64,000 bases of DNA from Stappia sp. MMSF_3263. Lineage in GTDB: Bacteria > Pseudomonadota > Alphaproteobacteria > Rhizobiales > Stappiaceae. Positions within the stretch are counted from its first letter, which is position 1, and each line of letters begins with the position of its first letter. The notes under the pieces are model-generated. The model saw only the letters and a program-made list of their open reading frames with translations. It was not told where the DNA came from and ran no database searches. The stretch covers positions 110,001 through 174,000 of the forward strand of contig NZ_JASHIK010000003.1 in NCBI RefSeq assembly GCF_030733745.1. The letters are read 5' to 3'. Position numbers and translations under genes: made by a program. Positions 1 to 64,000 of the stretch are shown here, in pieces.

Positions 1-1
1 C

Positions 2-220
2 TTCACGGCCACGCTCGTTTCCAGCGTCGTCGGCGGGATCATCGTGCTCTATGCTTTCGGCATTCCCGGCATCGCCATCATGGCGGAGACCTCGCTGCCC
101 GGCGCGTTCGCCGGCATGCTTGCCTATTTGCCGGGCGACATCCTGAAGGCCTTCGCCACCGCGGCGATCGTCGGAGCCGTCGAGCGCGGCCGGCCGGATG
201 CGATCCTGTCGCGCCAGTGA
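2..220 (+). CDS. bioY: BioY biotin transporter S component, C-terminal part
   Basis: The window opens inside this gene; the last 72 codons remain. BioY is the membrane substrate-binding subunit of the ECF biotin importer. The visible end has a hydrophobic helix (about residues 5-25 of the fragment), then the conserved tail YLPGDILKAF and a final helix that closes with VERGRP. That tail is the signature of BioY C-termini. The ligase gene starts 24 bases downstream on the same strand, followed by a thiolase gene, so the three look like one operon. Its promoter, and any BirA or BioR operator, lie outside the window. The family call is good despite the truncation; whether BioMN partners exist cannot be judged here. 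Confidence 0.85.
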   Translation, partial: FTATLVSSVVGGIIVLYAFGIPGIAIMAETSLPGAFAGMLAYLPGDILKAFATAAIVGAVERGRPDAILSRQ

Positions 221-244
221 TCCGGCCAGCATGAGCAAGGGCCG

Positions 245-1723
245 ATGAGGGAACCTCGGGGGGACACTGTCTGTGCCTCACTGGAGGCGTATGCGAAGCG
301 CGCCGGGGGCGGCACCGCGCTGTGCGACGGGCGCGAGACCCTCACCTGGCATGACGTGCTCGTGCGGACGCAGGCCGCGGAGACCGCGCTCGCGCAGGCC
401 CGCGCCGGCCGCTTGATGCGGGTCGATGCCGGGGACCCGCTGTCGGGGCTCCTGCATCTTTGTGCCGGTGCGCGCAGCGGCCGCACGGTGCTCGTCGCCG
501 ATCCCGTTCACTGGCAGCGACACGGTGAGCGCCTGCGCGCGCAGTTCGGGCCATTTGCGGAAACGGCCTCATGCCTCGTTGCAGGAGAGGGGCCCCGCGA
601 TCCCGATGAGGCCTCGGAGAGGCCGGAGGTGCGGTTTCGGCCCGGCCCGACGCAGCCCTTCTATATCGGCCTGACGTCAGGCTCCACGGGCATGCCCAAG
701 GCGTTCCAGCGCTCGCACCGGTCCTGGACGGCGAGCTTCCGGCTGTGTCTCGATACGTTCGGCATCGAAGAAGCTGACAGGATTTTCGTGCCCGGCGGCA
801 TCGGCCACTCGCTGCATCTGTTCGGCGCGGTGCTGGCGCTCGACAGCGGCCTGCGCCTCGACATCGCGCGCAGGTTCCAGCCGAAGGCGATCCTGCGCAG
901 GATGCACAAGGCGGGCTCCAGCGTGCTTGTCGCGACACCCACGCAACTGCAACTGCTCGCAAGGGGCGCCGCGAGCGAGGGCATTCACCTTCCCGACCTG
1001 CGGCGTGTGCTCCTGAGCGGCGCGAAATGGCGGGACAGCGAGCGGGAGCTTCTTGCCAGGATGTGTCCGGGCGCCGAGGTGCACGAGTTCTACGGAACAT
1101 CGGAGACCAGTTTCATCTCCCATCGCGTGGCCGGGGATCCGCCGGGCAGCGTCGGCCGGCCGTTCAAGGGCGTCGAGGTGGAGATCCGAGGCGCGGCGGG
1201 CGACCGTCTTGCCGATGGGGAGAGCGGTGACATCTGGGTGCGCAGCGGGTTGCTTTTCGATGGCTATGTGATGGGCACCGAACCGATGACGCGCCGCGAT
1301 GGCGGCTGGATCAGCGTCGGCGATCGCGGCCATCTCGACGGCGACGGCCATCTGTGGCTCTCGGGCCGCAAGGGCCGGATGATCGTGACCTCCGGAATCA
1401 ATGTCTTCGCCGAGGAGATCGAGGCCGCATTGCTGCGCCATCCCGATGTCGGACAGGCGGCCGTCTTCGGATTGGAGGATCCCTTGCGCGGGGCGCGGAT
1501 CGTCGCGGCCATCCAGCCGAACGGAAGCTCCTTGCCTGACCCGCGGGCCTTGCACCGGCACTGTCTCGCCTTGCTCGAACCAGCCAAGGTGCCGCGCGCC
1601 TTTCAGTTTCTCTCCCACTGGCCGCTGACGCCGGGTGGCAAGAGTGATCTTTCGGCGATTGCCGCGCAGATCGAGCATCGGGGAACTGCCCATGACGGCG
1701 TATCTCGTCGCGCCCCGGCGTAG
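245..1723 (+). CDS. AMP-forming acyl-CoA synthetase, YhfT-like, in bioY operon
   Basis: 492-residue ANL-superfamily ligase that activates a carboxylate as acyl-AMP and transfers it to CoA. Visible motifs in order: the phosphate-binding loop TSGSTGMPK (residues 144-152), the A5 motif EFYGTSE, the A7/A8 stretch GDRGHLDGDGHLWLSGRKGR with a following glycine hinge, and the C-terminal catalytic lysine in PGGKSD (K466). All residues needed for adenylation appear present. It sits between bioY and a thiolase-like gene, the same trio as Bacillus subtilis yhfU-yhfT-yhfS, which BirA controls. A role in making or recycling a biotin precursor acyl-CoA is therefore plausible, but the substrate is unknown. 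The ATG at 230 reads into an immediate stop, so 245 is the start. Confidence 0.85.
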   Translation: MREPRGDTVCASLEAYAKRAGGGTALCDGRETLTWHDVLVRTQAAETALAQARAGRLMRVDAGDPLSGLLHLCAGARSGRTVLVADPVHWQRHGERLRAQFGPFAETASCLVAGEGPRDPDEASERPEVRFRPGPTQPFYIGLTSGSTGMPKAFQRSHRSWTASFRLCLDTFGIEEADRIFVPGGIGHSLHLFGAVLALDSGLRLDIARRFQPKAILRRMHKAGSSVLVATPTQLQLLARGAASEGIHLPDLRRVLLSGAKWRDSERELLARMCPGAEVHEFYGTSETSFISHRVAGDPPGSVGRPFKGVEVEIRGAAGDRLADGESGDIWVRSGLLFDGYVMGTEPMTRRDGGWISVGDRGHLDGDGHLWLSGRKGRMIVTSGINVFAEEIEAALLRHPDVGQAAVFGLEDPLRGARIVAAIQPNGSSLPDPRALHRHCLALLEPAKVPRAFQFLSHWPLTPGGKSDLSAIAAQIEHRGTAHDGVSRRAPA

Positions 1724-2828
1724 CCCGGTCGCCCCGCGCGGTGGTGCCTTCACCGCGCTGGAGGTCGATGCGCTGGCGGGGCCGGTGATGCGGGCCTGCC
1801 TGGCGGCGGGGGGGATCGAAGGAGGGGACGTCGGCGAGGTCATCGCCGGCAATGCGCTGTACGGAGGCGGGAACCCCGCGCGGCGGGCTGCCCTGCTTGC
1901 GGGCCTGCCCGAGAGCGTGCCGGCGATCAGCATCGACCGCCAGTGCTGCTCGGGGCTCGATGCCATCGCCCATGCGGCGCGGCTGGTCGAGGCGGGAGCG
2001 GCCGAGTGTGTGCTTGCCGGCGGGGTCGAGAGCTATTCGCGCGCGCCGATCCGGATGCGACGGCCAGCGAACGAGGGCGAAGAGCCTGCCACCTATGACA
2101 GGCCGCCCTTCACGCCGTGGCCGGAGCGCGATCCGGACATGGCCGAAGCCGCGCTGGCGCTTGCCGTGCGGTTGGGGATTGCCGAGGAGGCGCAGATCGC
2201 CTTCGCCGTTGCAAGCCATGCATCGGCGCGCCGGGCGCAGGCCTTGAAAAGCTGCGAGGGGGAGATTGTACCGCTGGAAGAGGTCGTCGCCGACCTTTTC
2301 ACCCGCGATCTGTCAACGGAAACGGGGCGTCGCTCGCGCGTTCTGGCGCAGACCGGCGAGGCTCGTCTGCGTGCCGCGACGGCCGCCGTGTCGGCCGATG
2401 CGGCCGCGTTCGCGCTGGTGGTTTCCGCGGACTGGTTGCAGGCGAACCCGCATGTCGCCGCGTGCCGGATCGTCGACAGCGCGGCGGCGGGGAGCGATCC
2501 CTGCCTGCCGGGGCTGGCGCCGGTCGTGGCGGGGAAGCGGTTGCTGGCCCGGCACGGCCTCGATGCGGGATCGCTTGCCGTGGCCGAGGTGATGGAAGCC
2601 TATGCGGTGCAGGCGATCGCCTGCATCGAGGGGCTCGGCCTTGATCCGGCGCGGGTCAATCGCGGCGGCGGGGCGCTGGCGAGGGGCCATCCGATCGGCG
2701 CGTCGGGCGCGATCCTCGCCGTGCGGCTGTTTCATGAATTGCGGGGGGAGCCCGCCGGCAGTCGCGGGCTCGCCGCGATCGCCAGTGCCGGCGGTCTCGG
2801 CACGGCCCTGCTGCTTGAGCGGGCATGA
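1692..2828 (+). CDS. Thiolase-like acetyl-CoA acetyltransferase, YhfS-like, lacking second catalytic Cys
   Basis: 378-residue thiolase-superfamily protein. The nucleophilic cysteine is present (RQCCSG, C85) and so is the catalytic histidine (ARGHPIGASG, H333). The C-terminal motif that normally reads C-x-G-G-G-x-G is here A-S-A-G-G-L-G, putting alanine 364 where the acid/base cysteine should be. Normal thiolysis or Claisen condensation may thus be impaired or altered. The gene overlaps the ligase by 32 bases in another frame; I chose the ATG at 1692 because it begins the usual thiolase N-terminus and the extension upstream of it is basic and atypical. Same operon as bioY; the exact reaction is unknown. 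Confidence 0.82.
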   Translation: MTAYLVAPRRSPVAPRGGAFTALEVDALAGPVMRACLAAGGIEGGDVGEVIAGNALYGGGNPARRAALLAGLPESVPAISIDRQCCSGLDAIAHAARLVEAGAAECVLAGGVESYSRAPIRMRRPANEGEEPATYDRPPFTPWPERDPDMAEAALALAVRLGIAEEAQIAFAVASHASARRAQALKSCEGEIVPLEEVVADLFTRDLSTETGRRSRVLAQTGEARLRAATAAVSADAAAFALVVSADWLQANPHVAACRIVDSAAAGSDPCLPGLAPVVAGKRLLARHGLDAGSLAVAEVMEAYAVQAIACIEGLGLDPARVNRGGGALARGHPIGASGAILAVRLFHELRGEPAGSRGLAAIASAGGLGTALLLERA

Positions 2829-2847
2829 TGCGCGCGCATGACCGGCC

Positions 2848-4566
2848 TCAGCGTGGCGGATACCAGTAGCGCACATCGTCGGCGCCGCGATCGATCAGCA
2901 CGAACTGGTTGGCAAAGACGCGGTAGCCATGACTCCAGCTGCCATCTGGCCAGCGCACGCGAATGACGGCGCGCTCTGCAACGCCAAGTCCGACATGGAC
3001 GAAGCCGGACTGGCCGGAAGCATGGCCGCCGCCCACCTGGATCTCGCGGGTGAGGCTGCGGGCGCCGACGCGGATACTGAGTTTCGCGCCGACGGCGTTG
3101 CGGTTGGAACCGTTCTGGGCAAGGCCGACGGCGAGCCAGTTGCCGAGAGGCCTGGCCTTGTCGCCGGAGGGCTTTGCCCCGCCGAGATTGCGGAAAAGGC
3201 TCGTGGGCGCCTCGCGGTTGACGACGACCAGGTCAAGCAGCCCGTCCATGTTGAAATCGGCGAGACCGCCGCCCCGGCCGCGCCGGTCGAGGGCGATGCC
3301 TGCCGCCTCGCCATGCTCGACAAACTGTCCGCTCCATTGCTGGATCAGCAGGTTGTCCGGATCGAAGGCGGCGAAGTCGGGCATGGCCTCGACATTGCCC
3401 TTGGCGATGAAGAGATCCGACAAGGTGTCGTTGTTGACGTCCTGGAACTCGGCATGCCAACCGGTGGAGGGGCGCATGTCCTCGCCCGTATAGGGGCGGT
3501 GGGCGGTGACGCCCTTGTCGAAGGCGATGTCGCGATAGACCGGCAGCATCTCGTCCGTTTCCCGGTCGAGGGTCTGCAGCTTGGTGTCGCCCATGCTGGT
3601 CAGGGCGAATTCCGGCAGGCCGTCGCCGTCAAGATCGGTGCTGGCGATGCCCATGCCCCAGATCTTCAGGTGGCGCCAACCGTCGGCGCGCCGATAGGGC
3701 CTCGGCGGGCGTCCCTCCGGCAGGGCCCAGAGCTGCTCCTCGCCGCCGCGATAATAGTGACGATCGTTGGAAATGCGCAGGGCCTGCTCGCCGGACCGGT
3801 TCCAGTCGGTGAACAGCATGGAGAGCGCGCAATAGCCGGGTGTCAGGCGAAGCCCGTCCGAATAATCCGGTGCCCTGGACGAGCCGGCGCCGGCGTCGGA
3901 GCGAGCGCGGTGCAGGATGTTGTCGTCGCAGGTGCCCCAGGGCGATCCGGGCGCCGACCGGTCGACATAGTTGCCGAAGGCGAGGGTCGGATATGCCGCG
4001 TCCTTCTCGAAGGTCGCGGCGAAACTTGTGGTCCAGCCACGCCCGCCATCGAAGGCGAAGCGCCTGTTGGCCGGCTCGAAGCGGCAGCCGCCGATGCCCC
4101 GCAGGATCTGGTTCTCGCCGACGCGCAGGACGACAAGGTCCAGTTTTCCGTCATTGTCGACATCCAGCGGATAGGCGCCGGTGACCTGATCGAGGAGACG
4201 TCCGGGCAGTCCGGTCTCCTGTCTTTCAAAGGACAGCGAACCGCCGGCCGGGGAGGTGTTGCGAAAGAGCGCGGCGGGCGACGTGCCGCCGGCCAGAAAG
4301 AGGTCCGGCCGCCGGTCGTCATCGCAGTCGAGGATCGCGGCGCCGCCGCCGACGAAATACTCCCAGGGACCGGAATAGACATGGTCGATGCCGGCCTTTT
4401 CGGCCTCCTCGACAAAGCGCGGCACGGGGGCGGGGGCATTTTCGGTGCCGGATGCGAGGGCGGTGGAGGTCCAGGCGCCGCACAGGAGCGCGGAGGTCAG
4501 CAGCGCGGCAAGGCGGACCCGGCCTGCAGGCCGGCAAGCCGGGCGGGCGGTATCGGCGCGCGTCAT
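2848..4566 (-). CDS. Secreted CRTAC1-type protein with FG-GAP/VCBS repeats and ASPIC/UnbV domain
   Basis: 572 residues. A hydrophobic N-terminal segment ending near residue 39 looks like a signal peptide. The body has several FG-GAP/VCBS-type calcium-loop repeats, seen as D-x-D-x-D runs such as LDCDDDRRPDLF, DVDNDGKLDL, DLDGDGLPEF and DFNMDGLLDL, which suggest a beta-propeller. The C-terminal hundred residues match the ASPIC/UnbV domain (QVGGGHASGQS, WPDGS). Function of such proteins is poorly known; they are extracytoplasmic and often sit beside redox proteins. Its ATG overlaps the stop of the di-haem protein gene by four bases, indicating translational coupling and a shared job outside the cytoplasm. 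Confidence 0.82.
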   Translation of the reverse strand: MTRADTARPACRPAGRVRLAALLTSALLCGAWTSTALASGTENAPAPVPRFVEEAEKAGIDHVYSGPWEYFVGGGAAILDCDDDRRPDLFLAGGTSPAALFRNTSPAGGSLSFERQETGLPGRLLDQVTGAYPLDVDNDGKLDLVVLRVGENQILRGIGGCRFEPANRRFAFDGGRGWTTSFAATFEKDAAYPTLAFGNYVDRSAPGSPWGTCDDNILHRARSDAGAGSSRAPDYSDGLRLTPGYCALSMLFTDWNRSGEQALRISNDRHYYRGGEEQLWALPEGRPPRPYRRADGWRHLKIWGMGIASTDLDGDGLPEFALTSMGDTKLQTLDRETDEMLPVYRDIAFDKGVTAHRPYTGEDMRPSTGWHAEFQDVNNDTLSDLFIAKGNVEAMPDFAAFDPDNLLIQQWSGQFVEHGEAAGIALDRRGRGGGLADFNMDGLLDLVVVNREAPTSLFRNLGGAKPSGDKARPLGNWLAVGLAQNGSNRNAVGAKLSIRVGARSLTREIQVGGGHASGQSGFVHVGLGVAERAVIRVRWPDGSWSHGYRVFANQFVLIDRGADDVRYWYPPR

Positions 4567-6005
4567 TTCGGGATCTCCAGGCTGCGCAGGAAGGCGATGA
4601 CCGCCTGGCGGCCGTCTTCGGGGAGCGCTGTATAGGCCTCGCGGCTCTCCCGCGCTTCTCCTGCATGGGCGCGAATGATCTCGTCGAGCGAAGTCTGGTC
4701 GGCGCGGTGGCCATAGGGTGCGGTCGAGCCGACGCCCCAGAGCTCCGTAGTGATGAAGACGTCGCGGTCGACAAAGCGCTGGCCGAGCAGTTCGTTGCCG
4801 AGGGCGGGTTCGCGGGTGTCGGCGATGCGGTGACGCTTCAGATCGCCGAACAGCGGCACGAGGACATGGCCGTTCGCATCGCGTGGCAGGGCACGCACGA
4901 AGTCGAGGGCGCCAAGGTCGATCTCCAGCGGGGCGTCGACGTCGTCGGCTCGCAGCGTGCCTGCGGTTTCAAGCGGACCTGGATCGCGAAACACGGTCGA
5001 GGCAAGCGGCAGCGCGGGGATATGGCAGGCGGTGCAGCCCGTATCGGCGAAAAGCGCCTCCCCGCGGGTTGCAGCCTCCCGCCAGACCGCGGGCAGGTCC
5101 GTCTTGCGCGACGGCGCCGGCAAGGTCGCCTGGAAGGCGACGAGAGCTGAAATGTCGGCGGCGCCGATCTCGTCGGCAATCTCGTCCCCGTCGAAGTCCG
5201 AGGTTCCGGTCCAGGCGGCGCCGAAGCGTTCCACCGCCTGGATGCCGTGATGGGAGTTGAGCGCGTTGACGGAGAACTGGCGCAGGGATCCGAAGACGCC
5301 TTTTTGCGAGAACGGGCGCAGCACGAGATCGGGATCGATGCCCTCGATCGCCGAAATGTCGAGGCTGCCGTCCGGGCTGGCGGTGATTTTGCCGAAGGAG
5401 ACGCCCTTGCTGGCGAGTTCGGCGACCTGTGCCGTGCCGCTGCTACGGGCCTTTTCGAGGGCGCCGTCGCGCAGCGCCCGCAACTCCTCCGTCATCTCGC
5501 GAGCGAGAAGCTCGACCAGTCCCGCGCCGTGCAGCGCCGGAGATCCCCGTTCATTGGAGAATTGCGGATCGGTCGTGTCGAAGTCGGCACTTTCGAAGCC
5601 TTCGGAGACGAAGGCATTGGCGGTGAAGGGAGCGGCGCCGCCGATCACCGGCTCGTGGTGACAGGAAGCGCAGGCGTTGGCGTCGAGGCCGGCGAGGCGC
5701 TGGAAGTCCTGATGCGCCGGACGGCGGCGCTTTGTGGGAATGATCGCCTGGGTGGCAAGAGGTCGGCCGGCGCCGTCCGCCCGGATGAACTTGCCGGTAA
5801 AGAGTTCCTCGCCCCGCTGTTTCAGCCGGGCGATCCTCTCCGCCATCGGCATGGCCGCGATACTGGCAAGGTCGATGGGCGTCTGGAGGACCCGCTCGCT
5901 CCACAAGGGGACCTCGTCGGCGAAAGCCGGGGCCAGCGCCCCCAGTACGAGTGCTGTCGCGGCAAGCGGGCCTTTCACGGCAGAGCGGCGGGCTTTTTCC
6001 ATCAC
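4563..6005 (-). CDS. Di-haem oxidoreductase, cytochrome c peroxidase-like (DHOR family)
   Basis: 480 residues with a signal peptide ending about residue 29 (PAFAD). Two covalent haem c sites are visible: CASCH at residues 112-116 and CTACH at 324-328. Length and spacing fit the di-haem oxidoreductase (putative peroxidase) family rather than the shorter CcpA/MauG proteins. It should act in the periplasm, passing electrons to a peroxide or another acceptor, but the substrate is not known. It lies between the ROK regulator and the CRTAC1-like gene with ATGA overlaps on both sides, so the three are probably co-transcribed. The partner propeller protein suggests a joint periplasmic redox role. Confidence 0.85.
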   Translation of the reverse strand: MMEKARRSAVKGPLAATALVLGALAPAFADEVPLWSERVLQTPIDLASIAAMPMAERIARLKQRGEELFTGKFIRADGAGRPLATQAIIPTKRRRPAHQDFQRLAGLDANACASCHHEPVIGGAAPFTANAFVSEGFESADFDTTDPQFSNERGSPALHGAGLVELLAREMTEELRALRDGALEKARSSGTAQVAELASKGVSFGKITASPDGSLDISAIEGIDPDLVLRPFSQKGVFGSLRQFSVNALNSHHGIQAVERFGAAWTGTSDFDGDEIADEIGAADISALVAFQATLPAPSRKTDLPAVWREAATRGEALFADTGCTACHIPALPLASTVFRDPGPLETAGTLRADDVDAPLEIDLGALDFVRALPRDANGHVLVPLFGDLKRHRIADTREPALGNELLGQRFVDRDVFITTELWGVGSTAPYGHRADQTSLDEIIRAHAGEARESREAYTALPEDGRQAVIAFLRSLEIPK

Positions 6006-7261
6006 GCCTGTCCTCCCACGGGCATCTGGAGCGCGCTGACGCCTGTTTCGGCGAAGACTTCGGTGTCGAGCGAATGCAGGGCGCGGGCGATGGTGCCGCG
6101 CAGGATCAGGTCTTCCTCCCAGGCGATGGCCTCGATCTCGACATCGCCGCGCAGGTCGGCGACGAGTGCCTCGTCGAGAGCGGCGAGGGCAGCCTCGCGC
6201 ATCAGCGGGAAGGCATTGGAGGCGGCGCCGGTGACGACGATACGGCGCGGGTCCAGCGTCGCGATGATCCGGGCGAAGGCGTAGCCGAGCGCGGTTCCCC
6301 CGGCGCGAAAGGCGTCAAGCGCACCCGCATCGCCGTTTTCCGCGTCATTGATGAGTCCTCGGATCGTATCGCGTGCGACCGGTATCGTGCTCGGCGGCGT
6401 CTGGGGATCGAGCCTCAGCGCGTGCCGGCGAAGGGCGTAATCGCCGAGATAGGCCTCCAGGCAACCGCGCCGCCCGCAGCGACACAGCGCGCCGCCGGGG
6501 ATGTGGCTGGCATGGCCGATCTCCGCGGCGGCACCCGTTTCCCCGACAAAGAGGCGGTTATTGACGAAAAGCCCCATGCCGACACCGTAGTCGACGAAGA
6601 GGACCGCGAAAGTGCCGCCATAGCGGACGGGATCGATGCGGTGCAGAGCCTCGGCGATCATGTTGGTGTCGTTTGACAACATGCAGGCAACGCCGAAGGC
6701 CTCCCGCAGGGGCGCGATCACAGGGACATGGCGCACCGCGAAGGCGGGCGACCAGGCAACGGTGCCGGCGCTGTCGTCGACCACGCCCTGGGAGGCGATG
6801 GCGATCACCGGCGGCCGGCCGATGTCATGTTTGGCCAGGAAGTTCCGGATCGTCTCGACCAGTGTCTGGCCGAAGCCTTCGGCAGTAACGGCAACGCTGT
6901 CGAAGCTTGCAGCCCCCCTGGCGATGAGCGTGCCGCCATAATCGGCCAGCGCCAGCTCGATCGTGTTGACGGAGAGCTTGACGGCGAGAATGGAGGCGGC
7001 GGCGCCATGCAGGGCAAGCAGGCTGCGCGGCCGGCCGCGCACGCCCTTTTCCCGCTCCCGCTGGCCCGGTTCGTCGACGCCCACGACAAGGCCTTCGGCG
7101 ATCAGGTCGGAGGTAATCGAGGTGACCGTTGCAGGGCTCAGTTCGGTGACGCGGCCGAGATCGATGCGGGCCTGGGGGCCCTTGCGCCGCAAGGCCTGGA
7201 GAACGACCGAGCGGTTCTGCCGTCTGATCTGGTCGCGGTCGGCCTTTTGCGTCATTCCCAT
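6002..7261 (-). CDS. ROK-family transcriptional repressor (NagC/XylR type)
   Basis: 419 residues. An N-terminal winged helix-turn-helix (about residues 10-75) is followed by a ROK sugar-binding domain with the zinc signature C-R-C-G-R-R-G-C-L-E. ROK repressors bind a sugar or its phosphate and release their operators. The gene is divergent from xylFHG with a 23-base perfect palindrome between, so it is the likely xylose-responsive repressor of that importer. Downstream it overlaps the di-haem protein gene by four bases, an unusual pairing. Start: the first ATG has GGAGACGGGC upstream; an ATG two codons later is also possible. Confidence 0.88.
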   Translation of the reverse strand: MGMTQKADRDQIRRQNRSVVLQALRRKGPQARIDLGRVTELSPATVTSITSDLIAEGLVVGVDEPGQREREKGVRGRPRSLLALHGAAASILAVKLSVNTIELALADYGGTLIARGAASFDSVAVTAEGFGQTLVETIRNFLAKHDIGRPPVIAIASQGVVDDSAGTVAWSPAFAVRHVPVIAPLREAFGVACMLSNDTNMIAEALHRIDPVRYGGTFAVLFVDYGVGMGLFVNNRLFVGETGAAAEIGHASHIPGGALCRCGRRGCLEAYLGDYALRRHALRLDPQTPPSTIPVARDTIRGLINDAENGDAGALDAFRAGGTALGYAFARIIATLDPRRIVVTGAASNAFPLMREAALAALDEALVADLRGDVEIEAIAWEEDLILRGTIARALHSLDTEVFAETGVSALQMPVGGQA

Positions 7262-7564
7262 CCCGGTTGCCCGTCTCCGTCCCCTGGCGCGGGCAGGCCG
7301 TTGTTGGCCCGGCGGGTTTTACCCTCCTCGCGCGACGGACAGGCGGGCCGAGCGGCCGACCGGTCCATCCGTTTCAAGAAACCATGTTGACAGGCGCTTT
7401 TGTTTGGAGCAACTTTTTTTCGGACGTCGAAAAAAATAAAATTTCGTCGACGCGCCATGTCGGGACGCAATCCGGCCGGAGGGTTTTTCCGGACTGTGCC
7501 CGACAGGTTCATGATCCTTCGTTCCGCAAATGGGAGGAGCGGGGACACATCGGAGGAAACAGAC
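7262..7564. other. Divergent control region between ROK regulator and xylF
   Basis: 303 bases without a gene. Besides the palindrome annotated at 7414-7436, I see a TAAAAT -10-like hexamer at 7437-7442 directly after it, and the T-run arm of the palindrome lies where its -35 would fall. A repressor bound there would block the xylF promoter. A TTGACA at 7387-7392 has no convincing -10. The ribosome-binding site GGAGG at 7552-7556 is eight bases before xylF. The A/T-rich core is unlike the surrounding GC-rich DNA. Confidence 0.5.
7414..7436. promoter_or_regulatory. Perfect palindrome, candidate ROK repressor operator for xylF
   Basis: Arms TTTTTTTCG and CGAAAAAAA are perfect inverted repeats around the five-base centre GACGT. 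It overlaps the probable -35 to -10 region of xylF and lies between the divergent ROK gene and the importer, as expected for an operator of that regulator. Binding is inferred, not shown. Confidence 0.5.
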
Positions 7565-8593
7565 ATGCGCAATTTCAAACCGCTTCTTGCCGGCGCGCTT
7601 CTCGCCGCCATGACCTTTCCGGTACAGGCGCAGGACATCACCGTCGGCGTCAGCTGGTCGAATTTCCAGGAAGAGCGCTGGAAGACGGACGAGGCTGCCA
7701 TCAAGGGCGCGCTCGAGGCCGCCGGGGCGACCTATGTCTCGGCCGATGCCCAGTCGTCCGCCGCCAAGCAGCTGTCCGACGTGGAAGCGCTGATCGCCCA
7801 GGGCGTCGATGCGCTCATCATCCTGGCGCAGGATTCGCAGGCCATCGGCCCGGCCATCCAGGCGGCCGCCAATGAAGGCATCCCGGTTGTCGGCTATGAC
7901 CGCCTCATCGAGGACGGGCGCGCCTTCTACCTGACCTTCGACAATGTCGAGGTCGGGCGCATGCAGGCCCGCGAGGTCTTCAAGCAGGCGCCGGAAGGCA
8001 ATTACGTGATGATCAAGGGGTCGCCGACCGATCCGAACGCCGACTTCCTGCGCGGTGGCCAGCAGGAAGTGCTGCAGGCGGCGATCGACGGCGGCAAGAT
8101 CAAGATCGTCGGCGAGGCCTATACCGACGGCTGGCTTCCCGCCAACGCGCAGCGGAACATGGAACAGATCCTGACCGCCAACAACAACAAGGTCGACGCC
8201 GTGGTCGCCTCGAACGACGGCACCGCCGGCGGCGTGGTGGCGGCGCTGACGGCGCAGGGCATGGAAGGCATTCCGGTCTCCGGACAGGATGGCGATCATG
8301 CGGCGCTCAACCGCGTTGCCAAGGGCACCCAGACCGTTTCCGTGTGGAAGGACGCGCGCGAGCTCGGCAAGGTTGCTGGCGAAGTCGCCGTCGCGCTCGC
8401 CAAGGGCGGCACCATGGACAGCGTCGAGGGCGCCGGAAAGTGGACCTCCCCGGCGGGTACCGAGCTCACCGCCCGTTTCCTGGCCCCGATCCCGGTGACC
8501 CGCGACAACCTCTCGGCGGTCGTCGATGCCGGCTGGATCACCAAGGACGCGCTCTGCCAGGGCGTCAGCGGCGGCCCGGCTCCCTGCAACTGA
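7565..8593 (+). CDS. xylF: D-xylose ABC transporter substrate-binding protein
   Basis: 342 residues with a signal peptide ending FPVQAQ. Periplasmic sugar-binding protein of the XylF type. Diagnostic stretches match E. coli XylF: ERWKTD near the N-terminus, GYDRLI, GSPTDPNAD, DGWLPANA, TANNNKVDAVVASND and SGQDGD. It captures xylose and delivers it to XylH. The start is fixed by GGAGG eight bases upstream and by the signal peptide. It heads xylFHG; the 130-base gap to xylH holds a strong hairpin that probably favours binding-protein synthesis. Expression is likely controlled by the divergent ROK protein. Confidence 0.92.
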   Translation: MRNFKPLLAGALLAAMTFPVQAQDITVGVSWSNFQEERWKTDEAAIKGALEAAGATYVSADAQSSAAKQLSDVEALIAQGVDALIILAQDSQAIGPAIQAAANEGIPVVGYDRLIEDGRAFYLTFDNVEVGRMQAREVFKQAPEGNYVMIKGSPTDPNADFLRGGQQEVLQAAIDGGKIKIVGEAYTDGWLPANAQRNMEQILTANNNKVDAVVASNDGTAGGVVAALTAQGMEGIPVSGQDGDHAALNRVAKGTQTVSVWKDARELGKVAGEVAVALAKGGTMDSVEGAGKWTSPAGTELTARFLAPIPVTRDNLSAVVDAGWITKDALCQGVSGGPAPCN

Positions 8594-8616
8594 TATCCCC
8601 AAGCCTGACCTGCGAT

Positions 8617-8644
8617 CCCGCCCCGGCCAGAAAGCCGGGGCGGG
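8617..8644 (+). other. Intercistronic hairpin between xylF and xylH
   Basis: An 11-bp GC-only stem (8617-8627 with 8634-8644) closes a six-base loop, CAGAAA. No T-run follows, so it is more likely a 3'-end stabiliser or partial attenuator than a full terminator. It would leave xylF transcripts in excess over xylHG. Confidence 0.55.
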
Positions 8645-8723
8645 GCCGAGCCATGGCGGCTGAAAACCGGCACCTGACGCAGGGGCCGAGGGGTGCTACA
8701 GTCTCCAAGCGGGAGCTATTCAC

Positions 8724-10019
8724 ATGACTGATACCGCGATGTCCGAACCGAAGACGGCGGCGAGCAGGTCGGTTTTCTCCGCGCTGCAGATCGACACGCG
8801 CCTGCTCGGGATGATCGGTGCGTTCGTCGTCCTCTGCCTGGTGTTCAACGTCTTCACCGGCGGCAATTTCCTGACACCGCGCAACATCTTCAACCTGACG
8901 ATCCAGACCGTTTCCGTCGCCATCATGGCGACCGGCATGGTGTTCGTCATTGTCACCCGCCACATCGACCTTTCCGTGGGCTCGCTGCTGGCGACTGTCG
9001 CCGCCGTCATGGCGATGGTGCAGACACAGGTCCTGCCCAGCGTGTTCGGCCTGGAACTCGGCCATCCGGCGATCTGGATCCTGGCCATTCTCGCCGGTGT
9101 CGTCGTCGGCGTGGCCATCGGCGCTTTCCAGGGTGCGTTGATCGGCTATCTCGGCATCCCCGCCTTCATCGTCACCCTTGGCGGCCTGCTCGTCTGGCGC
9201 AACGCCGCATGGTTCATCACCGACGGCCAGACCATCGGTCCGCTGGACGAGCGTTTCACCATGATCGGCGGCATCGGCGGCACGCTCGGCGAGACCTGGT
9301 CCTGGATCTTCGCGCTTGCGGCGGTGGTCACCGCACTTGCCTTGCAGTTCGCCTCGCGCCGGCGCAAGGCGACGCATGGCTTCCCGGTCAAGCCGGTCTG
9401 GGCGGAAATCACGCTGGGGGGTGTCGTGACAGCCGCGATCCTCGGTTTTATCGCCGTGCTCAACGCCTATGAGGTTCCGGTGCGCGTGCTGCGGCGCGAT
9501 TTCGCCGCGCGCGGCCTGGAGGTGCCGGAGGGCTACACCGCTTCCTACGGCCTGCCCTATTCGGTGCTGCTGCTGATCGTGGTTGCGGTGTGCATGACGG
9601 TAATCGCCCGGCGGACGCGGCTCGGGCGCTATATCTTCGCCGCCGGCGGCAACCCGGACGCGGCGGAGCTTTCCGGGATCAACACGCGCCTTTTGACGGT
9701 GAAGGTCTTCGCCATCATGGGCGGGCTCTGCGCCCTGTCGGCGGCGGTGGCGGCCGCCCGTCTCGGCTTCTCGACAAACGACCTGGGCACGCTCGACGAA
9801 TTGCGCGTCATCGCGGCCGCGGTCATCGGCGGGACGGCGCTGTCAGGCGGGCTGGGCACGATCTACGGCGCCATACTCGGCGCGCTGATCATGCAGTCGC
9901 TGCAATCGGGCATGGCAATGGTCGGCGTCGACGCTCCCTTGCAGAACATCGTCGTCGGCGTCGTGCTGGTGGTGGCCGTGCTCGTCGACATCATCTATCG
10001 CAAGCGCACGGGAGACTGA
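8724..10019 (+). CDS. xylH: D-xylose ABC transporter permease
   Basis: 431 residues with about ten hydrophobic helices, the size of XylH rather than the shorter RbsC. The region after the central loop carries the family motif AAGGNPDAAELSGINT, which contacts the ATPase, and a late RVIAAAVIGGTALSGG segment. It forms the inner-membrane channel fed by XylF and powered by XylG. The start ATG has GGGAG upstream. xylG begins three bases after its stop, so these two are coupled, whereas xylF is set apart by a hairpin. Confidence 0.9.
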   Translation: MTDTAMSEPKTAASRSVFSALQIDTRLLGMIGAFVVLCLVFNVFTGGNFLTPRNIFNLTIQTVSVAIMATGMVFVIVTRHIDLSVGSLLATVAAVMAMVQTQVLPSVFGLELGHPAIWILAILAGVVVGVAIGAFQGALIGYLGIPAFIVTLGGLLVWRNAAWFITDGQTIGPLDERFTMIGGIGGTLGETWSWIFALAAVVTALALQFASRRRKATHGFPVKPVWAEITLGGVVTAAILGFIAVLNAYEVPVRVLRRDFAARGLEVPEGYTASYGLPYSVLLLIVVAVCMTVIARRTRLGRYIFAAGGNPDAAELSGINTRLLTVKVFAIMGGLCALSAAVAAARLGFSTNDLGTLDELRVIAAAVIGGTALSGGLGTIYGAILGALIMQSLQSGMAMVGVDAPLQNIVVGVVLVVAVLVDIIYRKRTGD

Positions 10020-10022
10020 GCC

Positions 10023-10808
10023 ATGGCAACTCCCCTCGTGCAGATGCAAGACATCTGCATCTCCTTCGGTGGCGTCCACGCGGTCGATCATGTCAGCGTC
10101 GACCTGCATCCGGGGGAAGTGGTCGGGCTGCTCGGCCATAACGGCGCGGGCAAGTCGACCCTGATCAAGGTGCTTTCCGGCGCCTACCAGTGCGACAGCG
10201 GCGAGATCCTGATCGACGGCAGGAAGGCGACGATCAACAGCCCGCGCGATGCGCGCGACTACAATATCGAGACGATCTACCAGACGCTGGCGCTCGCCGA
10301 CAATCTGGACGCCGCCTCCAACCTCTTTCTCGGGCGCGAGATCGTCTCGCCGCTCGGTTTCGTCGACGATGACGCGATGGAGGCGGAGACCCGCAAGATC
10401 CTTGCCCGGCTCAATCCGAACTTCCGCAAGTTCAAGGCGCCGGTGAAGGCGCTGTCGGGCGGGCAGCGGCAGTCCGTGGCGATTGCCAGGGCCGTCTACT
10501 TCAACGCCCGCATCCTGATCATGGACGAGCCGACGGCCGCCCTTGGCGTGCAGGAAACGCAGATGGTCTCCGAACTGATCAAGGAGCTGAAGGCACAGGG
10601 GCTGGGCATCTTCCTCATTTCCCACGACATCCACGATGTCTTCGACCTCGCCGATCGTGTCGCGGTGATGAAGAACGGGCAGCTCGTCGGCACGGCGCGC
10701 ACCACGGACGTGACCAAGGACGAGGTGCTCGGCATGATCATCCTTGGCAAGTGCCCGGACGGGGCAACTCCGGGACCGGGCGCCTTCTCGGAAGAGGCCG
10801 CCGCATGA
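10023..10808 (+). CDS. xylG: Xylose ABC transporter ATPase, single-domain
   Basis: 261 residues with one complete nucleotide-binding domain: Walker [10 protein letters not shown], signature LSGGQRQS, Walker B ILIMDEPT and switch His in SHDIHDV. E. coli XylG has two fused ATPase domains of about 510 residues; this protein has one and presumably works as a homodimer, as FrcA-type ATPases do. Position and the XylF/XylH partners support xylose import. About 84 bases separate it from otsB; a palindrome covers its stop codon but no clear terminator follows, so read-through into the trehalose genes is possible. Confidence 0.85.
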
Positions 10809-10892
10809 TGCGGCGCGGCAAATTGCGCCTCCTGAAGGGTTTTTTCGCTTCGGGCCTTCTCATGGGGGGCAAGGTTTCGTAGGCTTTGGGCC

Positions 10893-11648
10893 ATGAACGC
10901 TCCACCGCCTGTCTCCGATGACCTGGCGTTGTTCCTCGATTTCGACGGGACGCTCGTCGAGATCGCCCGGACGCCGGACGCGGTCGAGGCGGAGGCGCGG
11001 GTGATCGCCTGCCTCGAGCGCCTGGTCGACCATCTGGACGGCGCCGTTGCCATCGTCAGCGGCCGCCCCATTCACGAGATCGACGCGCATCTCGCGCCGT
11101 TGTCCCTGCCTTGCGCCGGACTGCACGGGCTGGAGACGCGCCTGCATCCCGATGCCGGGATCGAACGGGCGCCGGTGGGACCCGAACTCGAGACGCTGAA
11201 GGCGGCGCTCTCGGGAAGCGGGCTGCTCGGGCGCGGCGTCTCGATCGAGGACAAGGGCGCGGCCATCGCCGTCCACTACCGGATCGCGCCGGATTGCGAA
11301 GAGGCCGTTTTCGAGGTGATGCGCGGGGCCATTGTCGACCTGCCCGACCTGCACCTGGTTCGCGGCAAGATGGTGGTCGAGGCCAAGCCCGCCTATCGCG
11401 ACAAGGGCTGGGCCGTTGCAAGTTTCATGGACATCGATCCGTTTCGCGGCCGCACCCCGGTCTTTGTCGGGGACGACGTGACCGACGAGGACGGGATCCG
11501 GGTGGCCGAGGCGATCGGCGGCTTCGGCATCAAGGTGGGGCACGGCGACAGCCTGGCGCGGTTCCGCCTGGCCGACGTCGAGAGCGTCGCCGACTGGCTG
11601 GCGCTCGACCTTCCCGCCCATGCAACAGCAAGGAAGCCGCAGACATGA
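10893..11648 (+). CDS. otsB: Trehalose-6-phosphate phosphatase
   Basis: 251-residue HAD-superfamily phosphatase that removes phosphate from trehalose 6-phosphate. The catalytic motif DFDGTL holds nucleophile D16 and acid/base D18; the second motif is SGRP; the late acidic motif GDDVTDEDG binds magnesium. Family length is about 240-270, so it is complete. Its stop overlaps the start of the GH15 gene (ATGA), and otsA follows, so the three form a trehalose cluster. Trehalose here would serve as osmoprotectant or carbon store. Confidence 0.93.
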
Positions 11649-13441
11649 CACCATCGGAGCAGCCGTCACTCGATCTGGCGATCGTCGGAAACTGCTCGGT
11701 GGCGGCGCTGATCGACAAGATGGCCCGTGTCGTGTGGATGTGCCTGCCGCGCTTCGACGGAGATCCGGTCTTCCATGCGCTGCTGGGCACGCGCGGCGCG
11801 GCCGGCGACGGGGCGTTCTCGATCGACCTGGAGAATGTCTGTCACAGCGAACAGGCCTATATCGAGAACACGGCCGTGGTCGTCACGCGGCTTTATGACG
11901 AGGCGGGAAACGCCGTCGAGATCACGGATTTCGCCCCGCGCTTCCAGACCAAGGGGCGGATGTTCCGGCCGACGGGACTGGTGCGGCGGGTACGGCCGAT
12001 CGCCGGCCACCCGCGCATCCGGGTGCGCTGCCGGCCTCGTTTCGATCACGGCGCCCGCGTGCCCGAGGTGACCTACGGGTCGAACCACATGCGTTTCGTC
12101 GGCAATGGCCAAACGGTGCGGCTGACGACAAATGCCTCGATCACCTATGTGCGCGACGAGACGCCGTTCCTCCTGGACGGGCCGGTGTCCTTCTATTTCG
12201 GGCCCGACGAGAGCCTCACCCATCACCCGGAGACGCTGTGCCGGGAGTTCGAGGAGGAGACCGTCCTGCACTGGCGGTTGTGGACGCGCCGGCTGGGGCT
12301 GCCGCTCGACTATCAGGAAGCGGTGATCCGGGCGGCGGTGACGCTGAAGCTGTGCACCTACGAGGAGACCGGCGCGATCATCGCGGCGGCGACCACCTCG
12401 ATCCCGGAGGCCGCGAACAGCGGCCGGAACTGGGATTACCGCTATTGCTGGCTGCGGGATGCGTTCTTCGTCGTGCGGGCCCTCAACTCGCTCTCCGAGA
12501 TGGAGACGATGGAGAACTACCTCCGTTACATCAACAACATCGCCTCGAAGACCGGGGCCGATCACGTCCAGCCTCTCTATGGCATCGCCCTGGAGGAAAA
12601 GCTTGTCGAGACGACCGTGGACCTTCCCGGTTATCGCGGCATGGGACCGGTCAGGATCGGCAACCAGGCCTATGAGCATTTCCAGCATGACGTCTATGGC
12701 AACATCGTGCTTGGCGCCTCGCAGGCGTTCTTCGACAAGCGCCTGCTGCGCCAACCTGGTGTCGACGATTTCGAGCGGCTGGAGCGGATCGGCGAGCGGG
12801 CGTTCGCCATGCATGACCAGCCCGATGCCGGGCTTTGGGAGTTGCGGACACGGGCCAGGGTCCACACGTCCTCGTCGCTGATGTGCTGGGCGGCCTGCGA
12901 CCGGCTCGCCAAGATCGCCCGCCAGTTCGACCGCGCCGATCGGGCGGTGCTGTGGCAGGAGCGCGCCGACACCATTCACGCGACGATCCTTGCCCGGGGC
13001 TGGAACGAGAAGGTCGGCGCCTTCGTCGAGAGCTTCGAGGGGCAGGACCTCGATGCCAGCCTGCTGCTGATCGCCGAGGTCGGTTTCCTGCCGCCGCAGG
13101 ATCCACGTTTCGTCGCCACGGTCGAGCGGATCGGCGAAACCCTGAGACGCGGCAAGCATCTCTTCCGCTATCATGCCGCGGACGATTTCGGCGCGCCGGA
13201 AAATGCCTTCAACATCTGCACCTTCTGGTACATCGATGCGCTCGCCCGGATCGGCCGCAAGGACGAGGCCCGCGAGATCTACGAGACGATGCTCGCCTGC
13301 CGCAATCATGTCGGGCTGCTGTCGGAGGACACCAATCCGGCAACCGGCGAGTTGTGGGGCAATTTCCCGCAGACCTACTCGATGGTCGGCATCATCAACG
13401 GCGCCATGCGGCTGTCGGAAGGCTGGGAAAGCCTTGTCTGA
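11645..13441 (+). CDS. Glycoside hydrolase family 15 protein (glucoamylase/trehalase type)
   Basis: 598 residues. An N-terminal beta-sandwich (about 1-230) precedes an (alpha/alpha)6 barrel. Motifs typical of bacterial GH15 include NSGRNWDYRYCWLRD, GLWELR with the probable general acid E399, and ENAFNICTFW with the probable base E519. GH15 enzymes release glucose from alpha-glucosides, and some act on trehalose. No signal peptide is seen, so it is cytoplasmic. I placed the start at the ATG overlapping the otsB stop; upstream codons in this frame belong to the otsB shadow. Sitting between otsB and otsA, it is best read as an enzyme that consumes trehalose or a related glucoside. Confidence 0.88.
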   Translation: MTPSEQPSLDLAIVGNCSVAALIDKMARVVWMCLPRFDGDPVFHALLGTRGAAGDGAFSIDLENVCHSEQAYIENTAVVVTRLYDEAGNAVEITDFAPRFQTKGRMFRPTGLVRRVRPIAGHPRIRVRCRPRFDHGARVPEVTYGSNHMRFVGNGQTVRLTTNASITYVRDETPFLLDGPVSFYFGPDESLTHHPETLCREFEEETVLHWRLWTRRLGLPLDYQEAVIRAAVTLKLCTYEETGAIIAAATTSIPEAANSGRNWDYRYCWLRDAFFVVRALNSLSEMETMENYLRYINNIASKTGADHVQPLYGIALEEKLVETTVDLPGYRGMGPVRIGNQAYEHFQHDVYGNIVLGASQAFFDKRLLRQPGVDDFERLERIGERAFAMHDQPDAGLWELRTRARVHTSSSLMCWAACDRLAKIARQFDRADRAVLWQERADTIHATILARGWNEKVGAFVESFEGQDLDASLLLIAEVGFLPPQDPRFVATVERIGETLRRGKHLFRYHAADDFGAPENAFNICTFWYIDALARIGRKDEAREIYETMLACRNHVGLLSEDTNPATGELWGNFPQTYSMVGIINGAMRLSEGWESLV

Positions 13442-13527
13442 CGCGGGCGATACGCGCCGTTCGGTCCGCCTTTCAGCCTGCCCGACTTTCCGCCGGTCCG
13501 GCCGTGCAACCCATCTGGAGGAGCTTG

Positions 13528-14916
13528 ATGTCCCGTCTTGTCGTCGTTTCCAACCGCGTCGGTCCGCTCAAGGACACCGGGCGCGCCGGCGGTCTTGCCG
13601 TCGCGCTCGTCGATGCGCTGACGGAGACAGGCGGGCTGTGGTTCGGCTGGAGCGGCGAGGTGTCCGAAGAGGGATCCTTCGGCAATCTCAAGCAGGCAGG
13701 AACCCGCAAGGTCGGCATGGCCACCGTCGACATGACCCAGGCCGATTATGACGAGTTCTACGCGGGGTATTCCAACAAGACGTTGTGGCCGGTGCTGCAC
13801 TACCGGCTGGATCTTGCCGTGTTCGACCGCCGCCTGGAGGACGGCTACCGGCGGGTGAACGAGCGGTTCGCGACGCGGCTGCGGCCGCTGCTTGCGCCGG
13901 ACGACATCGTCTGGGTGCACGATTACCACTTCCTGCCCTTCGCGGCCGAGTTGCGCGGCATGGAGGTCGAGAATCCGCTTGGCTTCTTCCTGCATATCCC
14001 GTTCCCGGCGCCGGAAGTGCTGGCCGGGCTCCCGAACGCGGCGACACTGGTGCGCCGTATGCTGGCCTATGACGTCATCGGCTTCCAGTCGCGGCGCGAC
14101 GCCGCCAATTTCCGCCGCTTCGTCGTCGAGGAACTCGACGGGGTGGAGACAGGGGACGGGGAACTGGCCGTCGGCGGCCGGCGGGTGGTCGCGCGGGCCT
14201 TCCCGATCGGGATAGATGCGGCAGGCTTTGCCCGACAGGCGACGACGCCGGAGGCGCGCCGCCAGACGGGGCGTGTCGAGAAGCTCCTCGCCGGTCGCCA
14301 GCAGATCATCGGCGTTGACCGGATCGATTATTCCAAGGGCCTGCCGGAACGGTTCCGCGCCTTCGGGCGGCTGCTGGACGACTATCCGGAAAACCGGGGG
14401 CGGGTGAGCCTGATGCAGGTGGCGCCGCCCTCGCGCGCGGAGCTCGACGCCTATGCCGAGATCCGCCGCGAACTGGAGGAACTGACCGGCAACATCAACG
14501 GGCGGTTCGCCGATCTCGACTGGACGCCGATCCGCTACATGACACGCTCATTCACACGCCGGGCGCTTGCGGGCCTCTACCGGGCGAGCCGGGTGGCTCT
14601 GGTGACGCCGCTTCGCGACGGCATGAACCTGGTTGCCAAGGAATATGTCGCGGCCCAACGGGCGGAGGATCCGGGCGTTGTGGTCCTGTCGCGCTTTGCG
14701 GGCGCGGCGGAGGTGATGCCGGAAGCGCTGATCGTCAATCCGCATTCGGCCGAGGGCGTCGCGGCCAGCCTGCAGACAGCGCTGAACATGCCGCTCGACG
14801 AACGCCGGGACAGGTGGCAGGCGATCTTCGACCGGATCTGCGAGAATGACGCCTCGGCCTGGGCGCATTCTTTCCTGGAAACCTTGAGGGATACGGGGCG
14901 CCGCCGGGCCTCGTGA
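13528..14916 (+). CDS. otsA: Trehalose-6-phosphate synthase
   Basis: 462-residue GT20 glycosyltransferase that joins UDP-glucose and glucose 6-phosphate. Visible family motifs are RAGGLAVAL near the N-terminus, HDYHFLPFA, RIDYSKGLPERF (donor binding) and LVTPLRDGMNLVAKEY. Length matches OtsA. The start ATG is preceded by GGAGGAG with four bases between. It lies 86 bases after the GH15 gene on the same strand; the cytoplasmic product is the substrate of OtsB. The next gene, hppD, converges on it, and a terminator lies between. Confidence 0.95.
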   Translation: MSRLVVVSNRVGPLKDTGRAGGLAVALVDALTETGGLWFGWSGEVSEEGSFGNLKQAGTRKVGMATVDMTQADYDEFYAGYSNKTLWPVLHYRLDLAVFDRRLEDGYRRVNERFATRLRPLLAPDDIVWVHDYHFLPFAAELRGMEVENPLGFFLHIPFPAPEVLAGLPNAATLVRRMLAYDVIGFQSRRDAANFRRFVVEELDGVETGDGELAVGGRRVVARAFPIGIDAAGFARQATTPEARRQTGRVEKLLAGRQQIIGVDRIDYSKGLPERFRAFGRLLDDYPENRGRVSLMQVAPPSRAELDAYAEIRRELEELTGNINGRFADLDWTPIRYMTRSFTRRALAGLYRASRVALVTPLRDGMNLVAKEYVAAQRAEDPGVVVLSRFAGAAEVMPEALIVNPHSAEGVAASLQTALNMPLDERRDRWQAIFDRICENDASAWAHSFLETLRDTGRRRAS

Positions 14917-14960
14917 CGACCGGACCGGCGGCCTTCGTCGCAGCGGTTTTCACGATGAAC

Positions 14961-14991
14961 AAAAGAAAAGGGAGCGGCGATGGCCGCTCCC
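14961..14991 (-). terminator. Rho-independent terminator of hppD
   Basis: Nine-bp stem (14970-14978 with 14983-14991) and a four-base loop. Read on the minus strand it is followed by CTTTTCTTTT, a good T-run, so it terminates hppD transcription. On the plus strand no T-run follows, so otsA transcripts would not stop efficiently here. Confidence 0.85.
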
Positions 14992-15021
14992 TCACGTCTG
15001 GTCTTGCGCCGGTTGCCTGGC

Positions 15022-16134
15022 CTACTCGGCGGCGTCGGCCTTGATCACGCCGCGACGGATCTGGTCTTCCTCGATGGATTCAAACAACGCGCGGAAATTG
15101 CCCTCGCCGAACCCCTCGTCGCCCTTGCGCTGGATGAATTCGAAGAAGATCGGGCCGATCACGGTCTTCGAGAAGATCTGCAGGAGGATCTTGGTCATGC
15201 CGCCATCGACGACGCCTTCGCCGTCGATCAGGATGCCGTGCTTCTTCATCCGCTCGAGCGGCTCGTCATGGCCGTGCACGCGTTCGCGGGACATTTCGTA
15301 GTAGGTTTCCGGTGGGCCCGGCATGAACTTCAACTCGTTCGCGGCGAGCCCGTCCGTGGCGCCGTAGATGTCGTCGGTGCCGACGGCAATGTGCTGGATG
15401 CCCTCGCCCTTGTACTTGCGCAGGTACTCGGCGATCTGGCTGGTGTCGTCCTTGGACTCGTTCAGCGGGATCCGGATCTTGCCACAGGGCGAGGTGATTG
15501 CCCGGCTGACGAGGCCCGTGATGCGGCCGTCGATGTCGAAGAAATGGATCTGCCGGAAGCCGAACAGGTCGCGGTAGAAGTCCCACCACTTGTCCATGTT
15601 GCCGCGATAGACGTTGTGGGTCAGGTGGTCGAGATAGTAGAAGCCGACGCCTTCCGGGCGGGGGTCGCGCTCGCCCAGCCACTCGAATTCCGCGTCATAG
15701 GCCGAGCCCTTCTCACCATAGGTGTCGATGAAGTAGAGCAGCGAGCCGCCGATGCCGACGATCGCGGGCGCATCGAGCGTCTTGTCGTCGCCGTCATAAG
15801 GCGTCGCGCCCATCTTCACGGCATGATCGAAGGCGTGCCTGGCATCGACCACGCGCCAGGCCATCGACGGGGCGCAGGGGCCGTGCTCGGCAACGAAGCG
15901 GGTGGCGTGCGAGCCGGGTTCGGCGTTCAGCACATAGGTGATGTCGCCCTGGCGGTAAAGCGTGACGGCCTTCGTCCTGTGGCGGGCGACGGGCAGGTAA
16001 CCCATGCGACGGAACAGGGCGTCGAGCTTCTCCGGCTCGGGATGGGCGAACTCGACGAACTCGAACCCGTCCGTGCCGGCGGGGTTGGACTCATCGATGC
16101 TGGCGGGCGGTGCGTCGTGCGGAAACGGTCCCAT
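15022..16134 (-). CDS. hppD: 4-Hydroxyphenylpyruvate dioxygenase
   Basis: 370-residue Fe(II) dioxygenase that turns 4-hydroxyphenylpyruvate into homogentisate in tyrosine breakdown. The three iron ligands are visible: H170 in LDHLTHNV, H248 in GIQHIAVGT and E332 in FFEFIQRKG, followed by the conserved GFGEGNF tail. It is complete and cytoplasmic. No other homogentisate-pathway gene is in the window. It is divergent from an Lrp/AsnC-type regulator, and a perfect dyad lies between them, so amino-acid-responsive control by that regulator is likely. Confidence 0.96.
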   Translation of the reverse strand: MGPFPHDAPPASIDESNPAGTDGFEFVEFAHPEPEKLDALFRRMGYLPVARHRTKAVTLYRQGDITYVLNAEPGSHATRFVAEHGPCAPSMAWRVVDARHAFDHAVKMGATPYDGDDKTLDAPAIVGIGGSLLYFIDTYGEKGSAYDAEFEWLGERDPRPEGVGFYYLDHLTHNVYRGNMDKWWDFYRDLFGFRQIHFFDIDGRITGLVSRAITSPCGKIRIPLNESKDDTSQIAEYLRKYKGEGIQHIAVGTDDIYGATDGLAANELKFMPGPPETYYEMSRERVHGHDEPLERMKKHGILIDGEGVVDGGMTKILLQIFSKTVIGPIFFEFIQRKGDEGFGEGNFRALFESIEEDQIRRGVIKADAAE

Positions 16135-16224
16135 TGTGTCCTCCTCAGGCGAATATCAGCAGGCCGTATCCGGCCCTTTGTGCACAGTATGCGCCCGATG
16201 CCGCGCAAGGTGCGTGCATAATGG

Positions 16225-16243
16225 TTGGATATTCGCTATCCAA
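16225..16243. promoter_or_regulatory. Perfect dyad, candidate Lrp-type operator between hppD and its regulator
   Basis: TTGGATA and TATCCAA are perfect inverted repeats around TTCGC. The site lies 40 bases before the regulator start and about 90 bases before hppD, in an A/T-rich patch of the divergent region. Size and symmetry suit an Lrp/AsnC dimer. A GTGCA/TGCAC pair flanks it asymmetrically. Confidence 0.5.
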
Positions 16244-16282
16244 TGCACGATCCGTGCGAAGCATGAACGGGAGTTGCACGAA

Positions 16283-16759
16283 ATGACGGAGCTGGATCCT
16301 TTCGATCTGAAACTCCTGTCCTGCCTGCAGGACGATGCGTCGGCCACAAACCAGCAGCTGGGCGAACGGATCGGCCTGTCCGCCTCGCAGGTGTCTCGGC
16401 GGCGTCAGCGGCTGGAGGAGGTCGGCATCGTTCGCCGCTACCGGGCCGACATCGACCCCGCGGCGGTCGGCTTCACCGTGGTGGCCTTTGTCGGCGTGGC
16501 GCTCAACGCCCATAGCCGCCAGAATGCCCGCCGCTTCCGCGACCTGGTGCGGGCGTTGCCGGAGGTGCAGGAGGCGCATGTCCTGACCGGGGACATGGAC
16601 TATATGCTGAAAGTTGCGGTGACCGATCTGGCCGCCCTGTCGCGCTTCATCAATGACGAGCTTCTGCCGCATGACGCGGTGCGCAACGTGCGCTCCTCGA
16701 TCGCGATGGAGACGCTGAAGGACGACAACCGGCTTCCCTTCGCGGAGACCGTGCGCTGA
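16283..16759 (+). CDS. Lrp/AsnC-family transcriptional regulator, likely controls hppD
   Basis: 158 residues. The N-terminal helix-turn-helix (about 10-55, with TNQQLGERIGLSASQVSRR) is followed by a RAM/AsnC effector domain containing the typical HVLTGDMDYMLKV strand. Such proteins form dimers to octamers and bind amino acids. Divergent placement beside hppD points to tyrosine or phenylalanine catabolism as its target and probably to self-control. Start: the ATG at 16283 begins the usual TELDPFD N-terminus; nearby ATGs in other frames run into stops within a few codons. Confidence 0.9.
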   Translation: MTELDPFDLKLLSCLQDDASATNQQLGERIGLSASQVSRRRQRLEEVGIVRRYRADIDPAAVGFTVVAFVGVALNAHSRQNARRFRDLVRALPEVQEAHVLTGDMDYMLKVAVTDLAALSRFINDELLPHDAVRNVRSSIAMETLKDDNRLPFAETVR

Positions 16760-16849
16760 GATGCTTGCACTTTTCGGCAGTGCTTCCCATTTCCTTGCTG
16801 GTGTCAGGCGCTTCCTGACGGGTTGCCACAGGAACGGAGAGACGTGACG

Positions 16850-17575
16850 ATGTTCGACGCGCGCAAGCTGCTTGAGGAATTCATGGGTCCGGGGACGGGG
16901 TCGGGCGGAGCCGGCGGGGCCGGCGACATGATGGCGCGCGGCAAGGACTACTTGCGTTCGAATTCCGGCGGCCTTGCCGGCGGTGCCCTGGCCGGTGGCC
17001 TTGCGGGCCTGCTGCTTGGCACCAAGGGCGGCCGCAAGCTTGGCAAGACCGCGCTGACCTATGGCGGCATGGCCGTGGTCGCCGGCCTCGCCTACAAGGC
17101 ATATCGGGACTACCAGGGATCGCGCGGCCAGGCCGAGCCCCGGCAGGCTCCCGCGGCCGAACCCGTCCTGCCGCCCCCGTCGGATTCGCCGTTTGCCCCC
17201 GAACGCCAGCCCGGCGGGGAGAATGCCTTTGCGCTGACATTGCTGACCGCGATGATCTCGGCAGCGAAGGCCGACGGTCACATCGATGCGGAAGAACAGC
17301 GCCGCATCTTCGACCGGCTCGATCAATTGTCCCTCGACAGCGAGGCGAAGGCCTTCGTCATGGACGAGTTGCGGGCGCCGCTCGACATCGACCGGGTCGT
17401 TGCCGGCGCGAAGAGCCCGGAAGCGGCACTTGAGGTCTATGCCGCCTCGCGGCTCGCGATCGATCCCGACCACCCGGCGGAACGTGCCTACCTGCAGATG
17501 CTGTCGGCCCGTCTCGGGCTCGAACCCGGGCTTGTGGAGGAAGTCGACCGAGCCGTGCTGGAGGCCGGCGCCTGA
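16850..17575 (+). CDS. DUF533 / TerB-like membrane-associated protein (YebE type)
   Basis: 241 residues. The N-terminal part is very glycine-rich with a short hydrophobic segment (GGALAGGLAGLLLG, then ALTYGGMAVVAGLAY), probably one membrane-associated hairpin. A proline-rich linker leads to an acidic alpha-helical TerB-like domain (about 125-241) with AKADGHIDAEEQ. E. coli YebE is the named relative; its role is unknown, though the TerB domain is linked to tellurite and envelope stress. GGAGA nine bases upstream supports the ATG at 16850. It is probably a lone gene, with a gap on both sides. Confidence 0.8.
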   Translation: MFDARKLLEEFMGPGTGSGGAGGAGDMMARGKDYLRSNSGGLAGGALAGGLAGLLLGTKGGRKLGKTALTYGGMAVVAGLAYKAYRDYQGSRGQAEPRQAPAAEPVLPPPSDSPFAPERQPGGENAFALTLLTAMISAAKADGHIDAEEQRRIFDRLDQLSLDSEAKAFVMDELRAPLDIDRVVAGAKSPEAALEVYAASRLAIDPDHPAERAYLQMLSARLGLEPGLVEEVDRAVLEAGA

Positions 17576-17628
17576 GGCGCGCGGTCCGCTTTCCGCGGCT
17601 TGCCTTTGGCACCGCCAGAAGGCATCGT

Positions 17629-17654
17629 TCCGCTCCGGTTTGGCCTGGAGCGGA
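17629..17654 (+). other. Hairpin overlapping the ribosome-binding site of the GMC oxidoreductase
   Basis: TCCGCTCC (17629-17636) can pair with GGAGCGGA (17647-17654). The right arm includes the first bases of the Shine-Dalgarno stretch CGGAGGGG, seven bases before the ATG at 17661. It could lower translation unless opened. It may equally be chance in GC-rich DNA. Confidence 0.3.
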
Positions 17655-17660
17655 GGGGAT

Positions 17661-19268
17661 ATGCAGGACCTTGGAGAGTGGGACTATGTGATCGTGGGCG
17701 CGGGATCCGCCGGCTGCGTGCTGGCGAACCGGCTTTCCGCCGATCCGAAGGTCAAGGTCTTGCTGCTCGAGGCGGGCGGCAAGGACAACTATATCTGGAT
17801 CCACATTCCGGTCGGCTATCTCTATTGCATGGGCAACCCGCGCACCGACTGGGGTTTCAGGACGGCGCCGGAGCCCGGTCTCAACGGCCGGGAACTCGCC
17901 TATCCGCGAGGTCGGGTGCTTGGTGGATGCTCGGCCATCAACGGCATGATCTACATGCGCGGCCAGGCGCGCGACTATGACGGCTGGCGGCAAGGCGGAC
18001 TGGACGGCTGGGGCTGGGACGACGTGCTGCCGTTGTTCCGCCGGGCCGAGGATCACTATGCGCTCGACGACGAGATGCATGGACAGGGCGGGGAGACCCG
18101 GGTCGAGGAGCAGCGGCTTTCGTGGGACATTCTCGACGCCGTGCGCGATGCCTGCGAGGAAGTAGGCATCCCCAAGGTCGACGACTTCAATCGCGGCGAC
18201 AATTTCGGCTCGTCCTATTTTCAGGTCACCCAGCGCGGCGGCGTCCGCTGGACCGCCGCCAAGGGATATCTGAAACCGGTCAGGAACCGGGAAAACCTCA
18301 AGGTCGTGACCGGAGCCCAGGTCTCCCGCCTGATCATCGAGGACGGCCGCGCGAGCGGTCTGGAACTGACGGTCAATGGCGGGCCCACACGGGCGCGGGT
18401 CGCCGGGGAGCTGGTGCTTTGCGCCGGGGCGATCGGTTCCCCGCATCTGCTTGAACTGTCCGGCATAGGCGACCCGCAGACGCTCGCCCGCCACGGCATC
18501 GACACGCTTGTCGAAAGCCGGCAAGTGGGCCGGAACCTGCAGGATCACCTGCAGATCCGCACGGTGTTCAAGGTCAGCGGCGCGGTGACGCTGAACCAGC
18601 TTGCCGCCAATCTCTGGGGCAAGGCGAAGATCGCGGCCCGTTACGCCCTGTCACGCTCGGGTCCGATGTCGATGGCGCCCTCGCAGCTTGGCGTCTTCGC
18701 CCGCTCCGATCCCGCCTTCGAGACGGCCAATATCGAGTATCACGTGCAGCCGCTGTCGCTCGACAAGTTCGGCGACCCGCTGCATCCCTTCCCGGCGATC
18801 ACGCTCAGTGTCTGCAACCTGCGTCCGGAGAGCCGGGGGTCGGTGCACATTGCCTCGCGCGATCCGACGGCGCATCCCGAGATCCGGCCGAACTACCTGT
18901 CGGCGGAAGCGGATCGCAAGGTTGCTGCTGACAGCATCCGGCTGACCCGCCGGATCATGGCGGCCGAAACGATGAGCCGCTATACGCCGGTAGAGCATCT
19001 GCCCGGTCCGCTGGTGCGCAGCGACGAGGACCTGGCCCGGGCGGCGGGCGACATCGGCACGACCATCTTCCATCCGGCGGGGACCTGTCGGATGGGGACG
19101 GACGACCAGGCCGTGGTCGATGCCCGGTTGAGGCTGCGCGGTCTGGCGGGCTTGCGCGTCGCCGATGCCTCGGTGATGCCGACGATCACTTCGGGCAACA
19201 CCGCGGCACCGACGATGATGATCGCCGAGAAGGCCGCCGAAATGATACGGGCCGACCGGCGAGCCTGA
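17661..19268 (+). CDS. GMC-family FAD-dependent oxidoreductase (alcohol/choline dehydrogenase-like)
   Basis: 535 residues. The FAD-binding start reads VIVGAGSAGCVLANRLS (about 11-27), followed by the GMC signature PRGRVLGGCSAINGMIYMRG and a C-terminal STG-like block with HPAGTCRMG and SGNTAAPTMMIAEKAAEMI. The HPAGT histidine is the expected catalytic base. The family oxidises alcohols, choline or polyethylene glycol, and the sequence alone does not identify the substrate; no betB or betI lies nearby. GGAGGGG upstream fixes the ATG at 17661. It appears monocistronic. Confidence 0.87.
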   Translation: MQDLGEWDYVIVGAGSAGCVLANRLSADPKVKVLLLEAGGKDNYIWIHIPVGYLYCMGNPRTDWGFRTAPEPGLNGRELAYPRGRVLGGCSAINGMIYMRGQARDYDGWRQGGLDGWGWDDVLPLFRRAEDHYALDDEMHGQGGETRVEEQRLSWDILDAVRDACEEVGIPKVDDFNRGDNFGSSYFQVTQRGGVRWTAAKGYLKPVRNRENLKVVTGAQVSRLIIEDGRASGLELTVNGGPTRARVAGELVLCAGAIGSPHLLELSGIGDPQTLARHGIDTLVESRQVGRNLQDHLQIRTVFKVSGAVTLNQLAANLWGKAKIAARYALSRSGPMSMAPSQLGVFARSDPAFETANIEYHVQPLSLDKFGDPLHPFPAITLSVCNLRPESRGSVHIASRDPTAHPEIRPNYLSAEADRKVAADSIRLTRRIMAAETMSRYTPVEHLPGPLVRSDEDLARAAGDIGTTIFHPAGTCRMGTDDQAVVDARLRLRGLAGLRVADASVMPTITSGNTAAPTMMIAEKAAEMIRADRRA

Positions 19269-19375
19269 CGGCGCCTCCGCCCCCTCGCGCATTTGTGCGC
19301 GAAAGCCGGTGCGGTTAGGATCGGCCGACGACGCGGGGGAAAACGCCTTCGCGTCGATCGCCGTTGGATGGTGGC

Positions 19376-21199
19376 ATGAGGACATATTTCCGCAAGGCGC
19401 AACGCAACACCCTGCACGTGCTGGTGTTGTGCCTTGCGTTGCCGGTCACTGCGGGGATTGGATGGGTGACCTGGGAACTGGCTACCCGCCTGTTTGCAGC
19501 CGAGGTCGCGACCCGGGCGCAGGCGTTGTTGTCGGTCCAGTCGGCGACCCTGGAAAGCCAGCTCGACAAATTCCGCCTGCTGCCGCCACTGCTCGCCATG
19601 CGGCCGGACATTCGCGATATCATCCTTGATGGCGACCGCGTCTCGGGCGAGCGGGTGGCGGCGATCGTAGCCGGCATGGCGGGTGCCCGCGAAGTCACGT
19701 TTCTCGACACGAACGGGACGGTGGTTGCCTCCAGCCACCTGTCGTCGCGCATCGATCCGGGGCGGGAGGAGGTCGTCGATCCGATGCCGCTGGCCGAGGC
19801 GTTGCAGGGCCGCCTTGGCCGTGCCTATCGCCGCGGCACGGGTGGTGCGCCGGGCTCATATGTCTTTGCCTCGGCGGTGCGTGACGGATCGGTCGTGATC
19901 GGCGTGGTCGCGGTTCGGGTCAGCCTGGCGGAGGTGGAGCAGGCCTGGGCGCTCAGCCCTGCGCCGATCCTGGCCATCGACGAGGCCGGCGAGATCGTCG
20001 CGACCAACCGGCCGGACTGGCGTGGGCAACCGGCGAACGACCGGCTGGAGCGGCTGGGATCGGAGCGGGTGCCGCAAAGCAGCGCCGGTGCCGCCGCCGA
20101 CGCCGACGCGGCTGCCACCGAAGCTGCCTATGTCCGCCTGCGGGACGTTCCCCGGCGAGGGCCCTTCCTGATGATGACCCGCACGCTGCCGGTTCTGGAC
20201 TGGCGCATCGCGGCACTGGCCGATACCGCCGATGCCCGTTCGCAAGGCGACAAGGTGGCGGCGATCGCCGTGCTCGTCTGTCTGCTGATGAGCGGCATCG
20301 CCTGGGTGGCGGCTGAGCGCCGCGTCGCGGTGATGCGGCGGATGCGCGAGGACCGGCTCTCGGCGCTGCGGCTGGAGCGCAAGGTACGACTGCGCACACG
20401 CGACCTGTCGGAAGCAAATGCCCATCTTGCGCGGGAAGTGGCCGAGCGCGAGGCGGCGGAGGCGGAATTGCGGCTGATGCAGGCCGATCTGGTGCAGGCG
20501 GCGAAGATGGCGACGCTCGGCCAGATGTCGGCCGCGCTTTCCCACGAGTTCAACCAGCCGCTCGCAGCGATCCGTTCGAATGCCGACAATGCCAAGCTGT
20601 TCCTGGAGCGCGACATGGGTGAGCGGGTCGAGGCCGGGCTCGACCGGATCATCGCGATGGTCGAGCGCATGGCGGAGATCTCCCGCGTGTTGAAAGGCTT
20701 CAGCCGGCGAGCGGGCACGGACCTGAAGGCAACGGCGCTGAAGCCGGTGATCGACGAGACGGTGATGCTCCTGTCGCCACGCGTAAAGCAGGGCGGCGCG
20801 CGCCTGGAGGCGAGGCATCTCGACGGGGCGCTGCAGGTGATCGGCGGGCATGTGCGGCTGGAGCAAGTGGTGCTCAACCTGGCCGCGAATGCGCTCGATG
20901 CGGTTGAGGATCGCGTCGACGGCGTCGTCACCATCACGACACGCATGGAGGCGGGACAGGCGGTGATCGAGGTGCGCGACAACGGGCCGGGCGTTGCGGA
21001 GGAACTCCTCGGCAAGGTCTTCGACCCGTTCTTCACCACAAAGGATGTCGGCAAGGGGCTGGGCCTCGGGCTCTCGATCGCCTACAAGATCGTCCACGAT
21101 TTTTCCGGAAGCCTGAGCGTCGGCGCGGCGGAGGGTGGCGGCGCGGTCTTCACGGTGAGGCTGCCGCTCGTCCAGGGGCTGAGCGACGCCGCGCAGTAG
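19376..21199 (+). CDS. dctB: C4-dicarboxylate sensor histidine kinase
   Basis: 607 residues. Two membrane helices (about 14-36 and 295-315) flank a periplasmic dCACHE sensor that contains the DctB-like stretch FRLLPPLLAMRPDIRDI. A coiled-coil linker (about 325-375) leads to the kinase core: H390 in LSHEFNQPLAAIRSNADN, N box NLAANALDAV, and G boxes DNGPGV and GLGLGLSI. It senses external C4-dicarboxylate and phosphorylates DctD, encoded 53 bases downstream. A TTG four codons earlier is an alternative start, but the ATG begins the usual short cytoplasmic tail. Confidence 0.9.
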   Translation: MRTYFRKAQRNTLHVLVLCLALPVTAGIGWVTWELATRLFAAEVATRAQALLSVQSATLESQLDKFRLLPPLLAMRPDIRDIILDGDRVSGERVAAIVAGMAGAREVTFLDTNGTVVASSHLSSRIDPGREEVVDPMPLAEALQGRLGRAYRRGTGGAPGSYVFASAVRDGSVVIGVVAVRVSLAEVEQAWALSPAPILAIDEAGEIVATNRPDWRGQPANDRLERLGSERVPQSSAGAAADADAAATEAAYVRLRDVPRRGPFLMMTRTLPVLDWRIAALADTADARSQGDKVAAIAVLVCLLMSGIAWVAAERRVAVMRRMREDRLSALRLERKVRLRTRDLSEANAHLAREVAEREAAEAELRLMQADLVQAAKMATLGQMSAALSHEFNQPLAAIRSNADNAKLFLERDMGERVEAGLDRIIAMVERMAEISRVLKGFSRRAGTDLKATALKPVIDETVMLLSPRVKQGGARLEARHLDGALQVIGGHVRLEQVVLNLAANALDAVEDRVDGVVTITTRMEAGQAVIEVRDNGPGVAEELLGKVFDPFFTTKDVGKGLGLGLSIAYKIVHDFSGSLSVGAAEGGGAVFTVRLPLVQGLSDAAQ

Positions 21200-21252
21200 C
21201 GGGCCGACCGGACGGCCATCCGGTCCTGCGATCGCTGGGGAACAAGATATTC

Positions 21253-22608
<1,356 letters not shown>

Positions 22609-22637
22609 CCGCCATCGGCACGGCCTATGTGTCGTCC

Positions 22638-22688
22638 TCCACCCATTGCCGTGGATCGATGTGTCGGAATCTACCCATTCGACGTGGA
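22638..22688 (+). promoter_or_regulatory. Pair of imperfect dyads, candidate DctD enhancer sites
   Basis: Two related elements share CCCATT and CGTGGAT. The first (22638-22655) has arms TCCAC and GTGGA; the second (22670-22688) has TCTAC and GTGGA. Their centres are about 32 bp apart, roughly three helical turns, and lie 75-110 bp before the -24 element of dctP. This is the usual layout for tandem activator sites of a sigma-54 activator. Confidence 0.5.
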
Positions 22689-22752
22689 TGACCGGATCGG
22701 CGATATTGGCGGATGCCTTGAAATGCGCCGGTTTGCCCATGTTCGGGGCACG

Positions 22753-22768
22753 TGGCACGACTGTTGCA
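22753..22768 (+). promoter_or_regulatory. Sigma-54 promoter of dctPQM
   Basis: TGGCACG, four bases, then TTGCA: an exact match to the -24/-12 consensus, with GG and GC ten bases apart. Transcription should begin near 22779, leaving a leader of about 77 bases before dctP. DctD, encoded just upstream, is the evident activator. Confidence 0.88.
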
Positions 22769-22855
22769 ATCATTTGGACGCGACTGGTCCGGCGCCTTGC
22801 CGGACCCCATTGCCGCGCGCGCTGCGCCCGGCCAAACATGTCTGGGAGGACATCC

Positions 22856-23857
22856 ATGAAGAAGTTCGCAACGGCCGCAGTCGCGGCCGCATGTTTCGCA
22901 TTCTCCGCTCCGGCGCTTGCCGATTGCGATGATGGCGAGATGGTCATCAAGTTCAGCCACGTGGTGGCTGCGACCGGTCATCCCAAGGGCGATGCCGCGA
23001 CGATGCTCGCCAATCGCGTCAACGAGGAGATGAACGGCAAGGCCTGCATGCAGGTGTTCCCGAACTCCCAGCTTTTCGATGACGACAAGGTCATGGAAGC
23101 GCTGCTTCTCGGCGACGTCCAGCTGGCGGCGCCGTCGCTGTCGAAGTTCGAGGCCTACACGCTCAAGTACCGCCTCTTCGACCTGCCGTTCCTGTTCAAC
23201 GACCTGTCGTCGATCGACCGCTTTGCCGTCTCCGACGCCGGCAAGGGCCTGCTGAACTCGATGACCGATGTCGGTTTCGTCGGCCTTGGCTACTGGAGCT
23301 CGGGCATGAAGCAGTTCTCGGCCAACAAGCCGCTGCTGGTGCCGAGCGACGCGGCCGGGCTGAAGTTCCGCATCCAGACCTCCGACGTTGCCGAGGCGAT
23401 GATTTCGGCCATGGGCGCCAACGCCCAGAAGCTCGCCTTCAAGGAAGTCTACGGCGCGCTGCAGACGGGCGTGGTCGATGGCCAGGAGAATTCCTGGTCG
23501 AACATCTACACGCAGAAGTTCTTCGAGGTGCAGGACGGCATCACCGAGACCAACCACCAGCTTCTCGCCTACCTGCTGGTGACGTCCGATGAGTGGCTGA
23601 ACGGTCTCGATGCCGACGTGCGCGAGCAGTTCCTGACCATCGTCAACGACGTGACGATGGCGGCCAATGCTGAGGTCGCGAGCAAGGAAGCGGCCAACCG
23701 GCAGAAGATCCTCGACGCGGGCAGCGAGATCCGCGTGCTGAACGCCGAGCAGCGCAAGGCCTGGGTCGATGCCATGAAGCCGGTCTGGGACAAGTTCCGC
23801 GGCGACATCGGCGAGGACCTGATCGAGGCGGCGCAGGCTTCGAACAGCGCCAGCTGA
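22856..23857 (+). CDS. dctP: TRAP transporter C4-dicarboxylate-binding protein
   Basis: 333 residues with a signal peptide ending APALAD. DctP-type fold: the ligand-binding arginine lies in GLKFRIQTSD, followed by GVVDGQENSWSNI, a hallmark of the family. It binds C4-dicarboxylates in the periplasm and hands them to the DctQM membrane pair. GGGAGGA six bases upstream supports the ATG. It is first in the dctPQM operon, driven by the sigma-54 promoter. The 163-base gap to dctQ contains a long hairpin. Confidence 0.93.
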   Translation: MKKFATAAVAAACFAFSAPALADCDDGEMVIKFSHVVAATGHPKGDAATMLANRVNEEMNGKACMQVFPNSQLFDDDKVMEALLLGDVQLAAPSLSKFEAYTLKYRLFDLPFLFNDLSSIDRFAVSDAGKGLLNSMTDVGFVGLGYWSSGMKQFSANKPLLVPSDAAGLKFRIQTSDVAEAMISAMGANAQKLAFKEVYGALQTGVVDGQENSWSNIYTQKFFEVQDGITETNHQLLAYLLVTSDEWLNGLDADVREQFLTIVNDVTMAANAEVASKEAANRQKILDAGSEIRVLNAEQRKAWVDAMKPVWDKFRGDIGEDLIEAAQASNSAS

Positions 23858-23927
23858 GTGATGAATGGGCTTTCCCGGAAGGCACCGCCCGAGGCGGGCG
23901 TCCTCCGGGAGCCATGACGGGGTGACA

Positions 23928-23975
23928 GGACCGGACATGGCCGGCGGCACAGACCGCCGGGGCCATGCCCGGTCC
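23928..23975 (+). other. Long intercistronic hairpin between dctP and dctQ
   Basis: A three-part stem (7, 7 and 5 bp, with one A-C mismatch and a two-base bulge) closes the loop CACAGA. There is no T-run. It probably protects the dctP transcript 3' end or partly halts transcription, giving more binding protein than permease. Confidence 0.5.
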
Positions 23976-24020
23976 GGCCCTGATGACGTTCCCGACAAAA
24001 GAGAAAATTGGGGGGAAGCG

Positions 24021-24641
24021 ATGCAACGCGTCGACAACTGGGTCACGCGCTTCGAGGAGAACGTGATCGCGTTCCTGCTCGCCGCGATGACCATCGTCTC
24101 CTTCACGCAGGTGGTGGCCCGCTACGGCTTCAATTCCGGCTGGACCGGAGCGCTTGAGTTCACCCGCATCCTGTTCGCCTGGCTGATCCTGTTCGGCATG
24201 AGCTACGGCGTGAAGATCGGCGCCCACCTTGGCGTCGATGCGATCATCCGGCTGTTTCCGGCGCCGGTGTTCAGGGCCATCGCGGTCTTCGGCGCGCTTT
24301 GCGGCGTCGCCTATGCCGTGATCCTGCTTTACGCCGACTGGCTGCAGATCTTCGGCATCGAGACGCGGGGCGGGGCGATCGACTACTGGTCGCGCATGTT
24401 CAAGATCGGCATCGGTCTCGACGACCTGCGCTATCCCGAGCTCATTCAGGAAATGTTCGGCACCAAGGAGCGTGTCCAGCGCTGGATCGCCTATCTGATC
24501 CTGCCGGTGGGGCTTGCGCTGTTTGCCTTTCGCTGCATTCAGGCGGCCGTGCAGATCATTCGCGGAGAACGCGAGATGATGATCGCCGCCCACGAAGCGG
24601 AAGAGCTTGTCGCCGAAAACAAAGACGTCCTGAAAGACTAA
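24021..24641 (+). CDS. dctQ: TRAP transporter small permease subunit
   Basis: 206 residues with four hydrophobic helices and a short acidic C-terminal tail. The second helix has VVARYGFNSGWTGALEFTRILFAW-like features of DctQ, including the conserved glutamate-phenylalanine pair. The ATG at 24021 follows GGGGGGAAG; the frame is open upstream but lacks family-like sequence there. DctQ pairs with DctM, whose gene starts nine bases downstream. Sodium-driven uptake of dicarboxylates is the expected role. Confidence 0.9.
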   Translation: MQRVDNWVTRFEENVIAFLLAAMTIVSFTQVVARYGFNSGWTGALEFTRILFAWLILFGMSYGVKIGAHLGVDAIIRLFPAPVFRAIAVFGALCGVAYAVILLYADWLQIFGIETRGGAIDYWSRMFKIGIGLDDLRYPELIQEMFGTKERVQRWIAYLILPVGLALFAFRCIQAAVQIIRGEREMMIAAHEAEELVAENKDVLKD

Positions 24642-24650
24642 GAGGCAGCC

Positions 24651-26057
24651 ATGGAAGCCGGTGTTCTGTTCATCATGGTTCTCGGGCTGCTGTTTCTCGG
24701 CGTCCCGATTTCCATCTCGCTGGGTCTGTCCAGCATCCTCACGATCGCATTCTTCTCGCAGGACTCCATGTCCTCGGTGGCGCTGCAGCTGTTCACGGCC
24801 TCGCAGAACTACACGCTGCTCGCGATCCCGTTCTTCATCCTCGCCTCGACCTTCATGTCGACGGGCGGCGTCGCGCGGCGCATCATTCGCTTCGCGATCG
24901 CCTGCGTCGGCCATCTGCGCGGCGGCATGGCCATTGCCGCGGTGTTCTCCTGCATGCTGTTCGCCGCGCTTTCCGGCTCCTCGCCGGCAACCGTGGTGGC
25001 AATCGGCACGATCGCCATCGCCGGCATGCGGCAGGTGGGCTACACCAAGGAATTCGCGGCCGGCGTGATCGCCAATGCGGGCACGCTGGGCATCCTGATC
25101 CCGCCGTCGATCGTCATGGTCGTCTACGCAGCGGCAACGGATGTCTCCGTCGGGCGCATGTTCCTTGCCGGTGTCATTCCCGGCCTGGTCGCCGGCCTGA
25201 TGCTGATGATCGCGATCTATGTGAACGCCCGCATCAAGAACATGCCGAAGCAACCCTTTGCCGGTTTCGGCGAGATGAGCTCGGCGGCGGGCGAGGCGGC
25301 GTTCGGCCTGCTGCTGATCATCATCATCCTGGGAGGCATCTATGGCGGCATCTTCACGCCGACGGAGGCCGCGTCCGTCGCCGCTGTCTATGCCTACCTG
25401 ATCGCGATCTTCATCTATCGCGACATGGGTCCGCTGAAGGGCGTGCCGATGCGCAGGGATGGCGAGAGCATTGCCACGGCAATCGGCCGGAACCTGTGGC
25501 TCACGGTGGTGTATTTCTTCCCCGCCTGCGTCCATGCGGACACCCGCAAGGCGCTCACCGACGCGGCGAAGACGACGATCATGCTGATGTTCATCATCGT
25601 CAACGCCCTGCTGTTCGCCCATACGCTGACGGCGGAGCGCATCCCGCAGGCGATCACCGACTGGATGATCGGGGCCGGATTCACCTGGTTCACCTTCCTG
25701 ATCGCGGTCAACGTCCTGCTTCTGATCGGCGGCCAGTTCATGGAGCCCTCGGGCCTGCTCTTGATCGTCGCGCCGGTGGTGTTCCCGATCGGCATGGCGC
25801 TGGGCGTCGACCCGATCCATCTCGGCATCATCATGGTGGTGAACATGGAGATCGGCATGATTACTCCGCCGATCGGGCTTAACCTGTTCGTCACATCGGG
25901 AATAACGGGAATGAGCCTGATCCAGGTCGTAAGGGCGGCCGCGCCCTTCGTCCTGATCCTGTTCATCTTCCTGATCCTCGTGACCTACGTGCCGGCCCTG
26001 TCGACCTGGCTGCCCTATTGGCTGATGGGCCCGGAGATCGTTACCCGGACCGGCTGA
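24651..26057 (+). CDS. dctM: TRAP transporter large permease subunit
   Basis: 468 residues with about twelve to fourteen hydrophobic helices. Family features include the early LGVPISISLGLSS segment, SGSSPATVVAIG, and late NMEIGMITPPIGLNLFV, which matches the ion-transporter superfamily motif. A hydrophilic loop around residues 255-285 precedes a longer-than-average central region, as in some DctM proteins. It carries the substrate and sodium ions across the inner membrane. It ends the operon; a strong bidirectional terminator follows. Confidence 0.93.
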   Translation: MEAGVLFIMVLGLLFLGVPISISLGLSSILTIAFFSQDSMSSVALQLFTASQNYTLLAIPFFILASTFMSTGGVARRIIRFAIACVGHLRGGMAIAAVFSCMLFAALSGSSPATVVAIGTIAIAGMRQVGYTKEFAAGVIANAGTLGILIPPSIVMVVYAAATDVSVGRMFLAGVIPGLVAGLMLMIAIYVNARIKNMPKQPFAGFGEMSSAAGEAAFGLLLIIIILGGIYGGIFTPTEAASVAAVYAYLIAIFIYRDMGPLKGVPMRRDGESIATAIGRNLWLTVVYFFPACVHADTRKALTDAAKTTIMLMFIIVNALLFAHTLTAERIPQAITDWMIGAGFTWFTFLIAVNVLLLIGGQFMEPSGLLLIVAPVVFPIGMALGVDPIHLGIIMVVNMEIGMITPPIGLNLFVTSGITGMSLIQVVRAAAPFVLILFIFLILVTYVPALSTWLPYWLMGPEIVTRTG

Positions 26058-26085
26058 TGCCCCACCCGCGCACTGCGGATGGCCC

Positions 26086-26130
26086 AAAAAAGAAAGACCC
26101 CGGCGATGCGAGGCATCGCCGGGGTCTTTT
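26086..26130. terminator. Bidirectional terminator between dctM and the SCP2 gene
   Basis: A perfect 15-bp stem (26095-26109 with 26113-26127) closes a three-base loop. TTTT follows on the plus strand, and the mirror-image A-run (26086-26094) gives a T-run on the minus strand. It lies between convergent genes and should stop transcription from both sides. Confidence 0.92.
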
Positions 26131-26185
26131 CATGTCGGGCGGAGCGGTCCGCGGCGACCCCAGCGGGCGCGCGGAATCCGCCTGT

Positions 26186-26467
26186 TCAGACGATGCTGCC
26201 GAGCTTCATGGCGACGCTCATGTCGCCGGCGACCTTGATCTTGCCGGACATGAACGCCATCGTCGGGTTCAACTCGCCGGCGAGCAGGTCGGCGAGGTTC
26301 TCCTGCGAGATGGTGATGGTGCAGTCGGCGTCCTTGTCCTCATTGGTGACTTCCGATCCCTGGACGTAAATGACGCCGGCATCGCCGCAATCGAATTTCA
26401 CGCTGTCGGAGATGCCGCCGCCGGCCACCTTTCCGCGCACTGCCTCGGTCAGTTCGTTCAGGCTCAT
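26186..26467 (-). CDS. SCP2 sterol-carrier family protein
   Basis: 93-residue single SCP2 domain. It contains the usual DADCTITISQENLADLLAGELNP segment and the lipid-tunnel end MSGKIKVAGDMSVAMKLGSI. Such free-standing bacterial proteins bind fatty acyl groups or other lipids in the cytoplasm; their precise role is open. The ATG is preceded by GGGAGACAAG on the minus strand. A 20-base near-palindrome lies about 50-70 bases upstream. The dehydratase gene lies upstream on the same strand, 99 bases away, so co-transcription is possible. Confidence 0.88.
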   Translation of the reverse strand: MSLNELTEAVRGKVAGGGISDSVKFDCGDAGVIYVQGSEVTNEDKDADCTITISQENLADLLAGELNPTMAFMSGKIKVAGDMSVAMKLGSIV

Positions 26468-26518
26468 GTCTTGTCTCCCTATCGCCGGATCCGTCCGGCA
26501 GGCCGGCTCCAGAAAGCA

Positions 26519-26538
26519 TGACGCTTACGTAACCGTCA
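26519..26538 (-). promoter_or_regulatory. Near-perfect 20-base palindrome upstream of the SCP2 gene
   Basis: TGACG and CGTCA arms enclose TTACGTAA; only one symmetric pair (C facing C) breaks the palindrome. On the minus strand it begins with a TTGACG -35-like element, so it lies where a regulator would control the SCP2 promoter. The TTACGTAA core resembles operators of fatty-acid or branched-chain catabolism regulators, but the factor is unknown. Confidence 0.45.
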
Positions 26539-26566
26539 AGCTCGGCCTTGCGGGAAATCCACCGCG

Positions 26567-28366
26567 CTAGTGATTGTCGCGCGGCGTGCCCTTCGTGCGG
26601 GAGACGTCGCGATAGGCGACCGCCGGCTTCAGCACCATGCCCTTGTCGAACTGGTCGACGAGGGCCCGCTGGATTTCCTGCCAGGGGGTCTGGTGGGCGG
26701 GATAGGGGAAGCCGCCGCTGGCCTCGAGCGCGGCCCGTCGCTCGGCAAGTTCCGTATCGCCGATCAGGATGTTTGCGGTACAGGCCTTCAGGTCGATGCG
26801 CACCCGATCACCGGTCCGCAGCAGGGCGAGTCCGCCGCCGGCGGCAGCTTCCGGGGCGGCATTGAGGATCGAGGCCGAGCCGGACGTGCCGGACTGTCGT
26901 CCGTCGCCGATGCAGGGCATGGCGTGGATGCCGCGCTTTATGAGGGCTGCGGGGGGCTGCATGTTGACGACTTCGGCGCCCCCCGGATAGCCGATCGGGC
27001 CGGTGCCGCGAATGAACAGCAGGCAGTGCTCGTCGATCTCGAGCGTCGGATCATCGATGCGGTGATGATAGTCCTCCGGCCCCTCGAAGACGATGGCGCG
27101 GCCCTCGAAGGCCTCCGGATCGTCCGGATTGGAGAGGTAGCGGTCGCGGAACTCCTTCGAGATCACGCTGGTCTTCATGATCGCGCTGTCGAAGAGATTG
27201 CCCTTCAGGTTGAGGAAGCCGGCCTTGTCGACCATCGGCTCGGAAACCGGGCGGATGACGCGGGTGTCGAGGTTCTCCGCCTTGCGGCAATTGTCGCCGA
27301 TGCTGCGGCCGTTGACCGTCAGGGCCTGCGGGTGAGGCAGCATGTCCGCCTTCATCAGTTCCGCGACAACGGCCGGAACGCCGCCGGCATGGTGATAGTC
27401 CTCGCCCAGATACTCGCCCGCCGGCTGCATGTTGACGATCAGCGGGACGTGATGGCCGATGCGCTGCCAGTCGTCATTGTCGAGTGGCACGCCGAGATGG
27501 CTGGCGACGGCATTGAGATGGACCGGTGCGTTGGTCGAGCCGCCAATGGCCGAGTTCACGACGATGGCGTTCTCGAAGGCCTCGCGGGTCATGATGTCGG
27601 ACGGGCGCAGGTCCTCCCAGACCATGTCGACGATCCTGAGGCCGGTCTGGTAGGACATCTGCGCACGCTCGCGATATGTCGCGGGTATGGCGGCCGAGCC
27701 CGGCAACTGCATGCCAAGCACCTCGGCCAGCGAGTTCATGGTCGTGGCCGTGCCCATCGTGTTGCAATAGCCCACGGATGGTGCCGAGGACGCGACGAGA
27801 TCCATGAAGCCCGCATAGTCGATCTCGCCGGCGGCCAGCATCTCGCGCGCCTTCCACACGATGGTGCCCGAACCGGTGCGCTCGCCCCGGTGCCAGCCGT
27901 TCAGCATCGGACCGACGGACAGCGCGATGGCGGGAATGTTGACGGTTGCCGCCGCCATCAGGCAGGCAGGTGTGGTCTTGTCGCAGCCGATGGTGAGAAC
28001 GACGCCGTCGATGGGATAGCCGTAGAGAAGCTCGACAAGGCCGAGATAGGCCAGGTTGCGGTCGAGCGAGGCGGTCGGCCGCTTGCCGGTCTCCTGGATC
28101 GGATGGACGGGAAACTCGAAGCAGATGCCGCCGGCTTCCCGGATGCCCTCGCGCACGCGCTTCGCCAGTTCGATGTGATGGCGGTTGCAGGGCGAGAGAT
28201 CCGAGCCGGTCTGGGCGATGCCGATGATCGGTTTGCCCGACTGCAGTTCCTCGCGGGTCAGGCCGTAGTTCAGGTAGCGCTCGATATAGAGCGCGGTCAT
28301 TCCGGGGTCGTCGGGATTGTCGAACCAGGCACGGGAACGAAGGGCTTTCGGGTCTCTGTCGGTCAT
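26567..28366 (-). CDS. IlvD/Edd-family sugar-acid dehydratase (arabonate/xylonate type)
   Basis: 599 residues. The [2Fe-2S] cysteines fit the pentonate dehydratase pattern: C60 (SPCNRHH), C128 (GCDKTTPAC) and C201 (GYCNTMGT). The [16 protein letters not shown] block and [13 protein letters not shown], which carries the catalytic serine, also fit this subfamily rather than dihydroxyacid dehydratase IlvD. It would convert an aldonic acid such as L-arabonate or D-xylonate into a 2-keto-3-deoxy acid. With xylFHG in the window, xylonate in a Weimberg-type route is attractive, but no xylose dehydrogenase is present. A TTGTAATACAA dyad lies 35 bases upstream. Confidence 0.88.
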
Positions 28367-28400
28367 TCCTGTCTCCGGGCTCGTGGCTGGGGTCCTCTAT

Positions 28401-28411
28401 TTGTAATACAA
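28401..28411 (-). promoter_or_regulatory. TTGTAATACAA dyad, candidate GntR-type operator of the dehydratase
   Basis: Perfect five-base arms TTGTA and TACAA surround one A. The pattern TTGT-N3-ACAA is typical of FCD-type GntR operators in sugar-acid catabolism. It lies 35 bases before the dehydratase ATG in an A/T-rich patch. No GntR gene is nearby, so the regulator would be encoded elsewhere. Confidence 0.4.
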
Positions 28412-28473
28412 GATCATTCCCGTCAATGACCGTTTTCCTTTGGCCCGACTGCTCTTCGCTTCCTTGCCGTCAG

Positions 28474-30741
28474 TCAGCGGGCCTTGGCCTTCCAGCGTCG
28501 CAGAAGCGCGGCATTGGTGACGACCGACACCGATGACAGCGCCATGGCGGCGCCGGCAAAGGCCGGTGTCAGGAGGCCGAACGCGGCAAGCGGAATGCCG
28601 ACCACATTGTAGACGAAGGCCCAGAAAAGGTTTTGCCGGATCTTGCGCACGGTCGCCCGGGAGATGCCGACCGCATCGGCGACAAGGTCGGGCCGCGAGC
28701 GCATCAACGTGATGCCGGCGGTCTCCATCGCCACTTCGGCGCCCGATCCCATCGCGATGCCGATGCTGGCGGCTGCAAGGGCGGGGGCATCGTTGACGCC
28801 GTCGCCGACCATGGCAACGGTGCGGCCTTGCGAGATGAGGTCCGCGACCGTGTCCGACTTGCCTTCCGGGGGAACGCCGGCGACGACACGGGCGATGCCG
28901 ACGCGATCGGCCACGGTGCGGGCAACCGCTTCCGTGTCGCCGGTGAGCATGACCGTTTCGATGCCGAGCTCGCGCAGCCGGGACAGGGCCTCCGGCGTTT
29001 CCTCGCGCACCGTGTCGGCCATGGCGATGACGCCGACGGCGCGCCCGGCGACGACGATGCTGGCGCAGGTCTTGCCGTCGGCCTCGAGTTCGCGTGCGAT
29101 CTGACGGGTCAGGAACGTGTCGACGCCATGGGCTTCCAGCAGGCGCTGGTTGCCGATCAGGACGGTTTCGCCGGCGATCTCGGCGATGATGCCCTGGCCG
29201 GGAACGGCACGGAAGGAAGATGGCTGGGAGACCTGCAGGCCGCGTTCCCGGGCCTCCCCGACGATGGCCGAGGCCAGCGGGTGCTCGCTGGGCTGCTGGG
29301 CGGTCGCGGCGATCCGCAGGATCCGGTCCGGATTGCCGTCGAAGGCGCGGATGTCGGTGACCCGGGGCGCGCCCAGCGTCAGCGTGCCGGTCTTGTCGAA
29401 GACGACCGTGTCCACCTTGTGGGCGACCTCCAGGGCCTCGATGTCGCGGATGAGAATGCCGGCACGGGCCGCTGCGCCCGTTCCCGCGACGAGCGCCGTC
29501 GGGGTGGCAAGGCCAAGCGCGCAGGGGCAGGCGATGACGAGGACGGCAACCGCCGCGCCGACGGTCGCGTCGAGGCTGGCGCCGGCAAGCCACCAGCCGG
29601 CAAACGTGGCGATGGCGACGACGACAACGACCGGCACGAACACCGCCGAGACCTGATCGACGAGCTTCTGCACAGGGGCCTTGGAGCCCTGCGCCGCCTC
29701 GACGAGGCGGATGATGGCGGCGAGCTTGCTGTCGCCGCCGAGCGCGGTGGCCTCCACGGTGAGCGAGCCGGATCCGTTGACGGTGCCGCCGATCACGGCG
29801 CTGCCCGCGGCCTTGGCGACAGGCAGGCTTTCGCCGGTCAGCAGCGACTCGTCGACCTCGCTTTCGCCGGCAGACACGGTGCCGTCGACGGGAACGCGCT
29901 CGCCCGGCTTGACCACGATGTGATCGCCAGGGAAGAGATGCTCGACGGGAACCGTCTCCAGCGTGTCGCCGGTCAGGCGGTGGGCGACCTGCGGGCGCAG
30001 GTCGCTGAGCGCGCGCACCGCTGCCGTCGTGGTGCGCTTGGCCCGCGCCTCAAGCAGCTTGCCGAACAGGATCAGCGTGAGGATCACCGCCGACGCCTCG
30101 AAATAGAGATGGCCGGGCGCCTGCGGCCAGGCCAGAACGGTCAGCGCGAGGCTATAACCATAGGCCGCTGTCGTTCCCAGGACGACGAGCACGTCCATGT
30201 TGGCGCCGCCATTCGCCAGCGCCTTGAAAGCCCCGACATAGAAGCGGCGGCCGACCAGAACCTGGACGATGCCGGCCAGCACCGCCTGGAGCCAGGCGGG
30301 CGGCATCAGCATCACCCCGAAGGGCGCGCCGACCATGCCGGCGACCATCGGCAGGGACAATGCGGCGGACAGCACCAGCAGCATCAAGGTGCGGCGCTCA
30401 TGCGACCGGGCGCGTGCCTCGTTCTCGTCCTGCCGGCGCTTTTCCTGTTGCCACCCGGTCGGCCGTTCGCTGGCGGTGTAGCCGGTCGCCTCGATCACGG
30501 CGACGATGCCGGCGGCATCGAGGCTGCCATCGGTTTCCACCAGCGCGGTCTCCAGCGGCAGGTTCACCGAGGCGCGCAGGACGCCGGGCTTGCGGCCCAG
30601 CACCTTTTCGATCCGCGCCGAACACGCGGCGCAGGTCATGCCCCCGACATCGAGATGGAAGACGGTGCCCTCGCGCGGTTGAGCATGTGCCTGGCGAGGA
30701 GCGCCGGCAGGGGCGTCGGCCTCGAGGGTTGCCTGTGACAT
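28474..30741 (-). CDS. copA: Copper(I)-exporting P1B-type ATPase
   Basis: 755 residues. One N-terminal metal-binding domain has GMTCAAC (C37, C40). Eight membrane helices follow, with the CPC ion motif in [15 protein letters not shown], phosphorylation motif DKTGTLT, and [10 protein letters not shown] in the hinge. It pumps Cu(I), and probably Ag(I), to the periplasm. I start at the ATG at 30741, which has CCGGAGAT before it. A longer frame to 30795 would begin almost at the predicted transcription start and lacks a ribosome-binding site. The promoter has a CueR-type operator. Confidence 0.93.
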
Positions 30742-31059
30742 GTGACGGATCTCCGGTGCGGGCCGTCCGGATGCTGGCGGACAAGCCCTGTTCAACTCCA
30801 GAACAGGAGATAGGCCTTCCAGTCAATGGAAGGTCAAGGGTTGAAATACGCGGTACCGAGGTGGAGGGCGGCCAGAGGGTTGATCCACTTGCCGTCCGAT
30901 GGCGGCGGCAGGTCACGTGCGTTGGAAAACCCTTCGGAAAGGGGGCGATCTCGCGATCTGGAACAAAATGGCAACGTGAAATCCCGGTTCCGTCCCTTAA
31001 ATTGAGGAGGAACCCGGTGCCTTGAGCCCATTCGATGCCATCTCAGGAGCGCAGCGATT
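30742..31059. other. Divergent control region between copA and the DUF5701 gene
   Basis: 318 bases without a gene. The left part carries the copA promoter (30807-30837) and, over its transcription start, a dyad CTGTTC-N7-GAACAG (30788-30806). The right part, from about 30880, is ordinary sequence ending in AGGAGCG before the DUF5701 start at 31060. I could not assign a promoter to that gene. Confidence 0.5.
30807..30837 (-). promoter_or_regulatory. CueR/MerR-type promoter of copA
   Basis: On the minus strand: -35 TTGACC, a 19-base spacer and -10 TATCTC. The over-long spacer, diagnostic of MerR-family promoters, contains the dyad CCTTCC-N7-GGAAGG, the same form as the CueR operator of E. coli copA. 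Copper-bound CueR would twist the DNA to activate. No cueR gene lies in the window. Confidence 0.85.
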
Positions 31060-31716
31060 ATGTCCCTTCTCCAACCGAGCGCCTGTCTCGAACGCCAGGC
31101 GAAGACGCTTCTGGACAATGGATTTCACGAGCTATGTCGTTTTGGAGAAGAGGATTTCCTCTCGAGAGTGCAACGGCTGGCTTCATCGTCCGGTTCTGCC
31201 GGGGATGCCGGGGAGATCCCGGTCTCGGGCAATGTCCCGCTATGCATCGCCTTTCGCCCCGGCCTTGTGAACCTCGCGAGTGCGATGGCCCGGATCGAAG
31301 CAAAGTCCGCGACAGGCGTCGTGGAGATGACGCCGCTGTCGCCTGATGCATTTCAGGCGATTGACGGAATTCAGCTCCCTGAAGGCGAACTTTATCTCCT
31401 GCTCGATATAGACACCGGTCGGGATCTCCTGAACGTCAGTCCGGAGGATTCGCTGGCGATCATCAGACAACGTGGCAGAACGCCTCTGACCATGGGGGAG
31501 GGGGTTGCGCTCGCGATGCAACATCCGGAGCTGTTGGCGGACAAGAAAAACTTCAACTGCATTCAAATGGCCGGCTCGCGGAAACCGGGCGATCAGCGCG
31601 TACCTTCCATCTGGTTCAGCAAAGGTCGTCCTCGCCTTGGTTGGTGCTGGGACAGGAACATCCACACTTGGCTGGGTTCAGCTTCCGCGGCCTTGCGCGT
31701 AGGCGAACAGCTGTAG
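31060..31716 (+). CDS. DUF5701-family protein, function unknown
   Basis: 218 residues, no signal peptide or membrane helix. The conserved part (about 55-215) has PEGELYLLLDIDTGRD, the TPLTMGEGVALAMQHPE segment, then IWFSKGRPRLGWCWD and HTWLGSAS near the end. From memory these match DUF5701, a family best known from Actinobacteria. The gene is visibly less GC-rich than its neighbours and stands alone between two minus-strand operons, which suggests transfer. AGGAGCG precedes the ATG. No biochemical role is known to me. Confidence 0.7.
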   Translation: MSLLQPSACLERQAKTLLDNGFHELCRFGEEDFLSRVQRLASSSGSAGDAGEIPVSGNVPLCIAFRPGLVNLASAMARIEAKSATGVVEMTPLSPDAFQAIDGIQLPEGELYLLLDIDTGRDLLNVSPEDSLAIIRQRGRTPLTMGEGVALAMQHPELLADKKNFNCIQMAGSRKPGDQRVPSIWFSKGRPRLGWCWDRNIHTWLGSASAALRVGEQL

Positions 31717-31820
31717 TGCGCCCTGCTCGCCGCACTTGTGCTCCGGCCTGCCGGTTTGCCTTGCCGGTCTGCCGGTTCTCTGCCTGGATCCTTCCGGCGG
31801 GCCTTTCCGGCGGTGGGCGC

Positions 31821-32846
31821 TCAGGGCGCCGTGCGGCCTTCCTCGACCGCGTGGCAGGCGACGCCCATTGCGCCGTCGTTGCGGAAGACAGGCAGTTCGC
31901 TTGCGCAGCGCGCGTTGGCGAGCGGGCAGCGGGGATGGAAGGCGCAGCCGGTCGGCGGGCTGATCGGGTTGGGGATCTCTCCCTCCACCGTGCGGCGCGG
32001 CTGGCCGGTCATCTCCAGGTCGGGGATCGCGGCGAGCAGCATGCGGGTATAGGGATGGCGCGGATTGCGGAAGAGGTCGTGGCTCTCCGCGACCTCGACC
32101 AGCCGGCCCAGATACATGACGCCGATGCGCCGCGCCATGTGGCGGACGACGGCCAGGTCATGGCTGATGAAGAGATAGGTGAGCTGGAATTCGTCCTGCA
32201 GATCCTTCATCAGGTTGAGGATCTGCGCCTGGACCGAGACGTCGAGCGCCGAGGTCGGTTCGTCGCAAACCAGGAATTCCGGCTTTGAGGCAAGTGCCCT
32301 GGCGATGCAGATGCGCTGGCGCTGACCTCCCGAGAACTCGTGCGGATACTTGGCGCCATCGCGCGGATGCAGGCGGACGAGCTCGAGCAGCTCCCCGACA
32401 CGCGCCGAAATCGCCTGTTCCGACGTCTCCAGCCTGAAGGCCCGGATCGGCTCGGCGATGATCCGGTCGACCCGCCAGCGCGGATTGAGGCTTGCGTAGG
32501 GGTCCTGGAAGATCATCTGGATGCGCCGGCGCAGGTCGCGCATTTCCGCGCCTGACTGCTTGCGCGAGCGCATGTCGACGCCCTCGATGCGGATCGCGCC
32601 GGAACTGGCCTCCAGCAGCCCCACCACCATCTTGGCGACGGTCGACTTGCCGGAACCGGATTCGCCGACAAGGGCGAAGGTCTCGCCGCGATCGATCGAG
32701 AAGGAAATCTCCTGAGCTGCCTTGAGGAAGGCCTTGGGCGAGCGTTCCAGCACCCGGTTCAGCCATGGCTTGGAGACGTCGAAGGTTCGCGACAGGGCGG
32801 TGACCTCGACGACAGCGGACGCTTCGGTGGTGCTGGCGCTCGTCAT
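31821..32846 (-). CDS. Peptide-type ABC transporter ATPase (DppF/OppF-like)
   Basis: 341 residues. Walker A GESGSGKST, signature SGGQRQRICIARAL, Walker B VCDEPTSALDVS, and the C-terminal oligopeptide-ATPase extension with a cysteine-containing GCAFHPRCP motif. It powers import with the DppD-like ATPase. Its ATG overlaps the stop of that gene by four bases, so it is the last gene of the five-gene minus-strand operon. The downstream gap (31717-31820) has repeated TGCCGGT words but no clear terminator. Confidence 0.9.
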   Translation of the reverse strand: MTSASTTEASAVVEVTALSRTFDVSKPWLNRVLERSPKAFLKAAQEISFSIDRGETFALVGESGSGKSTVAKMVVGLLEASSGAIRIEGVDMRSRKQSGAEMRDLRRRIQMIFQDPYASLNPRWRVDRIIAEPIRAFRLETSEQAISARVGELLELVRLHPRDGAKYPHEFSGGQRQRICIARALASKPEFLVCDEPTSALDVSVQAQILNLMKDLQDEFQLTYLFISHDLAVVRHMARRIGVMYLGRLVEVAESHDLFRNPRHPYTRMLLAAIPDLEMTGQPRRTVEGEIPNPISPPTGCAFHPRCPLANARCASELPVFRNDGAMGVACHAVEEGRTAP

Positions 32847-33829
32847 CCGGCCGCCCTTTCGGTTTCAAGAAGTTTCCAGCACGCGGCCTGGCTTTCGCCG
32901 GCAGCGATCAGCTGGGGTCGTTCGCTCCGGCACCGGTCCATGACCAGTGAACAGCGCGGATTGAAGGCGCAGCCGGCGGGGATCGAATCGAGCCTGGGCA
33001 TGGAGCCGGGGATCTGGGTGAGCCGCTCGTGATCGCCGGTGAGGGAGGGGATCGCTCCCATCAGGCCGATCGTGTAGGGGTGGCTCGGCGACTTGATGAC
33101 GTCGCGCACGGGTCCGATCTCGGCGATCCGGCCGGAATACATCACGGCGACGCGGTCGGCGGTTTCGGCGATCACGCCCATGTCGTGGGTGATCAGCATG
33201 ACGGCCGTGCCATGGTCGCGGCAGACGCGCTGCAGCAGGCGGATGATCTGTGCCTGAACCGAGACGTCGAGCGCGGTGGTCGGCTCGTCGGCGATGACCA
33301 GTTCCGGCTCGGCGCACAGCGCCAGCGCGATGACGACGCGCTGGCGCATGCCGCCGGAAAACTGGTGCGGATAGGCGTTCAGGCGCTGGCCGGCGGCCGG
33401 GATGCCGACCTCCTCAAGGAGGGCGACGGCCCTGTCGCGCGCCTCGCGCTCGGACACCGGAAGATGCGTGAGGATCGTCTCGATGATCTGGTCGCCGATG
33501 GTGAAGAGCGGATTGAGGCTGGTCAGCGGGTCCTGGAAGACCATGCCGATGCGCTTGCCGCGCAGCTTGCGCATGGCCGGCTGGGAGAGGTTGTCGATGC
33601 GTTCGCCCTTGAGGCGGATCTCGCCGCCGGCGATGCGCCCGGGAGGCTCCAGAAGGCCGATGACGGCCGTGCCGGTGATCGACTTGCCGGCGCCGGATTC
33701 GCCTACGACACCGAGCACCTCGCCTTCGCGCAGGTCGAAGGAAATGCCGTCGATGGCGGTGAGGATGCCACGCCGCGTCGGGAACTCGACGCGCAGGTCC
33801 TTCACGGAGAGCAGGGGAGGCTGGGTCAT
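32843..33829 (-). CDS. Peptide-type ABC transporter ATPase (DppD/OppD-like)
   Basis: 328 residues. Walker A GESGAGKS, signature [14 protein letters not shown], Walker [13 protein letters not shown], switch His in ITHDMGV. The C-terminal extension has GCAFNPRCS, typical of the nickel/peptide transporter group, and may bind an iron-sulfur cluster as in DppD. It pairs with the following DppF-like subunit; genes overlap by ATGA. The DppC-like permease gene lies 27 bases upstream. Confidence 0.9.
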
Positions 33830-33856
33830 GTTCCGCCGTTTCGCTTCGTGTTCATG

Positions 33857-34825
33857 TCAGCGCAGCTTCGGGTTGAGCGCGTCGCGCAGCCAGTCGCCAA
33901 GCAGGTTCACGGCAAGCACCAGGACGGCGAGCGCGCATCCGGGGAACATCGCGATCCACCATTCGCCGGAGAACAGGAAATCGTTGCCGATCCGCACCAG
34001 CGTGCCGAGCGAGGGCTGTGTCGGGGGAATGCCGACACCGAGGAAGGAGAGCGTCGCCTCGGTGATGATGGCAAGGCCGAGATTGATCGTTGCGATGACC
34101 AGAACCGGCCCGATCACGTTGGGCAGCACGTGCCGGACCATGATCAGGAAGGGAGGGATGCCGATCAGTCGGGCTGCCTGGACATACTCCTTGTTGCGCT
34201 CGACCAGGGTCGAGCCGCGCACGGTTCGGGCGAACTGCACCCAGAAGGACAGCGCGATGGAGAAGACCAGGATCCAGAAGGCGAAGCGTTCGCGGTCGAG
34301 ATTGCCGAACAGTGCCCGTGCGACGCCGTCGACAAGCAGCGCGATGAGGATCGCGGGGAAGGTGAGCTGGACCTCCGCGATACGCATGATGATGGCGTCG
34401 ACCTTGCCGCCGACATAGCCGGCGATCAGCCCGAGCAGCACGCCGACGACACCGGCGAACAGGACCGACAGGAAGCCGACGGCCAGCGAGATTCGGGCGC
34501 CGTAGAGGATGCCGGAAAAGACGTCCCGTCCCTGGTCGTCGGTGCCGAGCAGGAAGCGCGGGTCATGATAGTCCATGCCGATCGGCGGCACGCGGGCATC
34601 AAGGATGGAGATGCTGGCAAGGTCGAAGGGATTGTGCGGGGCAATCCAGGGCGCGAAGGCGGCTCCGATGAAGAAGACAAGCGTCACGATGGCGGAGGCG
34701 ATCGTGACCTTGGAGCGCAGGAAGGAATGCAGGATGTCGCTGTCGAGGATGCGCGCGAGCATGCCGCGCGGAACCGGGCCGGCCGGCACGGGTTCCTTGG
34801 CTTCCTCTCCGGTGGCGATGGGCAT
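33857..34825 (-). CDS. Peptide-type ABC transporter permease (DppC-like)
   Basis: 322 residues. The first helix near residue 40 follows a hydrophilic N-terminal tail of DppC type, then five more helices. The ATPase-contact EAA loop reads YVQAARLIGIPPFLIMVRHV. A GTDDQGRDVFSGILYGARISL segment after the first periplasmic loop is characteristic of DppC/OppC. It forms the channel with the DppB-like protein, whose gene ends nine bases upstream. Confidence 0.9.
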   Translation of the reverse strand: MPIATGEEAKEPVPAGPVPRGMLARILDSDILHSFLRSKVTIASAIVTLVFFIGAAFAPWIAPHNPFDLASISILDARVPPIGMDYHDPRFLLGTDDQGRDVFSGILYGARISLAVGFLSVLFAGVVGVLLGLIAGYVGGKVDAIIMRIAEVQLTFPAILIALLVDGVARALFGNLDRERFAFWILVFSIALSFWVQFARTVRGSTLVERNKEYVQAARLIGIPPFLIMVRHVLPNVIGPVLVIATINLGLAIITEATLSFLGVGIPPTQPSLGTLVRIGNDFLFSGEWWIAMFPGCALAVLVLAVNLLGDWLRDALNPKLR

Positions 34826-34834
34826 GGGACTCTC

Positions 34835-35812
34835 CTAATGCGTCGCGCGCTCGGCGCGCAGGCGCGGGTCGACCTGGAAATAGAGCAGGTCGACGATCAG
34901 GTTGATGGTCACGAACAGGAAGGCGATCAGCATCAGGTAGGCGGCCATGATCGGGATATCGACATTCTGCACGGATTGCAGGAACAGAAGGCCCATGCCG
35001 GGCCACTGGAACACCGTCTCGGTGATGATCGCGAAGGCGATGATGGAGCCAAGCTGCAGCCCCGTGATGGTGATCACCGGAACGAGCGTGTTCTTCAATG
35101 CGTGGCGGAAGTTGACGCTGCGCTGGCGCAGGCCGCGGGCACGGGCGAACTTGATGTAGTCCGTGCGGATCACTTCCAGCATTTCCGAGCGCACCAGGCG
35201 CATGATCAGCGTCATCTGGAAGAGGCCGAGCGTGATGGCCGGCAGGATCAGCGCCTTGATGCCACCCCATGTGAGCAGGCCGGTCGACCACCAGCCCAGC
35301 TGGACGACGTCGCCGCGGCCGAAACTCGGCAGCCACTGCAAGGTGACCGAGAACAGGAAGATGAGAAGTATGCCGATGAAGAAGGTCGGCAGCGAGATGC
35401 CGATCAGGGAGATCGACAGGAAGAGTTTTGACAGGATGCTGTCCCGATGGAGCCCGGTATAGACGCCCATCGGTATGCCGACGAACAAGGCGAAGATCGC
35501 CGAGACGATGGACAGTTCCAGCGTCGCTGGAAGCCGCCGGCCGATAAGCTCGGCGACGGGCTGGCGAAACTGGTAGGAGGTCCCGAAATCGAACTGCGCG
35601 GCATTGATTATGAAGCGCCCGAACTGGGTCAGCATCGGATCGTTCAGTCCGAGCCGCTCACGCAGGGCCTCGCGCTGTTCCGGTGTCGTCTCGACACCGA
35701 CCATCTGGTTGACGGGGTCACCGACAAAGCGGAACAGGGTGAATGAAATCAGTGCCACCACGAGCATGACCAGGATGGCCTGGACAAGGCGGCGAATGGT
35801 GAAGGCAAGCAT
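34835..35812 (-). CDS. Peptide-type ABC transporter permease (DppB-like)
   Basis: 325 residues with six helices. The N-terminal FTIRRLVQAILVMLVVALISF helix and the EAA loop YIKFARARGLRQRSVNFRHALKN are typical of DppB/OppB. First membrane gene after the binding-protein gene, separated from it by about 170 bases holding a strong hairpin with a T-run. Transcripts that pass the hairpin would express the permeases and ATPases. Confidence 0.9.
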   Translation of the reverse strand: MLAFTIRRLVQAILVMLVVALISFTLFRFVGDPVNQMVGVETTPEQREALRERLGLNDPMLTQFGRFIINAAQFDFGTSYQFRQPVAELIGRRLPATLELSIVSAIFALFVGIPMGVYTGLHRDSILSKLFLSISLIGISLPTFFIGILLIFLFSVTLQWLPSFGRGDVVQLGWWSTGLLTWGGIKALILPAITLGLFQMTLIMRLVRSEMLEVIRTDYIKFARARGLRQRSVNFRHALKNTLVPVITITGLQLGSIIAFAIITETVFQWPGMGLLFLQSVQNVDIPIMAAYLMLIAFLFVTINLIVDLLYFQVDPRLRAERATH

Positions 35813-35925
35813 GGTGCCCCTGCTTCGGCTGGACGTGGCTGCGTGCGGATACCGGCATGTCCGCGCGCTGGCGGCAGTGATTGAGACAGCCGGCGGAGGC
35901 CGACCGCTTGTCCCCGACCGATCAT

Positions 35926-35964
35926 GAGAAAAGCGGCAGCCCGGTCACGGTGACCGGGCTGCCG
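35926..35964 (-). terminator. Partial terminator between the peptide-binding protein and permease genes
   Basis: On the minus strand a perfect 15-bp stem (arms 35950-35964 and 35934-35948, one base between) is followed by CTTTTCTC. It lies right after the binding-protein stop. It looks like a true terminator used as an attenuator, so that only part of the RNA polymerase continues into the permease genes. Confidence 0.75.
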
Positions 35965-35981
35965 AATACGCATGAGCTACG

Positions 35982-37565
35982 TCAGTTCTTCACGACCCAG
36001 CGGAAGTGGAACTGGTTGTCGGCGCGCTGTGCGACCTCAACCTTGTCCGACACGCCCCAGGCCAGACCCTGCTGGTGAAGCGGGATGTGCGAGACGTCGT
36101 CGTGAATGATCGTGAAGGCCTGGGCGATGAGCTCGTCGCGCTTCACGGGATCGTTCTCGACGAGAATCTGAGCGGACAGCTCGTCGACCTTCGGGTTGCA
36201 GTAGCCGCCCAGGTTGAACGGACCGCCCTTGCCCTTGTCGTCGCGGCAGCCGGTGATGTTGTGGAGCACGTTCCAGCTGTCGAACGAGCCCGGCGTCCAG
36301 CCGAGCAGATAGAAGGAGGTGTCGTAGCCGTTCGAGGCCAGCACCTTGGCGAAATACTGCGCCTTGGGCTGGGCATTCAGGTCGACCTTGATCCCGACGC
36401 GGGCAAGGAAGGAGGCGACCGCCTGGCAGATCGCCTCGTCATTGACGTAGCGATCGTTCGGGCAATCCATGCCGACCGAGAACCCGTCGCCATAGCCAGC
36501 CTCGGCAAGCAGGGCCTTTGCCGCTTCCGGATCATAGGGATAGCGCTCGAACTCGTCGGAGCGCGAGTACTGGAACGGCGAGATCAGAAGCGCCGAGGGC
36601 GTCGACAGGCCGCGCATCACCTTGTCGCTGATCGCGTTGATGTCGATGGCCTGGTAGAAGGCCTTGCGCACCCGCACGTCCTTGAACGGGTTCTTGCCCT
36701 TGACGCTGGAGTAGAGCAGCTCGTCGCGCTTCTGGTCGAAGCCGAGGAAGATGGTGCGCAGTTCCGGACCGGTGAGCGCCTTGGTGCCGGCATTGTCGTT
36801 GACGCGTTTGATGTCCTGCACCGGGATCGGATAGACCATGTCGAGCTCGCCGGACAGCAATGCGGCGACGCGCGTGGCATCGGAGCCGATCGGCGTGAAC
36901 TCGACGCGGTCGATGTTGCCCTTGGGCTTGTCCCACCAGTTCTCGTTCTTCTCGAACACGGTCTTCACGCCGGCCTCGTGGCTGACAACCTTGAACGAGC
37001 CCGTGCCGTTGGCGTTGAGCGCGGCGTGATTCGGCGTGGTGTCGGATGCGGAGGTGACTTTCACGGCGTTGTTCGCCTCGGTCCACTCCTTGTCCATGAT
37101 GTACCAGGTGTCCCACTCGTAGTGCAGGATCGGATTCGGGCCGGGCAGGATGAAGTCGACGGTGTGGTCGTCGACCTTCTCGACCTTGACGTCGGCGCCG
37201 ATGCGGCTGGTCAGGTCGGAGCCTTCCGAGCGCACGCGCTCGGCGGAGAAGACAACGTCGTCTGCGGTGAAGTCGTTGCCGTTGTGGAACTTCACGCCCT
37301 TGCGCAGATGGAAGCGCCAACGATTCGGTTCGACCACTTCCCAGCTCTCGGCAAGGGCTGGCTCGATGGTCAGGTCCGGCGCGCGGCGGGTCAGTCCTTC
37401 ATAGACATTGCCGTGCGAGCCGAGCGTGAAGGTCTCGTTGAGCGTATAGGGATCGAGCTGGTTGAGCGTTCCCTGGAAGGCGTATCGGAGTGTTTCGGCC
37501 GATGCGGCCGTTCCCATCAGCGTCGCTGCGAGCGCCGCGGTGGCCACTGTCGTTTTGATGCGCAT
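35982..37565 (-). CDS. Peptide-type ABC transporter substrate-binding protein (family 5, DppA-like)
   Basis: 527 residues with a signal peptide ending TAASA (about residue 21). SBP family 5 features: EPALAESWEV, WRFHLRKGVKFHNG, the DDV block, and the internal FNLGGYCNPKVDELSAQ segment. The family binds peptides, nickel, opines or other small molecules; the ligand is not clear. GAGGGG precedes the ATG at 37565; a longer frame upstream lacks a signal peptide. The leader has a GCTGTCG-TGG-CGACAGC dyad (37641-37657). First gene of the importer operon. Confidence 0.88.
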   Translation of the reverse strand: MRIKTTVATAALAATLMGTAASAETLRYAFQGTLNQLDPYTLNETFTLGSHGNVYEGLTRRAPDLTIEPALAESWEVVEPNRWRFHLRKGVKFHNGNDFTADDVVFSAERVRSEGSDLTSRIGADVKVEKVDDHTVDFILPGPNPILHYEWDTWYIMDKEWTEANNAVKVTSASDTTPNHAALNANGTGSFKVVSHEAGVKTVFEKNENWWDKPKGNIDRVEFTPIGSDATRVAALLSGELDMVYPIPVQDIKRVNDNAGTKALTGPELRTIFLGFDQKRDELLYSSVKGKNPFKDVRVRKAFYQAIDINAISDKVMRGLSTPSALLISPFQYSRSDEFERYPYDPEAAKALLAEAGYGDGFSVGMDCPNDRYVNDEAICQAVASFLARVGIKVDLNAQPKAQYFAKVLASNGYDTSFYLLGWTPGSFDSWNVLHNITGCRDDKGKGGPFNLGGYCNPKVDELSAQILVENDPVKRDELIAQAFTIIHDDVSHIPLHQQGLAWGVSDKVEVAQRADNQFHFRWVVKN

Positions 37566-37816
37566 AGTCCCCTCATGACTTTTCGTTCTGGAAGGCACGG
37601 TTCGCGCCGGTTTCTCCAGCGTCGTTCCCGTGCTTCTTGAGCTGTCGTGGCGACAGCCCGGAACCTGCATCTAAGCAAGCTCGCGAGCCCTCGTCCAGCG
37701 TGCTTTGCCAAGGGCTGCGGAGGGATGGAAAGTTGCGCTACGTAAGCTTGTGCCGGAATCGCGCGTACTCGCGGAATACGCGGGTGCCGCGGTCGTGCGC
37801 CTAGTGTGGCATATGG

Positions 37817-38977
37817 TCAGCGGGAAAGATCGGAGATCAAGCGCGAAACGAAACGTTCGCCGGCTGCGAGTTGCGCAATCTCGATGAACTCGTCGGGCTG
37901 ATGGGCCTGGTCGATCGAGCCCGGGCCGCAGACGACGGAGGAGATGCCACGCTCCTGGAATTGGCCCGCTTCCGTCCCGTAGACGACCATGTGCCGGCCG
38001 TTGTCACCCGTCAACCGGCGCGCCAGGCCTTCGGCAGGGCCATCCGTTTCCTCCGCAAGGGCGGGAGAATCGGCGATGCACTCGATGCTCACGCCCGTGT
38101 CGGCGTGAATCTGCCGCATCGAGGGCTCTATCGTGTCACGGACGAATTCCTCGAGCCGCGCCTGCCACATCTGGCGGGTTTCGCCCGGCACGGTGCGCAC
38201 ATCGACGACGAACTTGCAGGACCGGGCCATGATGTTGGCGGCGGTGCCACCTTCTATCACGCCGCAATGAAGGGTGGTGAAGGGCGGATCCATGACGAGG
38301 CCGGGATCGGCGCGCTCGCGGTTCTCGCGGGTCCGGTCATCGAGCCAGGCGATGATGCGCGCCGCATTGGCGATGGCCGAGACGCCGCGATCCCACTGGC
38401 TGGAATGAACGGAATGGCCGCGCACGGACACCTGCAGCAGGGCGGTACCCTTGTGCGCGGTGATCACCTGCATGCTGCTCGGCTCGCCGATGACGGCCAT
38501 TGCCGGCCGCGGGCCGTCCGACAGCATGTTGTCGATCATCGGCGGGGCGCCCAGGCAGCCAAGTTCCTCGTCATAGGACAAGGCAAGATGAACGGGCCGG
38601 GTCAGCGGAGCGGCCGCCATGTCCGGCACGGCGGCCAGCATCAGTGCCGCGAAACCCTTCATGTCGCAGGTGCCGCGTCCGTAGAGGCGGCCGTCGGCCT
38701 CGCGCAGCGTGAAGGGGTCGCTCGACCATGCCTGCCCCTCGACAGGGACGACATCGGTGTGCGCGGACAGGACGACGCCGTTGTCGACGTGAGGTCCGAC
38801 GACCGCATGCAGGGCCGCCTTGGTGCCCGTCGCATCGGGTACCCGTATCGAGGCGATGCCATGTCCGGCGAGGTAGCTCTCGACAAACTCGATGAGGTCG
38901 AGATTGCTGCGCGCGGAAACCGTCGGGAAAGAAACGAGACGCGCCAGCATCTCCTGTGCGGAGTAACGTTCGGCCAT
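37817..38977 (-). CDS. argE: M20-family acetylornithine deacetylase-like hydrolase
   Basis: 386 residues. Metal-site motifs of M20 deacylases are present: SAHTDVVP (His), RGTCDMKG (Asp), DEELGCLG (catalytic Glu pair), GTEAGQF and the late AHQPDEF histidine. Length and motif spelling fit the ArgE group. It removes an acetyl or similar acyl group from an amino acid. It lies 16 bases after the cyclase gene and upstream of the peptide-type importer on the same strand, so it might act on imported N-acyl compounds rather than in arginine synthesis. CGCGTA/TACGCG arms sit downstream at 37762-37782. Confidence 0.82.
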   Translation of the reverse strand: MAERYSAQEMLARLVSFPTVSARSNLDLIEFVESYLAGHGIASIRVPDATGTKAALHAVVGPHVDNGVVLSAHTDVVPVEGQAWSSDPFTLREADGRLYGRGTCDMKGFAALMLAAVPDMAAAPLTRPVHLALSYDEELGCLGAPPMIDNMLSDGPRPAMAVIGEPSSMQVITAHKGTALLQVSVRGHSVHSSQWDRGVSAIANAARIIAWLDDRTRENRERADPGLVMDPPFTTLHCGVIEGGTAANIMARSCKFVVDVRTVPGETRQMWQARLEEFVRDTIEPSMRQIHADTGVSIECIADSPALAEETDGPAEGLARRLTGDNGRHMVVYGTEAGQFQERGISSVVCGPGSIDQAHQPDEFIEIAQLAAGERFVSRLISDLSR

Positions 38978-38993
38978 GATCGTGGGACCCGTG

Positions 38994-40670
38994 TCAGGCG
39001 GGAAGGGAAGGTGTCTTGCCCAGAGTATCGACCAGGCGGAGCGGCGGGTCGAGCGCGAAAACGCGCAAGGGCTCCTGCCGGCCGCGAATGGCGATCTCCG
39101 TTTCCTCGGCCGCATCGCATGCATAGCCGGCCGTCTGCATGACCGTCTGCGATACGACCAGCGCACGGCCGAACTCCTTCGAGGCGCCTTCCAGCCGGCT
39201 GGCGGTGTTGACCACGTCGCCGAGCGCGGTGATGCGGCCGCTGGCGCCGTTGCCGTTGACAGCCCCGATACGCCCGAGGATGACCTGGCCGGCATGCAGC
39301 CCCATGCCGATGCGCAAAGGCGCCTCGAGCTGCGAGGCAAGTTCTTCGTTGAGCTGGGCGATGCTTTCGGCAATGGCATTGGTGGCGGCCAGAGCGTTGC
39401 GGCAGCCCGCCTGAATACCGTCGCTCATGCCGAAGATCGCCATCACCCCGTCGCCGATGAATTTGTCCACATATCCTCCACAGGCCTCGATGGCGCGTCC
39501 GGTCTCGCCGAGATAGCGGTTCAGGATGAACACGACGTCGTAGGACAGGCGGGTTTCGGCCAGGCCGGTGAAGTTTCTCAGGTCGACGAAGAGAATGGCC
39601 GCAGGCTGTTCCACGCCCCAGTGGTAGGCATCGCCCGCGGCCCCGGCGACACGCGCCGCGCCGCGCGCGGGAACGAGCGGCTGCACACGCAGGTTCGCCT
39701 GCGGGCGGATCTGGCAGGCGAGGCGCACATTGGCATCCGCACCGATGCGCGACAGGACCCTGGCTTCGGTGGCCGAGGCCTCGGGCAAGGTCTGGGCGCC
39801 GTCGAGGATCCGGGTCCTGCAGGTCGAGCAGCGGGCCCGGCCGCCACAGACATCGGCATGGGGGATGCCGTTCATCCGGCTGATCTCGAGCAGCGTGGGA
39901 CCGGGCGCGACGCGCAGGATGCGGTCGCCGGGATAGACGATTTCGATGTTTCTGGCGAACCGGCGCATGACGACGCGGGCGACAAGCACGATGGCAACGA
40001 GGGCAAGCAGCAGCAGGAACCCGCGCTGCAAGGCGGTGATCAGCGGATCGGACCAGGCGGTCATCTCGCGGGTCAGGGGGAAGGGCGGGTTTTCGGTCAG
40101 GCGCAGGCGCTGGGCCGCGGCGGTCCAGCCCCAGGTGGCGAGCAGGGGAACGAGCAGTGCCACCGCGAACACAAGCAGGCGCCAGCGCGGGTAGCCGGCT
40201 TTCACCCTGAGCCAGAAATGCAGGCCGATCATGCCGTGGCTCCACACCAGCAGCATCAGGAGCGTCTGGTTGAAGACCAGGCCTGGCCACAGGATGGTGA
40301 GGACATTGCGATAGCTGTCCTCGTAGCCGAAGCGCGCGGCCAGACCGCCCGTTCCCAGCGCATGCGGGATCAGCAGGAAGGGAATGCACAGGCCCAGAAG
40401 CAATTGCGCCCATTGCCAGGCCGACAGGCGCAAGGTGCGCCGGCGGGCGGTTTTCCACAGTGCCAGCGTGACATGGACGATCAGGGCTGCGAGCAGAAGC
40501 GCTTCGCCCGGGGGACTGCGCCAGACCGCCAGGAAGGCGATCCTCCCGGCCTCCATCGCTTCGAGCGACCAGATGCCGAGCGCATGGTTGAGAAAATGGG
40601 TGAAGGCGAAAGTCAGCAGCACGAGGCCGCTTGCCAGACGCAGGCGCTGGCGCAGCGTTGCGCCGTCCAT
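38994..40670 (-). CDS. Membrane/[2Fe-2S] ferredoxin/class III adenylyl cyclase fusion
   Basis: 558 residues in three parts. Residues 10-236 hold about six membrane helices rich in histidines (H25, H29, H66, H103, H145, H151), with an FTHFLNHALG stretch like SdhC-type b-cytochromes. Residues 240-330 are a ferredoxin domain with ligands C275, C281, C284 and C319 (Cx5Cx2C spacing, adrenodoxin-like). Residues 355-530 are a class III cyclase: metal aspartates D363 (FVDLRNFTG) and D407 (FIGDGVMAIFG), and LGDVVNTASRLE. It should make cAMP in response to redox or electron flow at the membrane. Start: GGGAGG nine bases before this ATG; an ATG ten codons earlier is possible. Confidence 0.82.
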   Translation of the reverse strand: MDGATLRQRLRLASGLVLLTFAFTHFLNHALGIWSLEAMEAGRIAFLAVWRSPPGEALLLAALIVHVTLALWKTARRRTLRLSAWQWAQLLLGLCIPFLLIPHALGTGGLAARFGYEDSYRNVLTILWPGLVFNQTLLMLLVWSHGMIGLHFWLRVKAGYPRWRLLVFAVALLVPLLATWGWTAAAQRLRLTENPPFPLTREMTAWSDPLITALQRGFLLLLALVAIVLVARVVMRRFARNIEIVYPGDRILRVAPGPTLLEISRMNGIPHADVCGGRARCSTCRTRILDGAQTLPEASATEARVLSRIGADANVRLACQIRPQANLRVQPLVPARGAARVAGAAGDAYHWGVEQPAAILFVDLRNFTGLAETRLSYDVVFILNRYLGETGRAIEACGGYVDKFIGDGVMAIFGMSDGIQAGCRNALAATNAIAESIAQLNEELASQLEAPLRIGMGLHAGQVILGRIGAVNGNGASGRITALGDVVNTASRLEGASKEFGRALVVSQTVMQTAGYACDAAEETEIAIRGRQEPLRVFALDPPLRLVDTLGKTPSLPA

Positions 40671-40825
40671 CCTGCCGGTCCTCCCTGAATGCCCGGTCAT
40701 CGCTTCCGTCCCCTTGCGTGTTCCGGCCGGCGGGGCCGGTCCCGGTCTTGACGGCCAAGGCGAGGGTCGCTCATCTTCGCCAGCCGGATCGCCCGGCCGA
40801 TCCCGCAACCCGGAGGCTTTTCGAG

Positions 40826-41173
40826 ATGACCGCCACCCTTTACGGTATAGCCAATTGCGACACGGTGAAGAAGGCCCGGCGCTTCCTGGACGAGCGCGGC
40901 ACCGGCTATGTCTTCCACGACTACAAGAAGGCAGGGGCCGATCCGGCGCTTCTGGCCCGGTTTGTCGATGCGTTCGGTTGGGAGCCGATCGTCAACCGGC
41001 GCGGCACCACGTGGCGCAAGATCGACGAGGCGACGCGCGCCGGCGTCATCGATGCCGCCTCGGCGATCGCCGTGCTTGCGGCCAATCCCTCGGCCATCAA
41101 GCGGCCGATTATCGAGATGGACGGCCGCTGGATGATCGGCTTCGACGAGGCCTCCTGGTCGACGCTCCCCTGA
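40826..41173 (+). CDS. ArsC/Spx-like thioredoxin-fold protein (YffB type)
   Basis: 115 residues. N-terminal GIANCDTVKKARRFL carries the single active-site cysteine C11, and the central YKK and NRRGTTWRK segments match the YffB/ArsC-like family. These proteins have a glutaredoxin-like fold; YffB is thought to use glutathione, but the substrate is unknown. True arsenate reductase is unlikely without ars genes nearby. GGAGG precedes the ATG at 40826. Divergent from the cyclase gene and convergent with the creatininase-family gene ten bases away. Confidence 0.85.
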   Translation: MTATLYGIANCDTVKKARRFLDERGTGYVFHDYKKAGADPALLARFVDAFGWEPIVNRRGTTWRKIDEATRAGVIDAASAIAVLAANPSAIKRPIIEMDGRWMIGFDEASWSTLP

Positions 41174-41183
41174 GCGGTCGGCC

Positions 41184-41987
41184 CTACGGCTTCCACAGCC
41201 GTTCGATGTCGAAGGCGTGGATGTCCTTGAGCAGGTCGACGAAACCGCGCGCGGCGTGATCGAGCGAGGCCTCGCCCTTGACGGCCGTCGCGGCGGCGGC
41301 GTTGCCGACCGTGCCGGCCGGGTTGAGATCCTGCGCCTTCCAGCCGAACTGGGCCGGCCCGTGCCCGCGCAGATGCTTGAACTCGCGGATGAAGTCGAGC
41401 TGGGTGGAGCGGAAGTCGGTGGCCTTGGACATGTCGACGAGGTCTGGCCGCAGATAGAGCATGATCGACGTCTCTATGTCGCCGCCATGGATGCCGTAGG
41501 TGAATTCCTTGTCGGGGAAGATGCCGTGCGGCTGGCCGAAGCGGGACCAGCCCGTGGCCGTCACCAGCATGTCGTGCTTCACCCGCAATTCGCGCGCGAC
41601 GATGTCGATGATCGGCACGTTGCCGCCATGCGAGGTGACAAGCACGAGCTTGCGTATCCCGGCGCGCGCGATGCTGTCGCCGATCTCCTCCCAGGCGCGC
41701 GTCACCGTCTCCCAGGAAAGGGTCAGTGTGCCGGGCGAGGAGATATGCTCGTTGGACTTGCCGATGGCCTGCACGGGAAGAAAGGTTGCCGGCAGGTCCT
41801 CCGGCAGGAGCTCCAGAACGCGCGAAATCTGGCCTTCGGCGATGCAGGTGTCGGTGAAGACAGGCAGATGCGGCCCGTGCTGCTCGATGGCGGCAACCGG
41901 AAGAATCGCGATCCATGACGAGGTGTCGGCCTCGGCGAATGTGTGGGCGCTCATCTCATGCCAGAAACGGCGGGGAAGGTTGGACAT
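41184..41987 (-). CDS. Creatininase-family amidohydrolase
   Basis: 267 residues. The metal site reads E35-Q-H37-G-P-H40 with D46 following, then LVTSHGGN and a late glutamate in HGGDIETS. These are the signatures of the creatininase superfamily, which hydrolyses cyclic or linear amides such as creatinine, formamidopyrimidines and mycofactocin precursors. It lies next to deaminase-like and nucleobase-type uptake genes, so a ring amide is a likely substrate. AGAGG six bases upstream supports the ATG at 41987 over one six codons earlier. Confidence 0.85.
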   Translation of the reverse strand: MSNLPRRFWHEMSAHTFAEADTSSWIAILPVAAIEQHGPHLPVFTDTCIAEGQISRVLELLPEDLPATFLPVQAIGKSNEHISSPGTLTLSWETVTRAWEEIGDSIARAGIRKLVLVTSHGGNVPIIDIVARELRVKHDMLVTATGWSRFGQPHGIFPDKEFTYGIHGGDIETSIMLYLRPDLVDMSKATDFRSTQLDFIREFKHLRGHGPAQFGWKAQDLNPAGTVGNAAAATAVKGEASLDHAARGFVDLLKDIHAFDIERLWKP

Positions 41988-42164
41988 GACGGCCTCTTGA
42001 AGCAAACGGGGTGGGGTGCGGCAAGCCGCATTGTCGTGGGCAAACCATAGCGCGCGAACCCGGCAGCGTCATTGCCGGCGGCGCGGGTTGCCTCACAAAA
42101 AACTGAAGCGCCGATGCCGGGCGGATTAACCCTTCGCTTACCTGCCCCTGCGGAAGATCGCGTC

Positions 42165-43037
42165 ATGTTCGCGGCTCTTCACTTTTCCGGCCTTGCCCTC
42201 GCGCCGGCCACGACAGGCGCGGCGCGCTCGGAGCCATCGTCGGGTGTTGCATCCGGCGCGGGCGCGGCTGCAAGAACGCGTGCGCCATCCCCGGCGCTTG
42301 CCGGAGAGGGCGGCAGCGCGGTCACGGCGGTCGCCACCTTGCGAAGCGATGCGGTCGCCGCCCTTCAGGCAGGCGATGCAAGCGCACAGGCACGAAAGGA
42401 CGAGCGCGATCCGACCGCGACGTCCGCTCTTTCGGCGAAACCGGCCTCCGAAGACGACGAGGACGGCGGCGGGGCGGGCGCGCTCGAGGGCGAGGACCTT
42501 TCCCCGGAAGAGGAAACCCAGGTTCGCGATCTCAAGAAGCGCGACGCGGAAGTCAAACAGCACGAGCAGGCGCATGCCAGCGTCGGCGGGCCCTATGCCG
42601 GGTCGCCGAGCTACCAATATACGCGCGGGCCGGACGGCAAGCGCTATGCGGTGTCCGGCGAGGTGCCGATCGATGCCTCCGCGGAGCGCGAACCGGAGCA
42701 GACCATCCGCAAGATGGAGGTCGTGATTCGCGCAGCCCTCGCACCGGCCGAACCCTCGCCGCAGGACCGACAGGTGGCCGCGCAGGCGAGCCAGACCCGC
42801 AGCGAGGCCCAGGCGGAGCTGCAAAAGCAGCGCGCCGAGGAACAGACAGGCGGGAGCGACACGCCCGCAACTGGGCTCGACGCGGAACCGGCGTCGGCGC
42901 GCGGCGACGATGCCCGGGACACTCAAGCGGCCGAGGCGCGCCGACAGGCGGGGGCCGCCGTTGCCGCCTACCGGGTATCCGAGGCCGCAACGGCGGGCCT
43001 GGTCACGAGTGCGGCGAACGGCGGGCGTATCGCCTGA
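42165..43037 (+). CDS. Putative SprA-related metalloprotease (CJM1_0395 family)
   Basis: 290 residues. The N-terminal hundred are low-complexity, rich in Ala, Ser and charged residues. The conserved core (about 112-215) begins [16 protein letters not shown] and carries an intact zinc motif, H133-E-Q-A-H137, followed by [23 protein letters not shown] and a TIRKM-type helix. This matches the SprA-related/putative metalloprotease family. The C-terminal tail is disordered and alanine-rich. Family function is unknown. Start is uncertain: GGAAG precedes 42165, but ATG 42114 is also in frame. It is alone on the plus strand here. Confidence 0.72.
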
Positions 43038-43047
43038 GGGATGCGCG

Positions 43048-44391
43048 CTAAAGCGCTTCCAGGAAGCGTTTGGCGGCGGCGCCGTGTTCGGCGCGCAGCT
43101 TTTCGACATCCATGTTGACCGGCAGGCCGTCGGTCACTTTCCACTCGCCCCCGACCATCACGCGCGAGGCGGCATGGGCCCCGCACAGCACCAGGGCGGC
43201 GAGCGGGTCGCCGGATCCGGAAAAGCGCAGCTCGTCGAGCGTGTAGAAGGCCAGGTCCGCCTGCTTGCCCGGCGCGATGGCGCCGAGGTCCTTGCGTCCG
43301 AGGCAGCGTGCCGAACCCTCCGTCGCCCAGCGATAGGTGTCGAAATGGGTGACGGACGCCGCGTCATAGGTGAGCCGGTTGATCATCAGCGCGTGCCGCA
43401 GGCTCTCCATCAGGTTGGAGTTGTCGTTCGAGGCCGAGCCGTCGACACCGAGCCCGACCGGACAGCCTGCTGCCTCCAGCTCCTTGGTTCGGCACTGGCC
43501 CGAGGCCAGCGTCATGTTGGAGGTCGGGCAGTGGCAGACGCCGACGCAGGCATGGCCAAGGCGGCGTATCTCGTCGTCGTTGAAATGAATGCCGTGGGCG
43601 AGCCAGACGCGCTCGTTGAGCCAGCCGCATTCCTCCAGATAGTCGACCGGCCGGCACTGGAAATGGTGCAGGCAGTAGTCGTCCTCGTCGATGGTCTCGC
43701 CGAGATGGGTGTGCAGGCGGCAGTCGAAGCGCTCGGCCAGCGCGACGCTCTCGCGCATCAGCCGCTTGGTGACAGTGAAGGGCGCGCAAGGAGCGAGCGC
43801 CACCTGGATCATCGCCCCTTCGGACGTGTCGTGGTAGCGCGAGAGCACCCGCTCGCAGTCGGCCAGGATCGTGTCCTCGTCCTGGACGACGGTGTCGGGC
43901 GGCAGGCCGCCGTCCTTCTGGCTGAGGTTCATGGAACCGCGGGTGACCGTCATGCGGATGCCGAGGCGGGTCGCTTCCTCCACCTGGATGTCGATGGCGT
44001 TCTCGAGACCGGCGGGAAACAGATAATGATGATCCGCCGCCGCCGTGCAGCCCGACATCAGCAGTTCCGTCAGGGCCAGCCGGGTGCCCATCCGGAAGGT
44101 TTCCGGCGTGACGTTTCTCGCCCAGATCGGATAGAGCGCCTGGAGCCAGGGAAACAGCTCCTTGTTGATGGCGCTCGGATGGGCGCGCGTCAGGGTCTGG
44201 AAAAAGTGATGGTGGGTGTTGATGAGGCCGGGAATGACGACCTCGCGCGAGGCGTCGAGGGTCTCATTCACCGGCCGCGACGGCGCGCCGCCGGAGGGAA
44301 TGCATTCGGCGATCCGTCCGTCCTCGACGACGATGCCGCCGCCGGCGTTTTCCGCAAGGATTGCGAGCGGGTTCTTGATCCACATGCGCAT
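43048..44391 (-). CDS. Amidohydrolase, 8-oxoguanine deaminase-like
   Basis: 447 residues, the usual size of 8-oxoguanine deaminases. Metal ligands appear in NTHHHFFQTLTRA (H60, H62), HTHLGET (His and catalytic Glu), LAHGIHF (His) and GVDGSASND (Asp). The HHHFFQTLTRA spelling and the PCAPFTVT segment fit the 8-oxoguanine/isoxanthopterin deaminase branch. It would hydrolyse an amino group from a purine-like ring to the oxo form. GGACG precedes the ATG at 44391. It lies downstream of the Rid gene on the same strand, 207 bases away. Confidence 0.82.
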   Translation of the reverse strand: MRMWIKNPLAILAENAGGGIVVEDGRIAECIPSGGAPSRPVNETLDASREVVIPGLINTHHHFFQTLTRAHPSAINKELFPWLQALYPIWARNVTPETFRMGTRLALTELLMSGCTAAADHHYLFPAGLENAIDIQVEEATRLGIRMTVTRGSMNLSQKDGGLPPDTVVQDEDTILADCERVLSRYHDTSEGAMIQVALAPCAPFTVTKRLMRESVALAERFDCRLHTHLGETIDEDDYCLHHFQCRPVDYLEECGWLNERVWLAHGIHFNDDEIRRLGHACVGVCHCPTSNMTLASGQCRTKELEAAGCPVGLGVDGSASNDNSNLMESLRHALMINRLTYDAASVTHFDTYRWATEGSARCLGRKDLGAIAPGKQADLAFYTLDELRFSGSGDPLAALVLCGAHAASRVMVGGEWKVTDGLPVNMDVEKLRAEHGAAAKRFLEAL

Positions 44392-44598
44392 GAATGTGCG
44401 TCCTGTTGTCGGCTCGACCTGCAGGCTTTGATAGCGGCTGTCATGGCCGCCCGAGTTCCGCACAGGGAAGTGGGGTCCAAGCATGATCCCCGAGCGCGGG
44501 CGGCCGGCGGCAAGACCGGACAGCCCGATGTCGGGATGCAGGGAATCTAGCAGACCGGGAAAGATCGCGGCAATGCGGGAGTTGCGTGCTCCACCCTG

Positions 44599-44985
44599 TC
44601 AGGGGGCGCTGGCGATGACCTCGATCTCGACCACGAATTCCGGGCGGGCGAAGCCGGAGACGATCATCAGGGTCGAGGCCGGCGGCGGCGAGCCGGTGAA
44701 TTCGTCCCGTGTCTTCATGTAACCGGGCAGGTGCTCGCGGCCGGTGACGAAGGCGTTGATGCGCACGATGTCCGAAAGATCCATGCCGGCTTCGGTCAGG
44801 ATCGCGGCGATGTTGGCGAAGCAAAGGCGCGTCTGGCCCTCGACGTCGGAAGGAACGTCGCCTTGCGAATCAATGCCGAGCTGGCCCGAGCAGACGACGA
44901 GGCGGTGTCCGGCCGGGATTTCGACCGCGTGGCTGTAGCGGGCAAAGGGCGGTGCGATGCTGCCGGGGGTGAGTGCCTTGGTCAT
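44599..44985 (-). CDS. RidA/YjgF-family protein lacking the catalytic arginine
   Basis: 128 residues, one chorismate-mutase-like Rid domain. SGQLGID, TRLCFANIAAILTEAGM and DIVRINAFVT are family features. The segment that in E. coli RidA holds the imine-hydrolysing arginine (PARSCVEV) reads PASTLMIV here, so the arginine appears replaced. The late glutamate (VEIEVIA) is kept. It is probably not a classical enamine deaminase but one of the other Rid subgroups, possibly acting on a pathway intermediate of the neighbouring deaminase genes. GGGAAA supports the start at 44985. Confidence 0.85.
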   Translation of the reverse strand: MTKALTPGSIAPPFARYSHAVEIPAGHRLVVCSGQLGIDSQGDVPSDVEGQTRLCFANIAAILTEAGMDLSDIVRINAFVTGREHLPGYMKTRDEFTGSPPPASTLMIVSGFARPEFVVEIEVIASAP

Positions 44986-45455
44986 GATGTTTCCCTGATC
45001 GTTCATTTGCCGTCGCGGCGACTTGCTGTCCCGACCCTAGGAGACCGCCGGCGTTTTGGGAATCCGCCGGAGGAGCCGCGCTGATCATTTAGCGGGCGTT
45101 AGATGTTGTTTCGATGCCGCTTTTTTGTGCGGGCAACCTGGGGTACTGTTCGTCAAGCCTGTCACGTAACCGGGGTCGGCGGGGCGCGCTGCGGCGTTTG
45201 CCATTGTTGATCGCGCGGATGCGAAAGAAACAGCGAGCGGGGATGGCGAATTGTCAGTTCTGACTGTACCGGCATCCCTTTTGGCATATCGATTGCTGTG
45301 TGGGAGTTGATGGCTTTCTTCAGGGTGCCGGGCAGGTGAACAATGCCGCGTGGTTCTCACGCGGGGGCAACGGCATGCCGCCAATCGGGACGGAATGATC
45401 GGTCTGGAAGAAAAGCCGGCACGCAATTGCATCATTTCTGGAGGCGAACAGCATC
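44986..45455. other. Divergent control region between the Rid gene and the heterocycle importer
   Basis: 470 bases without a gene. The key element is the sigma-54 promoter at 45281-45297. A GTCAG-TT-CTGAC dyad (45253-45264) lies just upstream and may be an activator or repressor site. The leader from about 45308 to the importer ATG at 45456 is roughly 150 bases. I looked there for TPP, purine and guanidine riboswitch cores and saw none. GGAGG at 45440-45444 precedes the binding-protein gene. Confidence 0.5.
45281..45297 (+). promoter_or_regulatory. Sigma-54 promoter of the heterocycle uptake/catabolic operon
   Basis: TTGGCAT-A-TCGA-TTGCT: GG at 45283-45284 and GC at 45295-45296 are ten bases apart, and both half-sites match the -24/-12 consensus (TGGCA and TTGCT), with the weaker CG pair changed to TA. 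Start of transcription is expected near 45308. No obvious NtrC dyad is visible upstream, so the activator is uncertain. Confidence 0.7.
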
Positions 45456-46481
45456 ATGCGGACAGTTTCAAAGAATGCCCTGCTGGCGGGCGCGGCCCTG
45501 GCGGCGCTTGCCGTTTCGGGCCTTGGCGCCGCGGCGCAGGAAAAAGTGACCTTCGGCACCAACTGGCTCGCCCAGGCCGAGCACGGCGGCTACTATCAGG
45601 CGGTCGCGGACGGCACCTATGCCGCCTGCGGTCTCGATCTTTCCATCGTCTCCGGCGGACCCCAGGTCAACAACCGGGCGCTGATGCTCGCCGGCAAGAT
45701 CGATTTCCTGATGGGCGGTAACATGCTGCAGGCCTTTTATGCGCAGCGTGAGGGCATTCCGATCGTCGTGGTGGCCGCGGATTTCCAGAAGGAGCCGCAG
45801 GTCATCATCACCCATCCGGGCAAGTACGAGAGCTTCGAAAGCCTGGCCGGCGCGGCGCCGCTGCTGATCGGCGACAACGGCTTTGCCTCCTACTACCAGT
45901 GGATGATCTCGGAATACGGGTTCACCGTCGAGCAGCGCCGCCCCTACACGTTCAATCCGGCTCCCTTCCTCGCCGATCCGACCGCGGGCCAGCAGGGCTA
46001 CGTCACCTCCGAGCCCTATGCGGTCGAACGAGAGGGCGGTTTCAAGCCGGACATCTTCCTGATTGCCGACTACGGCTTCAGCACCTACGCGACCACCGTC
46101 GAGACGATGGCCGACACGGTCGCCAACCGGCCCGAGGTGGTGAAGTGCTTCGTCGAGGGATCGGCCATTGGCTGGACCAATTATCTTTACGGCGACAACT
46201 CCGCCGCCAACGAGATGATCATCAAGGACAATCCGGAGATGACCGCCGAGCAGATCGCCTTCTCCATCGAGAAGATGAAGGAGTTCGGCATCGTCGATTC
46301 CGGCGATACCGAAACGCTTGGCATCGGCGCCATGACCGACGAGCGCATGACGGACTTCTACGAGAAGATGGTCAAGGCGGGCGTCATCGAGGAAGGTCTC
46401 GACCTCAAGGCGACCTACACGCTCGAATTCGTCAACAAGGGCGTCGGGCTCGACCTGAAGAAGAAGCTGACAGGGAACTGA
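45456..46481 (+). CDS. ABC transporter substrate-binding protein, NMT1/THI5-like
   Basis: 341 residues with a signal peptide ending GLGAAAQ. NMT1/SsuA-like periplasmic protein: FGTNWLAQAEHGGYYQAVADG at the N-terminus is characteristic of binding proteins for pyrimidine-like or thiamine-precursor ligands, followed by NRALMLAGKIDFLMGGNM. It would deliver its ligand to the permease encoded two genes later. The gene opens the operon driven by the sigma-54 promoter. Downstream enzymes (amidohydrolase, FAD oxidase) suggest a nitrogen heterocycle as ligand. Confidence 0.87.
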   Translation: MRTVSKNALLAGAALAALAVSGLGAAAQEKVTFGTNWLAQAEHGGYYQAVADGTYAACGLDLSIVSGGPQVNNRALMLAGKIDFLMGGNMLQAFYAQREGIPIVVVAADFQKEPQVIITHPGKYESFESLAGAAPLLIGDNGFASYYQWMISEYGFTVEQRRPYTFNPAPFLADPTAGQQGYVTSEPYAVEREGGFKPDIFLIADYGFSTYATTVETMADTVANRPEVVKCFVEGSAIGWTNYLYGDNSAANEMIIKDNPEMTAEQIAFSIEKMKEFGIVDSGDTETLGIGAMTDERMTDFYEKMVKAGVIEEGLDLKATYTLEFVNKGVGLDLKKKLTGN

Positions 46482-46542
46482 GGCTGTTGACCCAGATGTT
46501 TGCGAACCGGCCGGCACGGCAGGAAGACAGGGGAGCTCGCGG

Positions 46543-47361
<819 letters not shown>

Positions 47362-47437
47362 GCGGTCCGGGCGGTGTCCCCGCCCGGGTTCGCACAGCAC
47401 GCCACCATCCCTTCCAGAGACAGACAGGACCGACCGC

Positions 47438-48316
47438 ATGACGGCCAACACGGATATGTCCCAACGGCTGGACCAGGCCGACGACACGCCGCCGATCGAC
47501 CCGGCGGAAGCGCGCAAGGCGCGCCGCGCGCGGATCGACCGTGTCGCGCGGTGGCTGCTGCCGGTACTCGTGATGCTGGGGACTGTCGGTCTCTGGCAGT
47601 GGTATGTGGATGCCTACAACGTTCCCCACTACATCCTGCCCGGGCCGGACCGGGTGGTCGATGCGCTGGTCAAGGACTGGTCGACACTGTGGCCAGCCCT
47701 TTTGATCACGCTGCAGATCACGCTCGGCGCGCTGATCATCGCCACGGTCGGCGGTGTCGGACTTGCGGTCCTCTTCGCCCAGTCGAAATGGGTGGAGATG
47801 TCGTTCTTCCCCTATGCGGTCATTCTGCAGGTGACGCCGGTGATCGTGATCGCGCCGCTGATCTTCATCTACGTTCCCTCCAAGATCGTGGGCCTGCTGA
47901 TCTGCGCCTGGATCGTGGCGTTCTTCCCGATCCTGTCGAACACGACGCTGGGGCTGAACTCGGCCGACCACAACCTGCGCAACCTGTTCCAGCTCTACGG
48001 CGCCAGCCGCTGGCAGACCCTGCGCTACCTTCGTCTGCCGGCGGCGCTGCCCTACTTTCTCGGCGGCCTGAAGATCGCCGGCGGCCTGTCGCTGATCGGT
48101 GCCATCGTCGCCGAATTCGTCGCCGGAACCGGCGGGCTCGGTTCGGGCCTCGCCTTCAAGATCCTGGAGGCGAGCTACCGGTTGAACATCCCGCGCATGT
48201 TCGCCGCGATCCTGCTGATCTCGGCCACCGGCATCATCATCTTCGCCAGTCTCAGCATCCTTTCGCACCTGATGCTGCGTCACTGGCACGAGAGCGCCAT
48301 CAAGCGGGATACATGA
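47438..48316 (+). CDS. ABC transporter permease (SsuC/TauC-like)
   Basis: 292 residues with a charged N-terminal tail and six hydrophobic helices. The conserved domain has LPGPDRVVDALVKDW, FFPILSNTTLGL and the ATPase-contact loop NLFQLYGASRWQTLRYLRLPAALPYFLGGLKIA-like region of the sulfonate/nitrate/thiamine-precursor permeases. It is four bases before the amidohydrolase gene and 76 bases after the ATPase gene. ATG at 47456 is a possible alternative start. Confidence 0.88.
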   Translation: MTANTDMSQRLDQADDTPPIDPAEARKARRARIDRVARWLLPVLVMLGTVGLWQWYVDAYNVPHYILPGPDRVVDALVKDWSTLWPALLITLQITLGALIIATVGGVGLAVLFAQSKWVEMSFFPYAVILQVTPVIVIAPLIFIYVPSKIVGLLICAWIVAFFPILSNTTLGLNSADHNLRNLFQLYGASRWQTLRYLRLPAALPYFLGGLKIAGGLSLIGAIVAEFVAGTGGLGSGLAFKILEASYRLNIPRMFAAILLISATGIIIFASLSILSHLMLRHWHESAIKRDT

Positions 48317-48320
48317 CGAA

Positions 48321-49640
48321 ATGAGCGATGCAGCCCGGCTCGACCTTCCGGAAAGCGGCTATGTGCTGGCCAATGCGACGGTGCCGAGCGCCGTCACGTC
48401 GGGCACGATCAACCACATGGGCGACGGGCTCGGGCGCGCGGACCTGCTGATCGAGCGCGGCGAAATCGCTTCCGTCGCGCCGTGCGGGTTGCTCGTCGGA
48501 CGCGACGACCTGCCAGCCATCGATCTCGACGGCGGGCTTGTCCTGCCGGCCTTCGTCGACATGCACACCCATCTCGACAAGGGGCATATCTGGCCGCGCA
48601 AGCCCAATCCCGACGGAACCTTTCCCGGCGCCCTGACGGCGGTCTCGGAGGACCGCCCGGCGCGCTGGTCGGCGCAGGACCTGCGCCGACGCATGGATTT
48701 CGCCCTGCGCACCGCCCATGCGCACGGCACGGCGATGGTGCGGACACATCTGGACAGCATCCCCCCGCAAGAGGCGATCAGCTGGCCGGTCTTTCAGGAG
48801 GTGCGCCGCGACTGGGCGGATAGGATCGAGATACAGGCCTCGGCGCTCTATGGCGTGGAAAGCCTGCTGCAGCCGGGATTTCTCGATCATATCGCCGATA
48901 TCGTGCGCGATGCCGGCGGCACGCTGGGTGCCGTCACCTACATGATCGAGGGGCTCGAGAGCAGCCTCGATGCGCTGTTCCAGGCGGCATCCCGCCGCGG
49001 GCTCGATCTCGATTTCCATGTCGACGAGACCGCCGATCCTCAGGCCCGATCGTTGCGTCTGATCGCGGAAGCGGCCTTGCGCAACCGTTTCAAGGGCAGG
49101 ATCGTCTGCGGCCATTGCTGTTCGCTCGCACTGCAGGACGCGGAGGAGGTGGACCGCACGCTCGACCTCGTCGCCAGGGCCGGCATCGGCGTGGTATCGC
49201 TGCCGCTTTGCAACATGTACCTGATGGACCGCCAGGCCGGGCGAACACCGCGATGGCGCGGTGTCACCCTGCTGCACGAAATGCGCGGGCGCGGCATCCC
49301 GGTCGCGGTTGCCTCCGACAACACCCGCGACCCCTTCTACGCCTATGGCGACCTCGACATGGTCGAGGTGTTCACCCAGGCGGTGCGCATCCTGCATCTC
49401 GACCATCCGGTCGGCGACTGGATCCGCACCGTCACCGTGACACCGGCGCAAATGCTCGGCGACCCGATGCGAGGGCGTATCGACGCCGGCCTGCCTGCCG
49501 ACCTTGTCCTGTTTCGCACCCGCAACTGGAACGAGCTGTGCGCCCGGCCATCCGGACCGAGGCGGGTGTTGCGCGCCGGGCAGGAGATTGGGCGAAACCT
49601 GCCGGACTATCGTGAACTCGACGACCTGATGGAGCCTTGA
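48321..49640 (+). CDS. Cytosine deaminase-like metal-dependent amidohydrolase
   Basis: 439 residues. Metal ligands and catalytic residues follow the CodA order: H82-T-H84-L-D, then HVDET, GHCCS and ASDNTRDPF, matching HxHLD, the catalytic Glu loop, the histidine strand and the final aspartate. The enzyme is expected to deaminate or hydrolyse a pyrimidine-like or triazine-like ring. It is the first enzyme gene of the importer operon (four bases after the permease, three bases before the next ATG), so its substrate is probably the imported compound or an early product. Confidence 0.85.
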   Translation: MSDAARLDLPESGYVLANATVPSAVTSGTINHMGDGLGRADLLIERGEIASVAPCGLLVGRDDLPAIDLDGGLVLPAFVDMHTHLDKGHIWPRKPNPDGTFPGALTAVSEDRPARWSAQDLRRRMDFALRTAHAHGTAMVRTHLDSIPPQEAISWPVFQEVRRDWADRIEIQASALYGVESLLQPGFLDHIADIVRDAGGTLGAVTYMIEGLESSLDALFQAASRRGLDLDFHVDETADPQARSLRLIAEAALRNRFKGRIVCGHCCSLALQDAEEVDRTLDLVARAGIGVVSLPLCNMYLMDRQAGRTPRWRGVTLLHEMRGRGIPVAVASDNTRDPFYAYGDLDMVEVFTQAVRILHLDHPVGDWIRTVTVTPAQMLGDPMRGRIDAGLPADLVLFRTRNWNELCARPSGPRRVLRAGQEIGRNLPDYRELDDLMEP

Positions 49641-49642
49641 TC

Positions 49643-51043
49643 ATGTACGATATCGCCGCGCTTAAAGCCGCCCTGGAGGGATTGGCGATCGAGGACAATC
49701 CGCAGATCGTCCGGCAGAAGAGCCGCGACTTCTTCTGGTACTCGCCGGTGCTGAAGCGCCAGCTCGAGGACGTCACCGCGGATATCGTGGTCAACGCGAA
49801 AAGCGAGGCGGATGTCATTCGCGTGCTCGCCGCCTGCCATGATCTGGACATTCCGGTGACGACGCGCGGGGCGGGGACGGGCAATTACGGCCAGGCGATG
49901 CCCCTGTCCGGCGGCGTGGTACTCAACCTGGCCGAGATGAACGGAGTGATCGAGATCGGCGCGGGCTTCGTGCGGGCGCAGGCCGGTGCGATCATGTCCG
50001 CGATCGATGATGCGGTGCGCCCCTCGGGCCAGGAGTTGAGGATGCATCCCTCGACCTATCGCACGGCGACGATCGGCGGCTTCGTCGCCGGAGGGTCCGG
50101 CGGCGTCGGCTCGATCAACTGGGGCGGCCTGCGCGACTTCGGCAACATCATCGAGCTGAAGGTGGTGACGATGGAGGCCGAACCGCGCGTGCTGACGCTC
50201 GCCGGGGCCGAATTGCACAAGGTCAGCCATGCCTATGGCACCAACGGCATCATCACCGAGGTGACGGTTCCGCTGACGGCGGCCTATGACTGGGTCGACG
50301 TGCTGGTGTCGTTTTCCGATTTCGCCGGAGCCGCACAATACGCCGATGCGCTGGCCAACCAGGACGGCATCCTGACCAAGGAGATCGCGCCGATCGGCGC
50401 GCCCCTGCCGCACGACTATTTCCTGAGGCATCGCAAGTTCGTGCGCGCCGACCAGTCGGTCTGCGCGGTGATGGTGGCGCCTTTCGCGATGGATGCCTTC
50501 GCCGCCTTCACCGGCCGGCACGACGAGGCCGCCATCGTCTACCGCTCGGACACCGCCACCGCGGAGGAGAGCAAGGGGCTGCCGCCGGTCTATGAACTGA
50601 CCTGGAACCACACGACCTTGCGCGGCCTCAGGGTCGATCCGAGCATCACCTATCTCCAGGTCCTTTATCCGTTCCCCGACCATGTCCAGAAGGCATCCCG
50701 GCTGGCCGAACTGTTCGGCGACGAGGTGCCGGGACATCTGGAATTCGTGCGTTTCGACGGCAAGATCACCTGCTTCGGCCTGCCCATCGTGCGCTACACG
50801 AGCGAGGAGCGGCTGAACGAGATCATCCGCATCCACGAGGACATGGGCTGTCCGATCTTCAATCCGCACCGTTACACGCTGGAGGAAGGCGGCATGAAGC
50901 AGACAGACGCGGTGCAGCTTGCCTTCAAGCGCGAGGCGGATCCCAAGGGCCTTCTCAATCCCGGCAAGATGATCGCCTGGGAGAACCCGGATTTCGATTT
51001 CGCCTCGGAACAGACCTATCTCTTCCCAGGCCTGGGGCGTTAG
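49643..51043 (+). CDS. FAD-linked oxidase (GlcD/VAO-type)
   Basis: 466 residues. The FAD-binding PCMH domain (about 40-220) has TRGAGTGNYGQAMPLSGGVVLNL, ATIGGFVAGGSGGVGS and YGTNGIITEVTVPL, typical of GlcD and related flavoproteins. The C-terminal oxidase cap ends with DPKGLLNPGKMI. It has no separate [Fe-S] domain. It would oxidise a hydroxyacid or ring carbon, passing electrons to a quinone or another carrier; the two NAD(P)H:quinone-reductase-like genes next door are possible partners. In-frame ATG at 49643 is preferred to a TTG two codons earlier. Confidence 0.84.
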   Translation: MYDIAALKAALEGLAIEDNPQIVRQKSRDFFWYSPVLKRQLEDVTADIVVNAKSEADVIRVLAACHDLDIPVTTRGAGTGNYGQAMPLSGGVVLNLAEMNGVIEIGAGFVRAQAGAIMSAIDDAVRPSGQELRMHPSTYRTATIGGFVAGGSGGVGSINWGGLRDFGNIIELKVVTMEAEPRVLTLAGAELHKVSHAYGTNGIITEVTVPLTAAYDWVDVLVSFSDFAGAAQYADALANQDGILTKEIAPIGAPLPHDYFLRHRKFVRADQSVCAVMVAPFAMDAFAAFTGRHDEAAIVYRSDTATAEESKGLPPVYELTWNHTTLRGLRVDPSITYLQVLYPFPDHVQKASRLAELFGDEVPGHLEFVRFDGKITCFGLPIVRYTSEERLNEIIRIHEDMGCPIFNPHRYTLEEGGMKQTDAVQLAFKREADPKGLLNPGKMIAWENPDFDFASEQTYLFPGLGR

Positions 51044-51051
51044 GTCTTGCC

Positions 51052-51633
51052 ATGCGGGTGCTCCTGATCCATGCGCATCCGGTGGAGGAGAGCTTTTCGG
51101 CCGCCTTGAAGGCGGAGGCCCTGCGGGCACTGGTTGCAGCCGGCCACAGCGTCGAGGAGTGCGATCTCTATCGCCGGGGCTTCAACCCGGTGCTGACCTG
51201 CGAGGAGCGCATCGCCTATCACGACCTTGAAACGAATCGCGGGCCGGTCGAGGACTATGTCGCACAATTGCTCAGGGCCGAGGCGATCGTGCTTGTCTAT
51301 CCGGTCTGGAACTTCGGCTTCCCGGCGATCCTGAAGGGCTATTTCGACCGGGTCTTCCTGCCGGGCGTCTCGTTCCGGATGAAGGACGGCAAGGTGGTTC
51401 CCAATCTGCGGCACGTTCGCCGTCTGGTGGCCATCACGACTTATGGCGGCAGCCGGTTTCGCGCCTTTCTGGTCGGCGATCCGCCGCGCAAGCTGATATG
51501 CCGCGTCTTGCGCGCGTTGATCGCGCGCACGGGGCGGCTGTCCTATCTGGCGCTCTATGACATGAACCGCAAGGATGCGGCTGGCCGGGCGGCATTCCTC
51601 GCCCGGGTGGGAGACGAACTGAAGAGACTTTGA
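51052..51633 (+). CDS. Flavodoxin-fold NAD(P)H:quinone reductase-like protein (copy 1)
   Basis: 193 residues. N-terminal LLIHAHPVEESFSAAL is the FMN/FAD loop of the KefF/NQO1/MdaB group; PVWNFGFPAILKGYFDRVF is the family hallmark. It probably reduces quinones or small electrophiles using NAD(P)H. It is eight bases after the FAD oxidase gene and overlaps copy 2 by one base (TGATG). The two neighbours are clearly homologous and form a tandem pair. Confidence 0.85.
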   Translation: MRVLLIHAHPVEESFSAALKAEALRALVAAGHSVEECDLYRRGFNPVLTCEERIAYHDLETNRGPVEDYVAQLLRAEAIVLVYPVWNFGFPAILKGYFDRVFLPGVSFRMKDGKVVPNLRHVRRLVAITTYGGSRFRAFLVGDPPRKLICRVLRALIARTGRLSYLALYDMNRKDAAGRAAFLARVGDELKRL

Positions 51634-52220
51634 TGCGCATACTGCTCGTCTATTGCCATCCGTCGGCGGAGAGTTTCGCCGCCGCCCTGCGCGACACCGC
51701 CATCGAGACGCTGACCGCCGGCGGGCACGAACTGCGGGTGACCGACCTTCACGCGCAGGGCTTCGATCCCGTGATGGGTGAGGCGGAATGGCGCTGCTAT
51801 GCCGACCCGGACTGCAACCGCAATCCGGTTGCCCCGCATGTCGACGACATCCTGTGGGCGGAGGCGCTGCTCTTCGTCTATCCGACCTGGTGGTTCGGGC
51901 TTCCGGCCATGCTGAAGGGCTATCTCGACCGGGTCTGGATCCCGCATGTGACCTTCGACATTCCGACCCAGACATCGGGGATGCGGCCGCGCATGCAGCA
52001 TATCGGCAGGATCGCGGTGATCACCACCTGCGGCGCGTCCTGGTTCGTGTCGAAGATGATGGGAGAGCCGGGCCGCCGCACGATCCTGCGCGGCATCCGG
52101 GCGCTGTGCCTGCCGCGATGCCGGGCTCGCTATCTTGCGCATTACAACATGGACAGTTCCACGCCGCAGAGCCGGGCGCGCTACCTTGGCAAAGTGAAAC
52201 GGTTTCTCGCCGGTTGGTAA
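51633..52220 (+). CDS. Flavodoxin-fold NAD(P)H:quinone reductase-like protein (copy 2)
   Basis: 195 residues. LLVYCHPSAESFAAAL at the N-terminus and PTWWFGLPAMLKGYLDRVWIP mirror copy 1, and both end in a basic C-terminal helix. Identity with copy 1 is partial, so they may form a heterodimer or differ in substrate. Translation starts at the ATG within the TGATG overlap. It is the last gene of the importer operon; a 196-base gap with a perfect 26-base palindrome leads to the MarR gene. Confidence 0.85.
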   Translation: MRILLVYCHPSAESFAAALRDTAIETLTAGGHELRVTDLHAQGFDPVMGEAEWRCYADPDCNRNPVAPHVDDILWAEALLFVYPTWWFGLPAMLKGYLDRVWIPHVTFDIPTQTSGMRPRMQHIGRIAVITTCGASWFVSKMMGEPGRRTILRGIRALCLPRCRARYLAHYNMDSSTPQSRARYLGKVKRFLAGW

Positions 52221-52302
52221 GCCGTCTTGCAAGCCGCGCCGCTCGGTGCCCACTCTGCCGGTTTTTCCCAGAGGAGCGAATCCGCTTTGATATTCAGCCG
52301 AT

Positions 52303-52328
52303 CCCGGCACATTATTGAATGTGCCGGG
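52303..52328. promoter_or_regulatory. Perfect 26-base palindrome before the MarR gene
   Basis: Eleven-base arms CCCGGCACATT and AATGTGCCGGG enclose ATTG. It lies about 90 bases before the MarR start. It could be an operator for that regulator or a terminator-like hairpin after the quinone-reductase gene; no T-run follows, so an operator is slightly favoured. Confidence 0.5.
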
Positions 52329-52416
52329 TAGGTATGCCGCGAACCGGCTTATGGAATTTTCATCAGGTTCGTTCGGTGTCATCAAGCTTTCATTTGCCGG
52401 CGTTAGAAGGCGGGAC

Positions 52417-52887
52417 ATGGCGTTCAATCACAAAAAGAGCGTGACGTTTCGCCTGGCGCAGACCGCCAAGGCCCATCGTTCGCGCGCAGGCACCCACCTT
52501 TCCCGGATCGGTCTCCATCCGGGTCAGGAATCCGTTCTCAAGGTTCTGGCCGAGGAAGACGGCCAGACGATGAGCAAGCTGGCCGCGACGCTGTCGGTGC
52601 AACCGCCGACGGTGACCAAGATGGTGACGCGCCTGTCGGCGCAGGGATTCCTGCGGCGCGCGACATCGGAAACCGATGGCCGCCTCGCCAGGGTGTTTCT
52701 CACCGACGAAGGCCGTGCCCTCGTGGAAACGGTCGACAAGACGTGGAAGCGGCTGGAGCGGGAAGCGCTTGCCGGGCTCGACGACAAGGACCGCAAGAAG
52801 CTGCGCAAGCTGCTGCGCCAGGTCGAGAAGAACCTCGGTTCGCGCACGGTCGACGATCTCGACCTGGAGCCTGACGAGGCCGACTGA
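52417..52887 (+). CDS. MarR-family transcriptional regulator
   Basis: 156 residues. Winged helix-turn-helix: GLHPGQESVLKVLAEEDGQTMSKLAATLSVQPPTVTK-like recognition region around 28-63, with the DGR wing (SETDGRLARVFLT). C-terminal helix is strongly basic and acidic. MarR proteins typically release DNA on binding aromatic or phenolic compounds or on oxidation. It follows the quinone reductases and may repress them or the whole heterocycle operon. ATG at 52417 is chosen since the frame upstream is not family-like. Confidence 0.87.
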   Translation: MAFNHKKSVTFRLAQTAKAHRSRAGTHLSRIGLHPGQESVLKVLAEEDGQTMSKLAATLSVQPPTVTKMVTRLSAQGFLRRATSETDGRLARVFLTDEGRALVETVDKTWKRLEREALAGLDDKDRKKLRKLLRQVEKNLGSRTVDDLDLEPDEAD

Positions 52888-52955
52888 GAGGCCGACTGGC
52901 GGCAACCGGCCCTTGCACCTGCGGGCAGGAGCGGTTGCGGCGTGTCGCCAGGGTG

Positions 52956-54299
52956 TCAGCCGGCCATGCCCGCCAGGTGCAGGCCGAGGCCCGCAAGGCC
53001 GCAGACGACAACGATTTCCGCAACTCCCCGCCTCAGCCTGAAGAGAAGAAACGCGGCCAGTGCGGCCAGCCCAAGGACCAGCGGGTCGAAGCTCGCGACA
53101 TCCGGCAGGGGCATGGAAAGCGCTCCCCATTCGAACTCTGCCACATCCGAAAACAGCACGTTCAGCGCGAACCAGACGGACAGGTTGAGGATCGTGCCGA
53201 CGACCGCGGCGGTGACCGCCGTGAGCGCGCGCGACAGCCAGGCCACCGTCCGGATGCGCTCGACGAAAGGCGCACCGAGCAGGATGAAGAGGAAGCTCGG
53301 CGCGAAAGTGACCCAGGTCGTCATCATCGCCGCAAGCAGCCCGCCAAAGGCGGGGGAGAGCGGCGCCGGATCCCGGTAACCGCCGAGGAAGCCGACGAAC
53401 TGGGTTACCAGGATGAGCGGACCGGGGGTCGTCTCGGCAAGACCGAGACCGTCGAGCATTTCCCCGGGCGTCAGCCATCCCCGCGCCTCGACGGCGACCT
53501 GCGCCATGTAGCTGAGCAGCGCGTAGGCCCCTCCGAAACTGACCAGCGCCATCGTCGAGAAGAATCCGGCGATCTCGACGAGGACATGCTGCGGGGAAAG
53601 CAACAGGACGGCAGTGCCGACCGGCAGCCCCCACAGGCACAGGCCGACCGCAAGCCCCGCCAGAAGCGAGGGGCGGGCAGGCGCCCGCGCGGTGTGCGGC
53701 ATGTGTGGTGTACTTGCCGTTGGCGGTGCGGGCGCGGGCGGTGCGGGCGCGGGGGCAAGCGCGACACCGGCAAGCGCCGCGGCGATCACGACGAGGGGAA
53801 AGGGAAGCTTGAACAGGAACAGCGCCAGGAACGAGAGGCCGGCGACGGTCCAGGCCAGCGGCGTTGCCAGGGCACGGGTGCCCAGGCGCGCAAGCGCCTG
53901 TACGACGATCGCGAGCACGGCGGCCTTGATGCCGTAGAACAGGCTTTCCACGACGGGGCTGGAGCCGAAGCCGACATAGAGAAACGACAGCGCCAGCATG
54001 GCGAGGGCGCCGGGCAGGATGAAGAGCAGCCCGGCGACAAGGCCGCCGCGAACACCTCCCACCATCCACCCGCAATAGGTGGCGAGCTGTTGCGCCTCCG
54101 GGCCCGGCAACAGCATGCAGTAGTTGAGCGCGTTGAGAAAACGGTCCTCGCCGACCTTCTTTCCCTCGGCGACGAACTCCTTGTGTATCAGCGCGATCTG
54201 GGCCGCGGGCCCGCCGAAGGAGGCAAGACCGATTGCCAGCGAGCGCCGCGCCAGCCAGGCTCGTTCGTCGCGGATGTCGTCGCTCGGTCGTCTGACCAT
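52956..54299 (-). CDS. chrA: Chromate transporter, two-domain
   Basis: 447 residues with about ten to twelve helices arranged as two homologous CHR domains. Each begins with the family motif: SFGGPAAQIALIH in the first and SFGGAYALLSYMAQ in the second. The domains are joined by a Pro/Ala-rich linker near residue 200. It exports chromate through the inner membrane, driven by the membrane potential. No chrB or sulfate gene is adjacent. It converges with the MarR gene and is divergent from the EamA gene across a 197-base region. Confidence 0.9.
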   Translation of the reverse strand: MVRRPSDDIRDERAWLARRSLAIGLASFGGPAAQIALIHKEFVAEGKKVGEDRFLNALNYCMLLPGPEAQQLATYCGWMVGGVRGGLVAGLLFILPGALAMLALSFLYVGFGSSPVVESLFYGIKAAVLAIVVQALARLGTRALATPLAWTVAGLSFLALFLFKLPFPLVVIAAALAGVALAPAPAPPAPAPPTASTPHMPHTARAPARPSLLAGLAVGLCLWGLPVGTAVLLLSPQHVLVEIAGFFSTMALVSFGGAYALLSYMAQVAVEARGWLTPGEMLDGLGLAETTPGPLILVTQFVGFLGGYRDPAPLSPAFGGLLAAMMTTWVTFAPSFLFILLGAPFVERIRTVAWLSRALTAVTAAVVGTILNLSVWFALNVLFSDVAEFEWGALSMPLPDVASFDPLVLGLAALAAFLLFRLRRGVAEIVVVCGLAGLGLHLAGMAG

Positions 54300-54496
54300 C
54301 GGCACGTTCTTCCTTGCGCGGGCGGTATGCCCGGGTTGAGCGTAGCGCATAGCGGGTCTGCGATTCCGCTGCATGACAAATCGCGACTTTCGCCCGACCA
54401 TTCTATATGTAGGACAAATGCTCGGCCGCAGGTCGGGATGCGATCGGGTGTGTCGACCAGACAGCGTCCGCCGGATGACGATTGGGGTAGACACCG

Positions 54497-55441
54497 TTGA
54501 GTTCCACGCAGCAGGCGGGCACGGCCCGCAAAGGCCTTATCCCCGAGCGCTTCGTCGGTATTGCCCTCATTTCCTTCGCGTTCCTGTGTTTTTCCGGACT
54601 TGATACGACGGCCAAGTATCTCGGCCAGTCGTTGCCGGCGGAGCAGATCGTGTGGATGCGCTTCGTCACCCACGTGGTCTATGCGGTGGTGCTGTTCCGT
54701 CTCTGGCGCATGCCCCATGTGCTGAAAAGCCGGCGCTGGGGTCTGCAGATCTTCCGGGCGCTATGCCTGCTCGGCTCCACCGTCTTCAATTTCTTTGCCG
54801 TGCGCCACATGCAGCTGGCGGAAACCGTCTCGATCATGTTCGCCGCCCCCTTCGTGGTGACGGCGCTGGCCGGTCCGTTGCTCAACGAGTGGGCAGGCCT
54901 GCGGCGCTGGATGGCGATCATCGTCGGGTTCATCGGAGTTCTCGTGGTGACGCGGCCCGGACTTGGCGAGATGCACTGGGCGGCGATCCTGTCGGTCTGC
55001 TCGATGCTGAGCTACGCGCTCTACGCACTGACGACGCGCATGCTGGCGCAGACCGAATCGCCGATCGGCATGCTGCTGATTTCCGCAGCCGTCGCGGCGA
55101 CCGCGATCACGCCATTCGGCATCTCCGCCTGGGTTCCGCCCGCGGACACCTGGACCTGGGTCCTGTTGCTGTCGACCGGCGCCTGGGGCGGCATCGGCCA
55201 TTTCGCGCTGATCCGGGCGCATGTCCTGGCGCCGGCACCGGTGCTGGCACCCTTCATGTATACCCAGATCATCTGGATGACGGGGCTCGGCTATCTCGTC
55301 TTCAACGATGTGCCGGGCGTGTTCACCCTCGTCGGAGCCTCGATCGTCGTCGGCTCCGGCCTCTACATCCTCTACCGGGAGCGCAAGATCTCGCGCGGCG
55401 AGGCGGCCGCGGATGCCGCGGGCGGCAGCGTGGGCAGCTAA
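54497..55441 (+). CDS. EamA/DMT-family transporter
   Basis: 314 residues with ten predicted helices in two EamA repeats (about 20-145 and 160-290). Features include IRALCLLGSTVFNFFAVRHM-like first repeat and LAPAPVLAPFMYTQIIW in the second. DMT proteins export metabolites or amino acids; the substrate is not evident. The start is TTG at 54497 with GGGGTAG upstream; no ATG or GTG begins the first helix. ATGTAGGACAA, a TTGT-N3-ACAA-like dyad, lies 80 bases before it. Confidence 0.85.
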   Translation: MSSTQQAGTARKGLIPERFVGIALISFAFLCFSGLDTTAKYLGQSLPAEQIVWMRFVTHVVYAVVLFRLWRMPHVLKSRRWGLQIFRALCLLGSTVFNFFAVRHMQLAETVSIMFAAPFVVTALAGPLLNEWAGLRRWMAIIVGFIGVLVVTRPGLGEMHWAAILSVCSMLSYALYALTTRMLAQTESPIGMLLISAAVAATAITPFGISAWVPPADTWTWVLLLSTGAWGGIGHFALIRAHVLAPAPVLAPFMYTQIIWMTGLGYLVFNDVPGVFTLVGASIVVGSGLYILYRERKISRGEAAADAAGGSVGS

Positions 55442-55528
55442 GGCCCCTCCGGGATGGGAGGACAGGGCCGCGCGGGCTCTTGTGCGACCGCCCCGCATCG
55501 GGGATCTTTCCAAAGACCCAATATCGGG

Positions 55529-56665
55529 ATGCACGTCTTGAGCGAAACACCACCTGCCAGCGGCGACGCGAGGGATCCGAAGGATCGCGACGACGGTGCG
55601 ACGTCCGGGGATACGGGGCGTTCCGCGCACCGCACCGGTCCGCGCCGTATCACGCTTGGCGACATGGCGGCGGAACTCAACGTGTCGACGGCGACCGTCT
55701 CGCTGGCGCTGCGCAATTCGCCGCTGGTGGCGAGCGAGACGCGCGAGCGGATCAAGGCGCATGCGCGCGGCGTCGGCTACATCTACAACCGGTCCGCTGC
55801 CGCTCTCAGGACGGCCCGCTCCAACATGGTGGGCGTTGCGGTCCACGATATTCTCAACCCGTATTTCGCCGAGGTATTTCGCGCGCTGGAGGACGAACTC
55901 GGCCGGGAGGAGCAGGTTGTCCTGATCTGCAATCACCGGGACGACGTGACGCGGCAACGCGGCTTCATCGACAGCCTGCTGCAGCATCGCATCGACGGCC
56001 TCGTCCTGTGCGCCTCGGTCGATACCCGGCCCGAGGAGATCAACGAGCTGGTCGCGACCGGCATCCCGGTAACGCTGATCTGCCGCGACGTGGAAGAGGC
56101 GCGAGCTCCGGTGGTGCGTGGGGACGACATAGCCGGTGGGAGGATGCTGACCGGGCATTTCATCGAGCGTGGCCACGAGCGGATCGCGATGATCGGCGGT
56201 CGTCGTCGCAGCTCGGCCGGGCGCGATCGCAATCTCGGCTGGCGTCAGGCGCTGGTCGAGGCCGGGATAGATCCCGAGGCGCAGACCGACATTCCCGAAT
56301 TGATGACCCAGGTCGACGGCCGTGACGCGGTGCCGGGCCTGCTGGCCTCCGGAGCGGCGCCGACCGCCATCTTCGGCTTCAACGACCTGATCGCCCAGGG
56401 ATTGGTGTCCGGGCTGCGACGGGCCGGCGTCGAGCCGGGTGCGGGCATGGCGATCGGCGGTTATGATGACACGGATGGCGCGGTTGGCGGGTCGCCGGCG
56501 CTGACCTCGGTGTGGAACAGTCCGGATCAGATCGGGCGCGAGGCGGCCGGGCTGATCCTGCGACAGATCGGCGGCGAGGCGGTTGGCGACGAGCGCCGCC
56601 TGATCACGCCGCGCCTCAACATTCGCGAGAGTTCTCCGCCACCGGGCGGTCAATCCAGGGGCTGA
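55529..56665 (+). CDS. LacI-family transcriptional regulator
   Basis: 378 residues with an unusually long acidic N-terminal tail (about 40 residues). The HTH reads ITLGDMAAELNVSTATVSLALRNS, followed by the hinge helix and a periplasmic-binding-protein-like sensor domain with DILNPYFAEVFRALEDEL and late GYDDT. It probably senses a sugar or sugar acid. The 2-hydroxyacid dehydrogenase gene starts 49 bases downstream, so a role in hydroxyacid or sugar-acid metabolism is likely. The start is uncertain: ATG 55529 is weakly preceded; TTG 55538 is possible. Confidence 0.86.
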   Translation: MHVLSETPPASGDARDPKDRDDGATSGDTGRSAHRTGPRRITLGDMAAELNVSTATVSLALRNSPLVASETRERIKAHARGVGYIYNRSAAALRTARSNMVGVAVHDILNPYFAEVFRALEDELGREEQVVLICNHRDDVTRQRGFIDSLLQHRIDGLVLCASVDTRPEEINELVATGIPVTLICRDVEEARAPVVRGDDIAGGRMLTGHFIERGHERIAMIGGRRRSSAGRDRNLGWRQALVEAGIDPEAQTDIPELMTQVDGRDAVPGLLASGAAPTAIFGFNDLIAQGLVSGLRRAGVEPGAGMAIGGYDDTDGAVGGSPALTSVWNSPDQIGREAAGLILRQIGGEAVGDERRLITPRLNIRESSPPPGGQSRG

Positions 56666-56713
56666 AAGGCCTGCTTTCCTTCCGTCAACACAATCACATT
56701 CAGGGAGACATTC

Positions 56714-57679
56714 ATGGCCTTGGCCGAAATCCTCATGCTCGGGCGGATGCTGCCGATCGTCGAGACCAGTCTTGACGCGGACTTCACCGTTCACAAGGTT
56801 GCCGCCGCCGATGTGGCATCGCTCGATCCGGAGCTGTGCGCCAGGGTTCGTGCGGTGGCGGGCGGTGCGCATGTTCCGGTCAATGCGGAGCTCGTCGACA
56901 GGCTGCCGGCTCTGGAGATCGTCGCCAATTTCGGCGTCGGCTACGATTCCGTTGACGCGCGCTACTGTGCCGAGAAGGGTGTGTGCGTGACCAACACGCC
57001 CGACGTGCTGACCGAGGAAGTCGCGGACACCGCGCTCGGGCTGTTGCTGATGACGGCACGCGAGTTTGGCGCGGCGGAGCGCTACCTGCGCGCCGGCCGC
57101 TGGACGGGCGGCCCCTATCCGCTGACACGCGCCACCTTGCGCGGTCGCAAACTCGGCATCCTGGGGCTTGGCCGGATCGGCAAGGCGATCGCGGCGCGCG
57201 CCGAGGCGTTCGGGCTGGAGATCCACTATCACGGCCGGTCGCGCCAGCAGGGCGTCGCCTACACTTATCACGACAGCCTGGAAGGCCTGGCGCGGGCCTG
57301 CGACACGCTGATGGTCGTGGCGCCGGGCGGCGCGGAAACGCGCGGCATCGTCAATGCGCAGGTCCTCAAGGCGCTGGGCCCGGAGGGGATCGTGATCAAT
57401 GTCGGGCGCGGCACGGTGATCGACGAGGCGGCGCTGATCACGGCGCTGCAGGATGGCACCATTCTGTCCGCCGGTCTCGACGTGTTCGAGGACGAGCCGC
57501 GCGTGCCCCAGGCCCTGATCGACATGGACCGGGTGACGCTGCTGCCGCATGTGGGATCGGCCTCGCGTCATACCCGCGACGGGATGGGCCGGCTTGTCGT
57601 CGACAATCTCCTGTCGTGGTTCCGCGAAGGCAAGCCGCTGACGCCGGTTGCCGAGACGCCGTTCGTCAAGCGCGGTTAA
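56714..57679 (+). CDS. D-isomer-specific 2-hydroxyacid dehydrogenase (glyoxylate/hydroxypyruvate reductase-like)
   Basis: 321 residues. The NAD(P) site is LGLGRIGKAIAARAEAFG. Catalytic residues are in place: Arg in GGAETRGIVN, Glu in DVFEDEP and His in LLPHVGSAS; NVGRGTVIDEAAL is the third signature. The loop VNVGRG-type and length suit GhrB-like hydroxypyruvate/glyoxylate reductases. It shares a strand with the LacI regulator just upstream. A CtrA-type site overlaps the region right after its stop. Confidence 0.9.
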   Translation: MALAEILMLGRMLPIVETSLDADFTVHKVAAADVASLDPELCARVRAVAGGAHVPVNAELVDRLPALEIVANFGVGYDSVDARYCAEKGVCVTNTPDVLTEEVADTALGLLLMTAREFGAAERYLRAGRWTGGPYPLTRATLRGRKLGILGLGRIGKAIAARAEAFGLEIHYHGRSRQQGVAYTYHDSLEGLARACDTLMVVAPGGAETRGIVNAQVLKALGPEGIVINVGRGTVIDEAALITALQDGTILSAGLDVFEDEPRVPQALIDMDRVTLLPHVGSASRHTRDGMGRLVVDNLLSWFREGKPLTPVAETPFVKRG

Positions 57680-57685
57680 ACAAGC

Positions 57686-57700
57686 TTAACGAAGCGTTAA
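57686..57700 (+). promoter_or_regulatory. CtrA-type box TTAA-N7-TTAA
   Basis: TTAACG-AAG-CGTTAA is both a perfect dyad and an exact match to the CtrA full-site consensus. It lies just past the dehydrogenase stop and about 205 bases before the Inh-family gene. Another TTAA (57676-57679) lies six bases upstream. Such A/T-rich words are rare by chance in this GC-rich region. Binding is inferred only. Confidence 0.45.
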
Positions 57701-57903
57701 TGCATTGGCGTCATTCTGCGAGAGTTGCAGGACAGGCGACAGACAGGGGCCGGTTGCAATGCAATCGCCCGTGAGACCCTTCCGGCAACGACCGCAGGAT
57801 GGCGGGCGGCAGGCTGCCGACTCGCGATCCGCCTGATGTCGCGCCAGATACCGGCCAGCGGAACCATCCGGCCGGATCCCGCGCAAGCAGCGGAGCCTTT
57901 GTC

Positions 57904-58344
57904 ATGGGCCGTTCTCTCAGCCGCCTTGGCGCTCTTCTCAGTGCCGCGCTCTTCTCACTGGTTTTCTTCGGCACGGGATTGGTCGGCGCGGAGACGGTGG
58001 AGCATGGGCTTGCCGGGCCCTGGCGCCTGGCGGACGAGGTGTCCGGCGCCAGTTGCGCGCTCTATCTGCATGCCGAACAGGTGGGAGGCGCGGCGCCGGC
58101 CGGCCTCTTCCGCGCCGAGGTGACGTCCTGCGGCGCCGACCTGGCCTCCGGCATGGCCTCCCTTTCCTGGCGCACCCTTCCGCAGGGCGGCATGGAACTG
58201 GTCGCCCCGGATGGCGCCCTGATCGCGGCCTTCGATGTGGGCGAGCGCGAAGGGTTGTCCTCCATCGCGCCCGCCGGCGTTTTCCTCGTCCTGATGCCGG
58301 AAGCGCCGGTCGAGCTCTCGAGCCTCATTCCCGGCGCTCGCTGA
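57904..58344 (+). CDS. Inh/AprI-family periplasmic protease inhibitor
   Basis: 146 residues. A signal peptide ends about residue 30 (LVGAET). The mature part opens GLAGPWRLADEVSGASCALYL, matching the Inh/OMP19-type metalloprotease-inhibitor domain, with a second cysteine in VTSCGADL that likely forms the family disulfide. These proteins guard the producer against its own secreted metalloprotease or host proteases. No protease gene lies nearby, so its target is unknown. GGAG eight bases upstream supports the ATG at 57904. Converges on the aminotransferase gene. Confidence 0.82.
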   Translation: MGRSLSRLGALLSAALFSLVFFGTGLVGAETVEHGLAGPWRLADEVSGASCALYLHAEQVGGAAPAGLFRAEVTSCGADLASGMASLSWRTLPQGGMELVAPDGALIAAFDVGEREGLSSIAPAGVFLVLMPEAPVELSSLIPGAR

Positions 58345-58362
58345 CACGACGGGAGCAGGCAA

Positions 58363-59541
58363 CTAGCCGCGCGGCTGCGACAGGAACTCGCCCATGCGCT
58401 GCAGCGCAAGCGCGATGTTGTCCGCCGAGTTGGCATAGGACAGGCGGATATATCCCTCGCCCAGGATGCCGAAGTCCGGCCCGCCGATAACGGCGACGCC
58501 TGCCTCCTCGAGCAGAGCGGAGGCAAGCGGTTTCGCCTTCCAGCCCGTACCGGAAATATTGGGGAATGCGTAGAAGGCGCCCATCGGCGTGCGCGCCGAC
58601 ACGCCGGGCAAGGCGTTCAGCCCCTCGACCACCAGCTTCCGGCGCTTGTCGAACTCCACCATCATGGCCGCGACCGCGTCCTGCGGCCCCTCGAGCGCGG
58701 CGAGACCGGCGAACTGCGCCGGCGCGTTGACGCAGGACCAGCAGTTGACGGCGAGCTTTCGGGCCTTGTCGATGAGCTGGTCCGGCCAGACCGCATAGCC
58801 CATCCGCCAGCCGGTCATGGCATAGGTCTTCGACCAGCCATCGAGCAGGATCAGCCGGTCGCGGATCGCCTCGAATTCCAGCAGCGAGCAATGCACGGCG
58901 CCGTCATAGGTCATCTGCCCGTAGATCTCGTCGGACAGGATGGCGATGTCGGGGCGCGTCTCCAGCCCTGCGACGAGCTTCTCGATCTCGGCGCGCGGGG
59001 TGACGCCGCCGGTCGGGTTGGCGGGCGAGTTGAGAATGACGAGGCGCGTGCGCGGCGTCAGCAGGGAGAGGGTTTCCTCGGCCGAAAAGGCGAAATCGTT
59101 TTCCTCGCGGATCGGCACGGGCACGGGCGTTGCCCCGGTGAACTCGATCATCGAGCGGTAGATCGGGAAACCGGGGTTCGGATAGAGGATCTCGGCGCCA
59201 GGCTCACCGAACATCAGGATCGCCATGAACATGGTGACCTTGCCGCCGGGCACGACCACCACATTGTCCGGATTGACCGATGCTCCACGGCGTCGGTCGA
59301 TGTCGGCGGCGACGCCTTCGCGCAAGGGAAGGATGCCGGTCGCCGGCGTGTAGCCGTGATGACCGTCCTGCAGCGCCTTCACGGCCGCCTCGACCACGTG
59401 TTCAGGCGTGCGGAAATCGGGCTGCCCGATGCCCAGATTGATGATATCGCGTCCCTGTGCGGCGAGCGCGGTGGCACGGGCGAGGACGGCGAAGGCATTT
59501 TCCTCGCCGATCCTGTTGAAGCCCTCGATCGTTTTCAGCAA
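58363..59541 (-). CDS. Class I pyridoxal-phosphate aminotransferase
   Basis: 392 residues. PLP-binding lysine K238 is in DGWSKTYAMTGWRMGY; NPTGG, the SDEIYG strand and the arginine in YIRLSYANS are the other class-I hallmarks. Motif spelling resembles the aspartate/aromatic-type enzymes with broad specificity. The start is TTG at 59541, preceded by GGGAG six bases upstream; longer frames are basic and not family-like. Divergent from ogt. Substrate is not resolved by sequence. Confidence 0.88.
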   Translation of the reverse strand: MLKTIEGFNRIGEENAFAVLARATALAAQGRDIINLGIGQPDFRTPEHVVEAAVKALQDGHHGYTPATGILPLREGVAADIDRRRGASVNPDNVVVVPGGKVTMFMAILMFGEPGAEILYPNPGFPIYRSMIEFTGATPVPVPIREENDFAFSAEETLSLLTPRTRLVILNSPANPTGGVTPRAEIEKLVAGLETRPDIAILSDEIYGQMTYDGAVHCSLLEFEAIRDRLILLDGWSKTYAMTGWRMGYAVWPDQLIDKARKLAVNCWSCVNAPAQFAGLAALEGPQDAVAAMMVEFDKRRKLVVEGLNALPGVSARTPMGAFYAFPNISGTGWKAKPLASALLEEAGVAVIGGPDFGILGEGYIRLSYANSADNIALALQRMGEFLSQPRG

Positions 59542-59684
59542 TGGTTTCTCCCGGTCTCGCCAGCGCCGCCGCCGTGAGTGTCGAGGGGCTGCGCGTTGCC
59601 GTTGTTTTAGCCGGACGGAGCGGATTGCGAAAGCCGGTCGCCGGCCGTGCACCGTCCTTTGCCGGGGCATCTGGAGGAGAAGTC

Positions 59685-60140
59685 ATGGCCGCCATGCATA
59701 TCGAGACGCCGGTCGGCACGCTCGAGGTCGAGGAGCACGAGGGGGCGATCGTGCGGCTGACCTGGGGCCGGGCGCGGGAGGAAAGCCCGACGCCGCTGCT
59801 GGAGGAGGCGCTTCGTCAGATCGGGGCCTATTTCGACGGGACATTGCGGGACTTCGACCTGCCATTGGCTCCGGCGGGAAACACATTCCAGCAATCGGTG
59901 CACCGCGAGATGCTGGCGATCCCCTATGGCAGCACGCGCAGCTATGGCGAGATCGCCGAGCGGCTTTCCACCTATGGCCAGCCGGTGGGGCAGGCCTGCG
60001 GGGCCAATCCGATACCGCTGATCATTCCCTGCCACCGGGTTCTCTCGGCAACCGGTCTCGGCGGCTATTCCGGTGCGGGCGGCCTCGACACGAAGATCGC
60101 GCTTCTGAAGCACGAGGGCGGCTTTCCGTTCCTGCTGTGA
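59685..60140 (+). CDS. ogt: Methylated-DNA--protein-cysteine methyltransferase
   Basis: 151 residues. The suicide cysteine C116 is in IPCHRVL; the RSYGEIAERL helix-turn-helix region and GANP precede it. It removes alkyl groups from O6-methylguanine directly, with no Ada-type N-terminal domain. GGAGGAG sits just before the ATG at 59685. Followed by the COG0523 gene 156 bases downstream. A complete, ordinary enzyme. Confidence 0.93.
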   Translation: MAAMHIETPVGTLEVEEHEGAIVRLTWGRAREESPTPLLEEALRQIGAYFDGTLRDFDLPLAPAGNTFQQSVHREMLAIPYGSTRSYGEIAERLSTYGQPVGQACGANPIPLIIPCHRVLSATGLGGYSGAGGLDTKIALLKHEGGFPFLL

Positions 60141-60296
60141 CGCCCGCGACGGTCATCCGGAGCACGGCTTTTGCCAAGACCACGAAATTTCGGTAGTCCC
60201 AAGGCAACGACACCCCATATCCTCCGGCAAAGGCCGCCGGCATCGACCCGATCGGTGCACCGCCGGCCCGCGCGGACGCGAACCCAGGCAAGACCC

Positions 60297-61358
60297 ATGA
60301 CCCTCTCCCAGGACAGCAAGATCCCCGTCACCGTGCTGACCGGCTATCTCGGCGCCGGCAAGACGACGCTTCTCAACCGGATCCTCAGCGAGAATCACGG
60401 CACCCGCTATGCCGTCATCGTCAACGAGTTCGGCGAGATCGGCATCGACAACGACCTTCTCGTGGAATCCGACGAGGAAATCTTCGAGATGAACAACGGC
60501 TGCATCTGCTGCACCGTGCGCGGCGACCTGATCCGCACGGTGGAGAACCTGATGAAGCGGAAAGGTTCGTTCGACGCGATCGTTGTCGAGACGACCGGTG
60601 TTGCCGATCCGGCTCCTGTCGCGCAGACCTTCTTCATGGACGAGGACGTGCGGGCCAAGGCGAAGCTCGATGCGGTCGTCGCCGTGGTCGACTGCCGGCA
60701 TGTGCTTGCCCGGCTGGCCGACACGTCCGAGGCGGAAGACCAGATCGCCTTTGCCGACGTGATCCTGCTCAACAAGACCGATCTTGTCACCGCCGAGGAA
60801 CTGAAGGCGGTGGAAGCCCGGATCCAGGCGATCAACCCTTACGCGGTGCTGCATCGGAGCGAGCGCTGCGCCGTGCCGCTCGACAGCGTCCTCAACCGGG
60901 GTGCTTTCGATCTTGACCGGATCCTGTCGCTCGATCCGCATTTCCTTCAGGAGGCCGAGCACAGCCACGAATGCGGCCCCGATTGCGATCACGACCATCA
61001 CGATCATGATCACGGCCATGACCACCATCACGGGCACGGCCACCATCATCACGACGAGGGGACGCATTCGGTGAAGAGCGTGTCGATGACGGCCGGCGAG
61101 CTCGATCCGCAAGTGTTCTTCCGCTGGATCGGCGACATGACCCAGACCCAGGGTCCCAACATTCTCCGCCTGAAGGGCATCATGGCGTTCCAGGACGATC
61201 CCCAGCGTTATGTGGTGCAGGGCGTGCACATGATCGTCGAAGGCGATCACCAGCGCGACTGGAAGGAGGGCGAGGCGCGTGTCAGCCGGCTGGTGGTGAT
61301 CGGCCGCGAGCTCGACTTCGACGCCATCCAGACGGCTTTCAAGGCCTGCGAGGCCTGA
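60297..61358 (+). CDS. COG0523/CobW-family GTPase with histidine-rich metal loop
   Basis: 353 residues. P-loop at 15-23 ([10 protein letters not shown]), the metal-binding C69-I-C71-C72 motif, and NKTD at 159-162 for guanine specificity. A histidine-rich stretch (about 222-257) carries some twenty His with Asp, and may store or deliver zinc. The C-terminal domain is of CobW type. These G3E GTPases act as metal chaperones or in zinc homeostasis. It is in a row with a WD40 protein (six bases downstream) and a DUF2937 protein. I saw no clear Zur palindrome upstream. Confidence 0.88.
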
Positions 61359-61363
61359 CGGCA

Positions 61364-62350
61364 ATGGTCAGTGTCGCTCCTCTCGATCCCGGCGGATATG
61401 TCGTCGCGACCACGTTTCTTGGCGAGCAGCCTGTCTTTGCCGTCGGCGACGGCCTTGTCGTCATGCTCACGGATGCCGGCGAACGCCGGATCACCCTGCA
61501 CGAGGGCGGCCTGCTCGCCGCCTGCCGGTCGCTGGAGGGGGATGCGCTCATCACCGGCGGGGACGATGGTACCGTGCGGCGGATGTCGGCGGACGGATCG
61601 CACGAGACCCTGGCGGAGCTGCCGCGCAAGTGGATCGACCTGCTCGCCGCCGGTCCGCAGGGCAGCGTCGCCTTGGGCGCGGGCCGCATCGCGCAGGTAC
61701 GGCTGGCCTCTGGCGAGATCCGCGATTTCTCGCAGGACCGGGCCGTTGGCGGCCTGGCCTTCGCGCCCAAGGGCCTGCGGCTGGCGGTCGCCCGCTACGA
61801 CGGCGCCACGTTGCAATTCGTCAATGCCGCCGCCCAGGCCCAGGAGCTTGCCTGGAAGGGTGCGCACAAGGGCGTCGTGTTCTCGCCGGACGGCAAGTAT
61901 CTGGTGACATGCATGCAGGAAAACGCGCTGCATGGCTGGCGGCTTGCCGACGGGCAGGACATGCGCATGACCGGTTACCCGGGCAAGGTGAAGTCGGTGA
62001 GCTGGTCGGCGAAGGGGCGCTATCTGGCGACATCGGGCGCCAACGCGGCGATCCTCTGGCCGTTTTTCGGCAAGACGGGACCGATGGGTCAGCAGCCGTT
62101 GCAGCTCGGCGCGCGCTCGGACCAGCTTGTCACCCATGTGGCCTGCCATCCGGAAGAAGAGGTTGTCGCGATCGGCTACCAGGACGGCATGGTGCTGGCG
62201 GTCCGCTTTTCCGACAATCGGGAAGTGCTGTTGCGACGACCGGGCGAGGGGGAGATCAGCGCGCTCGCGTGGGACCAGGCCGGGTTCCGCCTGGCATTCG
62301 GGACAAGTGCCGGCGAGGCCGGGATAATCTCCCTCGACGGATCCGGGTAA
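61364..62350 (+). CDS. WD40-repeat protein next to a metal GTPase
   Basis: 328 residues, with short-period beta-propeller repeats recognisable as DGTVRRM, RIAQVRLASG, KGLRLAVARYDGA, SPDGKYLV and SAKGRYLATSGANAAILW. No signal peptide. It begins six bases after the COG0523 gene, an association seen in other alphaproteobacteria, which suggests a joint role in metal delivery or assembly. The partner protein is not known. Confidence 0.8.
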   Translation: MVSVAPLDPGGYVVATTFLGEQPVFAVGDGLVVMLTDAGERRITLHEGGLLAACRSLEGDALITGGDDGTVRRMSADGSHETLAELPRKWIDLLAAGPQGSVALGAGRIAQVRLASGEIRDFSQDRAVGGLAFAPKGLRLAVARYDGATLQFVNAAAQAQELAWKGAHKGVVFSPDGKYLVTCMQENALHGWRLADGQDMRMTGYPGKVKSVSWSAKGRYLATSGANAAILWPFFGKTGPMGQQPLQLGARSDQLVTHVACHPEEEVVAIGYQDGMVLAVRFSDNREVLLRRPGEGEISALAWDQAGFRLAFGTSAGEAGIISLDGSG

Positions 62351-62366
62351 CAGGAAGGTTCGCCAC

Positions 62367-62861
62367 ATGATCGCACGAACGCTCGCGCTGGCGCTTGCCC
62401 TGGTCGGCGGTGTGACCACCTCGCAGCTTCCCGAATTCGCGCAGCAGTACCGGCAGCGCCTCGGCGGTGCGATCGATGCGCTGACCCAGGTGGTGGACGA
62501 CTTCCGCGAGGATGCGGCCCGCCAGGGGCTCAGCATGCAGGAGGCGATCGGCCGGCTATCGCGGACCAGCGACGATTTCGTCGCCACCCAGGGCGCACGC
62601 GTCGAACGCTCGGTCGAACGGCTCGATGCCCTGGTGCGTCAGCGCGATGCCTTGCGCGAGGCGGGGCCGTTCCAGCGCCTCACCGTGTTCCTGCGCGATC
62701 TCGATCCGCAACTGGCGCAGGCGACATTCGAGGATTTCGAACCGGCGGTTCCGGCAACAGCGGAAGGCGCGGTCGCCGCCGGCGGCGGGTTCCTGGGCCT
62801 GTTGCTGACATTCGGCCTGCTTGGCCGGATCGTCCGGCGGATGCGGCGCAGGCCCGGTTGA
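62367..62861 (+). CDS. DUF2937 membrane protein
   Basis: 164 residues. The N-terminal helix (about 3-20) is followed by SQLPEFAQQYRQRLGG, a family signature, then a coiled-coil-like segment and a C-terminal helix (about 135-157) with a basic tail. Its central DLDPQLAQATFEDFEPAVP stretch also fits DUF2937. Function is unknown. It lies 16 bases after the WD40 gene. Confidence 0.75.
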   Translation: MIARTLALALALVGGVTTSQLPEFAQQYRQRLGGAIDALTQVVDDFREDAARQGLSMQEAIGRLSRTSDDFVATQGARVERSVERLDALVRQRDALREAGPFQRLTVFLRDLDPQLAQATFEDFEPAVPATAEGAVAAGGGFLGLLLTFGLLGRIVRRMRRRPG

Positions 62862-62883
62862 ACCGGGCGGGAAAGGGCGAACC

Positions 62884-63792
62884 ATGGATACACTCAGCCG
62901 GATGCGCTGCTTTCTCAAGGTGGTCGATGCGGGCGGCTTTTCGGCCGCGGCACGCGAGCTTGGCCGCTCGAAGGCGCTTGTGTCGAAATACGTGGGCGAA
63001 CTGGAGGACGAACTCGGCGCCCGGCTGCTCAACCGGACGACCCGGCAGATCTCGATGACCGAGGTCGGCCATGCCTTCTACAAGGAGGCGAGCGACATCC
63101 TCACCCGTATCGATGACCTGAAGGCCTCGATCCAGAACACTCACCAGCAGGCGCGCGGCACGCTGCGCGTTTCCGCGCCGCGTTCGATGGGCGACGATTT
63201 CCTCAATCCGGCGATCATGGCGTTTCTCGTCGCCGAGCCGGAGATCTCCATCGACCTGCGGCTGGAGGATCGGTTCGTGGATCTGGTGGAGGAGGGGTTC
63301 GACGCGGCGATCCGGGTGACGGAACTGACCGATTCCAGCCTGATCGCGCGCAAGCTGGCGCCGTTCCGAGGTGTGGTGTGTGCTTCGCCCGAGGCGATTG
63401 CCCGCTTTGGCCGGCCCGTTCATCCGCAGGACCTTGCCGACCTGCCCTGCATCATCGACAACAACTACCGCTTCCGGAACAACTGGCAATTCCAGGTCGA
63501 GGGGGCCCGCATCAACGTGCCCGTCAAGGGCAGGGTGGAGGTGAACAGCGCCCAGGCGGCGCGTGTCGCCGCGCTGGAGGGGCTCGGCTTCCTGCGCACC
63601 CCTTATGCTTTCGTGCACAAGGAAATCAGCGAAGGCCGGCTGGAGCAGATGCTGTCCGATTTCCATCCCGACGGGCAGGCGATCTATGTCGTCTACCCGC
63701 ATCGGCGGCACCTTTCTGGAAAGGTGCGCACCTTTGTCGATTTTCTTGGCGAGTGGTTCGCCGAGAAGCGTCGCCGGGGCGAGGTGTGCTGA
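62884..63792 (+). CDS. LysR-family transcriptional regulator
   Basis: 302 residues. N-terminal winged HTH: FLKVVDAGGFSAAARELGRSKALVSKYVGELE. The effector domain follows from about 90, with RVSAPRSMG and a final dimer-type fold. The CrgA-like spelling suits a regulator of oxidative or aromatic metabolism. Its neighbours give little hint; it is convergent with a Leu/Val-dehydrogenase gene. AAAGGGCG upstream supports the ATG at 62884. Confidence 0.88.
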   Translation: MDTLSRMRCFLKVVDAGGFSAAARELGRSKALVSKYVGELEDELGARLLNRTTRQISMTEVGHAFYKEASDILTRIDDLKASIQNTHQQARGTLRVSAPRSMGDDFLNPAIMAFLVAEPEISIDLRLEDRFVDLVEEGFDAAIRVTELTDSSLIARKLAPFRGVVCASPEAIARFGRPVHPQDLADLPCIIDNNYRFRNNWQFQVEGARINVPVKGRVEVNSAQAARVAALEGLGFLRTPYAFVHKEISEGRLEQMLSDFHPDGQAIYVVYPHRRHLSGKVRTFVDFLGEWFAEKRRRGEVC

Positions 63793-63796
63793 GCGC

Positions 63797-64000
63797 TCAG
63801 GCGGCCGCGAGACGTTCCTCGGCGATGCGGTCGGCGACGTTCTGCGTCGGCAGGCCGCGCTGCCCGGCCCTTTCGTAGATGCGCATCAGCGTCGCGCCGA
63901 TGGCCTCCACCTTCTCGCGCACCAATCGGTCGTCCCCACCAGGGGCGGCGAGCGCGATGGAAATCACGCCGCCGGCATTGATGGCATAGTCTGGCGCATG
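63797..64000 (-). CDS. Leucine/valine-type amino acid dehydrogenase, C-terminal part
   Basis: Reading on the minus strand, the last 67 codons are inside the window. The fragment opens YAINAGGVIS, the NAGG segment found near the end of the NAD-binding domain of Glu/Leu/Phe/Val dehydrogenases, and ends with helical VREKVEAIGATLMRIYERA and a short tail. The rest of the gene lies beyond position 64000. It converges on the LysR gene, four bases apart. Confidence 0.75.
   Translation of the reverse strand, partial: HAPDYAINAGGVISIALAAPGGDDRLVREKVEAIGATLMRIYERAGQRGLPTQNVADRIAEERLAAA

Follow-up and report, generated by a model that had tools for sequence, protein, structure and literature searches.

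Which compound is taken up and broken down by the genes at 41,184 to 52,887 of the window, that is, of the whole stretch of 64,000 nucleotides of Stappia DNA that was analysed? An earlier note saw in these 12 kb a candidate island for the uptake and breakdown of a nitrogen heterocycle, and thought of a purine-, pyrimidine- or triazine-like compound. Every protein that it named is present: Pfam and NCBIfam profile matches, by which the island proteins were assigned, place each of them at its position (Table 1). Two features absent from that note are the SprA-related gene and the chromate-transporter gene.

Table 1. Features of the island and its border, in window coordinates.
Feature	Position	Strand	Remarks
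Creatininase-family hydrolase	41184..42005	-	Core; PF02633 Creatininase, E 8e-72; probable start 41987
SprA-related gene	42072-43037	Opposite strand	Within the island
8-Oxoguanine-deaminase-like amidohydrolase	43048..44484	-	NF006055/PRK08203; lineage accessory, non-core; start perhaps 44391 or 44385
Rid-family protein without catalytic arginine	44599..45006	-	Core; PF01042 Rid/L-PSP, E 5e-23
Conserved element TGCCGC-N5-TGTGCR	45115..45131	+	Possible NtrC-type enhancer site, tentative
Sigma-54 (-24/-12) promoter-like site TGGCATATCGATTGC	45282..45296	+	174 nt 5' of the importer gene start
NMT1/THI5-type solute-binding protein (SBP)	45456..46481	+	Core; PF09084 NMT1, E 1e-17
ABC transporter ATPase	46543..47361	+	Core; PF00005
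ABC transporter permease	47438..48316	+	Core; BPD_transp_1 PF00528, E 2e-24; ORF begins at 47237, with 47438 as probable start
CytD, 'cytosine deaminase'-like amidohydrolase	48321..49640	+	Core; PRK07583/NF005759
FAD-dependent oxygenase/oxidase	49637..51043	+	Core; FAD_binding_4; probable start 49643
Flavodoxin-2/NQO-type NAD(P)H reductase 1	51052..51633	+	Core function; PF02525
Flavodoxin-2/NQO-type NAD(P)H reductase 2	51630..52220	+	PF02525; probable start 51633
MarR-family regulator	52315..52887	+	PF01047; lineage-specific
Chromate-transporter gene	52956-54494	-	Just past the island end

Do these genes belong together? Loci were gathered with the FAD enzyme as query, and the best 80 of 581 matches, a non-random sample, are the named loci. 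A gene was counted as present when a match covering half or more of the query at 40% identity or above lay anywhere in the locus of up to 21 kb, strict adjacency not being required; several of the 80 loci are cut by contig ends. Most of the proteins named above are members of a conserved set of eight genes, coding for the creatininase-like hydrolase, the Rid protein, the NMT1-type ABC importer (three genes), CytD, the FAD enzyme and a flavodoxin-type reductase. The earlier note had made its reading depend on the neighbours being conserved together in relatives, and this is what we find for the core genes, all eight of which are present in 60 of the 80 loci. Taken singly, CytD is found in all 80, at least one flavodoxin-type reductase in 79, the permease in 77, the ATPase in 76, Rid in 70 and the creatininase homologue in 68; the absence of Rid from ten loci and of the creatininase from 12 at the threshold used is partly due to contig ends. 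The set recurs, whole or in large part, in Hyphomicrobiales and Rhodobacterales, on a Comamonadaceae plasmid and on plasmids of Enterobacterales, and the co-location is thus more than chance. Among 13 distant regions four (L201, L202, L210 and L211) hold the core genes only in part and two (L207 and L208) are without the NMT1-type importer. It should be noted that the samples overlap: L045 and L061, L056 and L068, and L049 and L070 are pairwise from the same genome, and of 30 short loci one is the window itself and ten share their genomes with the 20 relatives.

The 8-oxoguanine deaminase, which had been included in the island set, is a lineage accessory, a branch added in Stappia and its relatives; it is present in 10 of the 80 named loci and 14 of the 20 relatives. 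As core genes it and the SprA-related, chromate, EamA, LacI, 2-hydroxyacid dehydrogenase and aminotransferase neighbours were rejected, each occurring in 0 to 10 of the 80 loci; the SprA-related gene is found in none of the 80 and in 4 of the 20 relatives at the threshold used. The MarR regulator is present in 13 of the 80, and elsewhere the islands have other regulators, LysR in Rhizobium and TetR in Comamonadaceae and Alloyangia.

The nature of the substrate is approached through the FAD enzyme. It matches PDB 6V42 nearly over its full length (690 bits, residues 5-466, about 64% identity), and Foldseek places a model of it (mean pLDDT 72.7) on the same structure with a TM of 0.89 and 64% identity. 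The title of that entry is 'flavin oxygenase with cofactor bound involved in folate catabolism'; literature searches found no paper behind it, and the folate label comes from the PDB entry title. Of the ten genomic homologues closest to 6V42, eight (79-89% identical, six of them from one genus) were examined for their neighbourhood, and in all eight loci the genes for the creatininase homologue, Rid, SBP, ATPase, permease, CytD, FAD enzyme and both reductases are found together. The FAD enzyme, as marker of the cluster, is common among sampled genomes: of 398 genomes from the phylum 32 have a homologue (E <= 1e-60), and within one family 131 of 394 genomes have a homologue of 6v42 (E <= 1e-150). 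It counts against a folate pathway that the island yielded neither a carboxypeptidase G nor a p-aminobenzoyl-glutamate gene. The M20 gene closest to it (37817-39379) was rejected as a carboxypeptidase G, being ArgE-like, and folD beside the reduced islands L129 and L134 was dropped as folate evidence because the stretch is a sucAB-lpd region.

CytD scores 631 bits on the 'cytosine deaminase' profile NF005759/PRK07583 (cut-off 403) and shares family and catalytic His/Glu/Asp set with E. coli CodA (1k6w): H82, H84, H233, E236, H265 and D333, invariant among 21 aligned sequences, correspond to the catalytic residues H61, H63, H214, E217, H246 and D313 of CodA. However, CodA Gln156 and Asp314, the pocket residues in contact with cytosine, are replaced; the first column holds G in 14, P in five, A in one and S in one of the 21 sequences, and the second Asn in all 21. 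A canonical cytosine deaminase was therefore rejected. The same replacements speak against a model in which the island scavenges a nucleobase, that is, cytosine, isocytosine, 8-oxoguanine or another purine. Such a model could draw on the fact that both deaminases are above their NCBIfam cut-offs, CytD on PRK07583 and the 8-oxoguanine deaminase, whose activity is predicted, on the PRK08203 equivalog with 654 bits against 532. But at the threshold used 70 of the 80 named loci lack the latter enzyme, and the scan of the window island genes gave neither a xanthine dehydrogenase nor a urate gene, so that we hold nucleobase scavenging to be quite unlikely.

The pattern of identities of CytD fits the published pterin deaminases. 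In the literature pterin deamination activity is reported for Arad3529 of A. radiobacter K84 and for the pterin deaminase (PDA) of Variovorax F1, according to PMC9513972 a protein of 399 aa which is 36-37% identical to Arad3529 and whose gene has an 'endoribonuclease' gene downstream. Compared with the island deaminase of an R. rhizogenes genome, those encoded in the Comamonadaceae plasmid island and in three islands of Comamonadaceae-like genomes show 35-39% identity, the same range as between the two published proteins; with the two best of the four non-island paralogues in that genome they share at most 30%. In island L203 the deaminase is about 400 aa long and a Rid gene lies next to it, as in the Variovorax F1 layout. 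Judged by these identity percentages and the gene order, CytD may be orthologous to Arad3529 and the Variovorax PDA and would then be a pterin deaminase. The published enzymes could belong to another CytD-like clade. Rhizobium sp. T1473 has a second deaminase (47% identical to the window CytD, 35% to the Comamonadaceae one), accompanied by an ABC importer and a 2-oxoglutarate oxygenase, and a CytD-like gene on an Aminobacter plasmid (53% to the window CytD) is found with an ABC importer and Rid. Both are without FAD enzyme or creatininase, and CytD alone thus does not define the pathway.

The creatininase homologue has the family domain (PF02633), and its EQHGPHLP with H121, H168 and E173 is the creatininase metal-site motif; EQHGPHLP and the residues E36, H38, D47, H121, H168 and E173 are invariant in 22 aligned sequences. 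As the closest solved structures are also creatininases, one might suppose that the island degrades creatinine or hydantoin, CytD deaminating creatinine and the creatininase homologue opening the ring. The homologue reaches 90.7 bits on the NCBIfam creatininase equivalog against a cut-off of 235, for which reason a creatinine pathway was rejected, and the FAD enzyme, Rid, the reductases and the link to 6v42 would be left unexplained; this supposition is hardly credible. The Rid protein was described earlier as being without its catalytic arginine, and the column of that residue (Arg105 of RidA) is indeed Ser in all 113 Rid sequences. These come from 144 loci, 15 of which are short loci around the FAD gene only, and 31 of which gave no Rid match of sufficient length.

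Among solved structures a profile of the SBP (16 sequences) matches 4nmy (E 5e-18), 3ix1 (E 7e-10), which is the formylaminopyrimidine-binding protein ThiY, and THI5/THI13. The ligand cannot be read from the sequence; ThiY-type relatives bind thiamin pyrimidines. Besides counting in favour of pterin uptake, the match lends itself to a model in which the substrate is a 4-aminopyrimidine, for instance the thiamin pyrimidine (HMP or formylaminopyrimidine): it would be imported by the ThiY-like system, deaminated by CytD, which is related to pyrimidine deaminases, and oxidised at its hydroxymethyl group by the FAD enzyme before creatininase and Rid open the ring, and a pyrimidinone ring would suit Rid and amide hydrolysis. 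We consider this model unlikely, since the nearest solved structure of the FAD enzyme carries the folate-catabolism label and has near relatives in the same island, and CytD fits the identity pattern of pterin deaminases. Furthermore, no Rfam RNA matches at gathering scores in window 30000-60000, and there is thus no recognised TPP riboswitch in that part.

The sigma-54 consensus has GG at -24 and GC at -12 (TGGCAY-N5-TTGC). It is found at window 45282, as a putative promoter, and a relaxed pattern is present upstream of the SBP gene in 52 of 120 loci, which include the duplicate genomes L045/L061, L056/L068 and L049/L070, against 9 of 2221 control windows; in 68 loci, including the Rhizobium group with LysR, it is absent. 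Such a site before the importer points to nitrogen control, and the importer operon would be regulated in this way. An identical 17-base block (45115..45131) is found in the window, L059 and L040, and similar blocks lie 5' of the sigma-54 site in L047, L056/L068 and L077. The block has 4 mismatches of 12 to the NtrC consensus. This consensus, with at most 3 mismatches of 12, occurs in 16 of 52 upstream regions against 98 of 1040 shuffled ones, the loci not being independent, and as it is weakly matched the element is graded tentative.

The folate label on the relative of the FAD enzyme and the fit of CytD to the pterin deaminase group indicate a pteridine. We find it probable that these genes serve to import and degrade a pterin, which is the ring part of folate, or else folate itself, mainly as a source of nitrogen, and judged from the sequences a pterin would be the most likely substrate. 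The order of the reactions may be as follows. The NMT1/ThiY-like ABC importer would take up the pteridine, and CytD, if orthologous to Arad3529 and the Variovorax F1 PDA, would strip off the 2-amino group and convert pterin to lumazine. With the NQO-type reductases feeding or assisting it, the FAD enzyme might then oxidise the deaminated pteridine or cleave its side chain; the 6v42 title, an oxygenase in folate catabolism, suggests a step of this kind. By the chemistry of their families the creatininase-like metallohydrolase could open a lactam ring and the arginine-less Rid resolve the resulting enamine or imine, releasing ammonia. In the Stappia lineage the sigma-54 site observed would set the importer-deaminase-oxygenase operon under nitrogen-limitation control, and the 8-oxoguanine deaminase would form a side branch there and in the relatives. 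Of the earlier note the island for uptake and breakdown of a nitrogen heterocycle is retained, and the locus looks like one; the purine, pyrimidine and triazine classes find no support, the sequences pointing to a pteridine instead, and the 8-oxoguanine deaminase leaves the set.

The literature searches brought up no description of the cluster as a whole, and for folate breakdown they gave single enzymes and no cluster. The chances seem to us about even that we have here, for the first time, a gene set for bacterial pterin-ring catabolism that can be recognised as complete, with dedicated pterin importer, pterin deaminase, VAO-fold flavin oxygenase and a new two-enzyme ring opening (creatininase-fold hydrolase and arginine-less Rid), in Hyphomicrobiales, Rhodobacterales, Comamonadaceae and some Enterobacterales, and with sigma-54 nitrogen control in many. 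Many genes as yet unaccounted for in bacterial folate breakdown may lie in this cluster. It provides a list of proteins for assay, puts the automatic label 'cytosine deaminase' in question and, if the reading is true, has a bearing on folate turnover by environmental bacteria.

The earlier note had stated that the genes match neither the Rut, the purine-urate nor the hydantoin pathway, and no Rut, urate or hydantoinase set is present among the scanned island genes. The Rut pyrimidine pathway also uses a Rid protein (RutC), but it was rejected since RutA-type monooxygenase and RutB are absent from the window island genes scanned, and the island Rid has Ser instead of Arg. A 2025 paper on riboflavin catabolism (PMC12746152) counts the catabolic pathways of PLP, NAD+ and riboflavin as the only well-characterised ones and regards the rest as a gap. 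The riboflavin/lumichrome cluster of Nocardioides simplex described there resembles the island in being a vitamin ring catabolism which hydrolyses a pyrimidine ring, but uses a P450, a thiamin-dependent decarboxylase and dioxygenases; 'creatinin-', 'deaminase' and 'Rid' do not occur in that main text. The Variovorax sp. F1 folate enzymes (PMC9513972) have the 399-aa pterin deaminase and the downstream Rid-type ('endoribonuclease') gene in common with the islands. They are, however, two enzymes, carboxypeptidase G, of which none was found in the Stappia island, and pterin deaminase; the parts consulted name no importer, flavin oxygenase or creatininase, and 'FAD' and 'creatinin' do not occur in the main text. 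PDB 6V42/6V43, with about 64% identity to the island FAD enzyme and with near homologues inside the same cluster, is one deposited protein.

The proteins that the earlier note named in this island, i.e. a creatininase-family protein, an 8-oxoguanine deaminase-like protein, a Rid protein, an NMT1-type ABC importer, a cytosine deaminase-like amidohydrolase (CytD), an FAD enzyme, two quinone-reductase-like proteins (the flavodoxin-type reductases) and a MarR regulator, were all borne out by Pfam and NCBIfam matches. The genes form two divergent units flanking a gap of 449 bp (see the table). A gene for a protein with 2Fe-2S and adenylate/guanylate cyclase domains adjoins the island, and is also found beside it in several Stappia-type relatives.

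Features of the island and of compared loci (positions are those of the window unless a locus is named)
Feature	Position	Strand	Remarks
Leftward unit			rid, 8-oxoguanine deaminase, creatininase
Rightward unit			sbp, atp, perm (importer), cytD, fad, flav1, flav2; then marR
Gap between the units	45007-45455
Sigma-54-type site TGGCATATCGATTGC	45282		174 nt 5' of sbp start
SprA-related gene (PF12118)	42072-43037	+	within leftward unit, opposite strand
2Fe-2S/cyclase-domain protein	38994-40808	-	adjoins island
Sensor kinase and sigma-54 activator pair	19364-22608
DctP ORF	22646-23857		3' of the pair
Strict sigma-54 site TGGCACGACTGTTGCA	22753	+	in 5' part of DctP ORF
CytD-like deaminase genes	L147:7872-9224; L148:7866-9215		adjoin ABC importers; no FAD enzyme or creatininase
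Second FAD enzyme	L081:11712-13148; L088:12989-14557; L126:223-1605; L209 ~5.0 kb		near creatininase
Genes after island, Rhizobium sp. T1473	L141:13763-19281		BMP-type importer, formamidase, ring-opening amidohydrolase

A gene was counted as present at 40% identity or more over at least half of the query, anywhere in a locus of up to 21 kb, and the core consists of the creatininase homologue, Rid, the three importer genes, CytD, the FAD enzyme and a reductase. The 80 named loci compared are the best among 581 confirmed matches of the FAD enzyme. All 80 have CytD, 79 a reductase, 76, 76 and 77 the respective importer genes, 70 Rid, 68 creatininase and 60 the complete core; the 8-oxoguanine deaminase occurs in 10. 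When 20 loci of relatives were picked by CytD, the FAD enzyme and a reductase were found in 20/20, each importer gene and Rid in 19, creatininase and the complete core in 15 and the 8-oxoguanine deaminase in 14. The FAD enzyme was also present in 30/30 short loci from a search of the CytD family, which include the window itself and of which ten share genomes with the 20 relatives. The SprA-related gene, at the same threshold in 4/20 relatives and 0/80 FAD-found loci, for this reason probably has no tie to the pathway.

The pairing of CytD and the FAD enzyme is strong but not universal across the wider CytD family, because CytD-like proteins without the FAD enzyme exist. Two such genes have an ABC importer as a neighbour, one in Rhizobium sp. 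T1473 (47% identical to the window CytD), where it lies with a 2-oxoglutarate oxygenase, the other on a plasmid of Aminobacter (53%), where it lies with a Rid; neither FAD enzyme nor creatininase was found beside them. These FAD-less deaminases (L147 and L148) possibly belong to a pathway of their own that acts on a related heterocycle. In S. meliloti a more remote homologue (34%) has a BMP-type importer and genes for xanthine dehydrogenase at its side.

The sole close solved relative of the FAD enzyme is 6v42 (690 bits, residues 5-466), which is also the top Foldseek match of the predicted model of the enzyme (TM 0.89, 64% identity; mean pLDDT 72.7). According to its PDB title 6v42 is a flavin oxygenase with cofactor bound involved in folate catabolism. 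The title alone says nothing on gene context, and genomic homologues were therefore sought; a search of 394 genomes of one family led to one genus whose proteins are 86-89% identical. From the ten closest loci eight (79-89%) were taken, six of them from this genus. Since all eight carry the creatininase homologue, Rid, the three importer genes, CytD, the FAD enzyme and both flavodoxin-type reductases together, the folate label of 6v42 very probably applies to this cluster.

CytD keeps the catalytic residues of E. coli CodA, H61, H63, H214, E217, H246 and D313, as H82, H84, H233, E236, H265 and D333, but across 21 aligned CytD sequences the cytosine-pocket residue Gln156 gives way to G, P, A or S, and Asp314 to Asn. 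The R. rhizogenes genome used is of the K84 lineage, and its island deaminase shares 35-39% identity with those of a Comamonadaceae plasmid and of loci L203-L205 (taken as Comamonadaceae-like, judged from their proteins) and 31-33% with Klebsiella-type deaminases; the two best of four paralogues outside the island reach at most 30% to the Comamonadaceae-type deaminases. In L203 the deaminase has about 400 residues and a Rid gene adjoins it. Pterin deaminase activity has been published for Arad3529 (A. radiobacter K84) and for a Variovorax F1 protein of 399 residues, which is 37% identical to Arad3529 and was cloned via a downstream "endoribonuclease" gene that is conserved in V. paradoxus (PMC9513972). 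The identity pattern and the matching size and Rid neighbour at L203 fit, rather than prove, membership of CytD in the published pterin deaminase group.

The profile of the substrate-binding protein matches 4nmy, the formylaminopyrimidine-binding protein 3ix1 and THI5/THI13 among solved structures, in line with a ligand that contains a pyrimidine. The creatininase homologue has E36, H38, D47, H121, H168 and E173 in 22/22 aligned sequences and scores far under the creatininase equivalog cut-off; it is therefore probably an active metallohydrolase with a substrate other than that of creatininase. Rid has Ser-Thr at the position of the catalytic arginine of RidA, in 113/113 sequences recovered from 144 loci, so that a mechanism like that of RidA should not be taken for granted.

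The proposed pathway would consist of uptake, deamination to a lumazine, flavin-dependent oxidation, in which the FAD enzyme would attack the ring or the C9-N10 bond, and hydrolytic ring opening with release of ammonia. Gene content, conservation, residue changes and the promoter-like site were observed directly; the activity of two pterin deaminases and the title of 6v42 come from others. We infer the substrate in this organism, the bond that the FAD enzyme attacks, the order of the steps and the role of Rid. As no carboxypeptidase G was found in the island, what the importer takes up may be a pterin from which p-aminobenzoyl-glutamate has already been removed.

The sigma-54-type pattern TGG[CT]A[CT]-N5-TTGC was searched up to 400 bp upstream of sbp and found in 52/120 loci (17 in the strict form) versus 9/2221 control windows from the same loci. 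It is present in all eight 6v42-type loci; none was found upstream of sbp in the LysR-type Rhizobium islands. Related loci are non-independent, but because the sites occur across several genera chance is an unlikely explanation. Sigma-54 biology suggests that in the lineages with the site the cluster would be a nitrogen-scavenging system. Elsewhere in the window a strict site falls within the DctP ORF, towards its 5' end, so the true DctP start is probably later than the ORF opening.

A homologue of the FAD enzyme (E <= 1e-60) occurs in 32/398 genomes sampled across the phylum, including 4 from other classes. In annotated records the whole or a large part of the cluster lies on plasmids of Rhizobium, Alloyangia, Sulfitobacter, a Comamonadaceae bacterium, Pantoea and Klebsiella. 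In the two Enterobacterales cases (K. pneumoniae L142, Pantoea L144) a PDR/VanB-type reductase replaces the flavodoxin-type. The Nitratireductor and "Roseateles" islands have an annotated 2Fe-2S protein and no flavodoxin-type reductase listed, and the Nitratireductor annotation lists no Rid. In Ruegeria Rid, creatininase, the deaminase and the FAD enzyme are retained, together with a TauD-type dioxygenase and an importer protein of a different type. Among 13 distant regions with FAD-enzyme homologues, L203-L206, L209, L212 and L213 have most of the core, L207 and L208 have creatininase, Rid, deaminase, FAD enzyme and a TauD-type gene without the NMT1-type importer, and L201, L202, L210 and the truncated L211 have a partial core.

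Three reduced islands (L057, L129, L134) keep cytD, fad, a reductase and MarR, and L129 and L134 also EamA; the importer, creatininase and Rid were not found in any of the three, and these islands may process the substrate only in part. Four loci have a second FAD enzyme, 39-50% identical, which suggests two successive flavin-dependent steps or two substrates. The genes after the T1473 island are perhaps a linked ring-catabolism unit.

The open-access literature, to which the search was confined, yielded no account of the cluster as a whole, though the depositors of 6V42 were evidently aware of some of it at least. In kind it would be a vitamin-catabolism cluster.
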